From Marinobacter lipolyticus (GTDB lineage Bacteria > Pseudomonadota > Gammaproteobacteria > Pseudomonadales > Oleiphilaceae): a stretch of 64,000 bases of DNA. The DNA is taken from the NCBI RefSeq assembly GCF_018424605.1, contig NZ_QTKT01000006.1:1-64000 (forward strand), read 5' to 3'. Within the stretch, counting starts at the first letter, position 1. Each line of letters opens with the position of its first letter. Below, piece after piece: positions 1-64,000 of the stretch. The notes under the pieces are model-generated. The model worked only from the letters and a program-made list of their open reading frames with translations. It was not told the origin of the DNA and ran no database searches. The position numbers and the translations under genes are program-made.

Positions 1-62
1 TCCGTGACCTGCTTCACCGCCTCGATCTTGAATTCTTCGGAGTATCGCTTTGCGCTCATCAT
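1..62 (-). mobile_element. IS3-family transposase OrfA, 5' end only (cut by window edge)
   Basis: Read on the minus strand from an ATG-ATG pair at 57-62, the sequence gives MMSAKRYSEEFKIEAVKQVT. This is the typical start of the small helix-turn-helix OrfA protein of IS3-family insertion sequences. The rest of the gene lies beyond the left edge. The DNA just upstream (about 63-115), containing 'gcgttacactaaacgc', probably carries one terminal repeat of the element, but I cannot fix its boundary without the other end. The family call rests on about 20 residues only. Confidence 0.6.
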
Positions 63-93
63 CAACACCTGTAGATTTGCGTTTAGTGTAACG

Positions 94-243
94 CTACCAG
101 GCGTCTACTGTATCGGGGGCTTGCCAGTCATCCAGAACAGCAATGAGATCGACATCGAGCATGTGGTCCCGCTGAATGGTTGCCACCGTCAGGCCAGTGC
201 GGTTATGTGGCAAATCGTACTTGTTTGACTGCGTTGGTTCTTG
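94..243 (-). other. short coding-like fragment next to the IS end
   Basis: The minus strand has an open stretch of about 48 codons ending at a TAG at 94-96, with residues such as LTVATIQRDHMLDVDLIAVL. It has protein-like composition but no start codon or ribosome binding site, and a stop precedes it. It may be the end of a gene cut by the insertion sequence. I do not recognise it, and it may be chance. Confidence 0.25.
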
Positions 244-304
244 CTAAGGGTAGAGTTGTCAGAGTTTTTCAGGCGCGATAACCCACTCGTTAACTTCCGT
301 GAAT

Positions 305-1633
305 TCAAAATTCAATCGTGACCTTTAATCCACCCCGTGGGCGATTTGAAAAGACGATCTTCCCACCATACCGGCTAACAATGTCTTGAACGATTGCAAG
401 GCCGAGCCCGTGGCCCGGAGTCTGCTCGTCCAGCCTTAATCCTCGTTGACCAAGCTTGCTCAATTCAGCTTCCTCAACGCCGGGACCATCGTCTGTCACG
501 ACAATTCGTTTTGAGGGGCCGCGTTGTTCCAATATTAGCTCCACCTCTCTATGTGACCACTTCCCCGCATTGTCCAGCACGATCCCCAGTATTTCAGATA
601 GGTCGTATTCTTCAATTGGCCAACGGCTATTCTCTGGGAGAGAACTTGATAACTCAAATGATTTTGCCGGGTATAGTCTTCCCATCATCCACAGAAGGTC
701 CCGTGCTTTTTCTACTGGATAGCAGCTTTTTCCTACCTGCGGCCCAGCAAACCGGCTGCGGCGCATTTCAGCTTCAAGTTGTTTGTCAATATCTCCGAGA
801 CGCGCAGCTATTTGCTGCCTTAACTCGCTATCTAGCGGCGTAGAAGTGTCGCTGAGAATTTGTTGGACAGACGCAATCGGAGTTTTAACGCTGTGGGATA
901 GGTTTGCCAGCGCATTCCTCGAGCGCTCCAATCGTTGATCAAGTGAGTCAAGCAGCTGGTTCAACTGTTCGACGAGAGGGTGGAACTCCTCGGGGACAGT
1001 CATATTTATACGTGAGACTCTCCCATCCTGAAGTCTTTTCAGCGACGCCTTGAGTCGTGTGACAGAATGCATGGATAGATTGATTCCGAACCAGATTGCA
1101 CAAACTAGTAACGAGATAAGTAAAAGAGATGCGATTGCTGTCCATGCATGTAGCTCTGCCTGGCTATTCTTCAATGCGCCGAGATCTTCTGCAACGATAA
1201 CCACAAACGATTTTTCGTTTGCGACGAAGGAACTTCGATACGCCAAAATGTCGGCTGGACCCTCTGTTATTTCAGAATTCTCGACCCGAATAGTGCCTTC
1301 TTTTTCCGATTTGATTAGCGGCGCCAGGAGCGGCTTCCACGATTCCGGCGAAATGATGGTCCTGGAATCGGAGTGTTGCACAAAAGCATGGTGGAAGACG
1401 CGCTGAAAGTAATCGCCCGTCTTGAGTTCGTCGAAGGCTCCGTCACTGTCCCGGATCTGGTGCTCTAAAAACGAAACCTCCTCTCTTAGCCTGTCCGTGA
1501 TAAATTCACGGGACATTCTCTCGAGTAAAACACCATGTGTGAACCAGGCAATTCCCATCAAGGCAACACCTGCGGGCAGCAGCAGTGCAAGCAGGGCGCC
1601 TTTTACAGAAGCAGGTTTCTTAAACTTGATCAT
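305..1633 (-). CDS. sensor histidine kinase of the copper-type two-component system
   Basis: Inner-membrane sensor kinase of 442 residues, partner of the regulator directly upstream. Visible are an N-terminal membrane segment (about 11-33), a periplasmic sensor region (about 35-160), a second membrane segment (about 163-185), a HAMP-like linker, the phospho-accepting His in NLSHSVKTP (H247), an N-box-like DNAGKW and ATP-lid motifs DDGPG and GHGLGL. The start was chosen at 1633 because this ATG overlaps the regulator stop by 14 bases, the usual operon arrangement; a longer reading frame upstream would run through the regulator gene. The fold resembles QseC/PhoQ-type kinases. The signal it senses is not visible; copper or another metal is inferred from the divergent cupredoxin-CopAB operon. 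Confidence 0.88.
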   Translation of the reverse strand: MIKFKKPASVKGALLALLLPAGVALMGIAWFTHGVLLERMSREFITDRLREEVSFLEHQIRDSDGAFDELKTGDYFQRVFHHAFVQHSDSRTIISPESWKPLLAPLIKSEKEGTIRVENSEITEGPADILAYRSSFVANEKSFVVIVAEDLGALKNSQAELHAWTAIASLLLISLLVCAIWFGINLSMHSVTRLKASLKRLQDGRVSRINMTVPEEFHPLVEQLNQLLDSLDQRLERSRNALANLSHSVKTPIASVQQILSDTSTPLDSELRQQIAARLGDIDKQLEAEMRRSRFAGPQVGKSCYPVEKARDLLWMMGRLYPAKSFELSSSLPENSRWPIEEYDLSEILGIVLDNAGKWSHREVELILEQRGPSKRIVVTDDGPGVEEAELSKLGQRGLRLDEQTPGHGLGLAIVQDIVSRYGGKIVFSNRPRGGLKVTIEF

Positions 1634-2285
1634 TGAACATATAGCCTTGTCCGCGTCGGGTTGATATTGTGGAATTTCCCACCAGTTTTCGCAGCCTCCG
1701 AATATATGCCTCGATAACGTTCGCGCTCGGGCTATCTTCGAGGCTGTAAAGCTGCTCCAGCAATTGGTCTTTTGAAAAGACATGGCCCGGCTTACTCATC
1801 AGACAGCGCAGGAGACGAAACTCTGTGCCGGTAAGTGGATGTTCAGTTCCATCGTCCACCGATAAATATTGACGATTCTCATCCAGAACAAAGCGACCTG
1901 CCTTAACCAATGAATGTGTTCTCCCTTCACTTCTGCGAACAATAGCATTCAGCCTCGCTATTAGCTCTTCGGTCTGAAAGGGTTTCGCAAGGTAGTCGTC
2001 TGCCCCGGCCTTCAATCCAGCCACTTTATCATGCCAGTCATCTCGTGCTGTCAGGATTAGTACGGGAAAGGCAATGTTCTTTGCGCGCCACTTTTTTAAA
2101 ACATCTAAACCGTTGCCGTCGGGCAGCCCCAGATCCAAGATGCTGACCCGATAATCTTCCTGTTCACCCAGAGTTATTGCTTCTTTTGCCGTATACGCAG
2201 GGTCCACGCTGAACCCCGATTTTTCAAGTTGATGCAAAAGGCTACGTGAGAGTAATTGATCGTCTTCAACCAGTAGTAAACGCAT
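1620..2285 (-). CDS. OmpR/PhoP-family response regulator
   Basis: DNA-binding response regulator of 221 residues. The receiver domain (1-120) has the acidic pocket E7-D8-D9, phospho-acceptor D51 in SILDLGLPDGNG, T79 and K101 (LAKPF). The C-terminal winged helix (about 125-221) has the recognition-helix region NVIEAYIRRLRK and the terminal RRGQGYMF wing. The stop overlaps the kinase start, so the two form one operon. Upstream on the minus strand lies a TTTAG-N6-TTCAG repeat (2343-2358), suggesting autoregulation, and the opposite-facing cupredoxin operon carries the same repeat. Regulators of this class bind direct repeats with an 11-bp period, which fits. It is similar in layout to the regulator at 22458-23129; which of the two binds each site is unknown. 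Confidence 0.9.
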   Translation of the reverse strand: MRLLLVEDDQLLSRSLLHQLEKSGFSVDPAYTAKEAITLGEQEDYRVSILDLGLPDGNGLDVLKKWRAKNIAFPVLILTARDDWHDKVAGLKAGADDYLAKPFQTEELIARLNAIVRRSEGRTHSLVKAGRFVLDENRQYLSVDDGTEHPLTGTEFRLLRCLMSKPGHVFSKDQLLEQLYSLEDSPSANVIEAYIRRLRKLVGNSTISTRRGQGYMFNDQV

Positions 2286-2341
2286 TTTTTTTCCTTTTTG
2301 CTGAGCGGCGACTGTGAATTCAACGTAATGTCTTTAGTAGT

Positions 2342-2358
2342 CCTGAATTCAGCCTAAA
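2342..2358 (-). promoter_or_regulatory. TTCAG direct-repeat box upstream of the regulator-kinase operon
   Basis: On the minus strand this reads TTTAGGCTGAATTCAG: two pentamers 11 bp apart, the first with one mismatch to TTCAG. It lies about 57 bp upstream of the regulator start, in the correct orientation. It belongs to the family of boxes described in the findings. Binding is inferred. Confidence 0.5.
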
Positions 2359-2374
2359 TAAATTTTTTTGAATT

Positions 2375-2391
2375 TTCAGTAAGAATTCAGG
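2375..2391 (+). promoter_or_regulatory. TTCAG-N6-TTCAG box upstream of cupredoxin-copAB
   Basis: The sequence TTCAGTAAGAATTCAGG holds two perfect TTCAG pentamers 11 bp apart, about 95 bp before the cupredoxin start. The spacing equals one DNA turn, as for PhoB/OmpR-class binding sites. Ten bases after the second pentamer lies GATCTT, a weak -10-like element at the position used in the other copies. Confidence 0.65.
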
Positions 2392-2486
2392 TTGGTAAGC
2401 GATCTTATGTAACGATTCTGGACATTGATCAAGTGTCCTGAAAATACAATTAATTGTTGCTGAACGATTTCACAGGAGAAGATGGT

Positions 2487-3014
2487 ATGAATGTATCAAA
2501 GTTGTTGGTAGCGGGTGTGGCCTTTTCAATGTCAGCGGGTGCTTTTGCAGCAGGAGCCCACGGTGGTGGGCACGGAGCCAGCAGCGGAGAACCTGCTAAA
2601 GCGTCCGAAGCTGCCCGCACGATCACGGTTGAAATGTACGACAACTACTATGAGCCGGAAGCGATCGAAGTGAAACCCGGTGAAACGGTGCGTTTTGTGG
2701 TAGAGAACAAGGGCAACCTCGTGCATGAATTCAACATCGGCACCCCGGATATGCACGAAGCCCATCAGAAGGAAATGATGATGATGGTTGAGCATGGCGT
2801 GATTCAGGGCGGCAAGCTGAACCACGACATGATGAACATGGATATGGGCAATGGTCATTCCATGAAACACGACGATCCCAACAGCGTCTTACTGGAACCC
2901 GGGCAGAGCAAGGAAGTTGTCTGGAAGTTCTCTGATAAAGGCAATATCGAATTTGCCTGTAACGTGCCGGGCCATTACCAGTCAGGAATGTACGGTGACG
3001 TAAATTTCGAATAA
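2487..3014 (+). CDS. periplasmic cupredoxin-like copper-binding protein
   Basis: Exported type-1 copper protein of 175 residues. A Sec signal peptide (1-22, ending GAFAAG) is followed by a His/Gly segment and a plastocyanin-like fold. The copper ligands are visible: H80 in LVHEFN, then C158, H163 and M168 in FACNVPGHYQSGM. Between them is an insert rich in Met and His (about 88-128), a likely extra Cu(I)/Cu(II) site. The start was chosen at 2487 because AGGAG at 2474-2478 sits 8 bases upstream. It is first in an operon with copA and copB, and resembles the CopI/cupredoxin proteins that sit with CopA in copper-tolerant proteobacteria. Its likely role is periplasmic copper binding or delivery to the oxidase. 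Confidence 0.88.
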   Translation: MNVSKLLVAGVAFSMSAGAFAAGAHGGGHGASSGEPAKASEAARTITVEMYDNYYEPEAIEVKPGETVRFVVENKGNLVHEFNIGTPDMHEAHQKEMMMMVEHGVIQGGKLNHDMMNMDMGNGHSMKHDDPNSVLLEPGQSKEVVWKFSDKGNIEFACNVPGHYQSGMYGDVNFE

Positions 3015-3101
3015 TACAGTGTGCTGAGCGCCGCACGATTGCAAGGGCTGGTGAAGGCTTTCCAGCCTAGCTCCAATGAAGTGCAGTTGGGAATAAAACA
3101 G

Positions 3102-4883
3102 ATGAAGATACGCCTTTTGACAGGGCTTTTGACCCTGCTGATGCCGGCCATGGTCATGGCCGGTGAATACGGCCTGACGGTTGACCGGGTTAAAATTGAT
3201 ACCGGCGATTTCGTGAAAGAAGGTATCGGCTACAATGGTGCATCTCCGGGACCGGTGATGCGCTTCAAGGAAGGTGAAAACGTCAAAATCAACGTGACCA
3301 ACAACCTGGACGAGATGACCTCGATCCACTGGCACGGACTGATCCTTCCCTTCGACCAGGATGGTGTGCCAGGTATCAGTTTTCCAGGTATCAAGCCGGG
3401 TGAAACATTCACCTATGAATTTCCTATCCAGCAGGCAGGCACCTACTGGTTCCACAGCCACTCTGGTTTTCAGGAGCCGGACGGCGCCTATGGTGCCATT
3501 GTCATCGAGCCCGAGGGCCGTGAGCCATTCCGCTACGATCGTGAATACGTGGTGCAGTTGACTGACAAGCACCCCCATTCCGGTGACCGCATCATGCGCA
3601 ACCTGAAAATGATGCCGGATTACTACAATCGCGAGCAGCAAACCGTTGGCGAGTTTTTCTCGGACGTGTCAAAAAATGGCCTGATGAACACCGTCAGTGA
3701 CCGTATGGCCTGGGGTGGCATGCGGATGATGAAAGCGGACGTTGAGGATATCCATGGCTTTACGGGCTTGATCAACGGCAAAGGACCAAGCCAAAACTGG
3801 ACAGGGATCTTCGAGCCGGGCGAACGCATTCGGCTGCGTTTTATCAACTCTTCGGCGATGACTTACTTTGATATCCGGATCCCCGGTCTGGACATGACGG
3901 TTGTGCAGGCAGATGGCAACAACGTTCAGCCGGTTAGTGTGGACGAGTTCCGGATCGGTGTGGCGGAAACCTACGATGTGATCGTCCGTCCGAAAGATGA
4001 GCAGGCCTACACCATTTTTGCTGAATCCATGGGGCGGTCCGGCTATGCCAGGGCAACGTTGGCCCCCGAAGAGGGTATGGAAGCGGCCGTGCCGCAACTG
4101 CGTGAAGCTGCCCGACTGACCATGGCGGATATGGGCGGTATGCCCGGTATGGACCATGGCAGCATGGCAGGCATGGATCATGGAAACATGGATATGGGCA
4201 GCTCAGAAGGTGTGTCCGGAATGGACCACTCAAACATGGGCAGCATGGACCATTCGAATATGAAAGGAATGGATCACTCCAACATGAAAGGAATGGATCA
4301 CTCTGACATGTCCGGCATGGACCATGGTTCCATGGCGATGGGAAAAGGCGGTCCCAGCGATCCCTTCTATGCCAAGGGCAGTGGCCTTGTGCCGACGGCG
4401 GCCAATGGTGGCAAGTTCCTGTCCTATGCTGATCTGAAGGCTCAGGACCCGTTGTACGAAGACCGCGAACCGACTCGGGAGATCGAGCTTCGTTTGACCG
4501 GCAATATGGAGCGCTACACGTGGAGTATCAACGGTGTTAAATACGAAGACGCGGATCCCATTCGTCTCAAATATGGTGAACGGGTCCGTTTCAAGTTTGT
4601 GAACGAAACCATGATGACTCATCCCATGCACCTGCACGGTATGTGGTCCATCCTTGATGTTGGCGCAGGTCAGTGGAACCCGATCAAACACACCGTTAGC
4701 GTGAACCCGGGCACTACGGTGTACATGGAAACCGAGGTTGACGAGCCAGGCCAATGGGCGTTCCATTGCCATCTTTCTTACCATGCGGCTGCCGGGATGT
4801 TCCGCAAGGTGATTGTTGAGGGTGGCCCTGAGTCCACGCAGGCCAAGACAGGCGTTGTTGCTGAAGATGGAGGTGAGGCATGA
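3102..4883 (+). CDS. copA: multicopper oxidase, CopA family (Sec-type signal)
   Basis: Periplasmic multicopper oxidase (593 residues) that oxidises Cu(I) to the less toxic Cu(II). Three cupredoxin domains are implied by the copper motifs: HWHG (76-79), HSH (118-120), HPMHLHG (507-513) and HCHLSYHAAAGM (from H555), the last with the Cys-His pathway to the type-1 site. Residues of about 345-410 form a run of MDHxxM repeats typical of CopA, which bind extra copper. The signal peptide (1-20, MKIRLLTGLL...VMA) lacks the twin-arginine motif usual for this family, unlike the second copy at 20385-22250. The start at 3102 is preceded by a weak purine stretch. The stop overlaps copB by 4 bases (ATGA). 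Confidence 0.93.
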   Translation: MKIRLLTGLLTLLMPAMVMAGEYGLTVDRVKIDTGDFVKEGIGYNGASPGPVMRFKEGENVKINVTNNLDEMTSIHWHGLILPFDQDGVPGISFPGIKPGETFTYEFPIQQAGTYWFHSHSGFQEPDGAYGAIVIEPEGREPFRYDREYVVQLTDKHPHSGDRIMRNLKMMPDYYNREQQTVGEFFSDVSKNGLMNTVSDRMAWGGMRMMKADVEDIHGFTGLINGKGPSQNWTGIFEPGERIRLRFINSSAMTYFDIRIPGLDMTVVQADGNNVQPVSVDEFRIGVAETYDVIVRPKDEQAYTIFAESMGRSGYARATLAPEEGMEAAVPQLREAARLTMADMGGMPGMDHGSMAGMDHGNMDMGSSEGVSGMDHSNMGSMDHSNMKGMDHSNMKGMDHSDMSGMDHGSMAMGKGGPSDPFYAKGSGLVPTAANGGKFLSYADLKAQDPLYEDREPTREIELRLTGNMERYTWSINGVKYEDADPIRLKYGERVRFKFVNETMMTHPMHLHGMWSILDVGAGQWNPIKHTVSVNPGTTVYMETEVDEPGQWAFHCHLSYHAAAGMFRKVIVEGGPESTQAKTGVVAEDGGEA

Positions 4884-5629
4884 GCTGTATTCGATCACTT
4901 GCCGCAGTCAGTTTCCTTGCCTCTATTGGTTTCTCAACGACGGTGATAGCTCAGGAAATGATTTCCGATACCACCGCTCGTAAACAACCGCTCACAGCCT
5001 GGGGTGTTCAATTTGAGGAGTTTGAGTACCGATACAGCGATGATGATGAGGAACTGGGCGTCTGGAATGCGGATGCCTTCTATGGCACCGACGAGTTCAA
5101 AGTCCGGCTGCTCACAACCGGGGAATACGAGATAGAGGCACAGGCCTACGAAACACTGGAAAACCAGTTGGTCGGCCAGATCCCCATCTCCAAGTTCTTC
5201 GACGCCAAAGCGGGTGTTCGCTTCGACACCCCTGAAGGGCCGGATCGCACTTATGCCGTGCTGGGTGTCGCTGGGCTTGCCCCACAATGGTTTGAAGTCG
5301 ATGCCAACCTGTATGTTAGCAAGGATGGTGATTCGTCTGCCGAGATCGACGCGGAATACGAGCTGCTGTTCACTAACTACTGGATCCTGTCTGCGACGCT
5401 GGATGCAACGGTAGCATTCAGCGAGGACGAGGAAATTGGCGTGGGTAAAGGCTTGGTTTCCACCGAAACTGGCCTCCGGTTAAGCTATGACTTGATCGAT
5501 CGTGCGTTCTCGCCTTACGTGGGCGTGGTGCATGAGCGCAAGTACGGCGATACCGCAGATCTCGCTAAAGCCGAAGGCGGCGGTACAGAAGACTGGTTTG
5601 CCGTCATCGGTGCCCGCATCGCGTTCTGA
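4880..5629 (+). CDS. copB: outer-membrane copper resistance protein CopB
   Basis: Outer-membrane beta-barrel protein of 249 residues of the CopB/PcoB family, which works with CopA in copper tolerance. It has a signal peptide (1-24, ending VIAQ) and then the family pattern: WGVQFEEFEYR near the N-terminus, alternating beta strands, LGVAGLAPQWFEVDANLYVS in the middle and an aromatic C-terminus (ARIAF) that suits BAM assembly. The His/Met-rich N-terminal extension of some CopB proteins is absent. It is translationally coupled to copA by ATGA overlap and followed by a good terminator, so cupredoxin-copA-copB is one transcript. Confidence 0.9.
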   Translation: MSCIRSLAAVSFLASIGFSTTVIAQEMISDTTARKQPLTAWGVQFEEFEYRYSDDDEELGVWNADAFYGTDEFKVRLLTTGEYEIEAQAYETLENQLVGQIPISKFFDAKAGVRFDTPEGPDRTYAVLGVAGLAPQWFEVDANLYVSKDGDSSAEIDAEYELLFTNYWILSATLDATVAFSEDEEIGVGKGLVSTETGLRLSYDLIDRAFSPYVGVVHERKYGDTADLAKAEGGGTEDWFAVIGARIAF

Positions 5630-5639
5630 TTGGGATAAC

Positions 5640-5668
5640 GAGCCAGGTTTTGTCCTGGCTCTCTTTTT
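5640..5668 (+). terminator. rho-independent terminator after copB
   Basis: An 8-bp perfect stem GAGCCAGG / CCTGGCTC with a 6-base loop is followed by TCTTTTT. It lies 11 bases after the copB stop and closes the cupredoxin-copAB transcript. Confidence 0.85.
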
Positions 5669-5704
5669 GATGTACATCAATTTCATCGAAAACCTTCACT
5701 GATT

Positions 5705-5721
5705 TTCAGTCGCAGTTCAGG
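5705..5721 (+). promoter_or_regulatory. TTCAG-N6-TTCAG box upstream of the 5771 gene
   Basis: TTCAGTCGCAGTTCAGG has two perfect pentamers 11 bp apart, 50 bp before the next gene. TGTCAT occurs ten bases after the second pentamer as a possible -10. It lies between the copB terminator and the next gene, so that gene and its permease neighbour probably form a separate unit of the same regulon. Confidence 0.6.
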
Positions 5722-5770
5722 TCCGCATGTTGTCATTGAGGGGAAATGATAAGGCGAAGAGGGGCCCGCC

Positions 5771-6127
5771 ATGACTAAAGCACATAAAGCATCGAACCAG
5801 GAACAGTTCCTGCTGCGACGGAAACTTGTCGTGGAAGGTTTTGAAGAGAGTGAATGGTCTGACTTTATTCACGAACTCAATCATCACCCCTGTGTTGATT
5901 TTGCCGAACGCAAGCCAAATAATCTGTTAGACGTTACCTTCGATGGGACTCATTGGTCTACCGACGAGTTATTGGAGGTGATTGGAGCACATGGTGGCCG
6001 GTTGAAGGCGGGGTGGTGGGCTCAAAGGAAGCTGGCGTGGTATCGATTTACAGATGACAACGTTCGTGCCAATGCCAAGCATGATCCGTTTTGCTGTTCA
6101 AAGATCCCGCCCATGAAACGAAAATAA
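5771..6127 (+). CDS. small cytosolic protein, possibly HMA-like ferredoxin fold
   Basis: Protein of 118 residues without signal peptide or membrane segment. Residues 15-80 suggest a beta-alpha-beta-beta-alpha-beta order (LLRRKLVVEGF, a helix, VDFAERKPNNLLDVTFDG, a helix ELLEVIGAHGG), the fold of heavy-metal-associated (HMA) domains. The usual CxxC is absent; instead a CysCys pair sits near the C-terminus (DPFCCSKIPP). It lies between a TTCAG box and an APC permease, 11 bases apart, so they are likely co-transcribed. A metal chaperone or metal-sensing role is possible but not shown. Confidence 0.7.
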   Translation: MTKAHKASNQEQFLLRRKLVVEGFEESEWSDFIHELNHHPCVDFAERKPNNLLDVTFDGTHWSTDELLEVIGAHGGRLKAGWWAQRKLAWYRFTDDNVRANAKHDPFCCSKIPPMKRK

Positions 6128-6138
6128 CCGGAGGTTAA

Positions 6139-7494
6139 ATGAGCAGGGAGCAAGATAGAACCACTCGCTATAAGGAAGGCAGTCTCACACTCGCGGGAAC
6201 CGTTATGCTCGGTACCGGCGTCATGATCGGCGCCGGTATCTTTGCACTTACCGGGCAGATGGCGCAGATGACCGGTGTTCTTTTTCCGCTGGCGTTTCTG
6301 GCTGCGGCGGTAATCGTCAGCTTCAGTGCCTATTCCTACATTAAAATTTCCGATGCCTACCCGTCAGCTGGTGGGATTGGCATGTACCTTCACAAGGCTT
6401 ATGGAAACCGGCTGCCGACGGCGTTTAACGCTCTGCTGATGTATTTCTCGATGGTGATCGCCCAGAGCTTTCTTGCGCGCACCTTTGGTTCCTACACCAT
6501 GCAGCTGTTCGGTGGCGATGAAAGCGGTCGCATGGTGCCCATTCTCGGCGTGTCCCTGATCCTGGCAGCGTTTCTGATCAACCTGCTCGGTAACCGAATG
6601 ATTCAGGGGGTGGCCTCCTTCATAGGCATCCTGAAGATCGGAGGCATACTTATTTTCGGGGTCGTGGGTGTATGGGTTGCCGACAGTCTGTTGGTCGACT
6701 TTTCAAGCACGGGCGAAGCCGGAGCAACGGGTAATTTCCTGGGTGCGACGGCACTTGGAATACTGGCCTTCAAGGGCTTTACTACGATCACTAACAGCGG
6801 CTCTGAAGTCATAGATCCCAAGCGGAATGTAGGGCGGGCCATCATTATTTCCATCGCGGCCTGCGTGGTGATTTATACTTTGGTTGGTTTTGCTGTGGCC
6901 AGTAACCTGTCGCTGGCTGAAATCATCGAAACGCAGGATTACTCGCTTGCTGCCGCCGCGCGCCCGGCTCTGGGAGAGTACGCGGTCTGGTTCACCGTTG
7001 CCATTGCCATGATGGCCACCGCCGGCGGTATTCTGGCCAGTATTTTTGCGGTCTCACGTATGCTTGCGATGTTAACCGAAATGAAACTGGTTCCCCATCG
7101 TCATTTCGGTATGCCGGGCAGTATCCAAAAGCACACGTTGGTGTACACCGTGGTCCTGGGGCTGGTTCTGACGGCTTTCTTTGATCTCTCCCGGATTGCA
7201 GCATTAGGTATCGTATTCTATTTGGTAATGGATATTGCCATTCACTGGGGAGTCCTTCGTTATTTGCGCCACGATGTGAAGGCAAAGGCGTGGGTGCCAG
7301 CGGTTGCCATCCTCCTGGATTTGCTCGTACTCGGAGGGTTTGTTTGGGTCAAACTGAACTCTGACCCGTTTGTGATTGGCGTTGCGGTTGGCACGATGGT
7401 TGTTATTGCGGCAGCAGAGCAGTTTTTTCTGAAAAGGTTCCAGGAAACCGGACATTCGGGACATGATGAATCTCATGCCCATGATCACCACTAA
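6139..7494 (+). CDS. APC-superfamily permease with His-rich C-terminus
   Basis: Inner-membrane transporter of 451 residues with about 12 hydrophobic helices. The first helix carries the APC signature GTGVMIGAGIFALTGQ, a broken helix that binds the substrate amino or carboxyl groups, and residues 30-110 continue in the amino acid-polyamine-organocation pattern. Substrate cannot be read. The last residues are GHSGHDESHAHDHH, a His cluster uncommon in this family that could bind metal ions in the cytosol. GGAGG is present before the ATG. It follows the small HMA-like protein by 11 bases and shares its promoter with the TTCAG box, which suggests a role in metal stress, for example uptake of a chelating or protective amino acid. 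Confidence 0.83.
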   Translation: MSREQDRTTRYKEGSLTLAGTVMLGTGVMIGAGIFALTGQMAQMTGVLFPLAFLAAAVIVSFSAYSYIKISDAYPSAGGIGMYLHKAYGNRLPTAFNALLMYFSMVIAQSFLARTFGSYTMQLFGGDESGRMVPILGVSLILAAFLINLLGNRMIQGVASFIGILKIGGILIFGVVGVWVADSLLVDFSSTGEAGATGNFLGATALGILAFKGFTTITNSGSEVIDPKRNVGRAIIISIAACVVIYTLVGFAVASNLSLAEIIETQDYSLAAAARPALGEYAVWFTVAIAMMATAGGILASIFAVSRMLAMLTEMKLVPHRHFGMPGSIQKHTLVYTVVLGLVLTAFFDLSRIAALGIVFYLVMDIAIHWGVLRYLRHDVKAKAWVPAVAILLDLLVLGGFVWVKLNSDPFVIGVAVGTMVVIAAAEQFFLKRFQETGHSGHDESHAHDHH

Positions 7495-7521
7495 TCAGTA
7501 GTCAACCGGGAGGACAGCACC

Positions 7522-7740
7522 GTGATGGAAGGTGATATGTTTGGCAACACAATGTGGGCAGGTCACTGGCTCTGGATGCTGGTGATTGGCATTGTGGTAG
7601 TGATACCGGCCTGGCGTATTTGCCAGCGCACGGGATATCCGGGGTGGATGGGGGTCTTGATACTTATCCCCATCGTCAATCTGGTTTTGCTCTACTTCAT
7701 CGCTTTTAGTGACTGGCCAGTTGAGCGGAGTGGAAAATAA
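7522..7740 (+). CDS. small inner-membrane protein, unknown function
   Basis: Protein of 71-72 residues with two predicted membrane helices (about 14-31 and 44-62) separated by ICQRTGYPGWMG, a short basic/glycine loop found in several small bacterial membrane proteins of unknown role. GGGAGGA at 7508-7514 precedes both a GTG at 7522 and an ATG at 7525; the ATG is equally possible. It lies 27 bases after the permease, so it may be the last gene of that operon. I do not recognise a named family. Confidence 0.6.
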   Translation: MMEGDMFGNTMWAGHWLWMLVIGIVVVIPAWRICQRTGYPGWMGVLILIPIVNLVLLYFIAFSDWPVERSGK

Positions 7741-7853
7741 GTGGACTGTTGTAATGCAATTGATACATTGAGCTTTCTTCACAATCCTACGATACGACTT
7801 AAGGCTGTTGTTCGTATGATCACAATAATTGAAAGAAACTGGGAGATAACCAG

Positions 7854-8270
7854 ATGAAAGCAATAAATTTTAAACTGTTCGTATTTTTGACTTTTTTGCA
7901 AGCGCCATTTTTGCACGCTGAAGAAGTTCTTTCTGGCGAAGATGTCGCAGATGTTGTCGTCGGAAACACGGTGCAAATGGAATTCCGAGATGCTCAGGAC
8001 AATTTTCGCACTCGAACTTTTCATGAGTACTATGATCCTGATGGTTCGATCTATGGAATGACCAAATATCGCGAACAGCAGGGAAACCTTACCCACTATA
8101 TCGGAAGATGGGAGGTCAAAGACGGTAAATTTTGCACATCTGTCTATGGTCGCGACTATTCCTGTAACAAGATAAAGCCTTTGTCTGGAAATGATTTCGA
8201 ATTGCTCAATGAGGGAGGCAAGATAAGGAACGTCAAGGTATATGAAGGGAAGCATCATGGACTGGAGTAA
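7854..8270 (+). CDS. hypothetical periplasmic protein
   Basis: Protein of 138 residues with a clear Sec signal peptide (1-22, LFVFLTFLQAPFLHAEE). The mature part has two Cys (CTSVYGRDYSC), which may form a disulfide, and a lipocalin-like alternation such as YYDPDGSIYGMTKYRE and GRWEVKDGKFC. Such 'lyase-like/DUF995-type' short exported proteins are common, but I cannot assign a family. Base composition is more AT-rich than in the genes around it, which suggests a separate origin. GGGAGA lies before the ATG. It stands alone between the permease group and the complex I-like operon. Confidence 0.6.
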   Translation: MKAINFKLFVFLTFLQAPFLHAEEVLSGEDVADVVVGNTVQMEFRDAQDNFRTRTFHEYYDPDGSIYGMTKYREQQGNLTHYIGRWEVKDGKFCTSVYGRDYSCNKIKPLSGNDFELLNEGGKIRNVKVYEGKHHGLE

Positions 8271-8382
8271 GGATATCTGCGGGTGAGTTTTTAGCCTCTG
8301 TTTTCTCGGGAAGTACGGTTCGCCCATGCGGAACCAAGAAGCGAGTTAAGGGCATATTGATCTTGTCTCTGGAGAACGCTAT

Positions 8383-8398
8383 CGGAGTGCAGACTCCG
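8383..8398. promoter_or_regulatory. inverted repeat just upstream of the complex I-like operon
   Basis: CGGAGT-GCAG-ACTCCG is a perfect 6-bp inverted repeat with a 4-base centre, ending 23 bases before the first gene. A TTGATC at about 8358 with a 17-base gap to TATCGG could be a weak promoter overlapping it. It could be an operator or an mRNA hairpin near the ribosome binding site. No TTCAG box is present here, so this operon appears to be controlled differently from the copper genes. Confidence 0.35.
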
Positions 8399-8421
8399 TT
8401 GCGCGACTTGAGGATTGGATG

Positions 8422-8784
8422 ATGAGTATTTTGGAGCAGTACGGTCTGCTGCTTGCCTTGGTGCTTGGCATCGCAGCTACGGTTTTGGCCCTGTTTGGGA
8501 TTGCCCGTGCCATGGGCCCGACGCGTCGGGAGCCGGGCAAGGACGTGCCAGCGAGTTCCGGAGTGTTGTCACGGGACCCGGTCTGGGGCCGCTATCACGC
8601 ACGGTACTACGGCTACGCGCTGCTCTTTCTGGCCTTCGACATGGAGATGGCGTTCATGTACCCGTGGGCTGTTGTATACAGGGAAGTAGGGTTAGTCGCT
8701 TTGTATGACATGGGCGTGTTTCTTGCCATTCTCTTTCTTGGTCTGCTCTACGGCTGGAGTCAGGGGGCATTGAGGCGGCAATGA
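8422..8784 (+). CDS. complex I subunit A (NuoA)-like membrane protein
   Basis: Inner-membrane protein of 120 residues with three hydrophobic helices. The NuoA signature is clear: YYGYALLFLAFDMEMAFMYPWAVV, with the conserved Asp and Glu of the second helix (FDME) and the YPWA motif. In complex I this subunit lies beside H and helps close the quinone and proton entry region. The first loop is shorter and lacks the usual YESG motif. TTGAGGA at 8408-8414 sits 7 bases before this ATG; another ATG at 8419 is possible. It overlaps the next gene by 4 bases (ATGA) and starts an eight-gene operon whose neighbours are all complex I-like. Confidence 0.87.
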   Translation: MSILEQYGLLLALVLGIAATVLALFGIARAMGPTRREPGKDVPASSGVLSRDPVWGRYHARYYGYALLFLAFDMEMAFMYPWAVVYREVGLVALYDMGVFLAILFLGLLYGWSQGALRRQ

Positions 8785-10595
8785 TTTCTGACCCAACAAT
8801 GACCATTACGGGCGCGCGCCAGCGGCAGGGGGGGTTCACGGTACTTCAGAAGTGGGTTTCCCGGGCTCTCGCGGGCAACCTGAGCTGCCTGATCGTCCCG
8901 GGGCCTGAAGTGGCACTGTCCCATGGCCTGGATGTGACGGCGGCAGGTATGCGCATCACCGCGACACCTCGCGATGCGAGCGTGCTCCTGATTATCGGCG
9001 AGCTTTCAGAGAAAATGAGTGAGGCCGTGGCGGTGCTCTATGCGCAGATGCCGAGGCCGCGAGCCATTGTCATTTTGGGCGGACAGCCGCCGTCAACGCT
9101 ACCGGACGCTGATTTTTCCGCGGGTGTTTCGCAAGCCGGTCTGATCGACGCGGTTGACTGGTTGAAGCGCGCGCTGGCCAAGGGCGCATTCTCAGACTCC
9201 CCCGAGGATTTCGACGCCGCTGTTCTGCACGCCAGGATCGACTATGTCTGCCCCATGCACCCGGAAGTTGTCCAGAACGAGCCGGGTAGTTGCCCCAAGT
9301 GTGGCATGGACCTGGTCGCCCGGGAGGCAGGGGAGCCGGCCCCCGAGCATGACCATGACCATGGGCACGATCATCGCGAGCACCGGCACCATGAGCACGA
9401 ACACCAGCATCATGATCATGCGCAGCAGCACGAACACCATGAACAAGAACGTCATCATGGTCACTGCCATGAACATCATGATTCGCATGAGCACGATCAT
9501 GAGCAGCACGAGGGTCATCAGCACTCGCACGAAAACCATCATGATCACGGACACAAGCACCAGCACGATGAGTCCGACGGCGACGCGGAGGAGAAAGGTT
9601 CTGGGCATGATCATGGTGGGCATGACCACGGCGCCTCGGGATTCATGTCCATGATTGAAGTGACCAAGGACCTGCCTCGTAGCGCCGACGGGTTGGCGAT
9701 GGACTGGATGGAGGTGCCGTTCGGTCCGGTTTTCCCCGGTCTGCCTGGTGGGCTCAAGTTGACGCTGACTCTTGACGGTGACGGCGTAACAGAAGGACAG
9801 GCCACATCCTTGGTGGGCATGATCAATGAGAGTGAAAAAGGCAAGGAGATCGACGCCGAGACCTTTATCGAGCGCCTGGCGTCGGCCATGCCACTGGCCA
9901 GCGTGAGCTACCGACTGCTGGCCTGCCTGGCAATCGAGCGGGCGGCTGGTCTTGAGAACGATTCGGCAACCGATCAGGCCCGGGCCGTGGCGCTTGAATG
10001 TGAGCGCATCGCCAGTCACCTGGGTTGGCTGGCGCAAACGGGGCGCCAGCTCGGCTTCGCCTGGTTGACGGATCGTGCCGCAACCCTGCAACTGGAGATC
10101 CGCCGCGCCAGTGGAAAACGGCTTTTGGAACTGACGCCCGCTCTGCAGGCATTGGCGGCTCGTCTTGGGCGAACGCCTTTGCTCAAATCGCGATTGAAGG
10201 GGATCGGCATACTGCCATCGGGCACTGGGGGCCTGAGTGGCCCCGTGGCGCGCGCTGCTGACGACGCCGGAGATGCCTGGGCGCGCCTGTGGCAGCGCCT
10301 GGACGAAATCATCACGAGCCTCGACTACATCAAGGCAACCGGGGAGCCGGGGCTACCTGTTTTGCGAAACATCGGGCGTGGATCAGGCACCGGTGAGGCC
10401 ACCGTGGAAACCCCGCGCGGCGAGGCTCAACTGAGCCTGATTCTGGAACACGGCCAGGTGAAATCCTACAGGTTGGACACCGCCTGCAGTCACCATATCG
10501 GCCTGGTCGCAAAGCTTGTCGAGGGCCGGGAACTGGGCGACGCACTGGTGGCGGTCGGATCACTTGACCTTTCGCCCTGGGAGGTGATCTCGTGA
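8781..10595 (+). CDS. NuoB-like / heavy-metal-binding / His-rich / NuoD-like fusion protein
   Basis: Fusion protein of 604 residues. Residues 20-135 align with complex I subunit B (ITATPRDASVLLIIGELSEKM, then LYAQMPRPRAIVILG, matching the VLRASPRQADLMVVAG and LYDQMLEPKWVISMG pattern), but of the four Cys that hold cluster N2 only one (C36) remains. Residues 155-177 are a heavy-metal-binding domain, YVCPMHPE...CPKCGMDL, as in CusB and some Cu-ATPases. Residues 190-283 contain about 39 His. Residues 310-604 resemble subunit D (EVPFGPVFPGLPGGLKLTLTLDG, ASVSYRLLACLAIERAAG, ECERIASHLGWL). The GPxHPAxHG loop, whose His lines the quinone site, has lost both His. No NiFe-type CxxC pairs occur. The fusion takes the place of B, C and D in a nuo order. 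Function unknown; a metal-sensing or metal-binding peripheral arm is inferred. Confidence 0.85.
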   Translation: MISDPTMTITGARQRQGGFTVLQKWVSRALAGNLSCLIVPGPEVALSHGLDVTAAGMRITATPRDASVLLIIGELSEKMSEAVAVLYAQMPRPRAIVILGGQPPSTLPDADFSAGVSQAGLIDAVDWLKRALAKGAFSDSPEDFDAAVLHARIDYVCPMHPEVVQNEPGSCPKCGMDLVAREAGEPAPEHDHDHGHDHREHRHHEHEHQHHDHAQQHEHHEQERHHGHCHEHHDSHEHDHEQHEGHQHSHENHHDHGHKHQHDESDGDAEEKGSGHDHGGHDHGASGFMSMIEVTKDLPRSADGLAMDWMEVPFGPVFPGLPGGLKLTLTLDGDGVTEGQATSLVGMINESEKGKEIDAETFIERLASAMPLASVSYRLLACLAIERAAGLENDSATDQARAVALECERIASHLGWLAQTGRQLGFAWLTDRAATLQLEIRRASGKRLLELTPALQALAARLGRTPLLKSRLKGIGILPSGTGGLSGPVARAADDAGDAWARLWQRLDEIITSLDYIKATGEPGLPVLRNIGRGSGTGEATVETPRGEAQLSLILEHGQVKSYRLDTACSHHIGLVAKLVEGRELGDALVAVGSLDLSPWEVIS

Positions 10596-11488
10596 ACTTC
10601 GTCATCGTGTTGGTTGCGTTGCTTGGTAGCGTCTGGCTGCTCGCCGTGGTCGAGGGCTGGACGACAACGGGCCGCCTGCGTCCGGCCGCGCCCCTACTCA
10701 GCGGCCTGGCGCACCTCGGTCGTGAATCCATTGTACCGCGCACGCCGGACCGGGTCTTTTTCGAGACGGCGCCGGTGCTACTGCTGATCGTCGCGGTGCT
10801 TGGCGCGGCGGTTCTGCCGCTGGCGCCGACCCTGGTGATCGCGGATCTGGCTACCGGTGCGCTGTTCATCAACGCGGCGCTTGCCTATGTGCTGGTGGCG
10901 CTGATCATGGCCGGCTGGGGCCCGAATGGCGCCTACGCCATGATCGGCGGCTGGCGATTCCTTGGCCAGCTCATCGCCTACGCCATGCTCATTGTCATGC
11001 CCATCACTGCGGTGGCGATGCGCGCCGAATCCCTGGTGACCACGGTGATCGTTGGCTCCCAAGGCGGCTTGTGGAACATTGTCTATCAGCCGCTTGGTTT
11101 CGTGCTGTTTTTCATTGCCGCCATGGCGCTGGCGTTTCGTGCGCCTTTTGATCTGCCAACCGCACCCGGGGAACTGGGCGGGGGTGTGGACGCGGAATAC
11201 ACCGGCGTGCGCCTGGGGGTGTTGCGCCTGGCCAGGCTGACGCTGGTGATCACGCTGGCTTCCGCGACCACGGTGTTCTACCTCGGCGGTTGGCACGGGC
11301 CGCTGCTGCCGCCCTGGGCCTGGAGCCTGATCAAGACCCTGGCCGTGGCCGTGTCGATGCTCCTGGCCGGTCGCTATCTGCCGCGCATTCGCGAGGCGGA
11401 TCTGATGCGGTGGTGCTGGACCCTGGGGATTCCCCTGGCACTGCTCAATATCATTGTTGTCGGTTTACTGGTTCTGGTGGTTCCATAA
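10592..11488 (+). CDS. complex I subunit H (NuoH)-like membrane protein
   Basis: Inner-membrane protein of 298 residues, about eight helices, matching NuoH along its whole length: IVPRTPDRVFFETAP, AGWGPNGAYAMIGGWR, FRAPFDLPTAPGEL and DAEYTGVRLG. H forms the quinone chamber and the entry to the membrane ion path. Here the almost invariant Glu of the SYE motif is Ala131 (IAYAML), and the PEAE motif reads PTAP, so two more acids are lost; E194 and E202 remain. The GTG start overlaps the previous stop (GTGA). The stop overlaps the next start (TAATG), and the ferredoxin subunit I that normally follows H is absent. Confidence 0.88.
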   Translation: MNFVIVLVALLGSVWLLAVVEGWTTTGRLRPAAPLLSGLAHLGRESIVPRTPDRVFFETAPVLLLIVAVLGAAVLPLAPTLVIADLATGALFINAALAYVLVALIMAGWGPNGAYAMIGGWRFLGQLIAYAMLIVMPITAVAMRAESLVTTVIVGSQGGLWNIVYQPLGFVLFFIAAMALAFRAPFDLPTAPGELGGGVDAEYTGVRLGVLRLARLTLVITLASATTVFYLGGWHGPLLPPWAWSLIKTLAVAVSMLLAGRYLPRIREADLMRWCWTLGIPLALLNIIVVGLLVLVVP

Positions 11489-12024
11489 TGTACGCTCAGG
11501 CTTTTTTTGTTGCCGTTTTCGGGCTGGCCGCCATCGGCTTCGGCGTGGTGGTGTTTCGCACATCGTCCATGGTGCGTTCCGCGCTGGCGCTGTTGTTTTC
11601 TCAGACTGCCGTCGGCTGCATGTTCCTGGCGATGCAGACCGAATTCCTGGGCGTGCTGCAGATCATGATGATGGCGACGGAGATGAGCATCATGGCCATT
11701 TTCATGGTGATGTTCATGATGGACCCGGGCGGGATGGGGGGCATGGATATGACCCACCAGAAGCGCTTTTCAATTGGCGCTGGCGTGGTCGCTGCCGGTG
11801 TTGCGATAGTGGTCGCGTTTTGGGCCGATTGGGGACCTGTAACGGCCGAGGCGCCGGATGCGGCGATGCAGACACGGGCGCTGGGCATGGAATTGCTGGG
11901 TCGTTCCATGCTGATCTTCGAAACCGCCGGTATCACTATCCTGACCGCGATGATTGCGGCCACGGCGGTGGCGATACCGGTGCAAACGACGGCCAATAGT
12001 GCTGACAAGGAGGATACGGAATGA
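11488..12024 (+). CDS. complex I subunit J (NuoJ)-like, Met-rich
   Basis: Inner-membrane protein of 178 residues with five hydrophobic helices in the NuoJ pattern, including TEFLGVLQI, which corresponds to the AEFLAVVQV helix with the pi-bulge that links the quinone region to the membrane antiporters. The following helix and loop are unusually rich in Met: 12 Met in about 31 residues (about 57-87), ending DPGGMGGMDM. Ordinary NuoJ has Val, Leu and Phe there. Met clusters in membrane proteins often serve Cu(I), so this may be functional, but that is inference. It overlaps H by one base and K by four. Confidence 0.85.
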   Translation: MYAQAFFVAVFGLAAIGFGVVVFRTSSMVRSALALLFSQTAVGCMFLAMQTEFLGVLQIMMMATEMSIMAIFMVMFMMDPGGMGGMDMTHQKRFSIGAGVVAAGVAIVVAFWADWGPVTAEAPDAAMQTRALGMELLGRSMLIFETAGITILTAMIAATAVAIPVQTTANSADKEDTE

Positions 12025-12332
12025 CTCTCGTCCTGATCGTGGCGCTTGTAACCGGTGCAATCCTGTTCGGTATTGGTGTTTATGGCGCGTTGTCCCAGAC
12101 CAATCTGGTTATGATCATGATGGGGGTGGAGCTGATTCTTGCGGGCGCGTTGGTGAACCTGGTCGCCTTCTGGCGTTTTCTGCACCCCGAAAGCTACTCC
12201 GGCCAGATGTTCGTGCTGGTGGTGATGACCGTCATGGCGGTCGAAATGGCGGTTGGCTTCGGTGTCGCGATTGCGCGTTTCCGGGCCAAGGGCTCGGTTG
12301 AAATGGAAGAAGCCGGGGACCTGAAAGGATGA
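12021..12332 (+). CDS. complex I subunit K (NuoK)-like membrane protein
   Basis: Inner-membrane protein of 103 residues with three helices. Both key acids of NuoK are kept: E37 in MMGVELILAG and E75 in AVEMAVGFGVAIARF, which in complex I relay charge from the quinone end toward the antiporter subunits. It is also homologous to MrpC of Mrp antiporters, but the gene order (J-K-L-M-N) points to complex I. It overlaps J and L by ATGA. Confidence 0.9.
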   Translation: MTLVLIVALVTGAILFGIGVYGALSQTNLVMIMMGVELILAGALVNLVAFWRFLHPESYSGQMFVLVVMTVMAVEMAVGFGVAIARFRAKGSVEMEEAGDLKG

Positions 12333-14227
12333 GTGCAGTGCTTCTACCGATAATGCCACCGCTGATCGCGGCCATGGCGTTGCTGGTCCTGCGCCGGGGC
12401 TCCACGGCGCTGGTTCTCGGCGGGGCGACGTTGAGTCTGGGCGGCAGTCTATGGTTACTGACCCGGGTCGCCGGCGGGCAGGCCGAAACCCTGCTTCTGC
12501 CGGGGCTGCCAGACATGCCGCTTCGAATGGTTGCCGGACCTCTGGAAGCGCTGTTGACGGTGGCGGTGGCCACCGTAGGCACGTTCGTGCTGATTTATGC
12601 AGTTGGTTATATGAAGCGGGAGTCCGGCCTGTGCCGCTTCTACGCCGTAATGTCCCTGTTCCTGGCTGCCATGCAGGCGTTGGTGCTGTCCGGCGACTGG
12701 GTTCTGTTGCTGGCGGCCTGGGAATTGATCGGTTTGTGCAGTTACCTGCTGATTGGCTTCTGGTTCCAGCGACCCGAGGCCGCGGATGCCGCCGGTCGCG
12801 CTTTCCTCTACACTCGTAGCGCCGATCTGGGTTTGTACGTGGCGGTATTTATGCTGATTGGGTCGGCCGGTACCGGCGAGATTGCCGCCTCCCTGGAGGC
12901 CGGCGGCAGTGCCTCGACTGCCGCGGGGCTTTTGTTGCTGCTGGCCGCCATGGGTAAGTCGGCCCAAGTCCCCTTGCAGGACTGGCTTATGCGCGCGATG
13001 GCGGGGCCGACACCGGTTTCGGCGCTGCTGCACTCGGCCACCCTGGTGGCGGCGGGTGCCATCCTGCTGATCCGTTCGGCCCCGCTGCTGACACCGGAGG
13101 TGTTGCTCGTCGTCGGACTTGTCGGCGGCGTTACCACGGTGGCGGCCGGAGTTATTGCACTTGCCGAGCGTGATCTCAAACGCCTGCTTGCCGCTTCCAC
13201 TGCCAGTCAATATGGCTTGATGCTGGTTGCGGTTGGAGCCGGCGTTCCGCTGGCGGCCCTCCTGCATTTGCTCGCCCACGCCGCCATCAAGAGCACCCTG
13301 TTTCTTGCCGCCGGAGACTTCCAGCATGCCCGCGGGGGTACCGGGTTCGATCAGTTGGAGGGTGTTGGTCGTGACAGACCCTGGACTTTTGCCGGCTTTG
13401 TGCTGGCAGCGCTGGCACTGGCCGGTATCCCGCCACTGAGTGGGTTCTTTTCCAAGGACGCGGTAATCGCCGCCGCCCTGTCTGCGCAGGGCACCGCCTG
13501 GCTCGGCCCCCTGGCGCTGGCCGGTGCCCTGCTGACCGGCGGCTATATGGCCCGGGCCTTGTGCCTGCTATGGCGAGGCTCCGGAGAAACCCGCCCGGTT
13601 GCCGGTAGTGCCTGGATGACTTTGGGCGTTTGGGGGTTGGCGGTCCCTGCCACGATTCTCGGCCTGGCCTTCGGCCCCATCGAGGCCGTTCTTGATCTGC
13701 CCGCCGTCACCGCAGGCACATTGGCCGTGCTCCTTGGGCTTCTTGCTGCCGCGTGCGGCCTCGGCCTGGGCTGGCTCGTGCCGGCTCCCCGCCTGCTAGG
13801 GCCGGTTTATCCGTGGGCGCGACGCGGACTTTCCGTTGGCGGTGGGCTTACGGTCTGGGTCGGTAGGCCCGCAATGGCTGTGGCCCGAGGATGTGAGCGT
13901 TTGGAAGGGCGTCTGTATGAAGCTGTGCTTTCTCTTGGGCGCGCCGGTCTCTTCCTTGCCTCTGCGGGCGAGCGAGCGGAGCGGGGCTTGTTCAAGATTG
14001 TGCTTTGCGTGGGCAGAGTGAGCCTGAGGGTCGCGACCTACGTGCGGTTTGGAGATGAACGCCGTATCGACGGCCTGATTTTCGCCCTGGTGGCGGCTGT
14101 GCGTGCACTGGGTGCACGAGCCCGAAACCTCCAAAGCGGCCTCATCCACCACAGCCTGGCGATCAGTGCGGTCGCAATCGCCGTCACATTGGCTGTTCTG
14201 CTTTTTGCTTCATCGACGAGCTTTTAG
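12329..14227 (+). CDS. complex I antiporter-like subunit L (NuoL)-like
   Basis: Inner-membrane protein of 632 residues. The antiporter core (about 1-450) keeps the residues essential in NuoL and Mrp: E132 in WELIGLCSYLLIGFW, K210 in MGKSAQVPLQDWL, H235 in LLHSATLVAAG, H317 and K321 in LLAHAAIKSTLFLAAGD, and K376-D377 in SGFFSKDAVI. The C-terminal 180 residues contain the long amphipathic region and last helix that in complex I form the lateral bar along M and N. The open reading frame is intact. Conservation of the ion path suggests it still moves protons or Na+. Confidence 0.9.
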   Translation: MSAVLLPIMPPLIAAMALLVLRRGSTALVLGGATLSLGGSLWLLTRVAGGQAETLLLPGLPDMPLRMVAGPLEALLTVAVATVGTFVLIYAVGYMKRESGLCRFYAVMSLFLAAMQALVLSGDWVLLLAAWELIGLCSYLLIGFWFQRPEAADAAGRAFLYTRSADLGLYVAVFMLIGSAGTGEIAASLEAGGSASTAAGLLLLLAAMGKSAQVPLQDWLMRAMAGPTPVSALLHSATLVAAGAILLIRSAPLLTPEVLLVVGLVGGVTTVAAGVIALAERDLKRLLAASTASQYGLMLVAVGAGVPLAALLHLLAHAAIKSTLFLAAGDFQHARGGTGFDQLEGVGRDRPWTFAGFVLAALALAGIPPLSGFFSKDAVIAAALSAQGTAWLGPLALAGALLTGGYMARALCLLWRGSGETRPVAGSAWMTLGVWGLAVPATILGLAFGPIEAVLDLPAVTAGTLAVLLGLLAAACGLGLGWLVPAPRLLGPVYPWARRGLSVGGGLTVWVGRPAMAVARGCERLEGRLYEAVLSLGRAGLFLASAGERAERGLFKIVLCVGRVSLRVATYVRFGDERRIDGLIFALVAAVRALGARARNLQSGLIHHSLAISAVAIAVTLAVLLFASSTSF

Positions 14228-14242
14228 AGGAAACCCATATTC

Positions 14243-15712
14243 ATGTTACCACTTGTCTCGCTCACCCTGTTTTTGCCGCTGGTCGGCGCGGTGCTGATTC
14301 TGTGTCTTCCGAAGCCCGCAACGCGTACGGTACACGTCATAGCGATTATTACCGCCGCCCTTACACTGATCGGTGCTCTGTCCATGTGGTTTCAGGGTGC
14401 GAGCGGTGCAGGCTTTTCCCAGGTCGAAGAGCTGCAATGGATACCGGCCATCGGTGCCGCCTACCGGGTTGGAGTTGATGGGATCAGTCTGCCTTTGGTG
14501 CTGTTGAGCGCTGTTCTTTTCCTGGTTGCTGTGATCTATACGTCGTCGCTTCGTGAACGTCCGCGCGCCTATATTGCTCTGGTACTTCTTCTGGAAACTG
14601 CGTCTATCGGTACCTTTACAGCCCTCGACGGTATCCTGTTCTACGTCTTCTTCGAGGTTTCCCTTGTCTCCATGTATTTCATGATCGCCGGGTGGGGCCA
14701 CGAAGACAGGCAACGGGCAGCGTTGATGTTTTTTATATACACCTTGCTGGGAAGTCTGCCGCTTCTGCTTGCTATCCTCGGGCTTTATCTGGGCAGCCCC
14801 GAACCGACCTTCGACATGCGAGCCTGGATTGAGAATCCCCCCTTGGAGGGTGCGGCGGCCATGTGGGCATTGGTCGCTATGCTGATCACCTTTGCGGTAA
14901 AAATCCCCGCGGTGCCGCTGCATACCTGGTTGCCCGCCGCACACGTGCAGGCGCCGACCGTCGGCAGCGTCATCCTCGCCGGCGTCATGCTGAAATTCGG
15001 CACTTACGGGCTGGTTCGATTTGCTCTGCAAATGACCCCCGATGCGTTCCGTGAAGCGGGCGTTGTTGTTCTTGTTCTCGGTGTTGTCAGCGCGCTCTAC
15101 GGGGCTTTTGCCGCTCTGGCCCAGAGTGATCTGAAACGCTTGGTCGCCTATACGTCGGTTAACCACATGGGGTATGTCATTGTCGGTGTGGCCGTGGCGG
15201 CAATAACTCTGGATCCCTCGGTGCGAACTGTTGCTTTGGATGGTGCGGTATTGCAGATGTTCAGCCATGGACTGGTTACCGGTGCCTTGTTCTTGCTGGT
15301 GGGCATGATCCAGGACCGTGCCCACACCCGTGAAATGGGCGAATTGGGTGGGTTGCTCAAGACGGTCCCAATGCTCGGCTGGACCTTTGTGTTGGCGGCC
15401 TTTGCATCGCTGGGCTTGCCCGGGCTGGCGCACTTTCCGGCCGAGTTTCAGATATTTCTTGCCACTTTAAGCGCTTCGCCTGCCGCGGTGGTTGTGATTT
15501 TGGGTATTGCCATTATTGCCGGTACGTTTCTCAAAGCACTGCGGGAAACCTTTCTGGGCGAGCCCCGGCAGCGCTGGCAGTCCATGCCTGATTTGAGCGC
15601 TCGTGAGTGGCTTGCTGTGGGGCCATTGCTGGTGCTCACTGTCGGCACTGGCGTGGCACCCTCCTGGGTGCTGGGTATCATCCACCGCACTACATCGGCG
15701 CTGGCACTGTGA
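14243..15712 (+). CDS. complex I antiporter-like subunit M (NuoM)-like
   Basis: Inner-membrane protein of 489 residues with about 14 helices. Key residues are present: E138 in FYVFFEVSLVSMYFMIAGWG, K220 in FAVKIPAVPLHTWLP, H227 and H234, and K251 in VMLKFGTYGLVRF. It is therefore expected to have a complete half-channel like NuoM. AGAGGAAA precedes the ATG by 11 bases. It is the only junction in this operon without overlap (15 bases after L). Its stop shares one base with the next start. Confidence 0.92.
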   Translation: MLPLVSLTLFLPLVGAVLILCLPKPATRTVHVIAIITAALTLIGALSMWFQGASGAGFSQVEELQWIPAIGAAYRVGVDGISLPLVLLSAVLFLVAVIYTSSLRERPRAYIALVLLLETASIGTFTALDGILFYVFFEVSLVSMYFMIAGWGHEDRQRAALMFFIYTLLGSLPLLLAILGLYLGSPEPTFDMRAWIENPPLEGAAAMWALVAMLITFAVKIPAVPLHTWLPAAHVQAPTVGSVILAGVMLKFGTYGLVRFALQMTPDAFREAGVVVLVLGVVSALYGAFAALAQSDLKRLVAYTSVNHMGYVIVGVAVAAITLDPSVRTVALDGAVLQMFSHGLVTGALFLLVGMIQDRAHTREMGELGGLLKTVPMLGWTFVLAAFASLGLPGLAHFPAEFQIFLATLSASPAAVVVILGIAIIAGTFLKALRETFLGEPRQRWQSMPDLSAREWLAVGPLLVLTVGTGVAPSWVLGIIHRTTSALAL

Positions 15713-17073
15713 TGGCTCGTGATCTTGCACTGTTGATTCCTGAAATTGCCGTACTGTTGACGGCTGTCGGTGCGCTGATCGCGGAAATGCTGCGTAGGCC
15801 GCAAATTGCGCTGCTGGTCGCAGTTAGCGGTCTGATCGTTGCCACGGGTCTGACCGTCAGTCTGATTGGTGAGGACACAACGGTGTTTGGTGGCAGTTTC
15901 CGGGTTGACGACCTCAGTGTGTGGGCCAAACTCATTCTGCTGCCGGCCACCATCCTCGCCATATTTTTGGCGAGAGTGGATGTGAGAGGCACCGTGCGAG
16001 AGGGCACGGTTTACAGCCTGCTTTGCTTTGCCACCATCGGCGCGCTCGTTCTGGCAGGCGCGGGTGATACGATGTTCCTTGTACTGGGTACATTATTAAC
16101 TGGCCTGGCCACCTTTGCCTTGGTTGCCTACCCGGATACCGACCCTGCCACAGAGGCCGCCATGAAGTTTTTCGTGTTCGCCTCGGTCACAGGTGCGATC
16201 ATGATTTTCGGCCTGAGTTACTGGTTCGGCGCTGCGGGATCCACGTTACTCGCGGATCTTCCTGGTATGGATACCATGCCAATGGCGGTTCTTCTTGGGT
16301 TCGTGGCGGTGGTTGTCGGTCTGGGTTACAAAGCCTCGCTGGTTCCATTCCATTTCTGGGCGCCAGATGCCTATGAGGGTGGGCCACTGTCAATAGCGGC
16401 CTACCTGTCAGTGGTGCCCAAGATCGGTGCTCTGTTCGCACTCGCTCAGGTGGTTCGCGATCTACCCCCGGAAAGTGGTTGGACCGCCATCATCGCCGGG
16501 CTGGCTGTTCTGACCATGACCTATGGTTATCTGGCCGCGCTGGTGCAGGATAACGTCGTTCGGCTGCTGGCCTATTCGTCGATTGCCCAATCCGGCTATT
16601 TCCTTCTGGGTATCCTGGCAGTCGGCGCCAGTGAACTTGCTCTGCCATCCATTATACTGTTTGCTGCCGCCTATGCGGCCATGAATCTGGGCGCTTTCGC
16701 CGTTGCCGCCAATATCGGACGGACTCTGAACGATTTTGACGGATTGGGTCGATCTCAACCGCTTATTGGCATCGCTATGGTGATCTTTTTGCTGTCGCTG
16801 GTTGGGATTCCCCCATTGGCGGGTTTTGTCGGCAAGTTCCTTTTGTTTGCCGCAGCCATCGACGTGCAGTACACCTGGGTGGCAGTGGTGGCGATCATCA
16901 ATAGCGTACTCTCGCTGGCTGTTTATCTGCGCCTCGTTGTGCCGATGTACAGGCAAGGGAATGTCGTGGTGGCTAGAACTGATATCTGGTTGAAAGCCGT
17001 ACTGATAATAGCGCTGACTGTCACACTCCTTTTGGGTGTATTTGCGCAAGTGTTTGTAGGGCCGTTTGCATGA
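15712..17073 (+). CDS. complex I antiporter-like subunit N (NuoN)-like
   Basis: Inner-membrane protein of 453 residues. NuoN features include GLGYKASLVPFHFWAPDAYEG (with the channel Lys), VVPKIGALFALAQVV (second Lys), LLAYSSIAQSGYFLLG and GFVGKFLLFAAAI. The Glu of the LGIELLSL motif of NuoN, one of the channel acids, is replaced: the site reads LGTLLTGL with L128 at the Glu position. The start at 15712 was chosen because the ATG overlaps the M stop (TGATG); longer versions would lie inside M. It ends the operon; the next gene is convergent. Confidence 0.9.
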   Translation: MARDLALLIPEIAVLLTAVGALIAEMLRRPQIALLVAVSGLIVATGLTVSLIGEDTTVFGGSFRVDDLSVWAKLILLPATILAIFLARVDVRGTVREGTVYSLLCFATIGALVLAGAGDTMFLVLGTLLTGLATFALVAYPDTDPATEAAMKFFVFASVTGAIMIFGLSYWFGAAGSTLLADLPGMDTMPMAVLLGFVAVVVGLGYKASLVPFHFWAPDAYEGGPLSIAAYLSVVPKIGALFALAQVVRDLPPESGWTAIIAGLAVLTMTYGYLAALVQDNVVRLLAYSSIAQSGYFLLGILAVGASELALPSIILFAAAYAAMNLGAFAVAANIGRTLNDFDGLGRSQPLIGIAMVIFLLSLVGIPPLAGFVGKFLLFAAAIDVQYTWVAVVAIINSVLSLAVYLRLVVPMYRQGNVVVARTDIWLKAVLIIALTVTLLLGVFAQVFVGPFA

Positions 17074-17090
17074 TGGCCGAAGCCCATTAT

Positions 17091-17594
17091 TTATTGCCGA
17101 GAGTAATCACCGCCCTGACGTCTGAGATCAAGCCAGCCTCTATAGAGCCAACGCAGACCAAAGAGCGAGACTGTTGGAACGATAATCCACTGCACTAGAG
17201 GCGCAATACCTGTGCCAATAAAGGGTAACAGGGGCATAGAATCATTGTAGCTCCAGCGCTGGCCTGCGCCTGTGGCCCATGCTTCAAAGACTATGGTTAT
17301 AAGCAGACCGGTAGCAAAATACGCTCCTAAAGCATGGCGGCGCCACCGCCCCTGTATCCAAAAGCCATCTTTAGTTGCCGCTGCGGCGACGCCATAGGCA
17401 AATAGTGCAATATTGGCATCGCCGATTGCCGCCCGCGTGCACAGCCAGACGACCGCACCATGGGACGCCTCCATCATCCCTGTAAAGAAAGGCACCTGGA
17501 TCATTTCCCAAAAAAAATGCAGCAAAAAGCTGACAGACCAGATTAAAAAAAACAGGAACCAGCCTCTACGTGATGGTCGACGTGAACAATGCAT
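17091..17594 (-). CDS. conserved-looking membrane protein, unknown function
   Basis: Inner-membrane protein of 167 residues with about five hydrophobic helices. Notable residues are HFFWEMIQVPFF in the first helix and FEAWATGAGQRWSY in the loop before the fourth. A similar H-W-E pattern occurs in several small bacterial membrane proteins without assigned role. It is convergent with the complex I-like operon, 17 bases from its end. No clear family can be named, and the ribosome binding site is weak. Confidence 0.6.
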   Translation of the reverse strand: MHCSRRPSRRGWFLFFLIWSVSFLLHFFWEMIQVPFFTGMMEASHGAVVWLCTRAAIGDANIALFAYGVAAAATKDGFWIQGRWRRHALGAYFATGLLITIVFEAWATGAGQRWSYNDSMPLLPFIGTGIAPLVQWIIVPTVSLFGLRWLYRGWLDLRRQGGDYSRQ

Positions 17595-17950
17595 AATCTA
17601 TCCAGCCAATCTAATAACTTCAGGCAGCCGAAGTTGAAATCGCAACCCTTCATCGCAGCGGCCTCCTGACCACCCGATAATTCGGAAATGGCCAGAACCG
17701 GTCCACCCAAAAACAACGGCAGCAGCAAGGAGATAACTCGTCGGTTCATTGCGGCCATCTCGATTTCATGCGCCAAATGGTCGGATTGCATGCTTGGCGC
17801 CCAGTATGCCTTTCAATAGTGAGCAATCATAGCACCTCTCCAAGATGGGCGCTGGGTGCGAAATAGCCTCTTTGATGCGTCGTCAGGTCTGACAGTCTGA
17901 CGGGTGGGGATGTCAGTACGAAAATCGGGAAAATGAAATTTAGCTGAAAA
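17595..17950. other. intergenic region without a convincing gene
   Basis: A short minus-strand frame starting near 17750 has a signal-like stretch (MNRRVISLLLPLFLGGP) but overlaps the membrane protein gene and ends in unstructured sequence; I do not call it. A small imperfect palindrome, 'tctgacagtctgacgg', lies at about 17887-17902. The rest shows nothing I can name. Confidence 0.4.
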
Positions 17951-17967
17951 TTCAGGTTCGTTTCAGT
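17951..17967 (+). promoter_or_regulatory. TTCAG-N6-TTCAG box upstream of the 18075 porin
   Basis: TTCAGGTTCGTTTCAGT has two perfect pentamers 11 bp apart, 108 bp before the porin start. CAAGCT lies ten bases beyond as a weak -10. It suggests that the porin is in the same regulon as the copper genes. Confidence 0.6.
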
Positions 17968-18074
17968 TGACCACTACAAGCTTTGTGCGTCAAGATTAAG
18001 TGCCGTTTAACTGGCACATCCACCTTGAGGCAATAAATCGTTGTCGATATGAAAATTAAAATAAGGAGTTTCAG

Positions 18075-19430
18075 GTGAGCAAAATCTTCAAATCAATAAG
18101 CGCTCCGCTGGCGATAGCTTTAGTAGCAACACCGGCGTTGGCCGCGGAGCCGGTCGGGCGTGCGTCACCGACCGTAGAAGACCTGAAGGTTGAAATAAAT
18201 CAACTGACGGCTGAAGTGGAAGAGCTCAAGAAAGGCGATTCCCCCTTCACGGTGAACGGTTATTACCGCCTGCAGGCGACCTCAGAAAGCCTAGATACGA
18301 CCGACGATAACAGTACTGCTTTTGTTGACCAGCGCCTGCGTGCAAAGATCACCGGCGACCTCAACGATAACGTGAGCCTGGTTTGGTACGGTGAGGTCGA
18401 TTCTCCCTGGGGTGAGAAGGGAAGCTGCCAGGGTGACGATTGCGGCAAACTCAGCGCCGACGGCGTTGGCGTTGAGACCAAAAATGCCTACGCTGAACTG
18501 AAGGTGCCGAACAGCGACTGGAAGGTGCGAGCGGGCATCCAGGGGTATGGCTTCGGCAAGTACGAGAGCTTTGTTACCAACGACGACATGAATGGCGTCT
18601 CCTTTGCGGGCAATGTTGGTATGGCCACGCTGACAGGTGGCTGGTTCAAGTGGGAAGAAAACGATAGAGATTCTGCGGACGACGTGGACTTCTACATGTT
18701 GAGTGCCGAACTTCATCCCAGCGAGGTTTTCCACTACGGCCTTACCGGAGCTCAGATCAGCAACAGCAGTCCGGATGCTCTGAATGGTACGGCGGCTCGA
18801 ACGGATGACAACTATTTCGGTGCCTACGCCGATTTTACCTATAACAAAATGGCCTATAGCGGCTCGGTACTTTACAAAAAGTCGTCCGGGCGTGACTCTG
18901 ACGCAACAGATGGCGACACGTACATGTTGAATCTGTATGCCCAGAGGCATTGGGGTAACGCAAGCCTCAAGATTCACGGCATCTACATTCCGGCTGATGA
19001 CAGCAGCAATGGTGCAGATCGCTTCGCGGCAAACCAGTCAGGCTGGGAGCTGAATAGCAGCAATCTGCAAATCTTCGGAACAGACTACTACTACAACAAT
19101 GGTTCCCAGGGGGCCAAGTCAGTTTATGACGCAGCTTACCAGGGATACGGTCTGATGGGGCTGATAGTCTCGGGTGATCAGGAGCTTTCCAACGACTACT
19201 ATCTGAAGTACGGCACCGGTTACTTCCGCGCTGCCGATGACGCGCCCGACAGCGCAGCTCAGGCCAACGGCTCAAGTCTTGGTACTGAAGTGGCTGCCCA
19301 GGTTGGGAAAAAGTTTGCTGGCTTGTATGACATCAGCCTCCGCGGCTCTTACGGTTTCATGGGGGACTTCTACGGAGATGACCCGGAGGATACCTATAAG
19401 GTCGTAGCTATGGTCAATATCAGTTACTGA
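18075..19430 (+). CDS. outer-membrane porin
   Basis: Beta-barrel porin of 451 residues. A signal peptide (1-23, ending ALAAEP) is followed by a short coiled coil (VEDLKVEINQLTAEVEELKKG), as in trimeric porins that anchor to peptidoglycan or trimerise at the N-terminus. Then come many amphipathic strands and an aromatic terminal strand (VAMVNISY). The GTG start is supported by AAGGAG at 18063-18068. Substrate is unknown. A TTCAG box lies upstream, so it may be produced under metal stress, perhaps to change outer-membrane permeability. Confidence 0.82.
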   Translation: MSKIFKSISAPLAIALVATPALAAEPVGRASPTVEDLKVEINQLTAEVEELKKGDSPFTVNGYYRLQATSESLDTTDDNSTAFVDQRLRAKITGDLNDNVSLVWYGEVDSPWGEKGSCQGDDCGKLSADGVGVETKNAYAELKVPNSDWKVRAGIQGYGFGKYESFVTNDDMNGVSFAGNVGMATLTGGWFKWEENDRDSADDVDFYMLSAELHPSEVFHYGLTGAQISNSSPDALNGTAARTDDNYFGAYADFTYNKMAYSGSVLYKKSSGRDSDATDGDTYMLNLYAQRHWGNASLKIHGIYIPADDSSNGADRFAANQSGWELNSSNLQIFGTDYYYNNGSQGAKSVYDAAYQGYGLMGLIVSGDQELSNDYYLKYGTGYFRAADDAPDSAAQANGSSLGTEVAAQVGKKFAGLYDISLRGSYGFMGDFYGDDPEDTYKVVAMVNISY

Positions 19431-19457
19431 TTAACGTGTAATCTCATGATCCGATAC

Positions 19458-19490
19458 AACGGCCGGGCCTTAGCTCGGCCGTTTGTCATT
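19458..19490 (+). terminator. probable terminator after the porin
   Basis: The stem AACGGCCG / CGGCCGTT with a 10-base loop is followed by a weak TGTCATT tail. It lies 28 bases after the porin stop. The short T run lowers confidence. Confidence 0.5.
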
Positions 19491-19599
19491 GAGCCGAACA
19501 TGAGGGTTGGCAACGATTTTAACGACATCCTCCAAATGGGAGGATGTCTCTAGCTGACCCACACAAAGGGGGCAGCTTTTTCTACTGGGCAATATCTTA

Positions 19600-20373
19600 C
19601 TAAAACCACCACCGGACGCCCGCCACGAAGCTGGAGGACTCGACGTCTTCCCCCTCGCGCTCACGAAGGTCCTCTGTGTTGCCCAGAAAGCGGGTGTAAG
19701 AAACACCCACGTAGGGCGCAAACTCCCTCGAAAAGTGGTATCTCAGACGGAGCCCCAGGCCCACATTATTGATGCCACTACCGACGCCCCACTCCTCAAC
19801 ATCGCTGAAGGCAACGAGCGTTTCGCCGCGGCCCTGCAAAATGAGCCTTTGGGTCAGCAGCCAGTCGTACTCGGCTTCAAGATCGTATGACACGTCACCG
19901 TCGTCGGTGACTCGGAGATTTGTGTCTACCTCAAACCAGTAGGGGGCAAGTCCCTGCAATCCAACAATGGCCGAATAGCGCTCCTTATTAGGGCTGGGGC
20001 CAAACGTTGTCTGGGCACCCAATCCTGTCTGTATATCCCAGAAGCGATCGAAGCGATAGCTGTACTGCACATCAAAATTTTCGATGTCGCCGCTGTCGCT
20101 GGATAGATCAGTCTCACCTTCCGTTTCGACCCAGAGCCGATTGCGATCTTTACCAATCCAGGCCTGGGCGTCCCACAGGGCCAATTCGTTGTCGCCGTCA
20201 CGCTGGTATTCCATCCGGTCAAACAGAACCTGGCCAAACACCTGGTTGTCGTGTATCGGCAGCGTCCAGTCCGGTTCGGCCTGAACGCCAGTACCGGCGG
20301 CGCCGGCTCCCGAGGCAAGCGTTAAGGCTGAGGCACCCACAACCCACTTGATGCGATTCATCATAATGTTCAT
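19600..20373 (-). CDS. copB: second outer-membrane copper resistance protein CopB
   Basis: CopB-family outer-membrane barrel of 257 residues (254 if it starts at the ATG at 20364, which is better spaced from GGGGA). A signal peptide ends near GAGAAG. Family landmarks are VFGQVLFDRMEYQ, ELALWDAQAWIG, IVGLQGLAPYWFEVDTNL and the terminal GVRWWF. It has the same architecture as the copy at 4880-5629 but is clearly diverged, so the two are not a recent duplication. It follows the second copA by 11 bases in one operon. Expected role: copper sequestration or export across the outer membrane together with CopA. Confidence 0.9.
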   Translation of the reverse strand: MNIMMNRIKWVVGASALTLASGAGAAGTGVQAEPDWTLPIHDNQVFGQVLFDRMEYQRDGDNELALWDAQAWIGKDRNRLWVETEGETDLSSDSGDIENFDVQYSYRFDRFWDIQTGLGAQTTFGPSPNKERYSAIVGLQGLAPYWFEVDTNLRVTDDGDVSYDLEAEYDWLLTQRLILQGRGETLVAFSDVEEWGVGSGINNVGLGLRLRYHFSREFAPYVGVSYTRFLGNTEDLREREGEDVESSSFVAGVRWWF

Positions 20374-20384
20374 CCCCTATCCCG

Positions 20385-22250
20385 TTAAACGACCGACACG
20401 ACACGAAACATGCCTGCGTCCATGTGGTACAGAAGGTGGCAATGGAAAGCCCAGTCACCCGGTGCATCCGCTGTGATCAGCGCGGATACACGCTCGCCGG
20501 GTTTGACGGAAATCGTGTGTTTGCGTGGACGATATTCACCTGCACCGGTTTCCAGTTCCATCCACATGCCATGCAGGTGAATGGGGTGATCCATCATCGA
20601 GTCGTTGACGAGGATCAATCGCAGGCGCTCGCCATGGTAGAACTTGACCGGGCCATCGACTTCAGAGAACTTTTTGCCGTCGAACGACCACATGTAACGT
20701 TCCATATTGCCGGTAAGGTGCAGTTCCACCTCGCGTTCGGCCGGGCGCTTGTCGGGCCAGCCCTCAATGCTCTGCAACTGGGAATAAGTCAGCACCCGAT
20801 GGTTGGCTGTTTCAAAGCCTACACCAGGGTCATCCAGACGCGATTGCGGGCTGGAAGCCACCATGGCCGCCCCGGGACCGTGATTATCAGGGCCATGGGA
20901 TATCGGCCGACCCGCCGTCGGGACCTCATTCATCGTTGCTTTGTCCGAGCTCATCTTGTTCATTCCCGAGTCGGCGCCATTCATCATCATTTGGCCATGG
21001 GCTTTGTCGTTGCTGCCTGACATCATTTCCATCTTGCCACCCATGTCCATGCCGCTGTCCATGTTCATATCGCCGTCCTTGCCCATGGCGCCCATGCTCA
21101 TCGCGCCCATGCCCATGGCGGCCATACCGCGCTCGGTTCGCGGATACATGGGCGGTACTGGCGCCTCCATTCCCTTGCGGGTGGCTAACGTTCCGCGCAC
21201 ATACCCCGACCGATCCTGTGACTGGGCAAACACGGTGTGGGCCGTACCGGTTGGCTGTACGATCACGTCGTAGGTTTCCGCCACGCCAATACGGAATTCA
21301 TCCGTTTCAACGGGCTGCACTGGCTGGCCGTCAGCGGAAATAACCGTCATCGGGAGTCCCGGGATACGGACATCAAAGAAGGTCATCGCCGAGGCATTGA
21401 TGAATCTCAGGCGAATTTTCTCGCCGGGACGGAACAGCCCGGTCCAATTGCTGGCGGAAGGCGATCCGTTCATCAGATAGGTATATTCAGAACCGGTTAC
21501 ATCCAGGATATCCCGGGGGCTCATTCGCATTTTGCCCCACATGCCGGCTTTGTTCCACGCAGCATCCCAGCCCATGGTTTCAACATCCTTGAAGAAGTCG
21601 CCAACGGTGCGCTGGTTGTAGTTATAGTAGCCTTCTGCCACTTTAAGCTTGCGGAATACGTCCTCGGGAGAGTCAAAGGTCCAGTCGGAGAGGACCACAA
21701 CGTATTCGCGATCATAGGCCACCGATTCCGGCTCGGCAGGATCAATGATAATCGGCCCATAGTGGCCTAGCTGTTCCTGAAGGCCTGTGTGGCTATGGTA
21801 CCAGTAGGTGCCGTGTTGCTCGACCGGGAAACGGTACTCAAAAGTTTCGCCGGGCATGATGCCGGGAAAGCTGACGCCAGGAACTCCGTCCATCTGAAAC
21901 GGCAGAATCAGACCGTGCCAGTGAATGGACGTTGCCTCCGGTAGCGTATTGGTGACACGCAAGATTGCCTCGCGCCCCTGTTTGAGGCGCACGAGGGGTG
22001 CCGGCAGCGTGCCGTTAATGGTGATGGGCTGTTCCGAGACTCTGCCCCCTATCTTGAGAGGCGTTCTCGCGACGGTCAGGTCGTAGATGTCAGCACCATT
22101 ACGCACAGTGTGAAAGGCATTCGTGTTGTCCAGTTGTCCTCTAGCATAGGCAGGTAACAAGCTGTCGAAACCGGCAAGAAGTCCCATTGTGGCAGCTCCT
22201 TGGATGAGGCGGCGCCTGGACACACCTGTACAGAAATGTCTATCGCTCAT
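20385..22250 (-). CDS. copA: second multicopper oxidase CopA (Tat-exported)
   Basis: Periplasmic CopA-type multicopper oxidase of 621 residues. The N-terminus has a twin-arginine signal (SRRRLIQGAA, R12-R14), so it is exported folded with copper already loaded. Copper motifs are HWHG (110-113), HSH in WYHSHTG, HPIHLHGMW and HCHLLYHMDAGMF. The Met-rich insert (MGAMSMGAMGKDGDMNM and onward) has a different repeat unit from the first CopA. It heads an operon with copB. A TTCAG box on the minus strand about 72 bases upstream and the divergent second two-component system suggest local control. Confidence 0.94.
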   Translation of the reverse strand: MSDRHFCTGVSRRRLIQGAATMGLLAGFDSLLPAYARGQLDNTNAFHTVRNGADIYDLTVARTPLKIGGRVSEQPITINGTLPAPLVRLKQGREAILRVTNTLPEATSIHWHGLILPFQMDGVPGVSFPGIMPGETFEYRFPVEQHGTYWYHSHTGLQEQLGHYGPIIIDPAEPESVAYDREYVVVLSDWTFDSPEDVFRKLKVAEGYYNYNQRTVGDFFKDVETMGWDAAWNKAGMWGKMRMSPRDILDVTGSEYTYLMNGSPSASNWTGLFRPGEKIRLRFINASAMTFFDVRIPGLPMTVISADGQPVQPVETDEFRIGVAETYDVIVQPTGTAHTVFAQSQDRSGYVRGTLATRKGMEAPVPPMYPRTERGMAAMGMGAMSMGAMGKDGDMNMDSGMDMGGKMEMMSGSNDKAHGQMMMNGADSGMNKMSSDKATMNEVPTAGRPISHGPDNHGPGAAMVASSPQSRLDDPGVGFETANHRVLTYSQLQSIEGWPDKRPAEREVELHLTGNMERYMWSFDGKKFSEVDGPVKFYHGERLRLILVNDSMMDHPIHLHGMWMELETGAGEYRPRKHTISVKPGERVSALITADAPGDWAFHCHLLYHMDAGMFRVVSVV

Positions 22251-22321
22251 AGGTTGCTCCTAAAGCCATGTATATATAGCATCTCGCGTTTGTAGCTCGA
22301 GCATTAATGTTACCCGGTGTA

Positions 22322-22338
22322 ACTGAAATCAAACTGAA
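22322..22338 (-). promoter_or_regulatory. TTCAG-N6-TTCAG box upstream of the second copA
   Basis: On the minus strand it reads TTCAGTTTGATTTCAG, two perfect pentamers 11 bp apart, pointing toward copA at 22250. TAACAT lies ten bases after the second pentamer as a good -10 candidate. Confidence 0.65.
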
Positions 22339-22457
22339 AAGTCGACCGGTAACCCCCCATTTTTAACGGGTTGCTGTTTTTCTGGGGAGTTGCCGTTACT
22401 GGTACAATCCATGGCAGACTGGCGAAACTTTCCCACCTCGAAAAACGGCGCTTACAA

Positions 22458-23129
22458 ATGAAAATTCTGATTGTCGAAGACAATGCGGTACTTGCCAAAA
22501 AAATATCGGACTGGCTTGCGCAGGCGCACTACACAGTCGATGTCGCCAAAACCGGCAAAGAAGCAGACTCGTTGATTGAAACAAGCTCCTACCAGGCCGT
22601 TATTCTCGATATCGGACTGCCCGATGAAAATGGACTGTCTTTAATGCAAAGATGGAGAAAAAACGGGAAAAAAGAGGCCATCCTTATTCTGACCGCACGC
22701 TCCAACTGGACTGAGAGAGTAGAAGGGTTGAACGCGGGTGCCGACGATTACCTTCCCAAACCGTTTGAGTTTGATGAACTGAAAGCCCGGCTCAATGCAA
22801 TTATCCGAAGGAAGGATGGCAGAACAACAGATCAAATCAGTGTCGACGGATTTCGTCTCAACGCCAGCTACCGAACGCTGACCACGCCCGACCAGAAAGA
22901 GTTCAGACTGACAGCCACTGAATTCCGCCTTTTGCAGTGTTTCCTGCGTTCACCAGACAGGGTATTTTCACAGGATGAACTGGTTGAAACCCTCTACAAC
23001 ATTGAAAGATGTCCCACCAGGAATGTTGTTCAGGTCTATATAGCCAGGCTCAGAAAAATAATAGGGGGCAATAAAATCAAGACTTTGCGTGGCCAGGGCT
23101 ACTTCTTCGAAAAAGATCCTACTGGCTGA
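22458..23129 (+). CDS. OmpR-family response regulator (second system)
   Basis: Response regulator of 223 residues. The receiver has E7-D8-N9, phospho-acceptor D51 in VILDIGLPDENG, LTARSNW and LPKPF. The C-terminal winged helix contains NVVQVYIARLRKII and LRGQGYFF. The start at 22458 was chosen because translation from it begins with the standard receiver strand MKILIVED; the frame is open further upstream but the sequence there is promoter DNA. It is transcribed divergently from copA-copB and followed by its kinase, 25 bases apart. It resembles the regulator at 1620-2285 in both domains, so cross-recognition of the TTCAG boxes is plausible. Confidence 0.9.
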   Translation: MKILIVEDNAVLAKKISDWLAQAHYTVDVAKTGKEADSLIETSSYQAVILDIGLPDENGLSLMQRWRKNGKKEAILILTARSNWTERVEGLNAGADDYLPKPFEFDELKARLNAIIRRKDGRTTDQISVDGFRLNASYRTLTTPDQKEFRLTATEFRLLQCFLRSPDRVFSQDELVETLYNIERCPTRNVVQVYIARLRKIIGGNKIKTLRGQGYFFEKDPTG

Positions 23130-23154
23130 ACGCCCGAACGAACCAGGTCAACAT

Positions 23155-24477
23155 ATGCCAGCTCCAAAGAGTATCCGAAGAACAGCCATTCAGTATGGGG
23201 CTGTTTTCAGCCTCGTCTATTTCACCCTGATATTCTTTTCACATGCCTACGTGATAAAACAACTATCGGACGAGTCCAGGAAACAACACCTGAGTAAAGA
23301 GCTGGAAAACTTTCAGGCAATCATTGAAGCCGAGTCCCCGACAACTGACGACCTCAGGAACATGATCCATCAGTTTGAAATGCTTCTGGGGCATGCCATC
23401 ATCATCGAAACGGCAGGCGGGAGCGTCCTGACGAGCAACAACTTTGACCTGAGCCAAATGCAGGGCGTTGTGGATAAGCCCGAGGGTTTTATTCACATAG
23501 CGCAGGGCGCGAACACGCTTTTTGGGCTTAGACGTACGTTCACTGCTACTGGAAAGCTGGCCTCAATCACCGTTCTTGAAACCGAGGGGGCGCTCTCTGA
23601 ACGACCGCTGAAGGCCCACCTGACATTGCTCGGTGCCTCGGCCGTTCTTCTGGCGATACTGCTGGCACTGATTGGAACCACCACACATCTGACGTTAAAG
23701 CCCATCAGTAAGATAAAAGAGGATCTAAGACGGCTCCAATCCGGGAAACAAAGTCGTCTGAACCCTCACGTGCCGGAAGAGTTTCGTCCGCTGATCCGGC
23801 AGCTCAATGATTTGCTCGAGCTGTCAAACCGGCGGCTGGACCGCCACCGCCGCCTGAATTCCGATCTCTCTCACCTGGTCAAAACCTCTATTTCTGCCAA
23901 TCTTGCCATTTTGTCGGATATCGATACCTTGCCTCCGTCCCGGGAGGATGTTGTGTTTATGGCCTCTAACTTGCGGGAGCTTGACAAATCCCTGAAATAC
24001 CGGATGAGCAAAGCAGACATATCAGGCAGACAGATGGGACGGACGTGCATGCCGGTTGAAATCACGGCAAGTGTCATCACCGTTATGGAAAAAATCTTCC
24101 CTGACACGGTTTTTCGCCTCCACACCAACTTACCTGAAAACTTCAGCTGGCCAATGGAGCGACAGGATCTTTCAGAGCTACTTGGCAATTTACTCGAAAA
24201 TGGCGGGAAGTGGTGCCAGACAACCGTCGACGTTACAATCGCCCGCACGTCATCAGGACTCTCCATAGAAGTAGCGGACGATGGCCCCGGAATTTCTCCC
24301 GAGGCGGCAGCCACTGTCATGAACAGGGGTACCAGGCTGGATGAAACGGTCGCCGGTTTTGGGCTCGGATTGTCCATCGTGTCCGAGATTGTCGAAGACA
24401 ACCTCGGACAGATGAACATGGGTACCTCAAAAAACGGAGGAGCCAGCATTGTCATTCTACTGCCACTTCCGGATTAG
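23155..24477 (+). CDS. sensor histidine kinase (second system)
   Basis: Inner-membrane sensor kinase of 440 residues: helix 1 (about 12-31), periplasmic region (about 33-155), helix 2 (about 156-176), HAMP-like linker, His box DLSHLVKTSIS with H240, N box ENGGKW and ATP-lid motifs DDGPG and GFGLGL. The His box has Ser where most kinases have Pro (VKTP), a mild deviation. The ATG at 23155 follows AGGTC; earlier in-frame codons overlap the regulator. The partner regulator lies 25 bases upstream. The periplasmic region has no recognisable metal motif, so the signal is inferred from the neighbouring copper genes. Confidence 0.88.
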   Translation: MPAPKSIRRTAIQYGAVFSLVYFTLIFFSHAYVIKQLSDESRKQHLSKELENFQAIIEAESPTTDDLRNMIHQFEMLLGHAIIIETAGGSVLTSNNFDLSQMQGVVDKPEGFIHIAQGANTLFGLRRTFTATGKLASITVLETEGALSERPLKAHLTLLGASAVLLAILLALIGTTTHLTLKPISKIKEDLRRLQSGKQSRLNPHVPEEFRPLIRQLNDLLELSNRRLDRHRRLNSDLSHLVKTSISANLAILSDIDTLPPSREDVVFMASNLRELDKSLKYRMSKADISGRQMGRTCMPVEITASVITVMEKIFPDTVFRLHTNLPENFSWPMERQDLSELLGNLLENGGKWCQTTVDVTIARTSSGLSIEVADDGPGISPEAAATVMNRGTRLDETVAGFGLGLSIVSEIVEDNLGQMNMGTSKNGGASIVILLPLPD

Positions 24478-24529
24478 AAAACCTCCAGAAAGGCAACCGT
24501 CGATGACGCAGCGCGGCTTCTCCCATTTT

Positions 24530-27500
24530 TTACCGTTGGATATCACTCACCTTGGCTCTTGAAAAGCGACCGAACAGAACCGGCAAAACAAAGAGTGTCA
24601 GGAAAGTTGCAGTCACGAGACCACCAACAATCACGCTGGCCAGTGGCTTCTGGATTTCCGCTCCCACGCCCGTCGACAACAGCATCGGTATCAAGCCGAG
24701 CGCCGAGGTTATTGCTGTCATCAAGACAGGACGTAAACGGGAGACGGCACCTTCAAACACCGCGGTATCCACGTTCAACCCATCCTGTATTCGCTGATTG
24801 ATGCTTTCGACCATAACGACCCCGTTAAGCACCGCCACACCAAACAGTGTGATAAATCCAACGGAACTGGGCACTGAAAGATACTGGCCGGAGACCCAGA
24901 GCGAAAAGACACCACCAATTACGGCAAGCGGCACGTTGACCAGAATCAACAGCGCTTGACCAACCGAACTGAAAGCGAAGTAGAGCAACAGCGCAATCAG
25001 CCCCAGAGATACAGGTACCACAATGGTCAATCGTTTCTGAGCTCGCTGCTGGTTTTCGAACTGACCACCAATATCCACCGAATAGCCGGGGGGAAGGTTC
25101 ACTTCTGACGCGATGGTATCCTGAATATCGGCAACCACACTGCCCATGTCACGACCCTGCACATTGGACTGAATGACCACACGGCGCTGAACGTCGTCGC
25201 GGCGCACCTGGGGCGGGCCGGACTCAATAGACACATCGGCCACATCACCGAGTCTCACCCAGGCTCCGGAAGGCGCCTGCAACCTGAGATCAGCAATGGC
25301 ATCCCGGTCTTCCCGGAAACGTTTGGCCAGGCGCACATAGATATCGTACCGCTCATTTCCGTTGATGATCTGGCCCGCGGCGGCACCACCCAGTCCGTCC
25401 CGGACGACACTCATCACATCAGACACGGCGAGTCCGTACCGGGAAAGTGCCTGACGGTCTGGCTGAACCACCAACTGCGCTTCACCGGCAATCTGCTCCA
25501 TGGCCACGTCCCGGGTCCCCTGAACAGTTCGGACCGCCGCTTCGATCTGTTGGCCTTTCTCGGCCAGCACCTTGAGATCCGGGCCAAAGAGTTTGATGGC
25601 CAACTGCGCGCGGACACCAGACAACAATTCGTCAACCCGAGTTGCAATAGGCTGAGAAAAGTTAAACAGTAGCCCCGGGTGCTGTTCGAGCTTCGCCTCA
25701 AACAGGGCCTGCAATTCATAGCGATTACTGGCGCTGGTCCACTCGGCTGTTGGCTTGAGGCCAATGTAGATTTCGATGTTGTTGACGGGCTCCGGATCGC
25801 CGCCTATTTCCGGTCGGCCCGCCCGGGACAGGGCGTAGGTCACCTCTGGAAACTCCATCAGCATGGCCTCCAGTTTCGGCGCCACTTCAAGCGCCGTATC
25901 GAGGCTTGATGAAGGGGCCAGGGTCACCCGGAGGTTAATCGTGCCCTCTTCCAGTTCAGGCACGAACTCCGTGCCCAGTCGTGGAACAATCAGCGCCGCC
26001 AGTACAACAAGAACCGCCGCCGCGCCAACAACCACGCGGCTATGCTTCAGTGACCAGGCAAGCCCCATGCGATAGAGCTTTTCCAGGGGTTTTAGAATGA
26101 AGCTTTCCCGCTCCCGGATACCCTTACGGAACATGTATGATGCCAGCGCGGGTACAACCACCAGAGCGACGATCACCGCCGACACGATAGCCAGCATGAT
26201 GCTGATTGCCATTGGCTGGAACAGCTTGGCTTCCACACCTTCGAAGCTGAACAGAGGCATGAAAACGACCAGGATAATCGCCGTCGCGAAAAAAATCGGC
26301 CGCGCCACTTCCCGGCCGGCTTCCTGGAGACGAAGGGCAATGCCATGATCATCGTGTGACGCGTCCAATGGATCGGGGTCATCTCCAGCCAACTCATCCC
26401 GATGGGCGTCATGCTCAGCATCAGGATGGGTCAGATGCTTGAACATGTTCTCAACCATAACAACAGAGCCATCCACCAGCATGCCGATTGCCACAGCAAT
26501 GCCGCCCAGAGACATCAGGTTGGCCGAGAGACCGAACCAGGCCATGATCATCAGGGCAATCCCGATGGAAATCGGTATTGAAAGCAGCACGAGCGTTGTT
26601 GCCCGCAGATTCATCAGGAACAGGGCAAGCACGATCGCAATAAACACAAAAGCCAACAGAAGCGCATTGGTCACCGTCTCTACGGCCTTGGTCACCAGAT
26701 CCGCCTGGTTGTAATAGGGCTCGAAACGAACCCCACTCGGAAGCGCCTGATTTATGCGATCAACGCGGGCCTCGATGCCGTCGATGGTCGCTTTTGTGTT
26801 GGCCCCCATTCGTTTGAGTACAATGCCGGAAACCACTTCACCCAGTTGTTCAACCTGACCGTCTTCACCCTTCCGGGTCATGGTCACCGCACCCTGACGA
26901 ATCTCAGTGCCCAGCGTCACCTGAGCGACGTCGCTCACGGTCACCGTAATGCCATCACTGGTTTTCACGGGTACTTGTCGGATCTGCTCCAGGCCCTCCT
27001 CGCCACTGCCCAACCAGCCCATACCACGGATAACCAGTTGCTCCTGCCCGCGGCCCATGTACCAACCGCCGACATTGGAGTTGTTGTTCTCCAGAGCTTC
27101 CATGATGTCGTTCTGTGATAAGTCATAGGACAGCATCCGCGCCGGGTTCAGGTTGACCTGGTACTGGCGAACCTCTCCCCCAAACGACAGGATCTCCGTA
27201 ACCCCTTCAGCAGGTATCAGCAACAGCTTGACCAGCCAGTCATGCAGGCTGCGTAGTTCCATTGCGTCGTACCCCGAATCCGGGTCCGCTATCAGCAGGT
27301 ACTGGTAGACCTGGCCGAGACCGGACGTATTCGGGCCCATTTCAGGCACCCCGACGCCATCCGGAATCAGCTCCCGCGCGGCCTGTAACCGTTCGAACAC
27401 CAACTGGCGCGCGAAATAGATATCCGTGCCCTCTTTAAAGACCACGGTGACACCAGACAACCCGGTTTTGGAGATGGACCGAACCTCCTCAACATCCGGC

Positions 27501-27727
27501 AACGCATACATCACCGCTTCAATGGGATAGGTGATCAGCTGCTCGACTTCCTCAGCCGCAAGTCCGGGCGCCTCTGTATTAACAGCGACCTGGACGTTTG
27601 TAACGTCAGGGAAAGCATCAAGATTCAGTTTTGGTATCTGAAACGCGGCCGTGGCGATAAGCACTGCAAGCGCAATAAGAACCAACAGGCGGTTCTGAAC
27701 CGCCCTGTCGACTACTCGGTTGAACAT
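24530..27727 (-). CDS. heavy-metal RND efflux transporter, CzcA/CusA family (first)
   Basis: Inner-membrane RND pump of 1065 residues, driving metal ions out through a three-part channel by proton antiport. Features are an N-terminal helix (FNRVVDRAVQNRLLVLIAL), large periplasmic loops, and the fourth-helix motif GGIAVAIGMLVDGSVVMVEN with the proton-relay Asp and Glu. The second half repeats the fold (GFITLFGVAVLNGVVMVESI). An HDAHRDELAGDDPDP segment after helix 4 is acidic and His-containing. It is last in a C-B-A operon (29065-30285, 27742-29043, 24530-27727). The metal cannot be set: Zn/Co/Cd (Czc) and Cu/Ag (Cus) remain possible. Confidence 0.92.
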   Translation of the reverse strand: MFNRVVDRAVQNRLLVLIALAVLIATAAFQIPKLNLDAFPDVTNVQVAVNTEAPGLAAEEVEQLITYPIEAVMYALPDVEEVRSISKTGLSGVTVVFKEGTDIYFARQLVFERLQAARELIPDGVGVPEMGPNTSGLGQVYQYLLIADPDSGYDAMELRSLHDWLVKLLLIPAEGVTEILSFGGEVRQYQVNLNPARMLSYDLSQNDIMEALENNNSNVGGWYMGRGQEQLVIRGMGWLGSGEEGLEQIRQVPVKTSDGITVTVSDVAQVTLGTEIRQGAVTMTRKGEDGQVEQLGEVVSGIVLKRMGANTKATIDGIEARVDRINQALPSGVRFEPYYNQADLVTKAVETVTNALLLAFVFIAIVLALFLMNLRATTLVLLSIPISIGIALMIMAWFGLSANLMSLGGIAVAIGMLVDGSVVMVENMFKHLTHPDAEHDAHRDELAGDDPDPLDASHDDHGIALRLQEAGREVARPIFFATAIILVVFMPLFSFEGVEAKLFQPMAISIMLAIVSAVIVALVVVPALASYMFRKGIRERESFILKPLEKLYRMGLAWSLKHSRVVVGAAAVLVVLAALIVPRLGTEFVPELEEGTINLRVTLAPSSSLDTALEVAPKLEAMLMEFPEVTYALSRAGRPEIGGDPEPVNNIEIYIGLKPTAEWTSASNRYELQALFEAKLEQHPGLLFNFSQPIATRVDELLSGVRAQLAIKLFGPDLKVLAEKGQQIEAAVRTVQGTRDVAMEQIAGEAQLVVQPDRQALSRYGLAVSDVMSVVRDGLGGAAAGQIINGNERYDIYVRLAKRFREDRDAIADLRLQAPSGAWVRLGDVADVSIESGPPQVRRDDVQRRVVIQSNVQGRDMGSVVADIQDTIASEVNLPPGYSVDIGGQFENQQRAQKRLTIVVPVSLGLIALLLYFAFSSVGQALLILVNVPLAVIGGVFSLWVSGQYLSVPSSVGFITLFGVAVLNGVVMVESINQRIQDGLNVDTAVFEGAVSRLRPVLMTAITSALGLIPMLLSTGVGAEIQKPLASVIVGGLVTATFLTLFVLPVLFGRFSRAKVSDIQR

Positions 27728-27741
27728 AATGGCTCCCGGAA

Positions 27742-29043
27742 TCAGTGGTTGTGCGGATCAAAGCCGCCTTTGGCAATCTCAGAGGCCACAAAAAATGCGC
27801 CCCGCAAAACGACTCGTTGGCCCGCAGCCAGGCCGGAAACCTCACGGAGCCCGCCAATTGAGCGGCCCAGTTCCACTTCCACGGGTTCATACTCGCCTTC
27901 GGCCTCTTCCACATAGACCGTCCAGTCGCCGTCCGCGCCACGCATCAATGCAGTCTCCGGCACGGCAAGCACCGGCTCGCTGGTCTTAAAACGAAAATAC
28001 ACATCTGCGAACATTCCTGGATGAAAACGATCTTCAGGATTGTCCAGCTCAAGCCTGACAATCCGCGTGCGGGTCACAGGATCAATGGTGTGGGCTTCCT
28101 GGGACACCGTTGCCACGCCCACACGACCCGCTGCCCTGACTTCGGCTTCCGCGCCCTTCTCTAGAACAATGTCGGAGCTTGCTGGCAGATGGGCTTCTAC
28201 CCAAAGCTCACTCTCATCAGCAAGAGTCACCAGCGGCTGGCCAGCCTCAACTCTTTGTCCTTGCTCAAACTCATCGGTCAGTACTGCACCATCCACGCGA
28301 GCCCTGAGCATGTATTCACCGAGACTATCCACCCCGCTGGCCTTCAACGCACCAATGTCATCATCGTTCAGCCCGTAAGCAAGCAGAGTCGCCCTTGCTG
28401 CTTCAATGTTGGCTTTCGCTGTATTGAACCGCTGATCGCCAACCACGGAACGACCCAGCCCGCTGATTCGCTTCCATTCAGGAAAAGCTTTCCTGTAACC
28501 CGCCTGCGCCTGTGCCACCGTCTCACTGAACAGGGTTACCAGCGGCTGGCCCTTGGTTACGTGCTCACCCAGTTCCACGTGACGCCGCAGCACCACTGAG
28601 GCAACCCGGGGGGACACGTGATAGCTGGTATAGCCGTTGGTCAGCAGCTCACCGGGAGCGTAGATTTCATAGTCAACGTGCTTGCTTTCGAGGGTTGCTA
28701 CTTCAATGCCGGCGAGCTCTTTCTGTTTGGCATTGATGCTTGCGGTGGCCGCTTCTTCATGGCCACCGTTCTCGTCTTCGTGGCCGTGCCCCCCTTCCTC
28801 TTCATGATCACCTTCCTCTTCATGATCACCTTCCTCCTCATGCTCACCTTCCTCCTCATGCTCACCTTCTTCACCATGATCTTCCTTATGCTCGCCCTCC
28901 TCACCGGTGACTTCCTGATGATCGTCGCCACTGGCAGCATGATCATGACCGACTTCCTGATGAGCATCTTCCTCTGCCTGTACAAAAGAAAGTGGGGCTG
29001 TAAGCAACGTCAATGCGAATACAGAAATCAGAGTTTTTTTCAT
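27742..29043 (-). CDS. RND periplasmic adaptor, CzcB-like, with His/Glu repeats
   Basis: Membrane-fusion protein of 433 residues. The signal peptide (1-23, FVQAEE) is followed by a 75-residue His/Glu-rich region with repeats of the type GEHEEE and GDHEEE, coded by an 18-bp tandem repeat. Such regions in CzcB bind Zn or other divalent ions and may feed the pump. The HlyD core follows: a barrel-sandwich hybrid (SPRVASVVLRRHVELGEHVTKGQPLVTL), a coiled-coil hairpin, then RVDGAVLTDEFEQGQRVEAGQPL. The C-terminus has FDPHNH. It lies between the OMF and RND genes. Confidence 0.9.
   Translation of the reverse strand: MKKTLISVFALTLLTAPLSFVQAEEDAHQEVGHDHAASGDDHQEVTGEEGEHKEDHGEEGEHEEEGEHEEEGDHEEEGDHEEEGGHGHEDENGGHEEAATASINAKQKELAGIEVATLESKHVDYEIYAPGELLTNGYTSYHVSPRVASVVLRRHVELGEHVTKGQPLVTLFSETVAQAQAGYRKAFPEWKRISGLGRSVVGDQRFNTAKANIEAARATLLAYGLNDDDIGALKASGVDSLGEYMLRARVDGAVLTDEFEQGQRVEAGQPLVTLADESELWVEAHLPASSDIVLEKGAEAEVRAAGRVGVATVSQEAHTIDPVTRTRIVRLELDNPEDRFHPGMFADVYFRFKTSEPVLAVPETALMRGADGDWTVYVEEAEGEYEPVEVELGRSIGGLREVSGLAAGQRVVLRGAFFVASEIAKGGFDPHNH
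28795..28872. repeat. 18-bp tandem repeat in the adaptor gene
   Basis: About four copies of an 18-base unit (ttcctcttcatgatcacc and variants with 'ctcatgctc') encode the acidic His repeats on the minus strand. Two early and two late copies are almost identical in pairs, so copy number may vary between strains. Confidence 0.75.
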
Positions 29044-29064
29044 AATGAATATCCAGTTTCCAGA

Positions 29065-30285
29065 CTAGTATTGGAAGAGGGTGATCAGTTCGCCAGACTG
29101 GCTCAAGAGCTCAATCAGGCCCAACTGCGCCTGCTTTTCCAGTTCAATACCGGTTTTCAGGCTCTCCGCGCGCTGGCCCAGCGCCTGGAGATACTCAGAG
29201 GTGGAGAGGTCGCCGACCTGCCACTGCTTCTCAAGCAAATCGGCACTTCGCTGTACACGCCCCTGGGAGAGTTCTGTCCATCGGCTGAGTTGGGTGTCGT
29301 ATTGCTTCCAGGCAGCTCGGGCGCCCGCCAGACCATACTGCTGCTTCCGATAAAGTGCCTGAAACCGAGCCTCGGCCTCTAATGATCGTCGGTTGGCAGC
29401 CTGGATTTCGGCACGGTAGTTATTACGGACATTCAGAGGGATCGAGAACGTCAGGCCAACCAGGTTCTCACCGCCATCACGCCCTCCGCTCAGCCCGACC
29501 GTGGGAGATGCCGCCGCTCTGCGACTGACCACCTCGGCTTCGCTCCGCAGCACCTGCCACCTCGCGCGGGCAGCAGAAATTGACGGATGATCCAGCAAAT
29601 TGTCGTTATCGACCCTGGAAGCAAGAGCCGGCCAAATGTGCCCGGGGATCCCCCCATCCTGAGGCCGCCAATCCGGCAGAAGCTCTCTGACCCGGGCTTG
29701 CGCCTGATCAACCGCAGCCTTTGCCTGGGCGAGTTCACTGAGCTGCTGAGAAAGGCTTAAAAAAAGCAACTCTGCATCGGTACTCCCCAGGTCGCCCGCC
29801 TGCTGGCGTTGCTCAACCTGCTCCAGCAACGCATCCAGACGGTGTTGCTGGGATTCCGCAATTTCTTCGGCACGCGTCGCCGCGCGCCACTCGACAAGCG
29901 CAAACAGCGACTCGGACGTTTGTGCCAAAACCGCCTCGTTCAAATCAGCTTCAGCGGAAAGCCTGATCAGCTTTGCCTTGTCCTTTAGCGCACCCTGTTG
30001 ATCAGACCAATCGATCGTTTGTGATAGCCCTGCCTCAAAGTTGTTTTCACTGCCCGTTCTGTCTGCTCCAACAGACAGCTCCGGGTTATACAGCGGTTGT
30101 TCGCTTGCCTCAGCATCCTGATTCCGGGCTGCCGCCTGCTCTGTCGCCGCCATGACATCCGGATGCTTGCTTATCTGGCCAGTGAGCCAATTTGTCCAAT
30201 TCACAGTCTCCGCTTGACCGAACAGAGGAATAGACAATAGTACTGAACACAGCAACGCCCTGGGCGAGTGCTTGCTTGCCTTCAT
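29065..30285 (-). CDS. TolC-type outer-membrane factor of the first RND system, CzcC-like
   Basis: Outer-membrane channel protein of 406 residues. A signal peptide (MKASKHSPRALLCSVLLSIP...GQA) is followed by the long helical repeats of the OEP family (EASEQPLYNPELSVGADRT, ARARWQVLRSEAEVVSRRAAA, VGDLSTSEYLQALGQRAESL). GGGAGA supports the ATG at 30285; a GTG at 30315 would add ten residues and no signal benefit. It is the first gene of the C-B-A operon and probably completes a tripartite metal efflux pump. Confidence 0.88.
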   Translation of the reverse strand: MKASKHSPRALLCSVLLSIPLFGQAETVNWTNWLTGQISKHPDVMAATEQAAARNQDAEASEQPLYNPELSVGADRTGSENNFEAGLSQTIDWSDQQGALKDKAKLIRLSAEADLNEAVLAQTSESLFALVEWRAATRAEEIAESQQHRLDALLEQVEQRQQAGDLGSTDAELLFLSLSQQLSELAQAKAAVDQAQARVRELLPDWRPQDGGIPGHIWPALASRVDNDNLLDHPSISAARARWQVLRSEAEVVSRRAAASPTVGLSGGRDGGENLVGLTFSIPLNVRNNYRAEIQAANRRSLEAEARFQALYRKQQYGLAGARAAWKQYDTQLSRWTELSQGRVQRSADLLEKQWQVGDLSTSEYLQALGQRAESLKTGIELEKQAQLGLIELLSQSGELITLFQY

Positions 30286-30377
30286 CGACTTTCTCCCGAA
30301 GGGGTTGTTAGCCACAATTCATGGGGGCGAGACGCCCATGACAAGGTAGGTAGAGGTGGAGATAGTAAGTGAAAAGG

Positions 30378-30393
30378 TTGAAATGAACTTGAA
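30378..30393 (-). promoter_or_regulatory. variant TTCAA-N6-TTCAA repeat upstream of the first RND operon
   Basis: On the minus strand it reads TTCAAGTTCATTTCAA, with the same 11-bp period as the TTCAG boxes but A in place of G at the fifth position of both halves. It lies about 93 bases before the OMF start and points at it. It may be a weaker or differently recognised member of the box family. Confidence 0.35.
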
Positions 30394-30489
30394 TTTGGAA
30401 GGCATTAGCTCAGGGAACTTGAAAGTGCTCCTCAATAAGGGCGGGGAGAAGCGGCATCGCGACTCATGGCCACGATGCCGCCATCCAAT

Positions 30490-30846
30490 CTAGGAAAAGC
30501 GCTGGTTTGATGCCGGTTGAAGTGCGCTCTCGTCGGTCGCACCATCGTCGATACGAACAGCCCGAACCAGGCGGGATACAAGCACCTTGCCGTCACCCGG
30601 GTGCCCTTCCTGGGTTCTGCCCGTTCTGACAATGAGTTCCACAACTTCACCAGCGACATCATCGGTCGCTACGTCTATTTCCAGCTTGACCATCTTCACT
30701 TTCTCCAGAGGCGACTCATCGCCGACCAGATGACCAAATTCGCTGAGAGACACGACAGCAATACTTGCCACCCCCTTAACTTTGGCCAGAGCATCAACCA
30801 CATGCCCTGCCATCACTTCTCTGACATACGCTTTTATTTCATACAT
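30490..30846 (-). CDS. PII-like small regulatory protein of a metal RND operon
   Basis: Protein of 118 residues of the PII superfamily. It starts MYEIKAYVREVMAGHVVDAL and has the PII strand-loop signature RTGRTQEGHPGDGKVLV, where GDGK binds ligand phosphates in classical PII proteins. The T-loop Tyr of GlnB is missing. Proteins of this kind occur beside Cus/Czc pumps and are thought to sense metal or nucleotides and touch the transporter. It lies 18 bases after the second RND pump gene in the same direction and is probably the last gene of that operon. Confidence 0.82.
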   Translation of the reverse strand: MYEIKAYVREVMAGHVVDALAKVKGVASIAVVSLSEFGHLVGDESPLEKVKMVKLEIDVATDDVAGEVVELIVRTGRTQEGHPGDGKVLVSRLVRAVRIDDGATDESALQPASNQRFS

Positions 30847-30863
30847 AAACCGTCTCCTGACTA

Positions 30864-33800
30864 TCAGACTGAAACGTCACGACGTTCAGATGCAAACCAC
30901 TGGTACACACTGGGCAACACCACCAGCGTCAGCAGCGTTGAAGTGATCAGACCGCCAACCACAACCGTTGCCAGTGGCCGTTGGACATTAGAGCCAATGC
31001 CATCGGCCAGCAGCAGGGGAATCAGCCCCAGAATAGCCACAGAGGCGGTCATCAGAACCGGCCGCAAACGGCGTTGAGCACCCAGCTTGACTGCTTCAAT
31101 GACTTCGTAGCCTTCGTCCCGCAACTGGTTGATGTAACTCACCATCACCACGCCGTTAAGTACGGCCACACCAAACACCGCGATGAATCCCACGGCAGCG
31201 GGCACAGAGAGGTAAAGCCCCGTCACAAACAGCGCGACAATGCCACCGGTAATCGCAAAGGGCACATTCATGAAGATCAGCACCGCATAGCGCAGACTAC
31301 TGAATGCCGAGAAAAGAAGCAGGAAAATAAGCGCCAGGGTAATGGGCACAACGATCGCAAGCCGAGCCATGGCCCTTTCCTGGTTCTCAAACTGACCGCC
31401 GAACTCCACGAAATACCCCGGCGGCATGACCACTTGCTCCTCGATCCGCTTGCGCAAATCCTGAACAACACCGCCCATATCGCGACCACGTACGTTCATC
31501 TGCACGTACTGTCGCCGACTGGCATTGGAGCGCGAAATTTTCTTGGGGCCAGCGTACATTTCAACATCGGCCACCCGTGAAAGCGGGATGAGCTCGCCAC
31601 TATTACCCCGGAGGGGAAGCTTTCTGATTTCATCGATGGACCCGCGATAGGACTCTTGCAGCCGGGCGAAGATCTCAAATCGCCGGACACCGTCGAAGAC
31701 CAGCCCCGCGCCTTTACCGCCAATCCCGGTTTCGACCGTACTCATCAGGTTATCAATGCTGATGCCAAACTGCGCCAGCACTTCACGGTCGGGGCGAATA
31801 ACGATCTGTTTTTTACCTGCGCTCTGCTGAGCGCGCACATCCGTTGCCCCCGGCACATCATTCGCCAGGGCCGCCACTTCCTTGCCGATCCGGCCCAACT
31901 CGTCGAGGTCGTCGCCGAAAATGCTGGCAACCAGTTGCGCCTGAACGCCTGAGAGGAGTTCGTCGGTTCTGAGCTGAATCGGTTGTGACAGATTGTTGGC
32001 AAGCCCGGGAACCCGCTCATCCAAAGACTCCGCAATCCGGCTCTGAAGGTCCTCATAGCTCACATCTTCTCGCCACTGATCCAGAGGCTTCAGATTGACG
32101 AGCGTCGCGACAACGTTCACGGGTTCAGGATCACCGCCCACCTCGGCACGACCGATCCTGGCATAGGTGCCGGTGACCTCTGGAAATTCATCGACAACGG
32201 ACTGAATCCGTTTGCCATACTTGATGGCGGATTCAAGACTGGCTCCAGGAGGCAGTGTCGAGCGAATCTGGAACGTGCCTTCCCTGAGCGTGGGCACGAA
32301 CTCGCTCCCGAGATAGGGAAACAGCAGGAGACTGCCGGCAAAGGCAATGACGGCCACGCCCATTACAATTTTAGGGGCTTTGACGACAGTATTCACCACC
32401 GGCTTGTATAGCCGGTTCAGGAACAGAACCAGCTTCGGCTCTTTGTGTTGTCCACCCATCTTGAATGACAGCGAGGCCAGAACCGGCACCAACGTCAACG
32501 CGAGTAACAGCGCACCGATCAACGCAAAACTGATGGTGTAGGCCATGGGCGAAAACAGCTTGCCCTCAACGCCCTGCAGCGTAAACAGCGGCAGAAAAAC
32601 GATAATAATGATGCCAATGGCAAACACAATCGGACGAGCCACTTCCCGGGCAGATTCACCTACAAGCCTCAGAACACTGACCTTTTCCTCTGATCGTTCT
32701 TCCAGATGTCGGAAGATGTTCTCTATCATCACAACGGCGCCGTCCACCATCATACCGATGCCGATAGCCAGCCCCCCCAGACTCATCAGATTGGCGGACA
32801 GGCCCGAAATCCGCATCGCAATGAATGCGAAAAGCACAGACAACGGCAAGGTCGCCACCACGATCAGTGTGGAACGTATATTTCCGAGGAACAGATAGAG
32901 GAACACCAGCACCAGAACCGAGCCCTCAAGTAATGCTTTCTCGACAGTGCCTATGGCCTTGCCCACCAACTCCGCCTGGGAGTAATAAGCCTCTATTTTC
33001 AGCCCTTCGGGAAGTGACTTGTTCAGATCATCGATTTTTGCGTTGACGTCCTCGAGTACCTGACTGGTGTTGGTTCCGATCAGCTTCATCACGTAGCCGC
33101 CCACGGACTCCTCGCCCGAGGACACCTCCGCGCCGCGGCGAATTGCCGGTCCAAGGCTAACCTCTGCCACATCCCTGACATAAATAGGAGACTCTCCCTC
33201 ACTCTTGGACACAATGATGTTCTGGATGTCCTCGATGCCCTCGGTACCTGAATTAACCCAACCGTAGCCGCGAACTATATACTCTTCACCTCCTCGCGTA
33301 ATGAAAGAGGCGCCGACGTTCCGATTATTCTGGGTGAGGGCGCCGCGAACGTCAGACACTGTCAGGTTCCTTGCCTGAAGCTTCTGCGCATCGATATTGA
33401 CCTGATACTGTTTTACCTCGCCGCCGATGGACAGCACACCGGTTACACCCGGAACGGTTCTGAGCTGGGGCTTGACAATCCAGTCCTGGATCGTGCGGAT
33501 TTCCTGCAGGCTGTATTGATCCTTATCCTCAGCTTCCAGGGAATACATCAGGATGCGCCCAAGACCGCTCGCTATGGGCCCGAGTTCCGGCTGCCCCATC
33601 CCTTCGGGAATCTGGCGCTTGGCCTCGGAAAGCCGTTCGTTTACCAGCCGCCTGGCGAAGTAGATATCGGTGCCATCTTCGAAATAGATGGTCACCCGCG
33701 ACAACCCGAAAATCGACGTGCTCTGCACTTTTTCCAGCTTGGGAATTCCATACATGCTGATCTCAACGGGATAGGAAATCAGCGTTTCGATATCAACCGG

Positions 33801-33971
33801 CGACAGACCAGGACTGGTGGTAAACACCTGAACCATGGTCGGCGTCGCGTCCGGAAACGCATCCACCGGCAGTTTTTGAAATGAAAATACGCCGGCAACG
33901 ATCACGGCGATAGCAAAAACAAGCGTCATCAGACGATTGTTCAGCGCATAATTCACAATTGCGTTGATCAT
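30864..33971 (-). CDS. heavy-metal RND efflux transporter, CzcA/CusA family (second)
   Basis: RND pump of 1035 residues. Features are the N-terminal helix INAIVNYALNNRLMTLVF, the motif GGLAIGIGMMVDGAVVMIEN with proton-relay acids in helix 4, and VGFIAVFGVAVLNGVVMVS in the second half. It is shorter than the first pump by about 30 residues and lacks its His-containing acidic loop after helix 4 (HLEERSEEKVSV instead). It belongs to an operon of order OMF-adaptor-pump-PII. The two pumps are clearly diverged, which suggests different metals or conditions rather than duplication. Confidence 0.92.
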   Translation of the reverse strand: MINAIVNYALNNRLMTLVFAIAVIVAGVFSFQKLPVDAFPDATPTMVQVFTTSPGLSPVDIETLISYPVEISMYGIPKLEKVQSTSIFGLSRVTIYFEDGTDIYFARRLVNERLSEAKRQIPEGMGQPELGPIASGLGRILMYSLEAEDKDQYSLQEIRTIQDWIVKPQLRTVPGVTGVLSIGGEVKQYQVNIDAQKLQARNLTVSDVRGALTQNNRNVGASFITRGGEEYIVRGYGWVNSGTEGIEDIQNIIVSKSEGESPIYVRDVAEVSLGPAIRRGAEVSSGEESVGGYVMKLIGTNTSQVLEDVNAKIDDLNKSLPEGLKIEAYYSQAELVGKAIGTVEKALLEGSVLVLVFLYLFLGNIRSTLIVVATLPLSVLFAFIAMRISGLSANLMSLGGLAIGIGMMVDGAVVMIENIFRHLEERSEEKVSVLRLVGESAREVARPIVFAIGIIIIVFLPLFTLQGVEGKLFSPMAYTISFALIGALLLALTLVPVLASLSFKMGGQHKEPKLVLFLNRLYKPVVNTVVKAPKIVMGVAVIAFAGSLLLFPYLGSEFVPTLREGTFQIRSTLPPGASLESAIKYGKRIQSVVDEFPEVTGTYARIGRAEVGGDPEPVNVVATLVNLKPLDQWREDVSYEDLQSRIAESLDERVPGLANNLSQPIQLRTDELLSGVQAQLVASIFGDDLDELGRIGKEVAALANDVPGATDVRAQQSAGKKQIVIRPDREVLAQFGISIDNLMSTVETGIGGKGAGLVFDGVRRFEIFARLQESYRGSIDEIRKLPLRGNSGELIPLSRVADVEMYAGPKKISRSNASRRQYVQMNVRGRDMGGVVQDLRKRIEEQVVMPPGYFVEFGGQFENQERAMARLAIVVPITLALIFLLLFSAFSSLRYAVLIFMNVPFAITGGIVALFVTGLYLSVPAAVGFIAVFGVAVLNGVVMVSYINQLRDEGYEVIEAVKLGAQRRLRPVLMTASVAILGLIPLLLADGIGSNVQRPLATVVVGGLITSTLLTLVVLPSVYQWFASERRDVSV

Positions 33972-33985
33972 GCTCCCCCCGGGGT

Positions 33986-35170
33986 TTAGTGTCCGTGAGC
34001 GGCGCTGCGGCCACTGGCGGTAATGGCCGACATCAGATCAAAAGCGCCTACTGAAACCACTTCCGTGTTTGCGCTAATGCCGGACTTGATCTCGATCCAG
34101 TCGTTTGCCTCCTTGCCAAGCGTGACGGGAACCGCCTTGTAAGCCCCTTTCTCATCGCCCGGAACAAACACAACGGAGTCATCGCCAATGGTTTGAACCG
34201 CATCATCCGGAACCAGCGGCAGTGAGGCCTCCGATTCCGTCATGATTCTGGCCGTGGCATAGGTATTCGGGCGAAGGTCGCCTCTGGGAGACTCCAGCAC
34301 AACGCGAACCGGGATGGTGCGGGTCTTTTCATCGAGCATGCTCGACACCCAGGATACCTGCCCACTGTGAAACCGGTCAGAACTTGAATCCCTGGAGGAA
34401 ATCTGAACCTCGTCTCCCGTTGAAATCTGGTCAATATCGGATTCGGACACCTGAAGAATGGCCCACAACACCGAGGCATCCGCCACGATGAAAGGCGTAT
34501 CCGACGGACTCAGCGTTTGCCCCAGACGAACATGCATCTGCTCGACACGCCCCTCAATGGGTGAGCGGAGCGCGTATTGCGCCAGCCCCCCACTGTCACC
34601 TGACGACTCGCTGCCGTAAACCGCCAGTTGTTCCCGCACGGAATCGTACTCCGCTTTTGTTTCAAGAAAGGCAGCCTTGGCATCCAGGAACTCTTCTTCA
34701 CTGGAAATACCCTGTCCCTGCAACTCCCTTTCACGATTGTAGTCAGACTCGGCCGCTTCTTTGCGGGCCTCCAGCGAGATTAACCGGGAGCGAATCCGGG
34801 CCAGCTCCACACTGTTCAGGGTTGCCAGTAACTGCCCCTTATTGACACGATCCCCCAGATCAACCGCCAACCCTGTCAGTTTTCCCTCCAGCAGCGGACC
34901 AACCTCGGCCACGCGGTCCGGCACATACTGAATCTCGGCAGGTGCCGTAACAATTGCGCCAGCGCGCCCCTTGGCAGCCGCCACAGTCTGAATCGACAGT
35001 AACTCTGTCTGCTCCGGCGTCAGATGGATCTGGCGGGACTGGTTTTCCTCTCCGGCATGCTCGGCTTCTTCATTTTCGTGCTGGTCACCCTCGGCTTCTC
35101 CGGCAGCGTATGCCTGCTGCAAGCTCAGAGCGCCGACAACTATTAACAGTATCTTCAGATTGCGAATCAT
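33986..35170 (-). CDS. RND periplasmic adaptor (second system)
   Basis: HlyD/CzcB-type adaptor of 394 residues. A signal peptide (1-22, LQQAYA) is followed by a short acidic His segment (EGDQHENEEAEHAGEENQ), the barrel-sandwich half GPLLEGKLTGLAVDLGDRVNKGQLL, a coiled-coil hairpin (about 125-185), and LRSPIEGRVEQMHVRLGQTL. It ends SAAHGH. It lies 14 bases from the pump gene and links the pump to the outer-membrane factor. Confidence 0.89.
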   Translation of the reverse strand: MIRNLKILLIVVGALSLQQAYAAGEAEGDQHENEEAEHAGEENQSRQIHLTPEQTELLSIQTVAAAKGRAGAIVTAPAEIQYVPDRVAEVGPLLEGKLTGLAVDLGDRVNKGQLLATLNSVELARIRSRLISLEARKEAAESDYNRERELQGQGISSEEEFLDAKAAFLETKAEYDSVREQLAVYGSESSGDSGGLAQYALRSPIEGRVEQMHVRLGQTLSPSDTPFIVADASVLWAILQVSESDIDQISTGDEVQISSRDSSSDRFHSGQVSWVSSMLDEKTRTIPVRVVLESPRGDLRPNTYATARIMTESEASLPLVPDDAVQTIGDDSVVFVPGDEKGAYKAVPVTLGKEANDWIEIKSGISANTEVVSVGAFDLMSAITASGRSAAHGH

Positions 35171-35233
35171 TCATTCACCCTCAATATTTAGAGAACGGTA
35201 CTAAGAGAACGGTCAATTTTGAGTTTCATACCC

Positions 35234-36535
35234 TCAGGAACCGGCTGACATCGACAGAGCACCTCCTGTGCTTATCTCCAGCGCCCGGACGGCATCGATA
35301 TAATCATTCTGCGCCTGAACGTATTCCTGCCTTACCGACAGGAGATTGTCCTGTGCCGCCAGAACATCCGAGGCACCGACCTTGCCCGCCCGAAGTGCTT
35401 TCTGCATCAACTGTAATGTTTCCTCTGAACGCTCCAGGATCGACTCGTTCATCTGGCGCAGCCGAACGGCGGTGGATTCGTACCGGGCCACAGCCGACAC
35501 AACCTGACGCTCTGTAGCCAGGCGCAAAGCCTCTGCCTCAAGCTCGGAGGTTTTCAGCCGCGCAGCAGCTTGTCTCTGCTCACCGGAATAATCATGAAAA
35601 ACGGTCAAAGGCATCGACACCCCTGCACCGAAAAGGTTGGAGCCTTCCTCACGATCATAAAATCCGAAGACTTTCAGATTTGGAATCGTCAGGCTTTTCG
35701 CAACTTCAAGGCCAGATTCATCCGCTGCAATTCTGGCGGCCGCCGCTTTCAGGTCCGCTCTCTGACTCTGTGCCATCTCGACAAGCTGGCTGGTCGGAGG
35801 CAGGTCTTCGAGCGTCACATCAAGCTCGCCGGTCACCCCAACGGCATCGGAGGGGGACACCCCGAGCACTTCGGTAAGGTCAATTTTTGATTGCTCGAGC
35901 TTTTGTTCCGCCGAGGCTTTTTGATTCCGGGCCCTGGCAAGCCCAATGACTGCGGTATTGAGATCAATCCGGGTTTGTTTACCCTGTTTTACGGACATTT
36001 CAACCAGGTCTTTGGTGCGTTGCATAAGTTCAACGGCACGGGTTGCGGTTTCCAACTCTTTCTGAGCCAGCAGTATCCGGAAATAGGCGGCCCGCACCCG
36101 CGCCTTGGTGGCTACCTTCAGGTATTCAAGCTCCTGTTGCCGGGACGTGAGATTACTCCGGGCACGCGACTGCCCAAGGTCGCCGCGATTACCCATCCAG
36201 ATCTCCTGAGTAACCCTCACCCCATATTCCAGGGACTCGTCGGCCTGATCCGGGGCCTGACGGGCCCCCAACTCAAACTCTGGATTGCTCGGCGCCCAGC
36301 GGCTGGCATGATCAAGCTGTCCCTGCTGTATCGAGACCGCGGCCCGCCTCAAAGCCAATACCGGGCTATTCTCGAAAGCCATCACCATGGCCTGGTTCAG
36401 GGAAACAGCCTGGCTGGATTTGGCCTGCTGATATTCTTTCAGCGACACACTCTCTTTTGCCTGGGCCGACACCATAGGAGAGACGGCCAAGGCTCCCGGA
36501 ACTATCATCGCGCACAACAACAATCGTTTGTTCAT
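35234..36535 (-). CDS. TolC-type outer-membrane factor (second RND system)
   Basis: Outer-membrane efflux protein of 433 residues. A signal peptide (MNKRLLLCAMIVPGALAVSP...SAQA) is followed by helical OEP repeats such as SLNQAMVMAFENSPVLALRRAAV, LEYLKVATKARVRAAYFRIL and RAGKVGASDVLAAQDNLLSVRQEY. It starts an operon with adaptor, pump and PII-like gene. The DNA before it contains only an imperfect copy of the TTCAG repeat (spacing 12 and wrong strand), so I do not call a box here. Confidence 0.89.
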   Translation of the reverse strand: MNKRLLLCAMIVPGALAVSPMVSAQAKESVSLKEYQQAKSSQAVSLNQAMVMAFENSPVLALRRAAVSIQQGQLDHASRWAPSNPEFELGARQAPDQADESLEYGVRVTQEIWMGNRGDLGQSRARSNLTSRQQELEYLKVATKARVRAAYFRILLAQKELETATRAVELMQRTKDLVEMSVKQGKQTRIDLNTAVIGLARARNQKASAEQKLEQSKIDLTEVLGVSPSDAVGVTGELDVTLEDLPPTSQLVEMAQSQRADLKAAAARIAADESGLEVAKSLTIPNLKVFGFYDREEGSNLFGAGVSMPLTVFHDYSGEQRQAAARLKTSELEAEALRLATERQVVSAVARYESTAVRLRQMNESILERSEETLQLMQKALRAGKVGASDVLAAQDNLLSVRQEYVQAQNDYIDAVRALEISTGGALSMSAGS

Positions 36536-36751
36536 TCAGTATCATCCTGGCTGTTTGACTGAGGTCAGTGAGTCAGCATTTTTGCGTGGGAATCTGGAAC
36601 GACCTTACAGACAAACCTTTAATACAGTTTGAAATTCAGGCACCGGATAAGAAATGAGCTTTGGCGGCAGGGGGGGGCAGAGGTAAGGGCGAGGATGTCG
36701 AGTCACCGGGCGTCAAGGCAGGCGCACGATGGTGGGTTCTTGCATGATAAA

Positions 36752-36785
36752 TAAAAACCGGCCCGTCATTTGGGCCGGCTTTTTA
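36752..36785 (-). terminator. terminator after the TorF-like gene
   Basis: The perfect 7-bp stem CCGGCCC / GGGCCGG with a 7-base loop is flanked by A5 on one side and T5 on the other, so it can work in both directions. On the minus strand it lies about 40 bases after the TorF-like gene stop. Confidence 0.8.
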
Positions 36786-36820
36786 TTCTGGATCTGAATT
36801 GCTTGTGATCACTTGGCCGA

Positions 36821-37549
36821 TCAGAAACTCCTGCTCCAACCCAGCCAGAACTTCGGATCATCCGAGTTGACAGAGCCAAGCGCGTCGGTTGACTCAATGT
36901 CCGCGTACTCCACGTTAACACTGAAAGAACCGAAGTTTCCCGCATCCTTTGTAACGTTGGCGGCGACGTGTGAATAACTTGCCTCGCCGACAGAAGCCTT
37001 GCCGTCATCAGCGAAGTCGTAATAGCCAAGCGTCACACCGGCACTGTAGCTGTCCTCCAGAGGCACCTCAACAGAGGCGTAGTAATAGGCATCCCCCTGC
37101 ACGAACACCCCATCACCACTGGTGTCGCTGTTGATCGTGTAGGCCAGGCCGATGGCCGCAATGCCATAACTGATCTCGCCGTACAGTTCGCCGAAGTCGA
37201 TGGAGTCCGGCGCGTCAGGATACGCATAATAAATGTACCCAACGTCATAACCCAGTTCTTCCACAGAGCCGGAGAATCCGGCATAAAGATCAAGCTCATA
37301 GCTGGTGCCGTCACCAAAATCGACATTGGAACCCCAACCACCGGCGTAGAAGCCCGACGCATGCTCATAATCCAACCCTCCCTGGACAGCCGCAGCCCCG
37401 TCTGTCTGGGTGACGCCCCGGAACAGATAGTTGCTGCTGGCGCTCACATTTGAGCTGACGTCAGCGCTAACAATGGCGGGCGCAGCCTGAAGTGCTGCAA
37501 GCAAAGTGATACTGATAAATCCGGATTTGGTGAAAAACTGCTTCTTCAT
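36821..37549 (-). CDS. TorF-family putative porin
   Basis: Outer-membrane protein of 242 residues matching the TorF putative porin family: after the signal peptide (ending PAIVSAD) comes VSSNVSASSNYLFRGVTQTDGAAAVQGGLDYEH, then GFYAGGWGSNVDFGDG and a terminal KFWLGWSRSF strand. The start at 37549 is set by the signal peptide and GAAGG upstream. The role of the family is unknown; such proteins often occur near metal or anion transport genes. It is followed by a strong terminator and is probably monocistronic. Confidence 0.85.
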   Translation of the reverse strand: MKKQFFTKSGFISITLLAALQAAPAIVSADVSSNVSASSNYLFRGVTQTDGAAAVQGGLDYEHASGFYAGGWGSNVDFGDGTSYELDLYAGFSGSVEELGYDVGYIYYAYPDAPDSIDFGELYGEISYGIAAIGLAYTINSDTSGDGVFVQGDAYYYASVEVPLEDSYSAGVTLGYYDFADDGKASVGEASYSHVAANVTKDAGNFGSFSVNVEYADIESTDALGSVNSDDPKFWLGWSRSF

Positions 37550-37745
37550 AATGGATACCTTCGGTTGGGTTTCATTGCTCCAAATATGATTTAGCAAAAG
37601 TCTTGCCACATCTTATTTATTCTTGTTTATCATTATTATAGAGACAAATCGGCACATTCTGAGCTTGCCCCCGAAAAACGACCCAACACCTAGCGCCCCA
37701 GAACCTGTCACCGGCCCGGACCAGTGCCCTGTTTTGATGCATTCT

Positions 37746-37763
37746 CTGTAACCATTCTGTAAT
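37746..37763 (+). promoter_or_regulatory. Pho-box-like direct repeat upstream of the OprP-like porin
   Basis: CTGTAACCATTCTGTAAT holds two CTGTAA(C/T) heptamers 11 bp apart, close to the PhoB consensus CTGTCAT-N4-CTGTCAT. A TTTAATAGC that could be a -10 follows at about 37779. It lies 67 bases before the porin, which belongs to a phosphate-regulated family. Confidence 0.6.
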
Positions 37764-37829
37764 CTTTGCCAAATAGACTTTAATAGCGCTTCAACACACA
37801 CAAGCAAACCGAAAAAGGTGAGACAGATC

Positions 37830-38915
37830 ATGAGCAAGAAATATTTGGGCTTGGCTTTGGCGATTTCTGCCGCTTCTGCTGCACAGGCCGGAAACGTTAC
37901 GACCAGCGGCGAAGACCTTGTGATCGATACCGACAGCGGTATCAAAGTGAAAGTGTCGGATAACTCTGCGTCTTTTCAGCTCGGCGGGCGCATTCAGTGG
38001 GATTACGACGCCACGCAGTCTGACGACAACGGTGTTGACACTACCGATTTCGATGTGCGCCGGGCACGCCTCTACGCCAAGGGCCACTTTGGCGACTGGG
38101 CGTACAAGACCCAGTTCAACGTCGCTGAAAGTGATGGCGCCGACGGCGGTACTGCTGAAGACCTGTACATTCGTTACATGGGATTTGGCTCAGCTGCAAC
38201 CGTGACTATCGGTAAACAGAAAGAGCCATTCGGCCTGGAAGAATTAACGAGTTCGAAAGACATCTCAGCGCTTGAGCGATCTGCCATGACCGAGCGTTAT
38301 GCCCCCGGTCGCAGCGGTGGCATCCAGCTCAGCGGCAAGGGCAGCAACTGGACCTACGGTATCGGCTATTTCGAGGCAGACGGCGATGGCAGCGACGACT
38401 TCAATAACACGGCAGTAACCGCGCGGGGCACATTTGCACCCGTTCAAACGAATAATGCTGTTGTTCATCTTGGCGCGGGCTATACCACGCGTGACGCCGA
38501 CGTTCAGGCCGATGAGGTCGATACGTTTAATCTGGAATTGGCCGGCGCTTCCGGGCCCTTCCATGCCCAGGCCGAATACTTCGATTCCGAAGAAGGTCAG
38601 GTGGATGTTGATGGTTATTACGTACAGCTTGGTTGGGTTGTCACCGGCGAAAGCCGTCCTTACAAGGCTGGGGCGTTCAAGCGAGTGAAACCGTCATCGC
38701 CCAAAGGAGCCTGGGAAGTTGTTGCCCGCTTTGAGGATGGTGACGGAAAATACAGTGATGTGGGGCTGGCCACGACCGACGGTGAGCAAACAACACTGGG
38801 CGTTAACTATTACGCCAACAAGAATGTTCGACTTGGAATGAGCTACATGGATGGCGAAGAAGCCAATGGCGCTAGCGGAGATGAAGTGCGTGCGAGGTTA
38901 CAATATGCATTTTGA
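37830..38915 (+). CDS. OprP/OprO-type phosphate-selective porin
   Basis: Outer-membrane porin of 361 residues. A signal peptide (1-20, ending AAQAGN) is followed by the OprP/OprO pattern: FQLGGRIQWDYDAT, DFDVRRARLYAKGHFGDWAYKTQFNVAES, TIGKQKEPFGLEELTSSKDISALERS and the terminal VRARLQYAF. The RRAR/LYAKG and EELTSSK motifs are diagnostic of the family. The ATG at 37830 follows AAGGTGAG. It probably takes up phosphate or polyphosphate. A Pho-box-like repeat upstream supports PhoB control. Confidence 0.88.
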   Translation: MSKKYLGLALAISAASAAQAGNVTTSGEDLVIDTDSGIKVKVSDNSASFQLGGRIQWDYDATQSDDNGVDTTDFDVRRARLYAKGHFGDWAYKTQFNVAESDGADGGTAEDLYIRYMGFGSAATVTIGKQKEPFGLEELTSSKDISALERSAMTERYAPGRSGGIQLSGKGSNWTYGIGYFEADGDGSDDFNNTAVTARGTFAPVQTNNAVVHLGAGYTTRDADVQADEVDTFNLELAGASGPFHAQAEYFDSEEGQVDVDGYYVQLGWVVTGESRPYKAGAFKRVKPSSPKGAWEVVARFEDGDGKYSDVGLATTDGEQTTLGVNYYANKNVRLGMSYMDGEEANGASGDEVRARLQYAF

Positions 38916-38999
38916 CCGCATGGCGGGTTCTTGAATAAGCTTACCACTTGATTAGGGCACTGGTACGGGAAACATTGCGATCAAAAAACAATCGGAAAA

Positions 39000-39031
39000 T
39001 TCAGTTAGAGTTCAGTTTAGCTTGATATAGT
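39000..39031 (+). promoter_or_regulatory. TTCAG-N6-TTCAG box plus -10 with no gene downstream
   Basis: TTCAGTTAGAGTTCAG (39000-39015) has two perfect pentamers 11 bp apart. Exactly ten bases after it lies TATAGT (39026-39031), the best -10 of all copies. No coding frame follows; 33 bases further on a strong terminator begins. It therefore looks like the promoter of a small RNA. Confidence 0.6.
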
Positions 39032-39037
39032 TCTTGC

Positions 39038-39091
39038 GAGTTAACGAAGTACTCAGGTTTTTAGGGCAGATATTCATCTGCCCATTTTTTT
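39038..39091 (+). ncRNA. candidate small RNA of about 54 nt
   Basis: If transcription starts 6-7 bases after TATAGT, the product runs from about 39038 to the T-run at 39085-39091. It would have a 26-base single-stranded 5' part (GAGTTAACGAAGTACTCAGG region) and a perfect 8-bp terminator hairpin. It contains no ATG. Prediction only: the terminator could instead serve the porin ending at 38915. Confidence 0.4.
39064..39091 (+). terminator. rho-independent terminator
   Basis: The perfect 8-bp stem GGGCAGAT-ATTC-ATCTGCCC is followed by A and seven T. This is a textbook intrinsic terminator on the plus strand, either for the candidate small RNA or for the OprP-like gene 150 bases upstream. Confidence 0.88.
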
Positions 39092-39326
39092 GTCTGCCCC
39101 GCTCTGAATAGAGCTCATCTGAAGTTTCTGGGTACATAGCTATCTGGCAATAATCAATTCCTGAAAAAGGGGCGCACCGACGCGCACGTGGAGTCGTCTG
39201 GCAGTCTGTCGGGATTAGGTTGTTAGGTCTCTCATAGCCAGAAAACCCCGGCTGGAAACCAGGGCTATGACAGAGAGGGAATGCAAAGGCGAACTCGCCG
39301 CCGATCAGTTGGCCTTGGGTTGTTGA

Positions 39327-41468
39327 TCAGAAATTAACGCTGATCCCCAGCGAAGCGGTACGTGGCATGTTTGGCCTGGCGCCATCGGGCAAACGTGAAA
39401 CAATTTGCTGTTCATCGAACAGGTTGTCCACTTTCAGGAAGACATCGGCACTGGCGGTCAGCGCGTAACGGCTGATGAAGTCGACCAGGAACAGGGATTC
39501 GGTCTCGTCCAGTTCGGTGGCCGTGTTGTTGCATCCCGCGCTCACACACATCTCATCGACGTAGGTAGTCACCAGATAGTTGTCCCAGCCGCTCTGGTGC
39601 TCCATGCCGACCCGCAGGCTCATCTGGTTTTCCGGAACGTCTTTGAGCTGCTCGCCTTTTTTCAGGCCAGAGGCAGCATTGTCCTTGCTGATTTCCGCCT
39701 GGGTAAAGGTGTAGGTAAGGCTGACCGGAAGGTAGAAGTCGCCCGCCTCGGTGCCGGTCTGGAGCTGGAATTCCGCACCGGCAATTTCAGCCTCGCCGGT
39801 TATAAAGCTGCCAGAGGTGGCGCCATTGCTGCACGGCGAGCCCACGGAGCAGTTTTCGGCCTTGTTGGAAAAGTCGCTGTAGAAGCCGATCACTTCCGCG
39901 AAGAACGCATTGCCAAAGTAGCGGACGCCAGCCTCCCAGTTCTTGCTGGTTTCCGGTTCTTCGTTTGCCCTGGCACCACCCCCGAGAGGGGAGAAACCTC
40001 GGTGCACGCCGCCCAGAACCTGCCAGCTTTGGGTCAGGTCGTAGGTAAAGGAAGCGCCGGGCAGGAGTTCAGCGCTGTCATTGGCGCGGGTGCTGTCGAT
40101 GGTTGTGCGGCCGGGATCCGCGTATTGGGTGCGACTGGTCTGCACATCTTCGTAGCGCAGGGCCAGATTAATGCTGAGCTTGTCCGTCGCCTGCCATTTG
40201 TCGAGTGCCCAGAAGCTCAGGGCTTCGCCGGTCTCGAAGCGGTTGTTGCTGCCCGTTGGGGCCACGCTGTTCTGGAACACCAGGGAGCCATTGACCTGGT
40301 CGTACACATCCACCGGCTGGAAGCGATCCATTTCATCTTCGTGGGCGCGGGCGCCGAAGTCGAATTCGTGGTTGCCAATGTTTACATCGAAGTTTGTCTG
40401 CACGCCCTGGGAGACGTACTCTCTGGCGTTGTTCTTGTAATTCAGGCCGCTGGTGTCAACGGTACCGTCGAGAATACCCTGGGCATTGGCGTCACCGGCG
40501 TTTGCCTGGTCGATGATGTTTCCGGCGCCACTGAGCTTGTACCAATTGCGTTTGAAGTCGTTGCGATAGAGGGTTGTGGTGCTGCTTACATTGTCGCTCC
40601 ACTCGAACTGATGAGTCAGGCTGACACCGGAGTGAGTATTATCCATCTGGTCGGGACTGGAAAGCCCGTAGCGCCGGTTGGGGTCCTGGTTGAAGTCCGC
40701 ATCCGTCAGTCCGACATAGGTCGAGTTGGAGGTTTCCTCGGAATACTGCAGCTTGGCGGTTACGCTCTGGCGCTCTCCCTGCCAGCGCAGTTTGCCGACA
40801 TAGTCTTCGATATCAAAGCCGGTATCGCGGTTACTGCGGTCAATCTCCTTGAAGCCTTTCGCGGAGCGCTGGATGGTCTCAAGCAGGTAGCCCCAGTCGC
40901 CGGCCGTGTCACCGTAGGTTACATGAACGTCGGTGGAGCCGCGGTCGTTGGTGACGGTCTCAATATACCCCTGCCGCTGATCGGGAATGGGTGTGGAAAT
41001 CAGGTTGACGACACCACCGGTGGTTTGCGGGCCATAGCGCAGCAGCGGGGCACCCTTGAGCACTTCCAGCGAGGACATGCGCTTCAGCGTCGGGAAATAA
41101 TAGGCGGCCGGGTTAGAATAGGGGGCCGGCGCGATCAGAATGCCATCTTCCATCAGGGTAACATTGCTGCTTCGCTCGGCCGTGGCACCGCGAATGCCAA
41201 TGTTAGGGCGCAGGCCCTGACCTTCCTCTTCCCGTACATACACGCCCGGGACGGTTTTCAATACCTGGTTGATGTCGGCCTCAACCTCGGTTTTCAACTG
41301 CTGATCGCCAACTACATAGCCTGACCCCGGCAGAGTTTGGGCTGCAGACGCATCGCCAATGATTTCCAGGGCTTCAAGGGTCTGGGGCTGGTCATCGCCA
41401 GCGGCAGAGCCCATGGCTGGGGCCAGGCTGATCGCCACAGCCAGTGATAGTTGGGAAGGTCTAAACAT
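39327..41468 (-). CDS. TonB-dependent outer-membrane receptor, FecA-like
   Basis: Outer-membrane receptor of 713 residues. A signal peptide (MFRPSQLSLAVAISLAPAMG) is followed by a TonB-box region, plug domain (VLKTVPGVYVREEEGQGLRPNIGIRGATAERS and LRYGPQTTGGVVNLIS) and a 22-strand barrel ending ASLGISVNF. There is no N-terminal signalling domain, so it does not control its own sigma factor. An extracellular loop has two Cys pairs (ENCSVGSPCSNG and EMCVSAGCNN). The ATG at 41468 has GGAG upstream. A Fur box precedes it, so the cargo is most likely a ferric siderophore or ferric citrate. Confidence 0.92.
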   Translation of the reverse strand: MFRPSQLSLAVAISLAPAMGSAAGDDQPQTLEALEIIGDASAAQTLPGSGYVVGDQQLKTEVEADINQVLKTVPGVYVREEEGQGLRPNIGIRGATAERSSNVTLMEDGILIAPAPYSNPAAYYFPTLKRMSSLEVLKGAPLLRYGPQTTGGVVNLISTPIPDQRQGYIETVTNDRGSTDVHVTYGDTAGDWGYLLETIQRSAKGFKEIDRSNRDTGFDIEDYVGKLRWQGERQSVTAKLQYSEETSNSTYVGLTDADFNQDPNRRYGLSSPDQMDNTHSGVSLTHQFEWSDNVSSTTTLYRNDFKRNWYKLSGAGNIIDQANAGDANAQGILDGTVDTSGLNYKNNAREYVSQGVQTNFDVNIGNHEFDFGARAHEDEMDRFQPVDVYDQVNGSLVFQNSVAPTGSNNRFETGEALSFWALDKWQATDKLSINLALRYEDVQTSRTQYADPGRTTIDSTRANDSAELLPGASFTYDLTQSWQVLGGVHRGFSPLGGGARANEEPETSKNWEAGVRYFGNAFFAEVIGFYSDFSNKAENCSVGSPCSNGATSGSFITGEAEIAGAEFQLQTGTEAGDFYLPVSLTYTFTQAEISKDNAASGLKKGEQLKDVPENQMSLRVGMEHQSGWDNYLVTTYVDEMCVSAGCNNTATELDETESLFLVDFISRYALTASADVFLKVDNLFDEQQIVSRLPDGARPNMPRTASLGISVNF

Positions 41469-41509
41469 ACGGTTGTTCTCCGTTATCATTGAATTTGCCG
41501 GATGCAAGT

Positions 41510-41528
41510 GATAATGATTAGCATTGCA
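41510..41528 (-). promoter_or_regulatory. Fur box upstream of the TonB receptor
   Basis: GATAATGATTAGCATTGCA matches the 19-bp Fur consensus GATAATGATAATCATTATC at most positions of the left half and CATT of the right half. It lies 42 bases before the receptor start. Confidence 0.7.
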
Positions 41529-41630
41529 TTTCGAAACTTTATGGTTTTGTAACTATTAAGTCAATAGCCAATTCTTATGGGTCGAAACGTGTCAACAGGC
41601 TGAAAACCGTCAACTCCCGCTTTTCCTTTA

Positions 41631-41802
41631 TCGACCGAGAGGATTGTTCAGATAGCTTGCGGGTATGCCGATGCTAATGACGTCAACACCCTGCGCCATG
41701 GCCCGGTGTTCAAGCCGGACGCCGAGTGAAACCGCTTGAGGCAGAGTAGGGTCTGGCCAGCGCGCCGGCCTTCTCAGCCCTGGAGAATGCTGTGAGTGCC
41801 TA
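41631..41802 (+). pseudogene. relic of an IS1380-family transposase
   Basis: One frame reads TERIVQIACGYADANDVNT then LRHGPVFKPDAE-stop, and a second frame after it reads LASAPAFSALENAVS. Both match the middle of IS1380 transposases (GYEDANDxDxLRHDPxFK and LASQPTxSRLEN). The stop and the shift of frame show it is dead, and both ends are missing. Confidence 0.7.
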
Positions 41803-42420
41803 GGGTGTGCGGGTAATTCTATAAACTAGAGGCTGCCGGGGAGGGTCACGAGATTTACTCTAGGCTGTGTATAGGGTCAGAGCTACGGCATCCTTCAGCG
41901 TCAAATCAAGTTGATTCTGAGAGGCGTCAAATTGTTTGTCGCATTATGCTGGTTTACTAAGCAGCCTCGCCGAACTGGAGCCGAGTCTGGGTTGTTCCTG
42001 CTGGTCTACTGGAGTTCTCGTTTTTCTGTCGAGTTTTCCGCCTCTCCGATCCGCATTTGGGGTTCATTGCCTTTGGCAGGCTGACTATGGGGCAGCTGTT
42101 AAATCTGCAAATGATCATTGGTGGCTTTTTCTAGGATTTGAGGAAATAAGCGCCGCACAGTCCTTCAAGCCCAGAGGTATCTCAATGGAATGAGCCGCAA
42201 ACGAGGCCCGTAGGGACGGCTCTGTGAGACGGATGAGGTGATGGCACCTTGTCCTGCTCGTTTTGTCTGTGAGCTTTTGGAGGTACCCCTTGCGAGTCAG
42301 GCTCAATCTGACCGATATCAAGGTTGCCGCGGACATAGGCGCCCTAAACTGAATTATCGACTCATGAATGAAACATTGACTCCACTCACCCCTTATACGG
42401 CCACAGAAGGTACCACTAGG
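41803..42420. other. non-coding or degenerate stretch before the AlgE-like gene
   Basis: I see no gene here. A plus-strand frame at 41936-42193 is open but has no ribosome binding site and no protein-like pattern. A hairpin GAGCCG...CGGCTC occurs at about 42192-42222. The sequence may be further debris of the insertion events seen at 41.7 kb. Confidence 0.4.
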
Positions 42421-43665
42421 ATGAAAACGATGCTAACGCCGCTCCCTGCCAGGAAAGGCCAAAGAAACCAGAAGTCGTTGCTGGCCTTGGCCATTGGTTC
42501 ACTTCTGGCCTCTTCCGCGACGCCTGTCCTGTCCCAGACCCTTACCGACGCCTTGACCGGGGGAGCGGTTTCGCTTGAAGTTCGCTACCGTTACGAATTT
42601 GTGGATCAGGACAACCCTCTCGATCAAGCCCATGCTTCCACCGTTCGAACCCGACTGGGGTACCGGACTGGTGATTTCCAGGGGTTTGAGGTGTTTGCCG
42701 AGGCGGAAGATGTGACCGCTGTGGGGAATGAGAACTACAATAGCACCATTAATGATACAACCGATCACTCAGTGGTCGCTGATCCGACGGAAACCGAAGT
42801 CAACCAAATTTACGTACGTTACAAAGGCCTTCCGGATACCACACTGACCTATGGTCGTCAGCGCTTTGCTCTGGACAATCACCGGTTTATAGGCACAGTT
42901 GGCTGGCGCCAGAATGAGCAGACCTTCGATGCCTTTATCGGCGCCAACGAGTCGCTTCCAGACACGACGATTACAGCGGGCTATCTTTACAATGCTAACC
43001 GGATATTCTCGGACGCCAGCCCGAATGGCAATTTCCCCATGCAGTCGCCGATTCTTAATGTTCAGTATCAGGGGTTGGCCGCCGGAACCCTTACCGCCTA
43101 CGGATATCTGTTCGACTTTACCACCGCAGACGTCAACTCAACCCAGAATTTTGGCTTGCGATTCACTGGTGGCACCGATGTAACGGAAGACGCCAAAGTC
43201 CTGTACACTCTGGAGTACGCAATCCAGAAGGACTATGCAGACAACCCGCAAAGCTTTGAGGCCGCCTATTGGCTGGCGGAAGCGGGCCTCGCCGCGTATG
43301 GCGTTACGGTCAAGGTGGGCATGGAAACCCTGGAGTCGGACGACGGCCGATCATTTCAGACTCCTCTGGCTACGCTTCACGCAATGAACGGTTGGGCCGA
43401 CCAGTTCTTGGTCACCCCGGACGATGGCTTGCAGGATCTTTACGTATCGGCGGGTGCCGCAGTAAAGGGAGTCAAGTTGCTGGCCATATTTCATGACTAC
43501 AGCAGTGACATCAATAGCTTGAGCTATGGCTCTGAGCTGGGGCTGCTGGCTGCCTACCCAGTCAACAAACATTACACGGTGGGTGCCAAGTTCGCCAGCT
43601 ATGCCGAGGATGGTCGCGGTGTGGATACGGACAAGGCCTGGTTGTGGGGACAGGTCAAGTTCTGA
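42421..43665 (+). CDS. alginate-export-like outer-membrane barrel protein
   Basis: Outer-membrane protein of 414 residues. The signal peptide is long (about 1-40, SLLALAIGSLLASSATPVLSQ). The barrel begins with GGAVSLEVRYRYEFVDQDNP, TVRTRLGYRTGDFQGFEVFAEAEDV and TYGRQRFALDNHRFIGTVGWRQNEQTFDAF, the signature of the alginate export (AlgE-like) family and related porins. It ends KAWLWGQVKF. The ATG at 42421 has weak GAAGG upstream; an ATG at 42364 is possible. No alginate genes are near, so the family name says nothing sure about substrate. Confidence 0.85.
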   Translation: MKTMLTPLPARKGQRNQKSLLALAIGSLLASSATPVLSQTLTDALTGGAVSLEVRYRYEFVDQDNPLDQAHASTVRTRLGYRTGDFQGFEVFAEAEDVTAVGNENYNSTINDTTDHSVVADPTETEVNQIYVRYKGLPDTTLTYGRQRFALDNHRFIGTVGWRQNEQTFDAFIGANESLPDTTITAGYLYNANRIFSDASPNGNFPMQSPILNVQYQGLAAGTLTAYGYLFDFTTADVNSTQNFGLRFTGGTDVTEDAKVLYTLEYAIQKDYADNPQSFEAAYWLAEAGLAAYGVTVKVGMETLESDDGRSFQTPLATLHAMNGWADQFLVTPDDGLQDLYVSAGAAVKGVKLLAIFHDYSSDINSLSYGSELGLLAAYPVNKHYTVGAKFASYAEDGRGVDTDKAWLWGQVKF

Positions 43666-43992
43666 CTTTCTCACTGTTGCGTTAATCAGACATCCGCCTG
43701 AAAGAAAGCGGAGTCACCCCGACCGAGGGGAAGATAATCCGAATGGCAAGGGCCACTGGCTAACGGTGCGGTCGAGGAGGCCTCAGGAAGTTTTCCGCAC
43801 ACAACACGAATCGCGGTCAGCTCTGTTACGCAGGCGTGTGGCTGGCCGGCGATCATCCGCGACTTACGGGTCTTTAAGCCCTCCGCGAATGGTTTCAAGG
43901 ACGGCGCTCGGTCCGTGGCAATGTCATAAATTTACAGAAATTGATGTGTTATCTATGCTTTATGCAGAAGCTAAACAACAAGGAGAAACAAG
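43666..43992. other. intergenic stretch of about 330 bases
   Basis: No gene is supported. Both strands have short open frames without ribosome binding sites. The last 60 bases before 43993 contain TTGATG with TATGCT about 13 bases later, a poor promoter candidate. Confidence 0.4.
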
Positions 43993-44190
43993 ATGGGTAA
44001 AGCTATTAATGGTAAGTTCGAGAACATGGATCAGGCACACAATACGCGAGACGACCTTATTGGCAGCGAAATTCCACAGGATCTGATCTATATTGATAAG
44101 GATGAGCAGACGATCCGGGTGATGTTGCCGGCGGAGGAAGCAAGAGAAGTCTATGAAATATTTGACCGACACGGTGTCACTTATAAGTGA
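43993..44190 (+). CDS. small hypothetical protein
   Basis: Protein of 65 residues, acidic, without signal peptide or membrane helix: GKFENMDQAHNTRDDLIGSE, then a strand IYIDKDEQTIRVMLP and a helix AEEAREVYEIFDRHG. The compact strand-helix pattern and the strong AAGGAG six to seven bases upstream support a real gene. I do not recognise the family. It stands alone next to the decayed region. Confidence 0.6.
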   Translation: MGKAINGKFENMDQAHNTRDDLIGSEIPQDLIYIDKDEQTIRVMLPAEEAREVYEIFDRHGVTYK

Positions 44191-44219
44191 ACGCTCGTTA
44201 ACATAGATCCCTGATCTTC

Positions 44220-44570
44220 AAGCCGCCTTCTTTCGCCTTAGCTCCACTCGCATGACGTTAATACCGCCTGTGCGACCCAGCCGATCAACGTGGCGAGAGG
44301 CCCATAGGAGATGACGCCTTTATAATCCACGTCATAGGGAGCAAGCTCTTCCGCCAGATCGATATAGACCCTCGGGGTGACAAAATTGTTTTTGCTTTCA
44401 AAAGGTTCCTTTAAGCTGTCGCGAGTGGTTTACCCACCAACCATCAGATCTTTTAACCAACCCTGCTTCAGGCAGCGTTTGAACTCGCTGTGGCTCAGTT
44501 CCCTGTAGATGACGGTTATGCCCAGAAGCTCTGAAACAGCAACGCCCCCCCCACACCGCGCCGCAAAAAG
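44220..44570 (-). pseudogene. degenerate gene fragments, the last matching a CFA synthase C-terminus
   Basis: One minus-strand frame reads VAVSELLGITVIYRELSHSE... up to a TAA, then continues SLKEPFESKNNFVTPRVYI and APYDVDYKGVISYGPLATL. It is protein-like but broken by a stop and has no start; I do not recognise it. In another frame near 44220-44275 the sequence GGINVMRVELRRKKAA is nearly identical in kind to the end of the cyclopropane fatty acid synthase at 46532 (GGINVMQVELSRK). The region is a patchwork of decayed genes. Confidence 0.5.
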
Positions 44571-44612
44571 GTAGACTAAGTGTAGTTGATGCCTTTTCCC
44601 ATGCTTTCTTGC

Positions 44613-45113
44613 TCAATGACAGTCACTGTTTTTGGTCAGGTGTGCGAGATTGTCGAGCTCACACTCCTCGCTGTAATGAATCAGCCCGCGTTTTACCTGT
44701 TCCGCCATACCTTTTGACAGCCGGGCTGCCGCCTGTTCGATGGTTTTTTCGATATCTTCCAGGGAAGCCTGCAGCAGATCGTAAGTCACATACAGCTCCT
44801 GATCCGTGAAGTCCACTGCATCAATACCCATCAGCGACTGCAGTGATGTTTTCAAATCAGCCTTGAGGTCATCGCTGATTATTTCGCGGAGTCGCATGCG
44901 GCGTTTTTTTAGAATCACTTGATTTTTCTGCTTGGGCGACAATCCGTGTTGAGGATCGCCCACAAACAGATGCGGGCGGGATTTAAATCGCTCCAGGCAC
45001 TGACGCGAACAGAAATAGTGGTTGATACCCTGGTAATTCCATAGTAGCGAGCGATTGATTTTTTTCATATCACACACGGGGCAACGAATCGTGGACGCCA
45101 GCTTGTTCATCAA
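44613..45113 (-). CDS. YHS/TRASH-type metal-binding protein
   Basis: Cytosolic protein of 166 residues. The N-terminal 60 residues form a YHS/TRASH-like finger: CPVCDMKKINRSLLWNYQG, then YFCSRQCLERFKSRPHLFVG, with the Cys set (C12, C15, and C34, C38 region) expected to bind metal. The rest (about 70-166) is charged and helical, with ILKKRRMRLREIISDDLKADL and LLQASLEDIEKTIEQAAARL. Such fingers sit on copper and mercury proteins. It lies inside a block of pseudogenes but is itself intact. Confidence 0.75.
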   Translation of the reverse strand: MMNKLASTIRCPVCDMKKINRSLLWNYQGINHYFCSRQCLERFKSRPHLFVGDPQHGLSPKQKNQVILKKRRMRLREIISDDLKADLKTSLQSLMGIDAVDFTDQELYVTYDLLQASLEDIEKTIEQAAARLSKGMAEQVKRGLIHYSEECELDNLAHLTKNSDCH

Positions 45114-45120
45114 GCCCTCC

Positions 45121-45825
45121 TCAGGGGTTTTGGCCTATACCATTCAACAGTTGGTGTAGCTCGCTTTCAGTGGTTAATGCCAGCGTGGTGGAAGAGTCGA
45201 TCACCCGGTTATAGGTCTCCAGGGTTTTGACAAAGTCATACAGATCACGGGATATTTCCGACTGGTTATACGCCGCTGCGTAAATTTCCGTGGCTTTCGC
45301 GTCCGCCACCCCCTGAATGGTTTGAGCTTCCCGATAGGCTTCAGACTCAATGCGCTGCAAATCCTTTTCCTTGTCGCCGATAATTAGCGGCTTCGCCGGC
45401 ACCCTCGGAACGGAATCGCTCGGCAATCTGCTGGCGTTTGCTGATCATTCTGGCGAACGCTTTCATTGTAGTTGATCCGCTTAAAACGAATGTCGGGCAA
45501 TTCAATGCCAAATTTAGCCATCTTTGCCGAAGCCGCGGCAGAGATGTCCGCTTCTATTAGCTGCCGCCCCCGTCGGACGGACCGCGGTTGGCCAATCACC
45601 GCTTTTGTGAGCGGCTGGTCGAAGGCGGGCTCCCTGCCTTTCTTGGTGTGTGCAAGTTCTATCAATTCGTGTTTGGCAACAGCTTTGCGGGTTTCACTAC
45701 CGAGAATATCTTCCAGTCGCGACCGAACACTGTAATCGTCCCGCAACCGCAATGCCTATATACAGAGTGATCTGACGTGGTGAAACCGGTATATCCGACA
45801 AGGAGGGGCGGAATCGATCGTTCAT
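45121..45825 (-). pseudogene. hflC: broken hflC (SPFH/stomatin-family protease regulator)
   Basis: Three pieces of HflC are visible on the minus strand. A start MNDRFRPSLSDIPVSPRQIT (from 45825) runs into a membrane segment. After a deletion and change of frame, RLRDDYSVRSRLEDILGSET...FGIELPDIRFKRINYNESVR follows. After another frameshift near 45420-45440 comes KPLIIGDKEKDLQRIESEAY...YNRVIDSSTTLALTTESELHQLL. HflC together with HflK controls the FtsH protease; this copy lacks much of its N-terminal half and cannot be functional. A complete hflKC probably exists elsewhere in the genome. Confidence 0.8.
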
Positions 45826-45874
45826 GGTTGTTTCCTTTTATCGATTAATGATTCCTGCAATCGACGGACACGCG

Positions 45875-46456
45875 TTAACCGGTTGTGGCATCGGTGCCTA
45901 TCTCCAACACATTGTTATCAAGATATTGATGTGGTGGAATAATCAGGTTGGTGGGTGCCGGTACGTTTTTAAAGACCCGACCGGCGAGGTCGAACTTCGA
46001 TCCGTGGCAAGGGCAGAAAAACAATGCATGCTTGACCTCCTCCGTGCCCTCCGGCTCGTAGTTCGGAATGCAACCCAGATGCGTACAAATACCCACTGCC
46101 ACCAAGATGTCCTCCCGGATACTGCGGTATTCATTCCTGGCATAATCTGCTTGTTGGTTGATCTCAGAGTCCGGATCGCGCAATTCCTGGCGATGCGTTG
46201 CCTCTCGTAAATTGTCCAAATTTTCGCTGGTGCGTCTCAGCACCCAGACCGGCTTACCCTGCCACGCCACCGTGATCATGGCGCCGGGTTCAATTTTGCT
46301 GGTATCTACCTTTACCGGAGCACCGACAGCTCGCGCCTTGGCGCTTGGGTTCCACGAGTTAATAAACGGGATGGCAGCACCCACCACGCCCGCCCCCGCG
46401 GCAAAAGAGGTGGCCGCAATCAGAAAGCGGCGCCGGGGTACATTGGCTTCATTCAT
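45875..46456 (-). CDS. Rieske iron-sulfur protein (PetA-like), orphan
   Basis: Protein of 193 residues with the layout of the Rieske subunit of the cytochrome bc1 complex. It has an N-terminal twin-arginine region (VPRRRFLIAATSFAAG) that acts as anchor, a hinge, and the two cluster motifs CTHLGC (one Cys, one His ligand plus disulfide Cys) and CPCHGSKFDLAGRVF. Length and motifs are complete. The cytochrome b and c1 genes that normally follow petA are absent; neighbours are pseudogenes. It may be a spare or specialised copy. Confidence 0.88.
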   Translation of the reverse strand: MNEANVPRRRFLIAATSFAAGAGVVGAAIPFINSWNPSAKARAVGAPVKVDTSKIEPGAMITVAWQGKPVWVLRRTSENLDNLREATHRQELRDPDSEINQQADYARNEYRSIREDILVAVGICTHLGCIPNYEPEGTEEVKHALFFCPCHGSKFDLAGRVFKNVPAPTNLIIPPHQYLDNNVLEIGTDATTG

Positions 46457-46531
46457 CTTAAGTTTCTCCCTGATTCAGCGGTCGCATAATCATCAGTCGC
46501 TGTCGCCAACGCCCCGGGTCTAACGGGGCGA

Positions 46532-47540
46532 CTACTTTCGACTTAACTCCACTTGCATGACATTAATACCCCCGGCCCGAAACATGCCGGCGCAACTGGC
46601 CAGGTAAAACCGCCACTTGCGCATGAACATTTCGCTGTACCCCAACGCCCCTATCGCCGATAGCTGTTCGTCCACGTTCGCCAGCCATTTTTCCAGCGTA
46701 ATGGCATAATCCTGTCCGAACTGAAACACATCGTTCACCACCAGGCCGTTATCAGTGGCAACGGCTTCAAAACGCTCTCTGGAAGGCAGCATGCCACCGG
46801 GGAAAATATGCTTCCGCAAAAAGGAGTCGTTGGCGGGCACAATCCGCCTGTTCGCTGGACAAGGTTGCCCCGGTTACATGGCACCCGTGTGCAGTTGCCA
46901 CTTCCATAAAACCGCCCCAGCCACAGCCTATTTCCAGGATGCGGCTTCCCCGTTCCGGTGCCAGTCGCTGAAGGATCCGCTCATATTTCGCTTGCTGTGC
47001 CTCGTAAAGCGAGAGGGACTCGTTGCCACCAAACAGGGCGCAGGAGTAGGTCATGCTCTTATCCAGCCAGAGCTGATAAAAATCGTTGCCTAAGTCGTAG
47101 TGCTCATGGACGTTTTCACGGCTGCGCTTAACCGTATTGGAAAACAACCGATGCTTGAACCAATGCCATAACCTGAGCCCCACGCTAGAGCGTAAAGCGC
47201 GGTCAAAAACGACTATGTTCACCGTGACAAGGCGCATTAGGGCAAGCAAATTGGGCGTGGACCATTTGCCTGCCATGTAGTCTTCTCCCAGTCCCACATC
47301 ACCGTGGGTGATCAGACGATCAATGACATGCCACTGCAGGATTGTCATTTCTGCATGTACACCGTCTTGCTTCCCTTCATGGCACGTCTTTTCTCCATCT
47401 GGCCATGTAAGTGATAACGAGCCGAACTGAAGAGATCTCAGCGCCTTTCGAAAAAGATTGAGCTGAATGATGCTGCTTTTCCCCGCAGGCCTTTTTTGAG
47501 GCTCAAGGTGCATGCTTGCCGAGAAAGATTCGTTGCTCAT
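46532..47540 (-). pseudogene. cfa: broken cyclopropane-fatty-acyl-phospholipid synthase
   Basis: The first part (from 47540) has the CFA synthase start region and methyltransferase motif (HYDLGNDFYQLWLDKSMTYS, ILEIGCGWGGFMEVA, VTGATLSSEQ). The second part, in another frame, has FLRKHIFPGGMLPSRERF, FGQDYAITLEKWLANV and FRAGGINVMQVELSRK. Between SSEQAD and FLRKHIFPGG about 65-70 residues expected in the family are missing and the frame changes, so an internal deletion has destroyed the gene. Confidence 0.82.
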
Positions 47541-47677
47541 GCCTTTCTCTCCTCAGAGTGTTCCTAGAAAACATGTTTCCAGTAAATTCAGTAACCGGCA
47601 AGTGCATGCGTCATCAATTTTAGGACATTGTTTCTAATTTGATCGAGATCAAGGTGTGCTCTGTTTCGGTCCGGTAA

Positions 47678-47694
47678 TTCAGTTTGAATTCAGG
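47678..47694 (+). promoter_or_regulatory. TTCAG-N6-TTCAG box upstream of the Cu-ATPase cluster
   Basis: TTCAGTTTGAATTCAGG has two perfect pentamers 11 bp apart, 92 bases before the first gene of the cluster. TTGACT lies ten bases after the second pentamer. The box is closely similar to those at 2375 and 50723. Confidence 0.65.
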
Positions 47695-47785
47695 CAGATG
47701 TGGTTGACTTGCGTCAGGAAATGCCATGCCCGGGCCTGAAGCAATGCAAAGGCAGCTGGTACAGCAGCAGACTGGAGAGGTCTTT

Positions 47786-47959
47786 ATGGAATGGTTGGCG
47801 GAAAACTGGTTCTCGGTGCTTATTGGCATCGTTTTCGTGGGCATGCATATGTTCGGTCACGGAGGACATGGTGGTCACGGCGGGGGCGGGCATGGTGGAC
47901 ATAGTGCGCCGGACAAGTCGGAAAACGACCCGGACAGACGTTCTGGCCATCGGCATTAA
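47786..47959 (+). CDS. small DUF2933-type membrane protein with His/Gly tail
   Basis: Protein of 57 residues: one membrane helix (NWFSVLIGIVFVGMHMFGH) and a tail of GGHGGHGGGGHGGH. This is the pattern of DUF2933, often found with copper and silver ATPases. GGAGAGG precedes the ATG at 47786. It is the first gene after a TTCAG box. It might bind metal at the membrane, but no function is established. Confidence 0.75.
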   Translation: MEWLAENWFSVLIGIVFVGMHMFGHGGHGGHGGGGHGGHSAPDKSENDPDRRSGHRH

Positions 47960-47972
47960 CGGAGGACGGAAC

Positions 47973-48245
47973 ATGCTTGACACAAGACTGGTTACCTGGG
48001 CGTTGGGCCTCTTTGCGGCGGTCACCTTCATCGTTTGCGTGATCTATGGACTGGTGACGCCGCAAAGCCTGCACATGCACACGTTTCTCGAGCAGGTGCT
48101 GCCGGCGTTCAAGTGGCTGACCTGGTGGGGATTTCTGCTCGGATTGATTGAGAGTTTTCTATATGGCGCTTATGTCGGGCTGGTGTTCTGCCCGATCTTC
48201 AATTGGCTTCATCGCCATCTCGGTGTCGGGCGCGCGTCGGGCTGA
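47973..48245 (+). CDS. small DUF5676-type membrane protein
   Basis: Protein of 90 residues with two membrane helices ([21 protein letters not shown] and [20 protein letters not shown]) resembling DUF5676, a partner of DUF2933 in metal-ATPase clusters. GGAGGA precedes the ATG at 47973, 13 bases after the previous gene. It stops 40 bases before the ATPase gene, so the three form an operon. Confidence 0.72.
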
Positions 48246-48285
48246 CGAAAGCTCCGGTCTGCAAATAAGGAAAGGGAAACAAGGA

Positions 48286-50640
48286 ATGAAAACTACCGTT
48301 GTGGAGATCCGCGGCTTGCTATCGGCACTGAGTGCCCGGGGCGTAGAGAAACAGCTATTGAGATTGCCCGGCGTCAAGAAGGCCGAGGTCAACTATGTGG
48401 CCGGCAGCGCGACCGTCACCTATGACGAGGCGACGGTGGACCTTGAGGCTATCAAGGCCCGGATACACGAGTGCGGCTATCACTGTTCCGGAGAACAGTT
48501 GCCCAGGCACGTTTGCGACCCGGGGGACCCGCCGACCGAAGCCGGGGCTGTGTCCACGCCCGTCCACGATGGCCATGCCTCCCACACCGGCCACGACGAT
48601 ACGGCGCATCCTGCTGAACACGGCGAACATACCGGCGCCAAGGACGAGATGGCCCACGAGATGGGCCACGGCGGCAGCATGGACATGCAGGCAATGGTGC
48701 GCGACATGCGCAACCGTTTCTGGGTCTGCCTGATCTTCAGCCTCCCGATTTTCATTTATTCGCCCATGGGTGGGATGTTCGAACCACCGGTGCCACCCTT
48801 CGGGCTGCGGCTAGACCTATGGTTGCTATTACTGGCAAGCATCGCCGTGCTCTGGCCAAGCTGGCCGTTCTTTGTTGCCGCCTGGCGCGCGCTGAAAAAC
48901 GGCGTGCTCAACATGGCTGTGCTGGTCGTTCTCTCGGTGGGTACTGGCTACCTGTTCAGCGTCGGTTCCACGCTCTTTTTCCCGGGTGTGCAGTTTTTCG
49001 AGGCGGTGGCGGTGCTGCTGGTGTTCATCCTGCTCGGCCATTGGCTGGAGATGCGCGCCCGTGCCGGTGCCTCCGACGCCATCCGCTCGCTGATGGATCT
49101 CGCGCCGCCCAAGGCCACGGTGTTGCGTGATGGCCAGGAACGGGAGGTTCCCACCGCTGAGGTTCTGAAGGACGACATCGTCGTGATCCGCCCCGGCAAT
49201 AAGATTCCGGTGGACGGCGAGGTTCTAGAGGGCGAGTCCCAGGTGGATGAGTCCATGCTCACTGGCGAGTCCATGCCGGTGGAAAAAAAGCCCGGCGATA
49301 AGGTGATCGGCGCCACTATTAACAAGAGCGGCAGCTTCAAGTATCGCGCCACCAAGGTGGGTTCCGACACGGCCCTGGCGCAGATTGTCAAGCTGGTGCA
49401 GGAGGCGCAGAACTCCAAGGCTCCGGCGCAGCTGCTGGCGGACAAAGCTTCACAGTGGCTGGTCGTGATTGCCATCGTGATCGGTCTGCTTACCTTTGCT
49501 ATCTGGTTCTGGTGGATTGGCGAAAGCCTGCTGCTCGCCGTAACCCTGACTATCACCGTATTTGTCATCGCCTGCCCGGACGCCCTCGGCCTTGCCACGC
49601 CCATGGCCGTGATGGTGGGCACCGGCCTCGGCGCCAGGAACGGCATCCTGTTCAAGAACGCCTCTGCACTTGAGGATGCCACCAGGCTGGATATCGTGGT
49701 CTTCGACAAGACCGGCACCCTGACCATGGGCGAGCCGCAGGTGGTCGAGGTGGTCGTGGTGGCGGGCAGCACCGAGGAGGCGGTCCTCGCACTGGCGGGG
49801 ACGGTGGAGCAGGGCTCGGACCATCCTCTGGCCCAGGCGATACAAAGTAAGGCCGAAGGCTTGCAGCTTGATCCGCTGACCGGCTTCACCAACATCGAGG
49901 GCAAGGGCGCGCGGGCGGAGATTGGCAGCAAGACCGTGCTGCTCGGCAACCGCCGGCTGATGGACGAAGAGAAGGTCGACATGGCGAGCCTGAAGGACGA
50001 GGCCGCGCGTCTGCAGAGCGCGGGGCAGACCGTGGTGCACGTCGCCCAGGACGGGAAGCTGGTCGGCCTTATCGCCATTGCCGATGCGCCGCGCCCCACC
50101 GCTACTGCCATGGTCAAAAAGATGCGTGAACGCGGGGTGGAGGTGGCGATGCTCACCGGCGACAACCAGGCCACCGCCGAGCGCATCGCCCGGGAACTCG
50201 GCATTGAGATGGTGATCGCCGATGTCCTTCCGGGGCAGAAAGCAGACAAGATCAAGGAGCTCCAGGCTCAGGGCAAGAAGGTTGGCATGGTGGGCGACGG
50301 TGTCAATGACGCCCCGGCACTGACCCAGGCGGAGGTGGGTTTCGCCATCGGTGCCGGCACCGATGTGGCTATTGAGAGCGCTGACGTGGTGCTGATGAAG
50401 AGCGACCCCTACGATGTGCTGGGAGCCATCGAGCTGTCGCGCGCTACCCTGCGCAAGATGCACCAGAACCTGTTCTGGGCGGTGGGCTATAACGTCATCG
50501 CCTTTCCCGCGGCGGCAGGCGTGTTCTATCCGTTGGTGATAAGCCCAGAAGTAGCGGCGCTCGCAATGTCTGGAAGCTCCGCTCTTGTTGCGGTAAATGC
50601 ACTCCTGTTAAAGCGCACCCAACTGGACGGCTTAGGGTAG
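48286..50640 (+). CDS. P1B-type copper-transporting ATPase with CPD motif
   Basis: Inner-membrane metal ATPase of 784 residues. The N-terminal 65 residues have an HMA fold ([20 protein letters not shown]...GYHC), but the CxxC pair is missing (LSAL instead). A His-rich linker follows ([20 protein letters not shown] and MGHGGSMDM). Helix 6 has CPD (C430-P431-D432) instead of CPC, CPH or SPC. The actuator has GESMPVEKK, the phosphorylation site DKTGTLTMG and the hinge VGDGVNDAP. The C-terminal helix holds [18 protein letters not shown]. It resembles CopB/PIB-3-like exporters in its His-rich N-terminus. The ATG at 48286 is set by the HMA start. Metal specificity is uncertain because of CPD. Confidence 0.9.
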
Positions 50641-50722
50641 ACGAACACTTCCAATTGGAAAAATTGATGTTCATCAAGCCCACGCTATTGAGCGACTCTT
50701 TTTGCATCTTTTGTTGGGGTTT

Positions 50723-50739
50723 TTCAGTGTGAATTCAGG
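50723..50739 (+). promoter_or_regulatory. TTCAG-N6-TTCAG box upstream of the nucleotide module
   Basis: TTCAGTGTGAATTCAGG has two perfect pentamers 11 bp apart, 71 bases before the 50810 gene. TTAAGT lies ten bases after the second pentamer. It extends the regulon to genes without an obvious metal link. Confidence 0.62.
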
Positions 50740-50809
50740 CTTATGAGTTTAAGTGGTAGGTAATTGCTGTTTGCTGACATGATTAATGACAACAAGGGGG
50801 AACGGGTAA

Positions 50810-51268
50810 ATGGACATCAAAACCTTCGGAGAACTTATTAACTGGACACGGGATCTGCATGCTCACCTTGCACGATGCCTGTCACATTGCGCCACGAAGA
50901 ATGAAGAGGAGCGAGCACGGGCGCTGCTGGACTATCTGGCGACCCATGAATCGGAAATGGAACGTATCGTGAATGAATTCAAGTCGCAGGGCGATTTCAA
51001 AGCATTGGAGACAAGGGTCTACGACTACCTGTCTCACCATCCCATTAAGACCCACAGAACCTGCGATGAGCCATACGCACAGCTGGATTTTGAGGGCATA
51101 TGCAGAGAAGTATTCGATTTCCATGATCAGATAGAGGACCTTTATCGTACCATGGCCGACAAAGCCGAAATTCCCGAGGCGAAAGAATTACTGCAGTCGT
51201 TGCTAACCATGGAAGAGAACGAAGCTATGCGATTGGCCAGGCAGATAGGGCGTATGAACGACCTCTGA
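50810..51268 (+). CDS. helical protein, possibly ferritin- or hemerythrin-like
   Basis: Cytosolic protein of 152 residues, almost all helical. H17 and H19 in RDLHAHLARCLSH, then YLATHESEMERIV and DFHDQIEDLYRTM place Glu and His at intervals that could form a di-iron four-helix bundle, and TMEENEAMRLARQIGRM ends it. No full EXXH set is evident, so the fold is a guess. It is 46 bases before the nucleotide phosphorylase gene in the same direction, probably in the same operon. GGGGGAA precedes the ATG. Confidence 0.62.
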   Translation: MDIKTFGELINWTRDLHAHLARCLSHCATKNEEERARALLDYLATHESEMERIVNEFKSQGDFKALETRVYDYLSHHPIKTHRTCDEPYAQLDFEGICREVFDFHDQIEDLYRTMADKAEIPEAKELLQSLLTMEENEAMRLARQIGRMNDL

Positions 51269-51314
51269 TCAGAACACTGAAATTATTCTTCAACGCAGAA
51301 AAGGATGTTGATAC

Positions 51315-52829
51315 ATGGTGGCGTCTTCCAGTCAGTTACGGGTTTTCAAGATGGGTATCAATACTCATCAGGAGCCTGTCGTCTACATGCGTGATGATTG
51401 TGATGTGTGCCTTTCAGAAGGATTCGCCGCCAGTTCCAGGGTGGGAATTTCCTCGCAGGGACGTTCCATCATCGCAACTCTCAATATTTCGTCTGATGAA
51501 ACGGTTCCCAAAGGGTATGCGGGGCTTTCAGATATCGCCATAGAGCGGCTCGGGGTGGCTCAGTCTGACCTGGTTTCAGTACATCATGCGCCCTATATCG
51601 AATCCTTGAGTCTGGTTCGTCGGAAAGTATTCGGACACAGCTTGCTTCCGGCTGAGATGGCCCGCATTGTCTCCGATATCTCCGCACACAAATACAGCGA
51701 TGTCGAAATAGCCTGTTTCCTGAGCGCTTGTGCGGGTGGCAGATTAGGTTTCGATGAGATTGTTGCTTTGACCCAGGCGATGGTGAGTTGCGGACAACAG
51801 CTCGATTGGCCAGGCGTGGATCGTGTGTTCGACAAACACTGTGTTGGAGGCCTGCCGGGCAACCGGACCACGCCGCTGGTTGTGTCGATCGTCAGCGCAG
51901 CAGGCTTAGTAATGCCTAAAACCTCCTCCCGTGCCATCACCTCACCGGCGGGAACAGCGGACACCATGGAAGCGCTGACCAATGTGAGGCTTGGGCTGAA
52001 CGAGATTCGCCGTGTGGTCAGAGAAACCGGTGCCTGTCTCGCCTGGGGTGGGGCGATGAACCTCAGCCCGGCTGATGACCTGTTGATTCGCATCGAGAGA
52101 GCGCTGGACCTTGATGGTGAGGGCCAGCTCGTGGCCTCGGTGCTGTCCAAGAAGATTGCTGCCGGTTCCACCCATGCGGTGATTGACATTCCGGTGGGGG
52201 AGACGGCCAAGGTTCGAACGCCCGGCGATGCCGACCGGCTGGCCTCTCTTTTCACAAGCGTTGGGGCGGCCTGTGGGCTGAAGGTACGCTGCATCGCGAC
52301 AGACGGCAGCAAGCCGGTTGGTGCAGGGATCGGGCCGACAGAGGAGGCCCGTGATGTTTTGGCCGTGTTGCAGGGAAAGCGGGGTGCGCCGGAGGATCTA
52401 CGGAGCCGCGCCATCTTGCTGGCTGGCCATTTATTCGATCTGGCCGATGGTCTTGGCGTGAAAGAGGGGATGATCAAAGCAGAGCGATTACTTCAAAACG
52501 GCTCTGCCTGGGAGCAGTTCAAGCGCATAACAAAGGCTCAGGGGGGACTGAAGAGCTTAGGTGAAGCCCGTTTTCGGCGTCCAGTTCTGTCCTCGGAATC
52601 CGGAACAATCGTGTCTATCGACAATCGTCGGCTTGCCCGTGTCGCCAAGCTGGCAGGCGCACCTGCCAGCTCTACCGCAGGGCTGCGGCTACTGGCGACC
52701 GTCGGTGATAGAGTCACTAAGGGAGAGCCTCTCTATGAATTGCTCAGTGACAGTCCGGGGCAGCAGGATTATGCGCTGGCGTTTAACGATATGGGGCCGG
52801 CAATCTTCACTGTAAAGCGAGAGGAATGA
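51315..52829 (+). CDS. AMP/NMP phosphorylase (thymidine phosphorylase family)
   Basis: Enzyme of 504 residues. The core has DKHCVGGLPGNRTTPLVVSI and SSRAITSPAGTADTMEAL, which match the archaeal-type AMP phosphorylase form (KHSxGGxPGNK, SSRAITSxAGTADxxE) more closely than bacterial DeoA. The N-terminal 85 residues form the extra domain typical of that branch. AMP phosphorylases split nucleoside monophosphates into base and ribose-1,5-bisphosphate. The stop overlaps the PRPP synthase start (ATGA), so they are co-translated. Thymidine phosphorylase activity remains possible. Confidence 0.85.
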   Translation: MVASSSQLRVFKMGINTHQEPVVYMRDDCDVCLSEGFAASSRVGISSQGRSIIATLNISSDETVPKGYAGLSDIAIERLGVAQSDLVSVHHAPYIESLSLVRRKVFGHSLLPAEMARIVSDISAHKYSDVEIACFLSACAGGRLGFDEIVALTQAMVSCGQQLDWPGVDRVFDKHCVGGLPGNRTTPLVVSIVSAAGLVMPKTSSRAITSPAGTADTMEALTNVRLGLNEIRRVVRETGACLAWGGAMNLSPADDLLIRIERALDLDGEGQLVASVLSKKIAAGSTHAVIDIPVGETAKVRTPGDADRLASLFTSVGAACGLKVRCIATDGSKPVGAGIGPTEEARDVLAVLQGKRGAPEDLRSRAILLAGHLFDLADGLGVKEGMIKAERLLQNGSAWEQFKRITKAQGGLKSLGEARFRRPVLSSESGTIVSIDNRRLARVAKLAGAPASSTAGLRLLATVGDRVTKGEPLYELLSDSPGQQDYALAFNDMGPAIFTVKREE

Positions 52830-53746
52830 TTGTGGACATTATTGAAAAAAATGTGCTGTTTAGCCTCACCCCGCACCCATTACAGGAGAAGCTTTGTGAT
52901 CAGCTTAACTTGGAGCCGGGAAGTTTGGAGGTGCGGAGGTTCCCTGATGGTGAGTCCTACTTACGTGTGCTCACATCAGTCAAAGGTGCGAACTGCGTAA
53001 TATTGGCCGACCTAACGCATCCAGACACCAAATACCTTGCTCTCCTGTTTCTCTTTGAAACTCTCCGGGAACTCGGTGCCAGGTCGATTGGGTTGGTGGC
53101 GCCCTATCTTTGCTATATGCGCCAGGATCGACGCTTCGAAGAAGGGGAGGCGGTCACTTCCAGGGTGTTTGCCCAGTCTTTGTCTTTACATATCGACTGG
53201 CTGATCACCGTTGATCCACATTTGCACAGGTACCAGTCTCTTGACGAAATCTACAGCATACCCACGCAAGTTGTTCAGGGAGCACCGGCGCTGGCGGATT
53301 GGCTACGGGGGCAAAACGGTCTGTTGCTGGTAGGTCCGGACGCGGAAAGTGAGCAATGGGTATCAAGTATCGCGCAGGCCAGTAACCATCCTTATGTCAT
53401 TGGCACCAAGCAGCGTCTGGGTGACCGGCGCGTTGAAGTCACCTTGCCGGATATCTCGGCGTATAACGGCCGGAAAGCCGTCATCATTGATGACGTTATT
53501 TCCAGCGGACGCACCATTGGCGAGTGTGTCAGGGCACTTAAGGCGCAAGGCACGGAGGCCATCCTGTGTGCGGCGGTGCATGGCATTTTTGCGGAGGCCT
53601 CGGACACCTACCTTCTGGGTACCGGCCTGCAGACGCTGGTGACCACCAACACGGTTCCACACAGCAGCAATGAGATCGATGTCAGCGAGTTGCTGGTGCC
53701 GCCGGTCAGGCATTTTCTCAATCAGGTGGAGGGTGAGCGCCGATGA
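52826..53746 (+). CDS. ribose-phosphate pyrophosphokinase-like protein
   Basis: Enzyme of 306 residues of the PRPP synthetase family: RRFPDGESYLRV, YLCYMRQDRRFEEGEAVTSR, ITVDPHLHR and the PRPP loop VIIDDVISSGRT, all with the residues needed for ATP and ribose-5-phosphate binding. It is a diverged member, probably an additional copy beside a housekeeping prs. It overlaps both neighbours by four bases, so it works in the same module as the phosphorylase and the beta-CASP nuclease. Confidence 0.87.
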   Translation: MIVDIIEKNVLFSLTPHPLQEKLCDQLNLEPGSLEVRRFPDGESYLRVLTSVKGANCVILADLTHPDTKYLALLFLFETLRELGARSIGLVAPYLCYMRQDRRFEEGEAVTSRVFAQSLSLHIDWLITVDPHLHRYQSLDEIYSIPTQVVQGAPALADWLRGQNGLLLVGPDAESEQWVSSIAQASNHPYVIGTKQRLGDRRVEVTLPDISAYNGRKAVIIDDVISSGRTIGECVRALKAQGTEAILCAAVHGIFAEASDTYLLGTGLQTLVTTNTVPHSSNEIDVSELLVPPVRHFLNQVEGERR

Positions 53747-55098
53747 ACATTACATTTCTGGGTGGCACGGAAACCGTGACCGGCTCCAAGTTCCTGGTTG
53801 AAACCGGCCAGACACGTGTATTGGTCGATTGCGGCCTGTTTCAGGGGTACAAGTGGCTGAGAAAGCGCAACCGGCAACCGTTGCCGCTCGATATTGCCTC
53901 GCTGGATGCCGTGCTTCTGACCCATGCCCATCTGGATCATTCAGGCTACATCCCCGTGTTGTACAAGCAGGGCTTCCGGGGGGCGGTTTATACCCATCAT
54001 GCCACCCGAGAGCTATGCAGCATATTGCTGGCCGATAGCGGCCATCTTCAGGAAGAGGAGGCACATTACCTCGGCCGCCATAAGCTCAGCAGGCATGAGA
54101 ATCCGGAGCCCCTGTATGATCAGGAGGATGCAGAAGCCTGCATGGAGCTGTTTCAGTCGGTGGACTTTCACCAAGTGATCCAGCTCGGTGATATACGCTT
54201 TCATCTGCGACCGGTCGGGCACATTCTCGGGGCGGCCTGTGTCATCATCGAGGCGGAAGGTAAACGCGTCGGTTTTTCCGGCGATGTGGGCCGCCTCAAT
54301 GATATTTTCATGAGGCCACCTGCGCCTCTGCCAGCTCTGGACATGCTGATGCTGGAGTCAACGTATGGCAATCGTCGCCACGACGATGCGGACCCGTTGT
54401 CGCAGTTGGCAGACATCGTTAATGAAACCGTCGACAAAGGGGGCAATATACTGATTCCGGCCTTTGCCGTGGGCAGAGCGCAGGTCTTGCAGCATATGCT
54501 CACCGACCTGATGAAGGCGGGACGAATTCCAAGGTTGCCAGTTTATCTGGATAGCCCCATGGCGATTGATGTTTCTGAGATTTACTGCCGCTACGAAGAT
54601 CAGCATCGGTTGAGCAGTTCAGAATGCCACGAAATGTGCAGCACCGTTCATTATAGCCGCAGCGTCCAGGACTCCAAGGCGCTGGCTGACCAGGCCTACC
54701 CGCACGTAATTATTGCAGGCAGCGGTATGGCAACGGGCGGTCGCATTCTTCATCACTTCAAACGTCTCCTCGGCCAGCACCGTACAACCGTTATCTTTGC
54801 CGGTTATCAGGCAGGGGGGACACGAGGCGCCAAAATGGTTGATGGAGCGGAAAGGATCAAGATCCACGGCGACTGGATTCCGGTCAAGGCCCGGCTGGAG
54901 GTGTTGAGTGGGCTTTCCGGACATGGAGATTTCACAGAGATCGAACAGTGGCTGGCTCAAAGTGACTTAGCCCCCGAAACGCCGATCAACTTGATCCACG
55001 GTGATCCGGAGGCGCTGGAGGCCATGAAGGATCACTTGCGTCAGAACACCCGGTTTGAGGTGGATGTGGCAGGCTACCAATCCATTTTGCGTCTTTGA
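53743..55098 (+). CDS. metallo-beta-lactamase / beta-CASP nuclease
   Basis: Protein of 451 residues. Metal ligands are in LTHAHLDHSGYIP (HxHxDH), GHILGAACV and GFSGDVGR; the beta-CASP motifs follow (ESTYGNRRH, AFAVGRAQVLQ, DSPMAIDV, IIAGSGMATGGRILHH, LSGHGDF), as in RNase J, CPSF73-like and YsnB-type RNA-processing proteins. It is expected to cut RNA. The last 124 bases of the gene are repeated at 60203-60326. It overlaps PRPP synthase by ATGA. Confidence 0.88.
   Translation: MNITFLGGTETVTGSKFLVETGQTRVLVDCGLFQGYKWLRKRNRQPLPLDIASLDAVLLTHAHLDHSGYIPVLYKQGFRGAVYTHHATRELCSILLADSGHLQEEEAHYLGRHKLSRHENPEPLYDQEDAEACMELFQSVDFHQVIQLGDIRFHLRPVGHILGAACVIIEAEGKRVGFSGDVGRLNDIFMRPPAPLPALDMLMLESTYGNRRHDDADPLSQLADIVNETVDKGGNILIPAFAVGRAQVLQHMLTDLMKAGRIPRLPVYLDSPMAIDVSEIYCRYEDQHRLSSSECHEMCSTVHYSRSVQDSKALADQAYPHVIIAGSGMATGGRILHHFKRLLGQHRTTVIFAGYQAGGTRGAKMVDGAERIKIHGDWIPVKARLEVLSGLSGHGDFTEIEQWLAQSDLAPETPINLIHGDPEALEAMKDHLRQNTRFEVDVAGYQSILRL
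54975..55098 (+). repeat. 124-bp direct repeat, left copy (end of the beta-CASP gene)
   Basis: It matches 60203-60326. The last 87 bases (55012-55098) are identical to 60240-60326, including the stop codon; the first 37 bases differ at several third codon positions. The two copies bracket the ABC exporter operon. Confidence 0.9.
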
Positions 55099-55273
55099 CG
55101 ATGCCCTGACGGCCATCTTCGAGGGCGACCTGAATGAGCCGCTTAAGATCCGGCAACGACCTTGGACGCGGCGGCTGCCGAGTGCTAGAGTGGGCGATCT
55201 CATTGGCTGGAGTGAGAGGCAGTGGCCCTGATCCCGGCTCCAACCTGAACAGTAATGTCATAAGGAGTGTTTG

Positions 55274-56236
55274 GTGAAATCCCAATCCTGGCTCTGGTCT
55301 CTGATAGCGGTGTTGGTGCTCGCCGGCGGTTCTTATGGGGTTTTTGTTCTGTTTGGGGAAGAGCCCTTGCCGCAGGGAATCGTCTATGGCAATGGCCATA
55401 TCGAGGGGCGGGAAGTGCGGATCGCGGCCGAAGTGGCCGGTCGGGTCATCGAGCACCATCTCGCGGAAGGCAGCAAGGTTTCGGCTGGCGACACGGTAGC
55501 CGTGATCGACCCCGCCGATGCCAGAGACCGCCTGCGCTCGGCACAGGCCGAGCTGGCCTCGGCGCGGGAAGTCCGTGACGGCTTCGACAGCCAAATCACC
55601 ACCTGGCGTCATCATCTCAAGAATGCCGAGAAACAACGGCAGCGGATCCGGGACTTGCGGTCCCGCAATCTGGCCAGCTCGAGTGATCTGGATCAGGCGG
55701 AAAATGCCGTCAGTGAGGCCCGGGGCCGACTTGAGTCTCTCCAGCGGCAGAAGGATGCCGCCGAAGAACAGGTGGCTGCAAGGGCGGCGCAGGTGGCACT
55801 GGCTGAATCGCAACTGGACAAAGCGGAGGTTGCCGCGCCGCTCTCCGGAACCATCCTGATCCGGGCGGTGGAGACGGGAGAGGTTGTCGATACCGGCCAG
55901 CCGCTGGCCACGATGGTGAATCTGCAGCAGCTCGAACTCAAGGTCTATGTCCCCGGTGATATCCTCAACCGGATCAGCTTGGGGGATCCCGCCAGAATCC
56001 GCGTGGACGGTTTGCCCGGGGACTTTTCCGCCAAAGTCGGCAGGATTGACGATTTCGCCCAGTTCACCCCCCGCGATGTCCACATGCCCGACGAGAGAGT
56101 TCGGATGGTCTATGGCGTTACCCTGGTGCTGGATAATCCGGCCGATGCTCTGAAACCGGGTATGCCGGCAGATGCCTGGATTCGCTGGGATCCGGACGCC
56201 GAGTGGCCAGCGACCCTCTCGGTTCCGGCGCGCTGA
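55274..56236 (+). CDS. HlyD-family membrane-fusion protein of an ABC exporter
   Basis: Adaptor protein of 320 residues anchored by one N-terminal helix (WLWSLIAVLVLAGGSYGVFVLFG), with lipoyl-like half GREVRIAAEVAGRVIEHHLAEGSKVSAGDTVAVID, a coiled-coil hairpin (about 80-185) and LSGTILIRAVETGEVVDTGQPL. It resembles YhiI/YbhG adaptors. AAGGAG at 55262-55267 favours the GTG at 55274; a TTG at 55271 is next to it. It starts a four-gene ABC operon. Confidence 0.86.
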   Translation: MKSQSWLWSLIAVLVLAGGSYGVFVLFGEEPLPQGIVYGNGHIEGREVRIAAEVAGRVIEHHLAEGSKVSAGDTVAVIDPADARDRLRSAQAELASAREVRDGFDSQITTWRHHLKNAEKQRQRIRDLRSRNLASSSDLDQAENAVSEARGRLESLQRQKDAAEEQVAARAAQVALAESQLDKAEVAAPLSGTILIRAVETGEVVDTGQPLATMVNLQQLELKVYVPGDILNRISLGDPARIRVDGLPGDFSAKVGRIDDFAQFTPRDVHMPDERVRMVYGVTLVLDNPADALKPGMPADAWIRWDPDAEWPATLSVPAR

Positions 56237-56242
56237 GCCGTC

Positions 56243-57973
56243 ATGTCTTCCCCGGAACCCATCGTCGCCAAAGGCCTTGGCCGCCAATTCGGAGACAATG
56301 TTGTCATCGAGCCACTGGATGTTTCCGTTGATCGCGGCCAACGAGTGGGCATTGTCGGTGCTGATGGCGCTGGCAAGACGACGCTGTTACAGATGTTGGC
56401 TGGCATCCTGGACCCCACTGTGGGGGAATGCCGGGTCCTGGGCTTCGATACCCGTCGTGAGGCCAAGCAGGCTGCTGCCCGGATTGGCTATATGTCCCAG
56501 GGATTTACGCTTTACGATCGACTCAGCGTCAAGGAAAACCTGAGCTTTGCCGCTCGCATCCGGGATGTGCCCGACGAACTCTATCGGGAGCGTTCAGAAA
56601 GGTTGCTATCCATGTCGGGGCTTGGCCGCTTTACTGACAGGCCCGCCGCCAAACTGTCCGGTGGCATGCGGAAAAAGTTGTCGCTATGTACCAATCTGGT
56701 CCATGAACCGGAGCTGCTGATCCTTGACGAACCGGGGCTCGGCGTCGACCCCCTGTCCCGGCGCCATCTCTGGACCATGCTCGACCGCTTCCGGTCGCAG
56801 GGCCTGACCATGGTTGTGGCTACCTCCTACATGGACGAGGCGGAGCGCTGCGACAGGATACTGCTGCTGGAACAGGGCCGCGTTCTTGCGGATGGGTCGC
56901 TGGAAGAGCTGCTGAGGCCCGCCGCCGGAAGGGTGTTCACTGTAAATGCTGGAGATACCGGACGAGGCTTGCGGGAGTTGTCCGGCATCCTGGCTCAAAT
57001 TGACAGCGTCCATTCAGTGCAGTGGTTGCCGGATCACCTGCGACTGGTGATGAACGCGGACATCGCTGAAAACCAGCTCGCCGAGTTATTGCCCGAGGGA
57101 ACCCACCTGGCGGCGGCCGAGCCCCGGCTCGAGGATCTGTTTGTGCTGCGGACGGACAGGAGGGCCGGCGAGCAGCAGTTTCCGGAATTGGCCCGGCAAG
57201 ACAGGGGAAAAGAGGAAGGGCTGGTGGCCACCGGCCTGAGCGTCCGCTTCGGACATTTCAAGGCCGTTGACCGGGTGAGTTTCGAGGCGCCATCTGGCGA
57301 ACTGCTTGCGTTGCTGGGGCCCAACGGGGCGGGCAAGACAACCCTGATCAGGGCCTTGTGCGGGCTGGTGGCCATCGATGAGGGCAACGCCCGGGTGGCC
57401 GGGGTGAGCTCCGGCGGGGGTAGCACCGCATTGCGCCGGCAAATTGGTTATATGTCACAACGGTTTTCACTCTATCTGGAACTGACCCCCTGGGAGAATC
57501 TCCGCTTCTTTGCCAATGCCTACGGCCTGGCCGGAGGCGCGGCGCGGGCTGCGATCGACTGGGCCAGGGAAGTAACGGGGCTGACAGATATTCCCGACAA
57601 GCTCACCGGTGATCTTTCAAGTGCCTTGCGCCAGCGTCTGGCGCTGGCCTGCAGCCTGCTTCACCGGCCCCGGGTCTTGTTCCTTGATGAGCCCACCTCG
57701 GGTGTCGATCCCGTCGCCCGGTACCGTTTCTGGCGGGTTATCCGTGAGCTGGCCGCCAGCGGTATGACCGTGCTGGTCACTACCCACTACCTGGAGGAAG
57801 CGGCCTATTGTGATCGTTTGGCGTTAATGCTGGACGGGCGGCTGCTTGCACACGGTAGCCGATCATCGCTGAATCATTCGCTCGGCCTCGAAGCCGACGC
57901 CACGGTGGAGATGCTCTTCACGGCGGCCATAGAACAGGCGGGAACGGCCAATTCCCGGGCGTTGGGACCATGA
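56243..57973 (+). CDS. ABC transporter ATPase with two fused nucleotide-binding domains
   Basis: ATPase of 576 residues with two NBDs in one chain, like the N-terminal part of RbbA or YbhF. NBD1: Walker A GADGAGKTT, signature LSGGMRKKLSL, Walker B LLILDEPGLGVD. NBD2: Walker A GPNGAGKTT, signature region LSSALRQRLAL (the usual SGG is degenerate to SSA), Walker B VLFLDEPTSGVD. Residues of about 290-325 link them. It follows the adaptor by 6 bases and overlaps the first permease by 4. Confidence 0.88.
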   Translation: MSSPEPIVAKGLGRQFGDNVVIEPLDVSVDRGQRVGIVGADGAGKTTLLQMLAGILDPTVGECRVLGFDTRREAKQAAARIGYMSQGFTLYDRLSVKENLSFAARIRDVPDELYRERSERLLSMSGLGRFTDRPAAKLSGGMRKKLSLCTNLVHEPELLILDEPGLGVDPLSRRHLWTMLDRFRSQGLTMVVATSYMDEAERCDRILLLEQGRVLADGSLEELLRPAAGRVFTVNAGDTGRGLRELSGILAQIDSVHSVQWLPDHLRLVMNADIAENQLAELLPEGTHLAAAEPRLEDLFVLRTDRRAGEQQFPELARQDRGKEEGLVATGLSVRFGHFKAVDRVSFEAPSGELLALLGPNGAGKTTLIRALCGLVAIDEGNARVAGVSSGGGSTALRRQIGYMSQRFSLYLELTPWENLRFFANAYGLAGGAARAAIDWAREVTGLTDIPDKLTGDLSSALRQRLALACSLLHRPRVLFLDEPTSGVDPVARYRFWRVIRELAASGMTVLVTTHYLEEAAYCDRLALMLDGRLLAHGSRSSLNHSLGLEADATVEMLFTAAIEQAGTANSRALGP

Positions 57974-59064
57974 AGGCTCATCGGCTTGGCGCCCTCATCG
58001 TCAAGGAAAGTCGCGAGCTGATTCGCGACCCGGTTACCATTGCGTTGGCCGTGATCATGCCGCTGATCATGCTTTTTCTGTTCGGCTATGCGGTCAATCT
58101 GGATGTGGAACAGGTTGCCGTGGGCATTTACGATCTGGACAACACGCCGGCAAGCCGCGACCTGTCAGCCCGTTTCGACAGCTCGCGGTATTTTCAATTA
58201 GAGCAGAAAACGACCGATCTCCGCGATCTGGAGTCGGCACTGCAAAGCTCGACCATCAGCATGGGCGTGGTGATTCCAGCCGGCTTGGCCCGGCAACTGC
58301 TCAGAGGCGACGAGGCGCCTGTCCAGGTGATCGTGGACGGCGGCTATCCTGTTCTGGGTCGATTGGCATCGGCCTATGCCGAGGCGGTAATCGCAAATTT
58401 CCCCGCCCCGCGTCAGAGCGCCGTCCGGGTCCAGGCCAGGGTCTGGTTCAATCCCTCCCTGCGCAGCGTCAATTTCGTCATCCCCGGGTTATTTGCCGTG
58501 ATCCTGATGGCGTTCCCACCCCTGCTGACCGCCCTAGCGATCGTGCGTGAGAAAGAGACCGGTACGATTGAGCAGATCTATGCATCGCCGGTCACCTCAA
58601 CCGAGTTTGTTGTCGGCAAGCTGGTGCCCTACGGTCTGGTGGCTTTCCTGGAGATTCTTATGGTCATGGTGGTGGGGTTTGCCTGGTTTCAGGTCCCCAT
58701 TGCCGGCAGCCCGATACTGCTGCTGACGTCCGCTTTCGTTTATGTGCTGACCACGGTGGGTATCGGCCTGTTGGTCTCATCCCTGGTCCGTACCCAGTTG
58801 GCGGCCATGTTGATAACGCTGATTGTCACCTTGATGCCGTCGTTTTTGTTTTCCGGTTTTCTGTTCCCTCTGTTCACCATGCCTCTTGCCCTGCAACTGT
58901 ATAGCTGGCTTTTCCCTGCCGGTTATTTTATGGAAATCTCCCGGGGCATCGTACTGAAATCAGCCGGCCTTGAAGCCGTTCTGCCAAATCTGATGATGTT
59001 GATCGTCTATACGGTCCTGGTATTTGTCTTCGCGGCCTGGCGAATGAAGCAGAAGGTGGCCTGA
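57970..59064 (+). CDS. ABC-2 type permease (first)
   Basis: Membrane protein of 364 residues: an N-terminal helix (TIALAVIMPLIMLFLFGYAV), a large periplasmic domain (about 45-170) and five C-terminal helices with IVREKETGTIEQIYASPV, the cytosolic coupling motif of ABC-2 exporters. It resembles YhhJ/YbhS. It overlaps the next gene by one base (TGATG). Confidence 0.88.
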   Translation: MKAHRLGALIVKESRELIRDPVTIALAVIMPLIMLFLFGYAVNLDVEQVAVGIYDLDNTPASRDLSARFDSSRYFQLEQKTTDLRDLESALQSSTISMGVVIPAGLARQLLRGDEAPVQVIVDGGYPVLGRLASAYAEAVIANFPAPRQSAVRVQARVWFNPSLRSVNFVIPGLFAVILMAFPPLLTALAIVREKETGTIEQIYASPVTSTEFVVGKLVPYGLVAFLEILMVMVVGFAWFQVPIAGSPILLLTSAFVYVLTTVGIGLLVSSLVRTQLAAMLITLIVTLMPSFLFSGFLFPLFTMPLALQLYSWLFPAGYFMEISRGIVLKSAGLEAVLPNLMMLIVYTVLVFVFAAWRMKQKVA

Positions 59065-60167
59065 TGGGAATTGCCTTATTTGGTTTGTTGCGCAAGGAGC
59101 TCGTGCAGTTCTTTCGTGACCGGTTGATACTGACCCTGATACTTTGGCTTTACACCATTGAAGTCGTCATTTGTGCCGTTGCGCTCAGTTTTGATGTAAG
59201 CCACCTGCCCCTGGCGGTGGTGGACGAGGATCGCAGCGCCTTGAGTCGCTCGTTGATCCAGAAATTTGCGGTGAGCGAAACCTTCGACCTGAAATTTCAG
59301 GAAACCCGTGTGGCAACCGCCACTGACCTCCTGGAGAAAGGCGATGCCACCATGGTGTTGGTCGTTCCCGCCGGGTTCGAAGGTGCTCTTCTCGCTGGCA
59401 AGAGTGCTCAGCTCCAGTTGCTCCAGGACGGCACCAATTCCAACATTGCCGCCAATGCCGTCAATGATGCTCTGCAGATCGTCCAGCGCCAGGAGCGCGA
59501 AGCGCTCCCTGCTGCCGGGAAGAAGGGGGTCGCGGTACCCCTGATCCGTATCTGGTATAACCCCGATCTGACAACATCGGGTTTTATCGTGTTATCGATG
59601 ATTGCTCTGGCCGGTATGATGGTGGGCGTTATTCACCCGGCCGCCTCTATTGTCCGGGAAAAGGAGCGAGGCACTATCGAGCAGCTGCTGGTGACGCCCA
59701 TTTCCACCCTGGAACTGTTCCTGGCCAAGGTCACACCCACGCTGATCATGGGCGTACTGTCCATCTTTCCGAGTTTGGTGATTGTCAGAGTCTTTGATGT
59801 GCCCCTTCAGGGCAGTCTGCTTTTATTTCTGGTGCTGACCGCCATCTTTTTGCTCAGTGCGATTGCGCTGGGCGTACTGATTGCCGCCTACAGCCGGACC
59901 CTTCAGCAGGCGTTGCTGCTCTCCTTTTTCGGACTTTTCCCGCTGATGTTCCTGTCGGGCAGTTTGACGCCGGTAGAAGCCATGCCGCCTTTCCTGCAAA
60001 GCCTCTCCCTGCTGAGTCCACTGCGTTATTACATGGATATCATCGTCGGTATTTTCCTCAAAGGCGCCGGCCTGGCGGTTCTCTGGGATGAGGCTCTCGC
60101 CTTGCTGGTAATCGGTGTCACGCTGTTTATTTTCTCCCTTTGGGTCTTTCGACGCCGGGTACAATGA
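59064..60167 (+). CDS. ABC-2 type permease (second)
   Basis: Membrane protein of 367 residues with the same fold as its neighbour, including IVREKERGTIEQLLVTPI, and pairs with it as a heterodimer. It resembles YbhR/YhhJ. It ends the four-gene exporter operon. The substrate is unknown; related systems export drugs or handle membrane stress. Confidence 0.88.
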   Translation: MGIALFGLLRKELVQFFRDRLILTLILWLYTIEVVICAVALSFDVSHLPLAVVDEDRSALSRSLIQKFAVSETFDLKFQETRVATATDLLEKGDATMVLVVPAGFEGALLAGKSAQLQLLQDGTNSNIAANAVNDALQIVQRQEREALPAAGKKGVAVPLIRIWYNPDLTTSGFIVLSMIALAGMMVGVIHPAASIVREKERGTIEQLLVTPISTLELFLAKVTPTLIMGVLSIFPSLVIVRVFDVPLQGSLLLFLVLTAIFLLSAIALGVLIAAYSRTLQQALLLSFFGLFPLMFLSGSLTPVEAMPPFLQSLSLLSPLRYYMDIIVGIFLKGAGLAVLWDEALALLVIGVTLFIFSLWVFRRRVQ

Positions 60168-60202
60168 GATCGGTTGGGTGAGTGCCTGACGTTTGTCGCT
60201 AC

Positions 60203-60326
60203 CGAAACGCCGATCAACTTGATTCATGGAGACCCTGATGCGCTGGAGGCCATGAAGGATCACTTGCGTCAGAACACCCGGTTTGAGGTGGATGTGGCAG
60301 GCTACCAATCCATTTTGCGTCTTTGA
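60203..60326 (+). pseudogene. duplicated 3' end of a beta-CASP gene (right copy of the repeat)
   Basis: The sequence encodes TPINLIHGDPDALEAMKDHL and onward to SILRL-stop, the C-terminus of the gene at 53743-55098. Nothing upstream is homologous. The first 37 bases differ from the left copy by synonymous and one conservative change, which suggests that this piece came from a different allele. Confidence 0.85.
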
Positions 60327-60423
60327 TGTGAGACCGGGCAAATACCCGGGGTAATCCGGATATTTACGGCGAGGATTTCTAGTAGGCCACCATTAACGTC
60401 AGTAGAGTTATCAGGGAGAGATC

Positions 60424-62799
60424 ATGAACGGCTATTCCATTGAGGATTCACATCGAATCCAGCAGCGTGCTGCCCAATACCGGCAGCGTTACCCCCAGTT
60501 TGCCAACTGGGCAAAAGGGCGCGGGGTGATCGAACATACCGATTTGACCCAGGTGCGCGTGTTCGACCTGTGCCAGGAACTCGTTTGTGCCGGGCGTTAT
60601 GACTCGCTCGACGATGCCCTGATTATTTTCGAGGCTGCAGACACCCTCACCAACGCGGCCATGTGGCTGGTAGCCCACATGACTTATGCCAGCAGAGTGG
60701 ACCTGTCCGGACAGCCGCTGGCGGCGGATGACTTCAAGGAAAATCCTCAGGGGCATACCGGTGGTTCGCTGAACATGGTGCCTGCCTATCTTGGCTACAC
60801 GGCCGCCAACGCGTTGGCGGGGCTGACCCGTAGCTGGCTGATGGGGCAGGGGCACTGTGTGGCGGCTATCGAAAGCGTCAACATACTGCTCGGCAATCTG
60901 CATCCAGAACAGCAGGCTCGGTACACGCTCGACGAGGTGGGGCTGTCCCGGCTGGTGAGTGACTTTTACAGCTACGCCGTCACTCCGGATGGCACACCGG
61001 GGGTTCCCCTGGGCAGTCACGTCAACCCCCACACTGCCGGCGGGCTGATCGAGGGCGGATATCTGGGCTTCGCTGAACTGCAATACACCCACATGCCGCT
61101 GCCGGGGGAGCGTCTGGTCGCGTTTCTCAGTGATGGGGCATTTGAGGAGCAGCGGGGCAGCGACTGGGCAAGCCGCTGGTGGCGAGCCGAGGACTGTGGC
61201 CTGGTGACCCCGGTGATGATTGCTAACGGGCGCCGCATTGATCAACGGTCAACCATTTTTCTGCAAGGGGGGGTGGACTGGTTCCGGCAACACCTGGAAC
61301 TCAATGGCTTTTACCCCATACTCATTGATGGCCGCGATCCTGCGGCCTTTATCTGGGGCATCTTCGAGGCCGAATCGAGGCTTCAGGCGTGCAGCGAACA
61401 GGTCAGCGCCGGCCACATGAGGTACCCTGTAAAGCTCCCCTATCTGATTGCCGAGACGGTCAAAGGCTATGGTTTCTATGGTGCTGGTTCAAACGCGGCG
61501 CATGGTACCCCGCTTCCGGCAATACCGAGATTTGATGAGGTCTCGCGCAGGCACTTTAACGAATCCATTGCCCGTTTGTTTGTGCCCGAGATCGAGATTC
61601 ACGGCGCCCGCGACGTGCTGGCAACTCACCGGGCAGACGATCGGCCTGCGGAAAAGGATCATCCGCTGAGTTGTCGTGACGTCAAGCTGCAAACTGTACC
61701 CGAACCGGTCTGGTTGCAAACGGCGGTATCAGAGTCGCCCATGGTTGCGATTGATCGGCAGTTTGTTGCCCTTGTAAAGGCCAACCCGGCGCTTCGTATT
61801 CGCCTGGGGAACCCGGATGAATTGCGTAGTAATCAGATGAACCAGTCGCTTGACCTTCTGAAGCATCGCACCCTGACGCCCGAGCCCGGCCTTGCGGAAT
61901 CCCTTCACGGCTCGGTAATCACAGCCCTGAATGAGGAGGCCGTTGTCAGCGCCGCTCTGGGTAATAAGGGAGGTATGAATCTGGTGGTGTCCTACGAAGC
62001 GTTTGCCATGAAAATGATTGGCGCTCTTCGGCAGGAAATTATTTTTGCGCGACACCAGAAAAGTCTCGGTCGGCCCGCCCGATGGTTATCCGTGCCGGTC
62101 ATTGCGACGTCGCACCTCTGGGAAAACGGCAAGAACGAGCAGTCTCATCAGGACCCGGCCTTCGGCGAAGTCCTGATGGGAGAAATGAGTGACACTGCCC
62201 GCGTTGTCTATCCTCCCGACTGCAATAGTGCTGTGGCGTGCCTTAACGAGTGTTTTCGAACCCAGGGGCAGTTCTGGGCCATGACGGTTCCCAAGGCAAA
62301 ACTGCCTGCCGTTTTTGACGGCCGTCAGGCTGTGCAATTGCTCCGGGATGGTGCCATCGCTCTTGGTGAAGCCGGTGATGTGCAGTTGATCGCTGTCGGC
62401 GCCTATCAACTCCGGGTTTGCCTTGAGGTTGCCGAAGCGCTGGCTCAGAGAGGGCTTTCGAGTGGTGTGGTCTGCCTTCTCGAGCCCGGTCGATTCCGGA
62501 GTCCCCGGGATCCAATCGAGTCAGGACATCAGTCTGGTACTTCTTACAGGGCCGAGCTGTTTCCCCACGATACAAAACTCAGAGTGTTCGTCTGCCATAT
62601 GCGCCCAGAGGCCTTGCTGGGAATCTGCCGTCCTCTCGATCTCGGACCCGACCGGACGCTGGCGTTTGGCTATGAAAACCATGGTGGCACCCTGGATACA
62701 TCGGGGCTGCTGCAGGCCAACAAATGTGATGCCCATTCGATAGTGCAGGCGATCCTGTCAAAAAGTGGCTCCTCAGGCGCTGATAAGGCGACATTGTAG
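60424..62799 (+). CDS. phosphoketolase-like thiamine-diphosphate enzyme
   Basis: Protein of 791 residues with the length and order of D-xylulose-5-phosphate/fructose-6-phosphate phosphoketolase. The N-terminal ThDP-binding half has NPQGHTGGSLNMVPAYLGY and SDGAFEEQRGSDWASRWW; the middle half has VSYEAFAMKMIGALRQEI and ENGKNEQSHQDPAFGEVL (family: DHNGFSHQDPGF), followed by YPPDCNSAVA. It is clearly diverged from classical Xfp (GPGHGGP and GDGEAETGP motifs are altered), so activity toward the usual sugar phosphates is not certain. Classical products are acetyl phosphate and a shorter sugar phosphate. No ackA or pta lies nearby. It follows the duplicated beta-CASP end by 98 bases, so it was probably next to that gene before the ABC cassette came in. 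Confidence 0.82.
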   Translation: MNGYSIEDSHRIQQRAAQYRQRYPQFANWAKGRGVIEHTDLTQVRVFDLCQELVCAGRYDSLDDALIIFEAADTLTNAAMWLVAHMTYASRVDLSGQPLAADDFKENPQGHTGGSLNMVPAYLGYTAANALAGLTRSWLMGQGHCVAAIESVNILLGNLHPEQQARYTLDEVGLSRLVSDFYSYAVTPDGTPGVPLGSHVNPHTAGGLIEGGYLGFAELQYTHMPLPGERLVAFLSDGAFEEQRGSDWASRWWRAEDCGLVTPVMIANGRRIDQRSTIFLQGGVDWFRQHLELNGFYPILIDGRDPAAFIWGIFEAESRLQACSEQVSAGHMRYPVKLPYLIAETVKGYGFYGAGSNAAHGTPLPAIPRFDEVSRRHFNESIARLFVPEIEIHGARDVLATHRADDRPAEKDHPLSCRDVKLQTVPEPVWLQTAVSESPMVAIDRQFVALVKANPALRIRLGNPDELRSNQMNQSLDLLKHRTLTPEPGLAESLHGSVITALNEEAVVSAALGNKGGMNLVVSYEAFAMKMIGALRQEIIFARHQKSLGRPARWLSVPVIATSHLWENGKNEQSHQDPAFGEVLMGEMSDTARVVYPPDCNSAVACLNECFRTQGQFWAMTVPKAKLPAVFDGRQAVQLLRDGAIALGEAGDVQLIAVGAYQLRVCLEVAEALAQRGLSSGVVCLLEPGRFRSPRDPIESGHQSGTSYRAELFPHDTKLRVFVCHMRPEALLGICRPLDLGPDRTLAFGYENHGGTLDTSGLLQANKCDAHSIVQAILSKSGSSGADKATL

Positions 62800-62890
62800 C
62801 GATAGAGCGCGAGGATCGATTTACAACAGTCTTTACGGGGAAAAGTAAAGCGTTGGTGATCACCGTGCTGATTCTCACACTAAAACAATC

Positions 62891-62920
62891 CGGGCGGCAA
62901 CCGATTCAGCTAGCCGCCCG
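62891..62920. repeat. inverted repeat between the phosphoketolase gene and the broken OM gene
   Basis: The perfect 8-bp stem CGGGCGGC / GCCGCCCG has a 14-base loop and no T run. It may end transcription weakly or be the scar of a lost element. Confidence 0.4.
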
Positions 62921-62944
62921 ACATACAGGTCAATCATGCTATGA

Positions 62945-63764
62945 ATGAATCGTTCAATCACGCTGGGGCGCCAGATACTAACCTGGGGAACCGGCGACCT
63001 GGTGTTCATCAACGATCTGTTTCCCAAGGACTGGGTTTCGTTTTTTATCGGCCGCGATGTGGAGTACCTCAAGGCGCCCTCGGACGCGCTGAAGGTTTCG
63101 GCTTTTTCCAGCTGGGCCAATCTTGACCTTGTCTACACCCCCCGGTTTGACGCGGATCGCTTCATCGACGGTCGCCGTCTCTCTTTCTTCAACACAGGGC
63201 AAGGGCGGCTGACCGGGCGCAATGCGGTTGTACTGGCGGGCCGCCCGGCGGACGCGTTCGAAGACGACGAGTGGGCCGCCCGGCTGTACCGTAACCTTGG
63301 CGCCTACGAGGTCGCGCTCTACGGCTACGACGGCTTCTGGAAGAGCCCGGCCGGGGCTGATCCGGCCAGCGGTCGGGCCAGGTTTCCTCCGCTGTCGGTG
63401 CTCGGCGCCAGCCTGCGCGGGCCGGTGGGGGCCGGCATCGGCAACGTCGAGCTGGGCTATTACGATTCCCGCGCAGACCGCGATGGCGACGATCCCACAG
63501 TACGCAACAGCGAGCTGCGCCTGCTGCTCGGCTATGAGCAGGAAATTGCCCGTAACCTGACCCTGGGCCTGCAATACTACCTTGAGCGCATGGGCGAGTT
63601 TGAGGCCTACCGGCGGGCCTTGCCCCCGGGTGGGCTATCAGGTTGATGACCATCTCTCTGTTGAAGCCGGCGGAAACCTGTTTTTCGGCGCCCAGGAGGA
63701 AACCTTCTTCGGTCAGTTTGAGGACAACAATAACCTGTATCTGGGGGTACGCTATGGGTTCTGA
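62945..63764 (+). pseudogene. truncated and frameshifted outer-membrane protein
   Basis: The frame begins RSITLGRQILTWGTGDLVF without a signal peptide, in the middle of a barrel, and runs through FINDLFPKDWVSFFIGRD and GYEQEIARNLTLGLQYYLERMGEFEAY. At about 63615 it leaves the frame; the end, VGYQVDDHLSVEAGGNLFFG to YLGVRYGF, is in another frame after an apparent internal deletion. Both the N-terminus and the centre are lost. Family: an unnamed outer-membrane barrel. Confidence 0.7.
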
Positions 63765-63839
63765 AAAGGTTAGGTGTTGATATTGAAGGGCTGGCTACTA
63801 TAGGCCTCACTCGGTTTACCCAAAGAAAAGGAAATGTAT

Positions 63840-64000
63840 ATGTCTTACACAATGAATCGCGTAATTCAGAATGTGGATTTCGAGACAGTGGATGAGCGAA
63901 CCCGCAAGGCCCTGGCCGATCAGGGTTTCGGGGTTCTGACAGAAATTGATGTTAAGGCTACCATGAAAAAGAAACTGGACAAGGACATGCTCGCCTACCG
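63840..64000 (+). CDS. DUF302-family protein, 5' part (cut by window edge)
   Basis: The first 53 residues read MSYTMNRVIQNVDFETVDER and then ALADQGFGVLTEIDVKATMKKKLD, the hallmark of the DUF302 domain (GFGVLTEIDVxATxKxKL). The gene runs past the right edge. A second ATG at 63834 is possible; AAGGAA lies before both. The domain is of unknown function, often in proteins near sulfur or metal stress genes. Confidence 0.85.
   Translation, partial: MSYTMNRVIQNVDFETVDERTRKALADQGFGVLTEIDVKATMKKKLDKDMLAY

Follow-up and report, generated by a model that had tools for sequence, protein, structure and literature searches.

We describe an eight-gene operon of Marinobacter lipolyticus, a relative of respiratory complex I, for which we consider it almost evenly balanced, from its sequence, that its product exports Cu(I) or Ag(I), powered by protons. 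The operon lies in the analysed window, a 64,000-nucleotide stretch at the start of contig NZ_QTKT01000006.1, and keeps the membrane subunits of complex I while its redox ligands are largely gone and its NuoJ, NuoK and NuoA subunits have gained methionines that recur in a far-diverged second type. To our knowledge, no redox-driven pump has been studied more closely than complex I, yet the link between its electron chemistry and its remote proton channels is still disputed. A complex I that retains the coupling core together with the pump modules and shows no evident redox chemistry would serve as a clean test object: should metal binding by the NuoJ and NuoK helices drive proton flow, or be driven by it, coupling could be studied quinone-free, and if the proposed function is true the operon would define a new class of copper/silver resistance pump, carried on plasmids and chromosomes.

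Layout and spread of the operon

All eight genes named in the preliminary description, in nuo order (A, B~D fusion, H, J, K, L, M, N), are present and intact between positions 8419 and 17073 (Table 1), and its account of their spacing holds, with overlaps of 4, 4, 1, 4 and 4 bases followed by a 15-base gap and a 1-base overlap (nuoJ and nuoN starts were taken from the bases directly). Subunits C, E, F, G and I are absent from the operon, as had been claimed, and B and D are indeed joined through a heavy-metal-binding domain and a His-rich stretch, described as having about 40 His; the whole fusion has 46. Pfam placed all seven membrane subunits (A, H, J, K, L, M, N) over the cut-off and found no iron–sulphur subunit in the operon. 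A 6-base palindrome lies 5′ of nuoA at 8383–8398.

Table 1 Features of the operon and its surroundings in the window
Feature	Position	Strand	Basis and remarks
Cupredoxin, multicopper oxidase and CopB-like genes flanking the operon	2454..5629	+	copper genes
nuoA-like gene	8419..8784	+	Pfam match
NuoB~heavy-metal-binding~His-rich~NuoD fusion, 604 aa	8781..10595	+	Pfam and NCBIfam
NuoB-like domain	8838..9179	+	NCBIfam and alignment; C36 is the sole N2 cysteine position left of four
Heavy-metal-binding domain PF19335 (CPMHP...CPKCGM), fusion residues 155–180	9243..9320	+	Pfam
His-rich linker, 39 His, residues 183–300	9327..9680	+	residue count; low model confidence
FMSM motif, residues 288–291	9642..9653	+	family alignment; M289 and M291 conserved in the family
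NuoD-like domain	9711..10589	+	alignment; F318 and P322 in place of the HPxxHG histidines
nuoH-like gene	10592..11488	+	Pfam match, 194.5 bits
nuoJ-like gene, methionine-rich	11488..12024	+	Pfam match
NuoJ TM3 methionine stretch, residues 60–78	11665..11721	+	alignment; E65 gained
NuoJ TM3–4 loop, residues 86–93 (M86, M88, H90)	11743..11766	+	alignment
nuoK-like gene	12021..12332	+	Pfam match
nuoL-like gene	12329..14227	+	Pfam match
nuoM-like gene	14243..15712	+	Pfam match
nuoN-like gene	15712..17073	+	Pfam match
Second CopB-like and multicopper oxidase pair, opposite flank	19600..22250	-	copper genes
Pair of RND efflux pump genes plus a CusB-like adaptor gene	24530..33971	-	family search

The full eight-gene set recurs in 73 of 90 fetched relatives, ranging from Gammaproteobacteria to Rubrobacter, and its gene order is identical in all 73, so the operon is no one-off; because dN/dS of the seven genes other than the fusion, measured against two relatives, is also low (0.05–0.14), a chance assembly is ruled out. 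Departures include a Marinobacter salarius locus (L032) that has lost M and N, a fusion without the metal-binding domain (L091) and a mixed locus (L071) with alphaproteobacterial-like A and B~D and otherwise marinobacterial-like genes. Viral contigs, scanned once, yielded no relative, and a distant blastn search of E. coli genomes with the J–K stretch gave no match.

The sets of this first form, type I, were compiled without L071 and, the fusion excepted, without proteins of <38% identity to the M. lipolyticus operon; where columns were counted (A, H, J, K, L, M and N), length deviations of more than 20% also led to exclusion, and the trees hold 41 type I rows in one case and 20 in another. 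NuoC was present in 53 of 60 sampled genomes, and among these 20 complex I operons were hand-picked as the canonical set, which gave 17 B sequences and 19 or 20 of each other subunit. Type II was sampled as 8 loci picked from plasmid records.

The B~D fusion and the search for redox subunits

NCBIfam assigns fusion residues 34–101 as NuoB-like and 310–428 as NuoD-like, while Pfam recognizes the metal-binding domain and a NuoD stretch at 537–597. The linker between them is likely disordered, judging from its structure model. We could cut the B part out of 48 of 90 fusions and the D part out of 89. At three positions of the four, the N2 cysteine is gone in 48/48 aligned B domains (compared with the 17 canonical ones), and an ordinary N2 cluster is ruled out because these three ligands are missing; the fourth position, Cys36, persists in M. 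lipolyticus and in 27/48 B domains. The histidines of HPxxHG are gone in 98–99% of the 89 aligned D parts, and NuoH has lost its RxGPN loop along with several conserved acids; the HPxxHG histidines belong to the quinone site.

These losses bear on the proposal of Eddie and co-workers that copper redox powers such an operon, the electrons of Cu(I) oxidation driving ion pumping, which available portions of their paper put forward together with copper co-regulation (PMC8233155). The methionine sites could hold redox copper, and one N2 cysteine position survives in 27/48 B domains, but with three N2 cysteines, the quinone-site histidines and the NuoH loop gone and no iron–sulphur subunit in the operon there is no evident electron acceptor site, and we give this explanation little weight.

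A redox arm borrowed from elsewhere was sought in the whole M. lipolyticus genome and rejected there, searches with NuoB, C, D, E, F and I having yielded none. NuoC and NuoE had no match; NuoF picked up RnfC, and NuoI matches below the cut-off fall at the same Rnf locus. NuoB (below the cut-off) and NuoD matched the fusion only. The genome also carries NqrA. A copper-tuned complex I that shares its NADH arm with an ordinary one would fit the presence of NuoC in 3/4 other sampled family genomes, of a canonical-looking nuoA downstream at two loci (L013, L015) and of distant L, M and N homologues upstream at another (L021). Against it stand the fourth sampled genome (G193), which like M. lipolyticus has no NuoC match, the missing NuoE, NuoF and NuoI of M. 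lipolyticus and the lost N2 and quinone-site ligands, and we regard it as highly improbable.

Membrane methionines, copper genes and a putative export route

Methionine makes up a fraction of 0.107 of NuoJ and 0.093 of NuoK, compared with 0.037 and 0.035 in ordinary complex I, and lies below the ordinary level in L (0.026 versus 0.042), M (0.037 versus 0.048) and N (0.033 versus 0.050). Many of the NuoJ and NuoK methionines are invariant in the family alignment. NuoK has gained M31, M69, M72 and M76 and retained E37 and E75; the nuoA-like protein has gained H60, M75, M77 and M80 beside the retained D74 and E76. The claim that K, L and M keep their channel residues was confirmed by alignment, L and M retaining Glu and Lys; NuoN keeps its lysines and has lost the TM5 Glu (residue 128).

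The second, far-diverged type is found on plasmids, has no metal-binding domain and carries a B~D gene that has decayed. Of the columns conserved across the two types, methionine occupies 19/88 in J, K and A together and 5/268 in L, M and N (Fisher p 8e-9). NuoJ has 12 methionines common to both types, and canonical NuoJ lacks 11 of these; shared methionine columns absent from canonical rows number 3 in NuoK, 2 in NuoA and none in L, M or N; the column comparison also found no gained methionine common to both types in NuoH. The new Glu65 of NuoJ is likewise common to both types. By these alignments the metal-binding fusion is the variable part of the system, the methionine core being kept in type II without that domain. 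Neither a metal-binding domain nor a NuoJ His tail occurs at 3/8 type II loci; what we label X is His-rich at two (L148, L152).

Taken as sequence evidence, this pattern suggests that NuoJ, NuoK and NuoA handle a soft metal, either Cu(I) or Ag(I), within the membrane, beyond any gating by the fusion. An alternative that we consider unlikely, though the most serious of those weighed here, is a metal-gated ion leak or antiporter, in which copper at the methionine core and the linker switches H+ or Na+ flow through L and M and acts as an untransported signal. The retained Lys and Glu of L and M, the lack of a shared methionine gain in L, M and N and the methionines flanking the retained NuoK glutamates in sequence would all suit a gate. 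In NuoJ, a helical wheel of the TM3 methionines found no one-sided face (p 0.72), and the structure model is poor (pLDDT 51) and too weak to trace a methionine path; a continuous metal path is therefore conjectural, which would also suit a gate. The methionines, however, run along the whole of NuoJ TM3, and the 11 gained in both types seem excessive for a single gate.

The surroundings of the operon are rich in copper genes (Table 1). Of the two RND genes, that at 30864–33971 scores above the CusA/CzcA family cut-off and that at 24530–27727 shares 41% identity with an annotated CusA/CzcA. Counted without the M. lipolyticus operon, L006 and L071, copper or other metal markers, chosen partly from the neighbours of the family itself, lie within 10 kb (≤10 kb) of 43/88 loci, and of 31/51 loci with full flanks, versus 0/20 control stretches, which were set at fixed positions of our choosing, two of them in the M. 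lipolyticus genome. Genes for copper or heavy metals adjoin 6/8 type II loci; in Curtobacterium the operon is preceded, at a distance of 81 bases, by a P-type ATPase gene of the same strand. Ordinary copper exporters are present too at some family loci. No marker was seen at 20/51 full-flank loci, and twelve marker-free loci inspected by eye brought no single alternative function to prominence.

Many loci thus have no visible copper marker, and this, with the antiporter-like L, M and N, would fit an ordinary Mrp-like Na+ or K+ antiporter residing on copper islands, its methionines protecting it from copper damage or tuning lipid packing. Such effects sit poorly with a shared gain limited to J, K and A, since L, M and N lie in the same membrane yet hold less methionine than normal, and this explanation, too, appears improbable.

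Under the export reading that we prefer, the His-rich linker and the metal-binding domain of type I, or the NuoJ His tail in part of type II, would capture cytoplasmic metal and hand it to the FMSM motif, in type I, and to the MxMxH loop that NuoJ has at the cytoplasmic face. The metal would then move down the TM3 methionines of NuoJ, past Glu65 and the NuoK glutamates, while protons entering via L and M would power the conformational changes that carry it across the membrane; complex I coupling would be run in reverse, with metal in place of quinone chemistry. Counting against export are the TM3 methionines without a common helix face, the absence of a shared methionine gain in NuoH, the persisting Cys36 position, the marker-free loci, the ordinary exporters at some loci, and the loci short of the metal-binding domain, of a NuoJ His tail or of M and N. 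The preliminary description had envisaged a pmf-linked machine controlled or driven by metal binding: its metal link, retained proton channels and lack of a redox module stand, and the evidence reaches beyond gating by the fusion alone. Somewhat more tentatively than export itself, we suggest that this may be a mobile proton-driven Cu/Ag pump, of two types in at least two phyla, in which a methionine relay through NuoJ, NuoK and NuoA replaces the quinone-driven channel.

Comparison with known systems

For the complex I branches compared, by subunit and motif criteria, the gene set fits none, as had been claimed. Respiratory complex I shares all the membrane subunits found here (A, H, J, K, L, M, N); the operon differs in lacking C, E, F, G and I, in fusing B to D through a metal-binding linker, in the loss of three of four N2 cysteines, the HPxxHG histidines and the RxGPN loop, and in its methionine-rich J and K. 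In group 4 [NiFe] hydrogenases, the large subunit binds NiFe through two CxxC pairs. These enzymes (Mbh, Mbs, FHL) have the large-subunit fold in common with the fusion, whose profile finds MbhL as its best sequence match (6cfw_L, E 2.9e-23, motif PFGPxxPGL), and some database names of fusion relatives read Ni,Fe-hydrogenase III large subunit. The M. lipolyticus fusion, however, has cysteines only at 36, 157, 171, 174, 229, 382, 407 and 569, and its single CxxC (171–174) lies inside the metal-binding domain, leaving no NiFe-type pairs elsewhere; unlike these hydrogenases and their relatives, the operon also has NuoA and three antiporter-like subunits. Ehr complexes are group 4-like, without NiFe ligands, and retain Fe–S subunits, whereas, judged by description, the operon has no Fe–S subunit and has lost three of four N2 ligands. 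Mrp antiporters resemble it in the antiporter-like L, M and N with conserved Lys and Glu and in the absence of redox subunits. We know of no NuoA, NuoB, NuoD or NuoH homologue in Mrp, and the operon differs in having homologues of A, B~D and H.

The nearest published system is the nuoADHJKL operon of Marinobacter atlanticus, which available portions of a 2021 paper place within copper genes and describe as co-regulated with them, M and N being reported missing (PMC8233155). Judged by that description, it very likely belongs to the same family. Newness can thus be claimed in part: a related operon has been in print since 2021, but those portions of the account describe no fusion, metal-binding domain, methionines, redox-ligand loss or wider spread. 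It alone emerged from a literature search, in the text available for it, as describing such an operon; a text search of PMC11371751, PMC10030979 and PMC8478169 found no mention of nuo, NADH or complex I. Beyond complex I, the transmembrane methionines recall those of CusA (HME-RND), with its methionine relay coupled to protons (PMC8092243), and of Ctr1, with its methionine filters (PMC6437178), which serve as Cu(I) ligands according to the available portions of both papers; those proteins are unrelated to the present ones, and here the relay would be built into a complex I scaffold.

Distribution and gene order of the operon family

A database search with the NuoB–NuoD fusion and a listing of its gene neighbourhoods, the check proposed in the preliminary description, recovered a family: the complex I-like operon is genuine, with all eight genes at 73 of 90 loci and in identical order in all 73. 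The protein search scored 7994 candidates and, with E-values no higher than 1e-3, returned 1020 that resemble the fusion, a count that may take in proteins matched mainly via the metal-binding domain. The loci, hereafter type I, comprise 80 kept out of 120 confirmed in a genome-contig scan plus ten from plasmids; the remaining 17 are fifteen end-of-contig cuts, a two-gene remnant (L006) and L032, which is without M and N. L032 is the Marinobacter salarius copy, and its L is also broken; the M. atlanticus operon is likewise described as missing M and N (PMC8233155). Hosts include Marinobacter, Halomonas, Alcanivorax, Rhodobacterales, Brevundimonas, Neopusillimonas and the actinobacterium Rubrobacter, and the family is rare among sampled Pseudomonadota (5 of 398 genomes). 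That sample gave 23 matches at E 1e-10, 18 of them weak (at most 54 bits, versus at least 322 for the four other members), which we interpret as hydrogenase or canonical NuoD proteins. Strong purifying selection acts on seven operon genes (dN/dS 0.05–0.14, two relatives).

A pattern search located the metal-binding domain in 83 of 90 fusion entries. The other seven are three split genes with the domain on the other half, one contig-end cut, one remnant, a variant of the domain (L074) and one fusion truly without it (L091). The window has a single copy; tandem arrays reach 10, 11 and 10 copies in the fusion proteins P0074, P0110 and P0119, and an open frame at L055 holds 6. A 394-aa protein, of which the L055 copy gave no Pfam or NCBIfam match, belongs to a cluster that adjoins the operon in 8 loci.

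Features near the operon in the window and at related loci
Feature	Locus	Coordinates
APC-type amino acid permease, His-rich C-terminus	window	6139-7494
Repeats upstream of cupredoxin and porin genes	window	2286-2490
Repeats upstream of cupredoxin and porin genes	window	17595-18075
394-aa protein beside operon	L055	6806-7990
394-aa protein beside operon	L056	17462-18646
394-aa protein beside operon	L052	7808-8992
Canonical-looking nuoA, 3' of operon (Marinobacter relative)	L013	19485-19892
Canonical-looking nuoA, 3' of operon (Marinobacter relative)	L015	17765-18172
Distant L, M, N homologues, 5' of operon (Halomonas MAG)	L021	923-5744

Loss of redox residues and gain of methionines

Judged from sequence, the family has lost the greater part of its redox machinery. 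All 48 aligned B domains lack three of the four N2 cysteine positions (compared with 17 canonical NuoB), the fourth, C36, being kept in the window and in 27 of the 48; both HPxxHG histidines are replaced in 98–99% of 89 D domains (compared with 20 canonical NuoD). Missing from NuoH are the RxGPN loop and several conserved acids, which have a role at the quinone chamber. The absence of subunits C, E, F and I, first noted from the operon, was borne out across the M. lipolyticus genome, where NuoC and NuoE had no match, the NuoF match was rejected as RnfC, and NuoI matches fell below the cut-off at the same Rnf locus. Searches with NuoB (below cut-off) and NuoD found only the fusion. Because NqrA is present, NADH is likely oxidized by Nqr in this genome. 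NuoC is held by three of the four other sampled family genomes, and a redox arm may therefore be borrowed there.

Methionine makes up 10.7% of NuoJ in 85 family members versus 3.7% in 19 canonical proteins, and 9.3% of NuoK (86 members) versus 3.5% (20 canonical). Drift in genome composition does not account for this gain, since NuoL, M and N go the opposite way (0.026 versus 0.042, 0.037 versus 0.048 and 0.033 versus 0.050); NuoA is slightly up (0.046 versus 0.036) and NuoH down (0.034 versus 0.039). The gained methionines occupy TM3 and the following loop in NuoJ, adjoin the kept glutamates 37 and 75 in NuoK, and lie either side of Asp74/Glu76 in NuoA. NuoJ has also gained Glu65 (Ala in 19/19 canonical rows), and its mean column identity is 81% (12-row alignment) versus 45% for the fusion (21 rows). 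The strict NuoJ TM3 motif occurs in 82 of 87 type I loci with nuoJ in view; as a DNA pattern, methionine-rich NuoJ matched 3 of the 398 genomes, all family members, and the two remaining members carry a one-residue variant.

A NuoJ search of plasmids, then a further search, revealed a far-diverged type II without the metal-binding domain (31 records in total, counting type I), its first plasmid matches being Arthrobacter FB24, Halomonas KO116 and Acuticoccus. Going by record descriptions alone, plasmids from Mycobacterium avium, M. intracellulare and M. paragordonae also carry type II NuoJ homologues (H39, H44–H48). All eight examined loci (L145–L152) have the set A, X, H, J, K, L, M, N, with X partly unannotated in L149 and broken by an insertion sequence in L151. 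By eye, X looks like a B–D protein in decay: CxxC, the metal-binding motif and HPxxHG are absent from all seven X proteins checked, and several X proteins have a Met/His-rich linker. A His-rich NuoJ tail is present in five loci (L145, L146, L147, L150, L151).

This second type strengthens the pattern of methionine gain. Counting columns conserved in at least 90% of type I and 7/8 of type II, NuoJ has 33 common to both, 12 of them Met, 11 of which are missing from most canonical rows; Met takes 19/88 shared columns in J, K and A versus 5/268 in L, M and N (Fisher p 8e-9). NuoJ Glu65, NuoJ His90 and NuoA His60 are common to both types, the NuoN TM5 Glu is lost in both, and NuoH has no gained methionines common to both. 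A NuoM tree places the types together across a branch from 19 canonical sequences (support 99 for type I, 94 for type II and 100 for the canonical set), a tentative join, since the method is a quick one and its program warns of long branches meeting.

Copper genes around the operons

Two multicopper oxidase/CopB-like pairs flank the window operon, with two RND efflux pump genes nearby. A copper or metal marker lies within 10 kb of 43/88 type I loci (31 of 51 where the flanks are long enough, the other 20 being marker-free) and of 0/20 control stretches; the marker set was drawn partly from family neighbourhoods, and 31/51 is an association, not proof. Copper or heavy-metal genes accompany seven of the nine type I plasmid loci that carry annotation (L003–L005, L007–L012; exceptions L011 and L012) and six of eight type II loci (L145, L146, L147, L149, L150 and L152; not L148 or L151); the Curtobacterium type II locus is immediately preceded, in the same orientation, by genes for a P-type ATPase and an HMA protein. 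Co-regulation with copper genes is described for a related Marinobacter atlanticus operon, of which a single gene passed the authors' fold cut-off (PMC8233155).

The APC-type permease is a recurrent partner of the operon. Matches lie within 10 kb of 24/88 type I loci, and permeases 73% and 53% identical to the window's stand upstream in type II L146 and L147. Repeats like CTGAATTCAG and CTGAAAATTCAGG, which precede cupredoxin and porin genes in the window, are possible copper-response sites; by eye, none was seen upstream of nuoA.

A putative metal exporter within the complex I superfamily

Lys and Arg per length are highest in NuoJ loops 1–2 and 3–4 and the C-terminus, which would therefore be cytoplasmic, presumably in agreement with the canonical NuoJ fold. 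With this inferred topology, the cytoplasmic side would carry the NuoJ MxMxH loop, the His linker of type I and, in some type II members, the His tail. A helix-face test of the TM3 methionines gave no one-sided arrangement, and the NuoJ structure model is poor. Methionine is described as a soft ligand that suits Cu(I) (PMC9433437), and precedents are reported in CusA, where proton import is coupled to a methionine relay (PMC8092243), and Ctr1, whose methionines filter Cu(I) (PMC6437178). From the predicted cytoplasmic His/Met sites and these analogies we infer that protons passing through L and M would drive export of Cu(I) or Ag(I).

Should this reading as a copper pump hold, the operon would encode a new kind of metal transporter. 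We file it, on homology, within the complex I superfamily, although it fails complex I redox features; unlike hydrogenases it is missing the NiFe cysteine pairs, and it differs from Mrp in having A, the B–D fusion and H.
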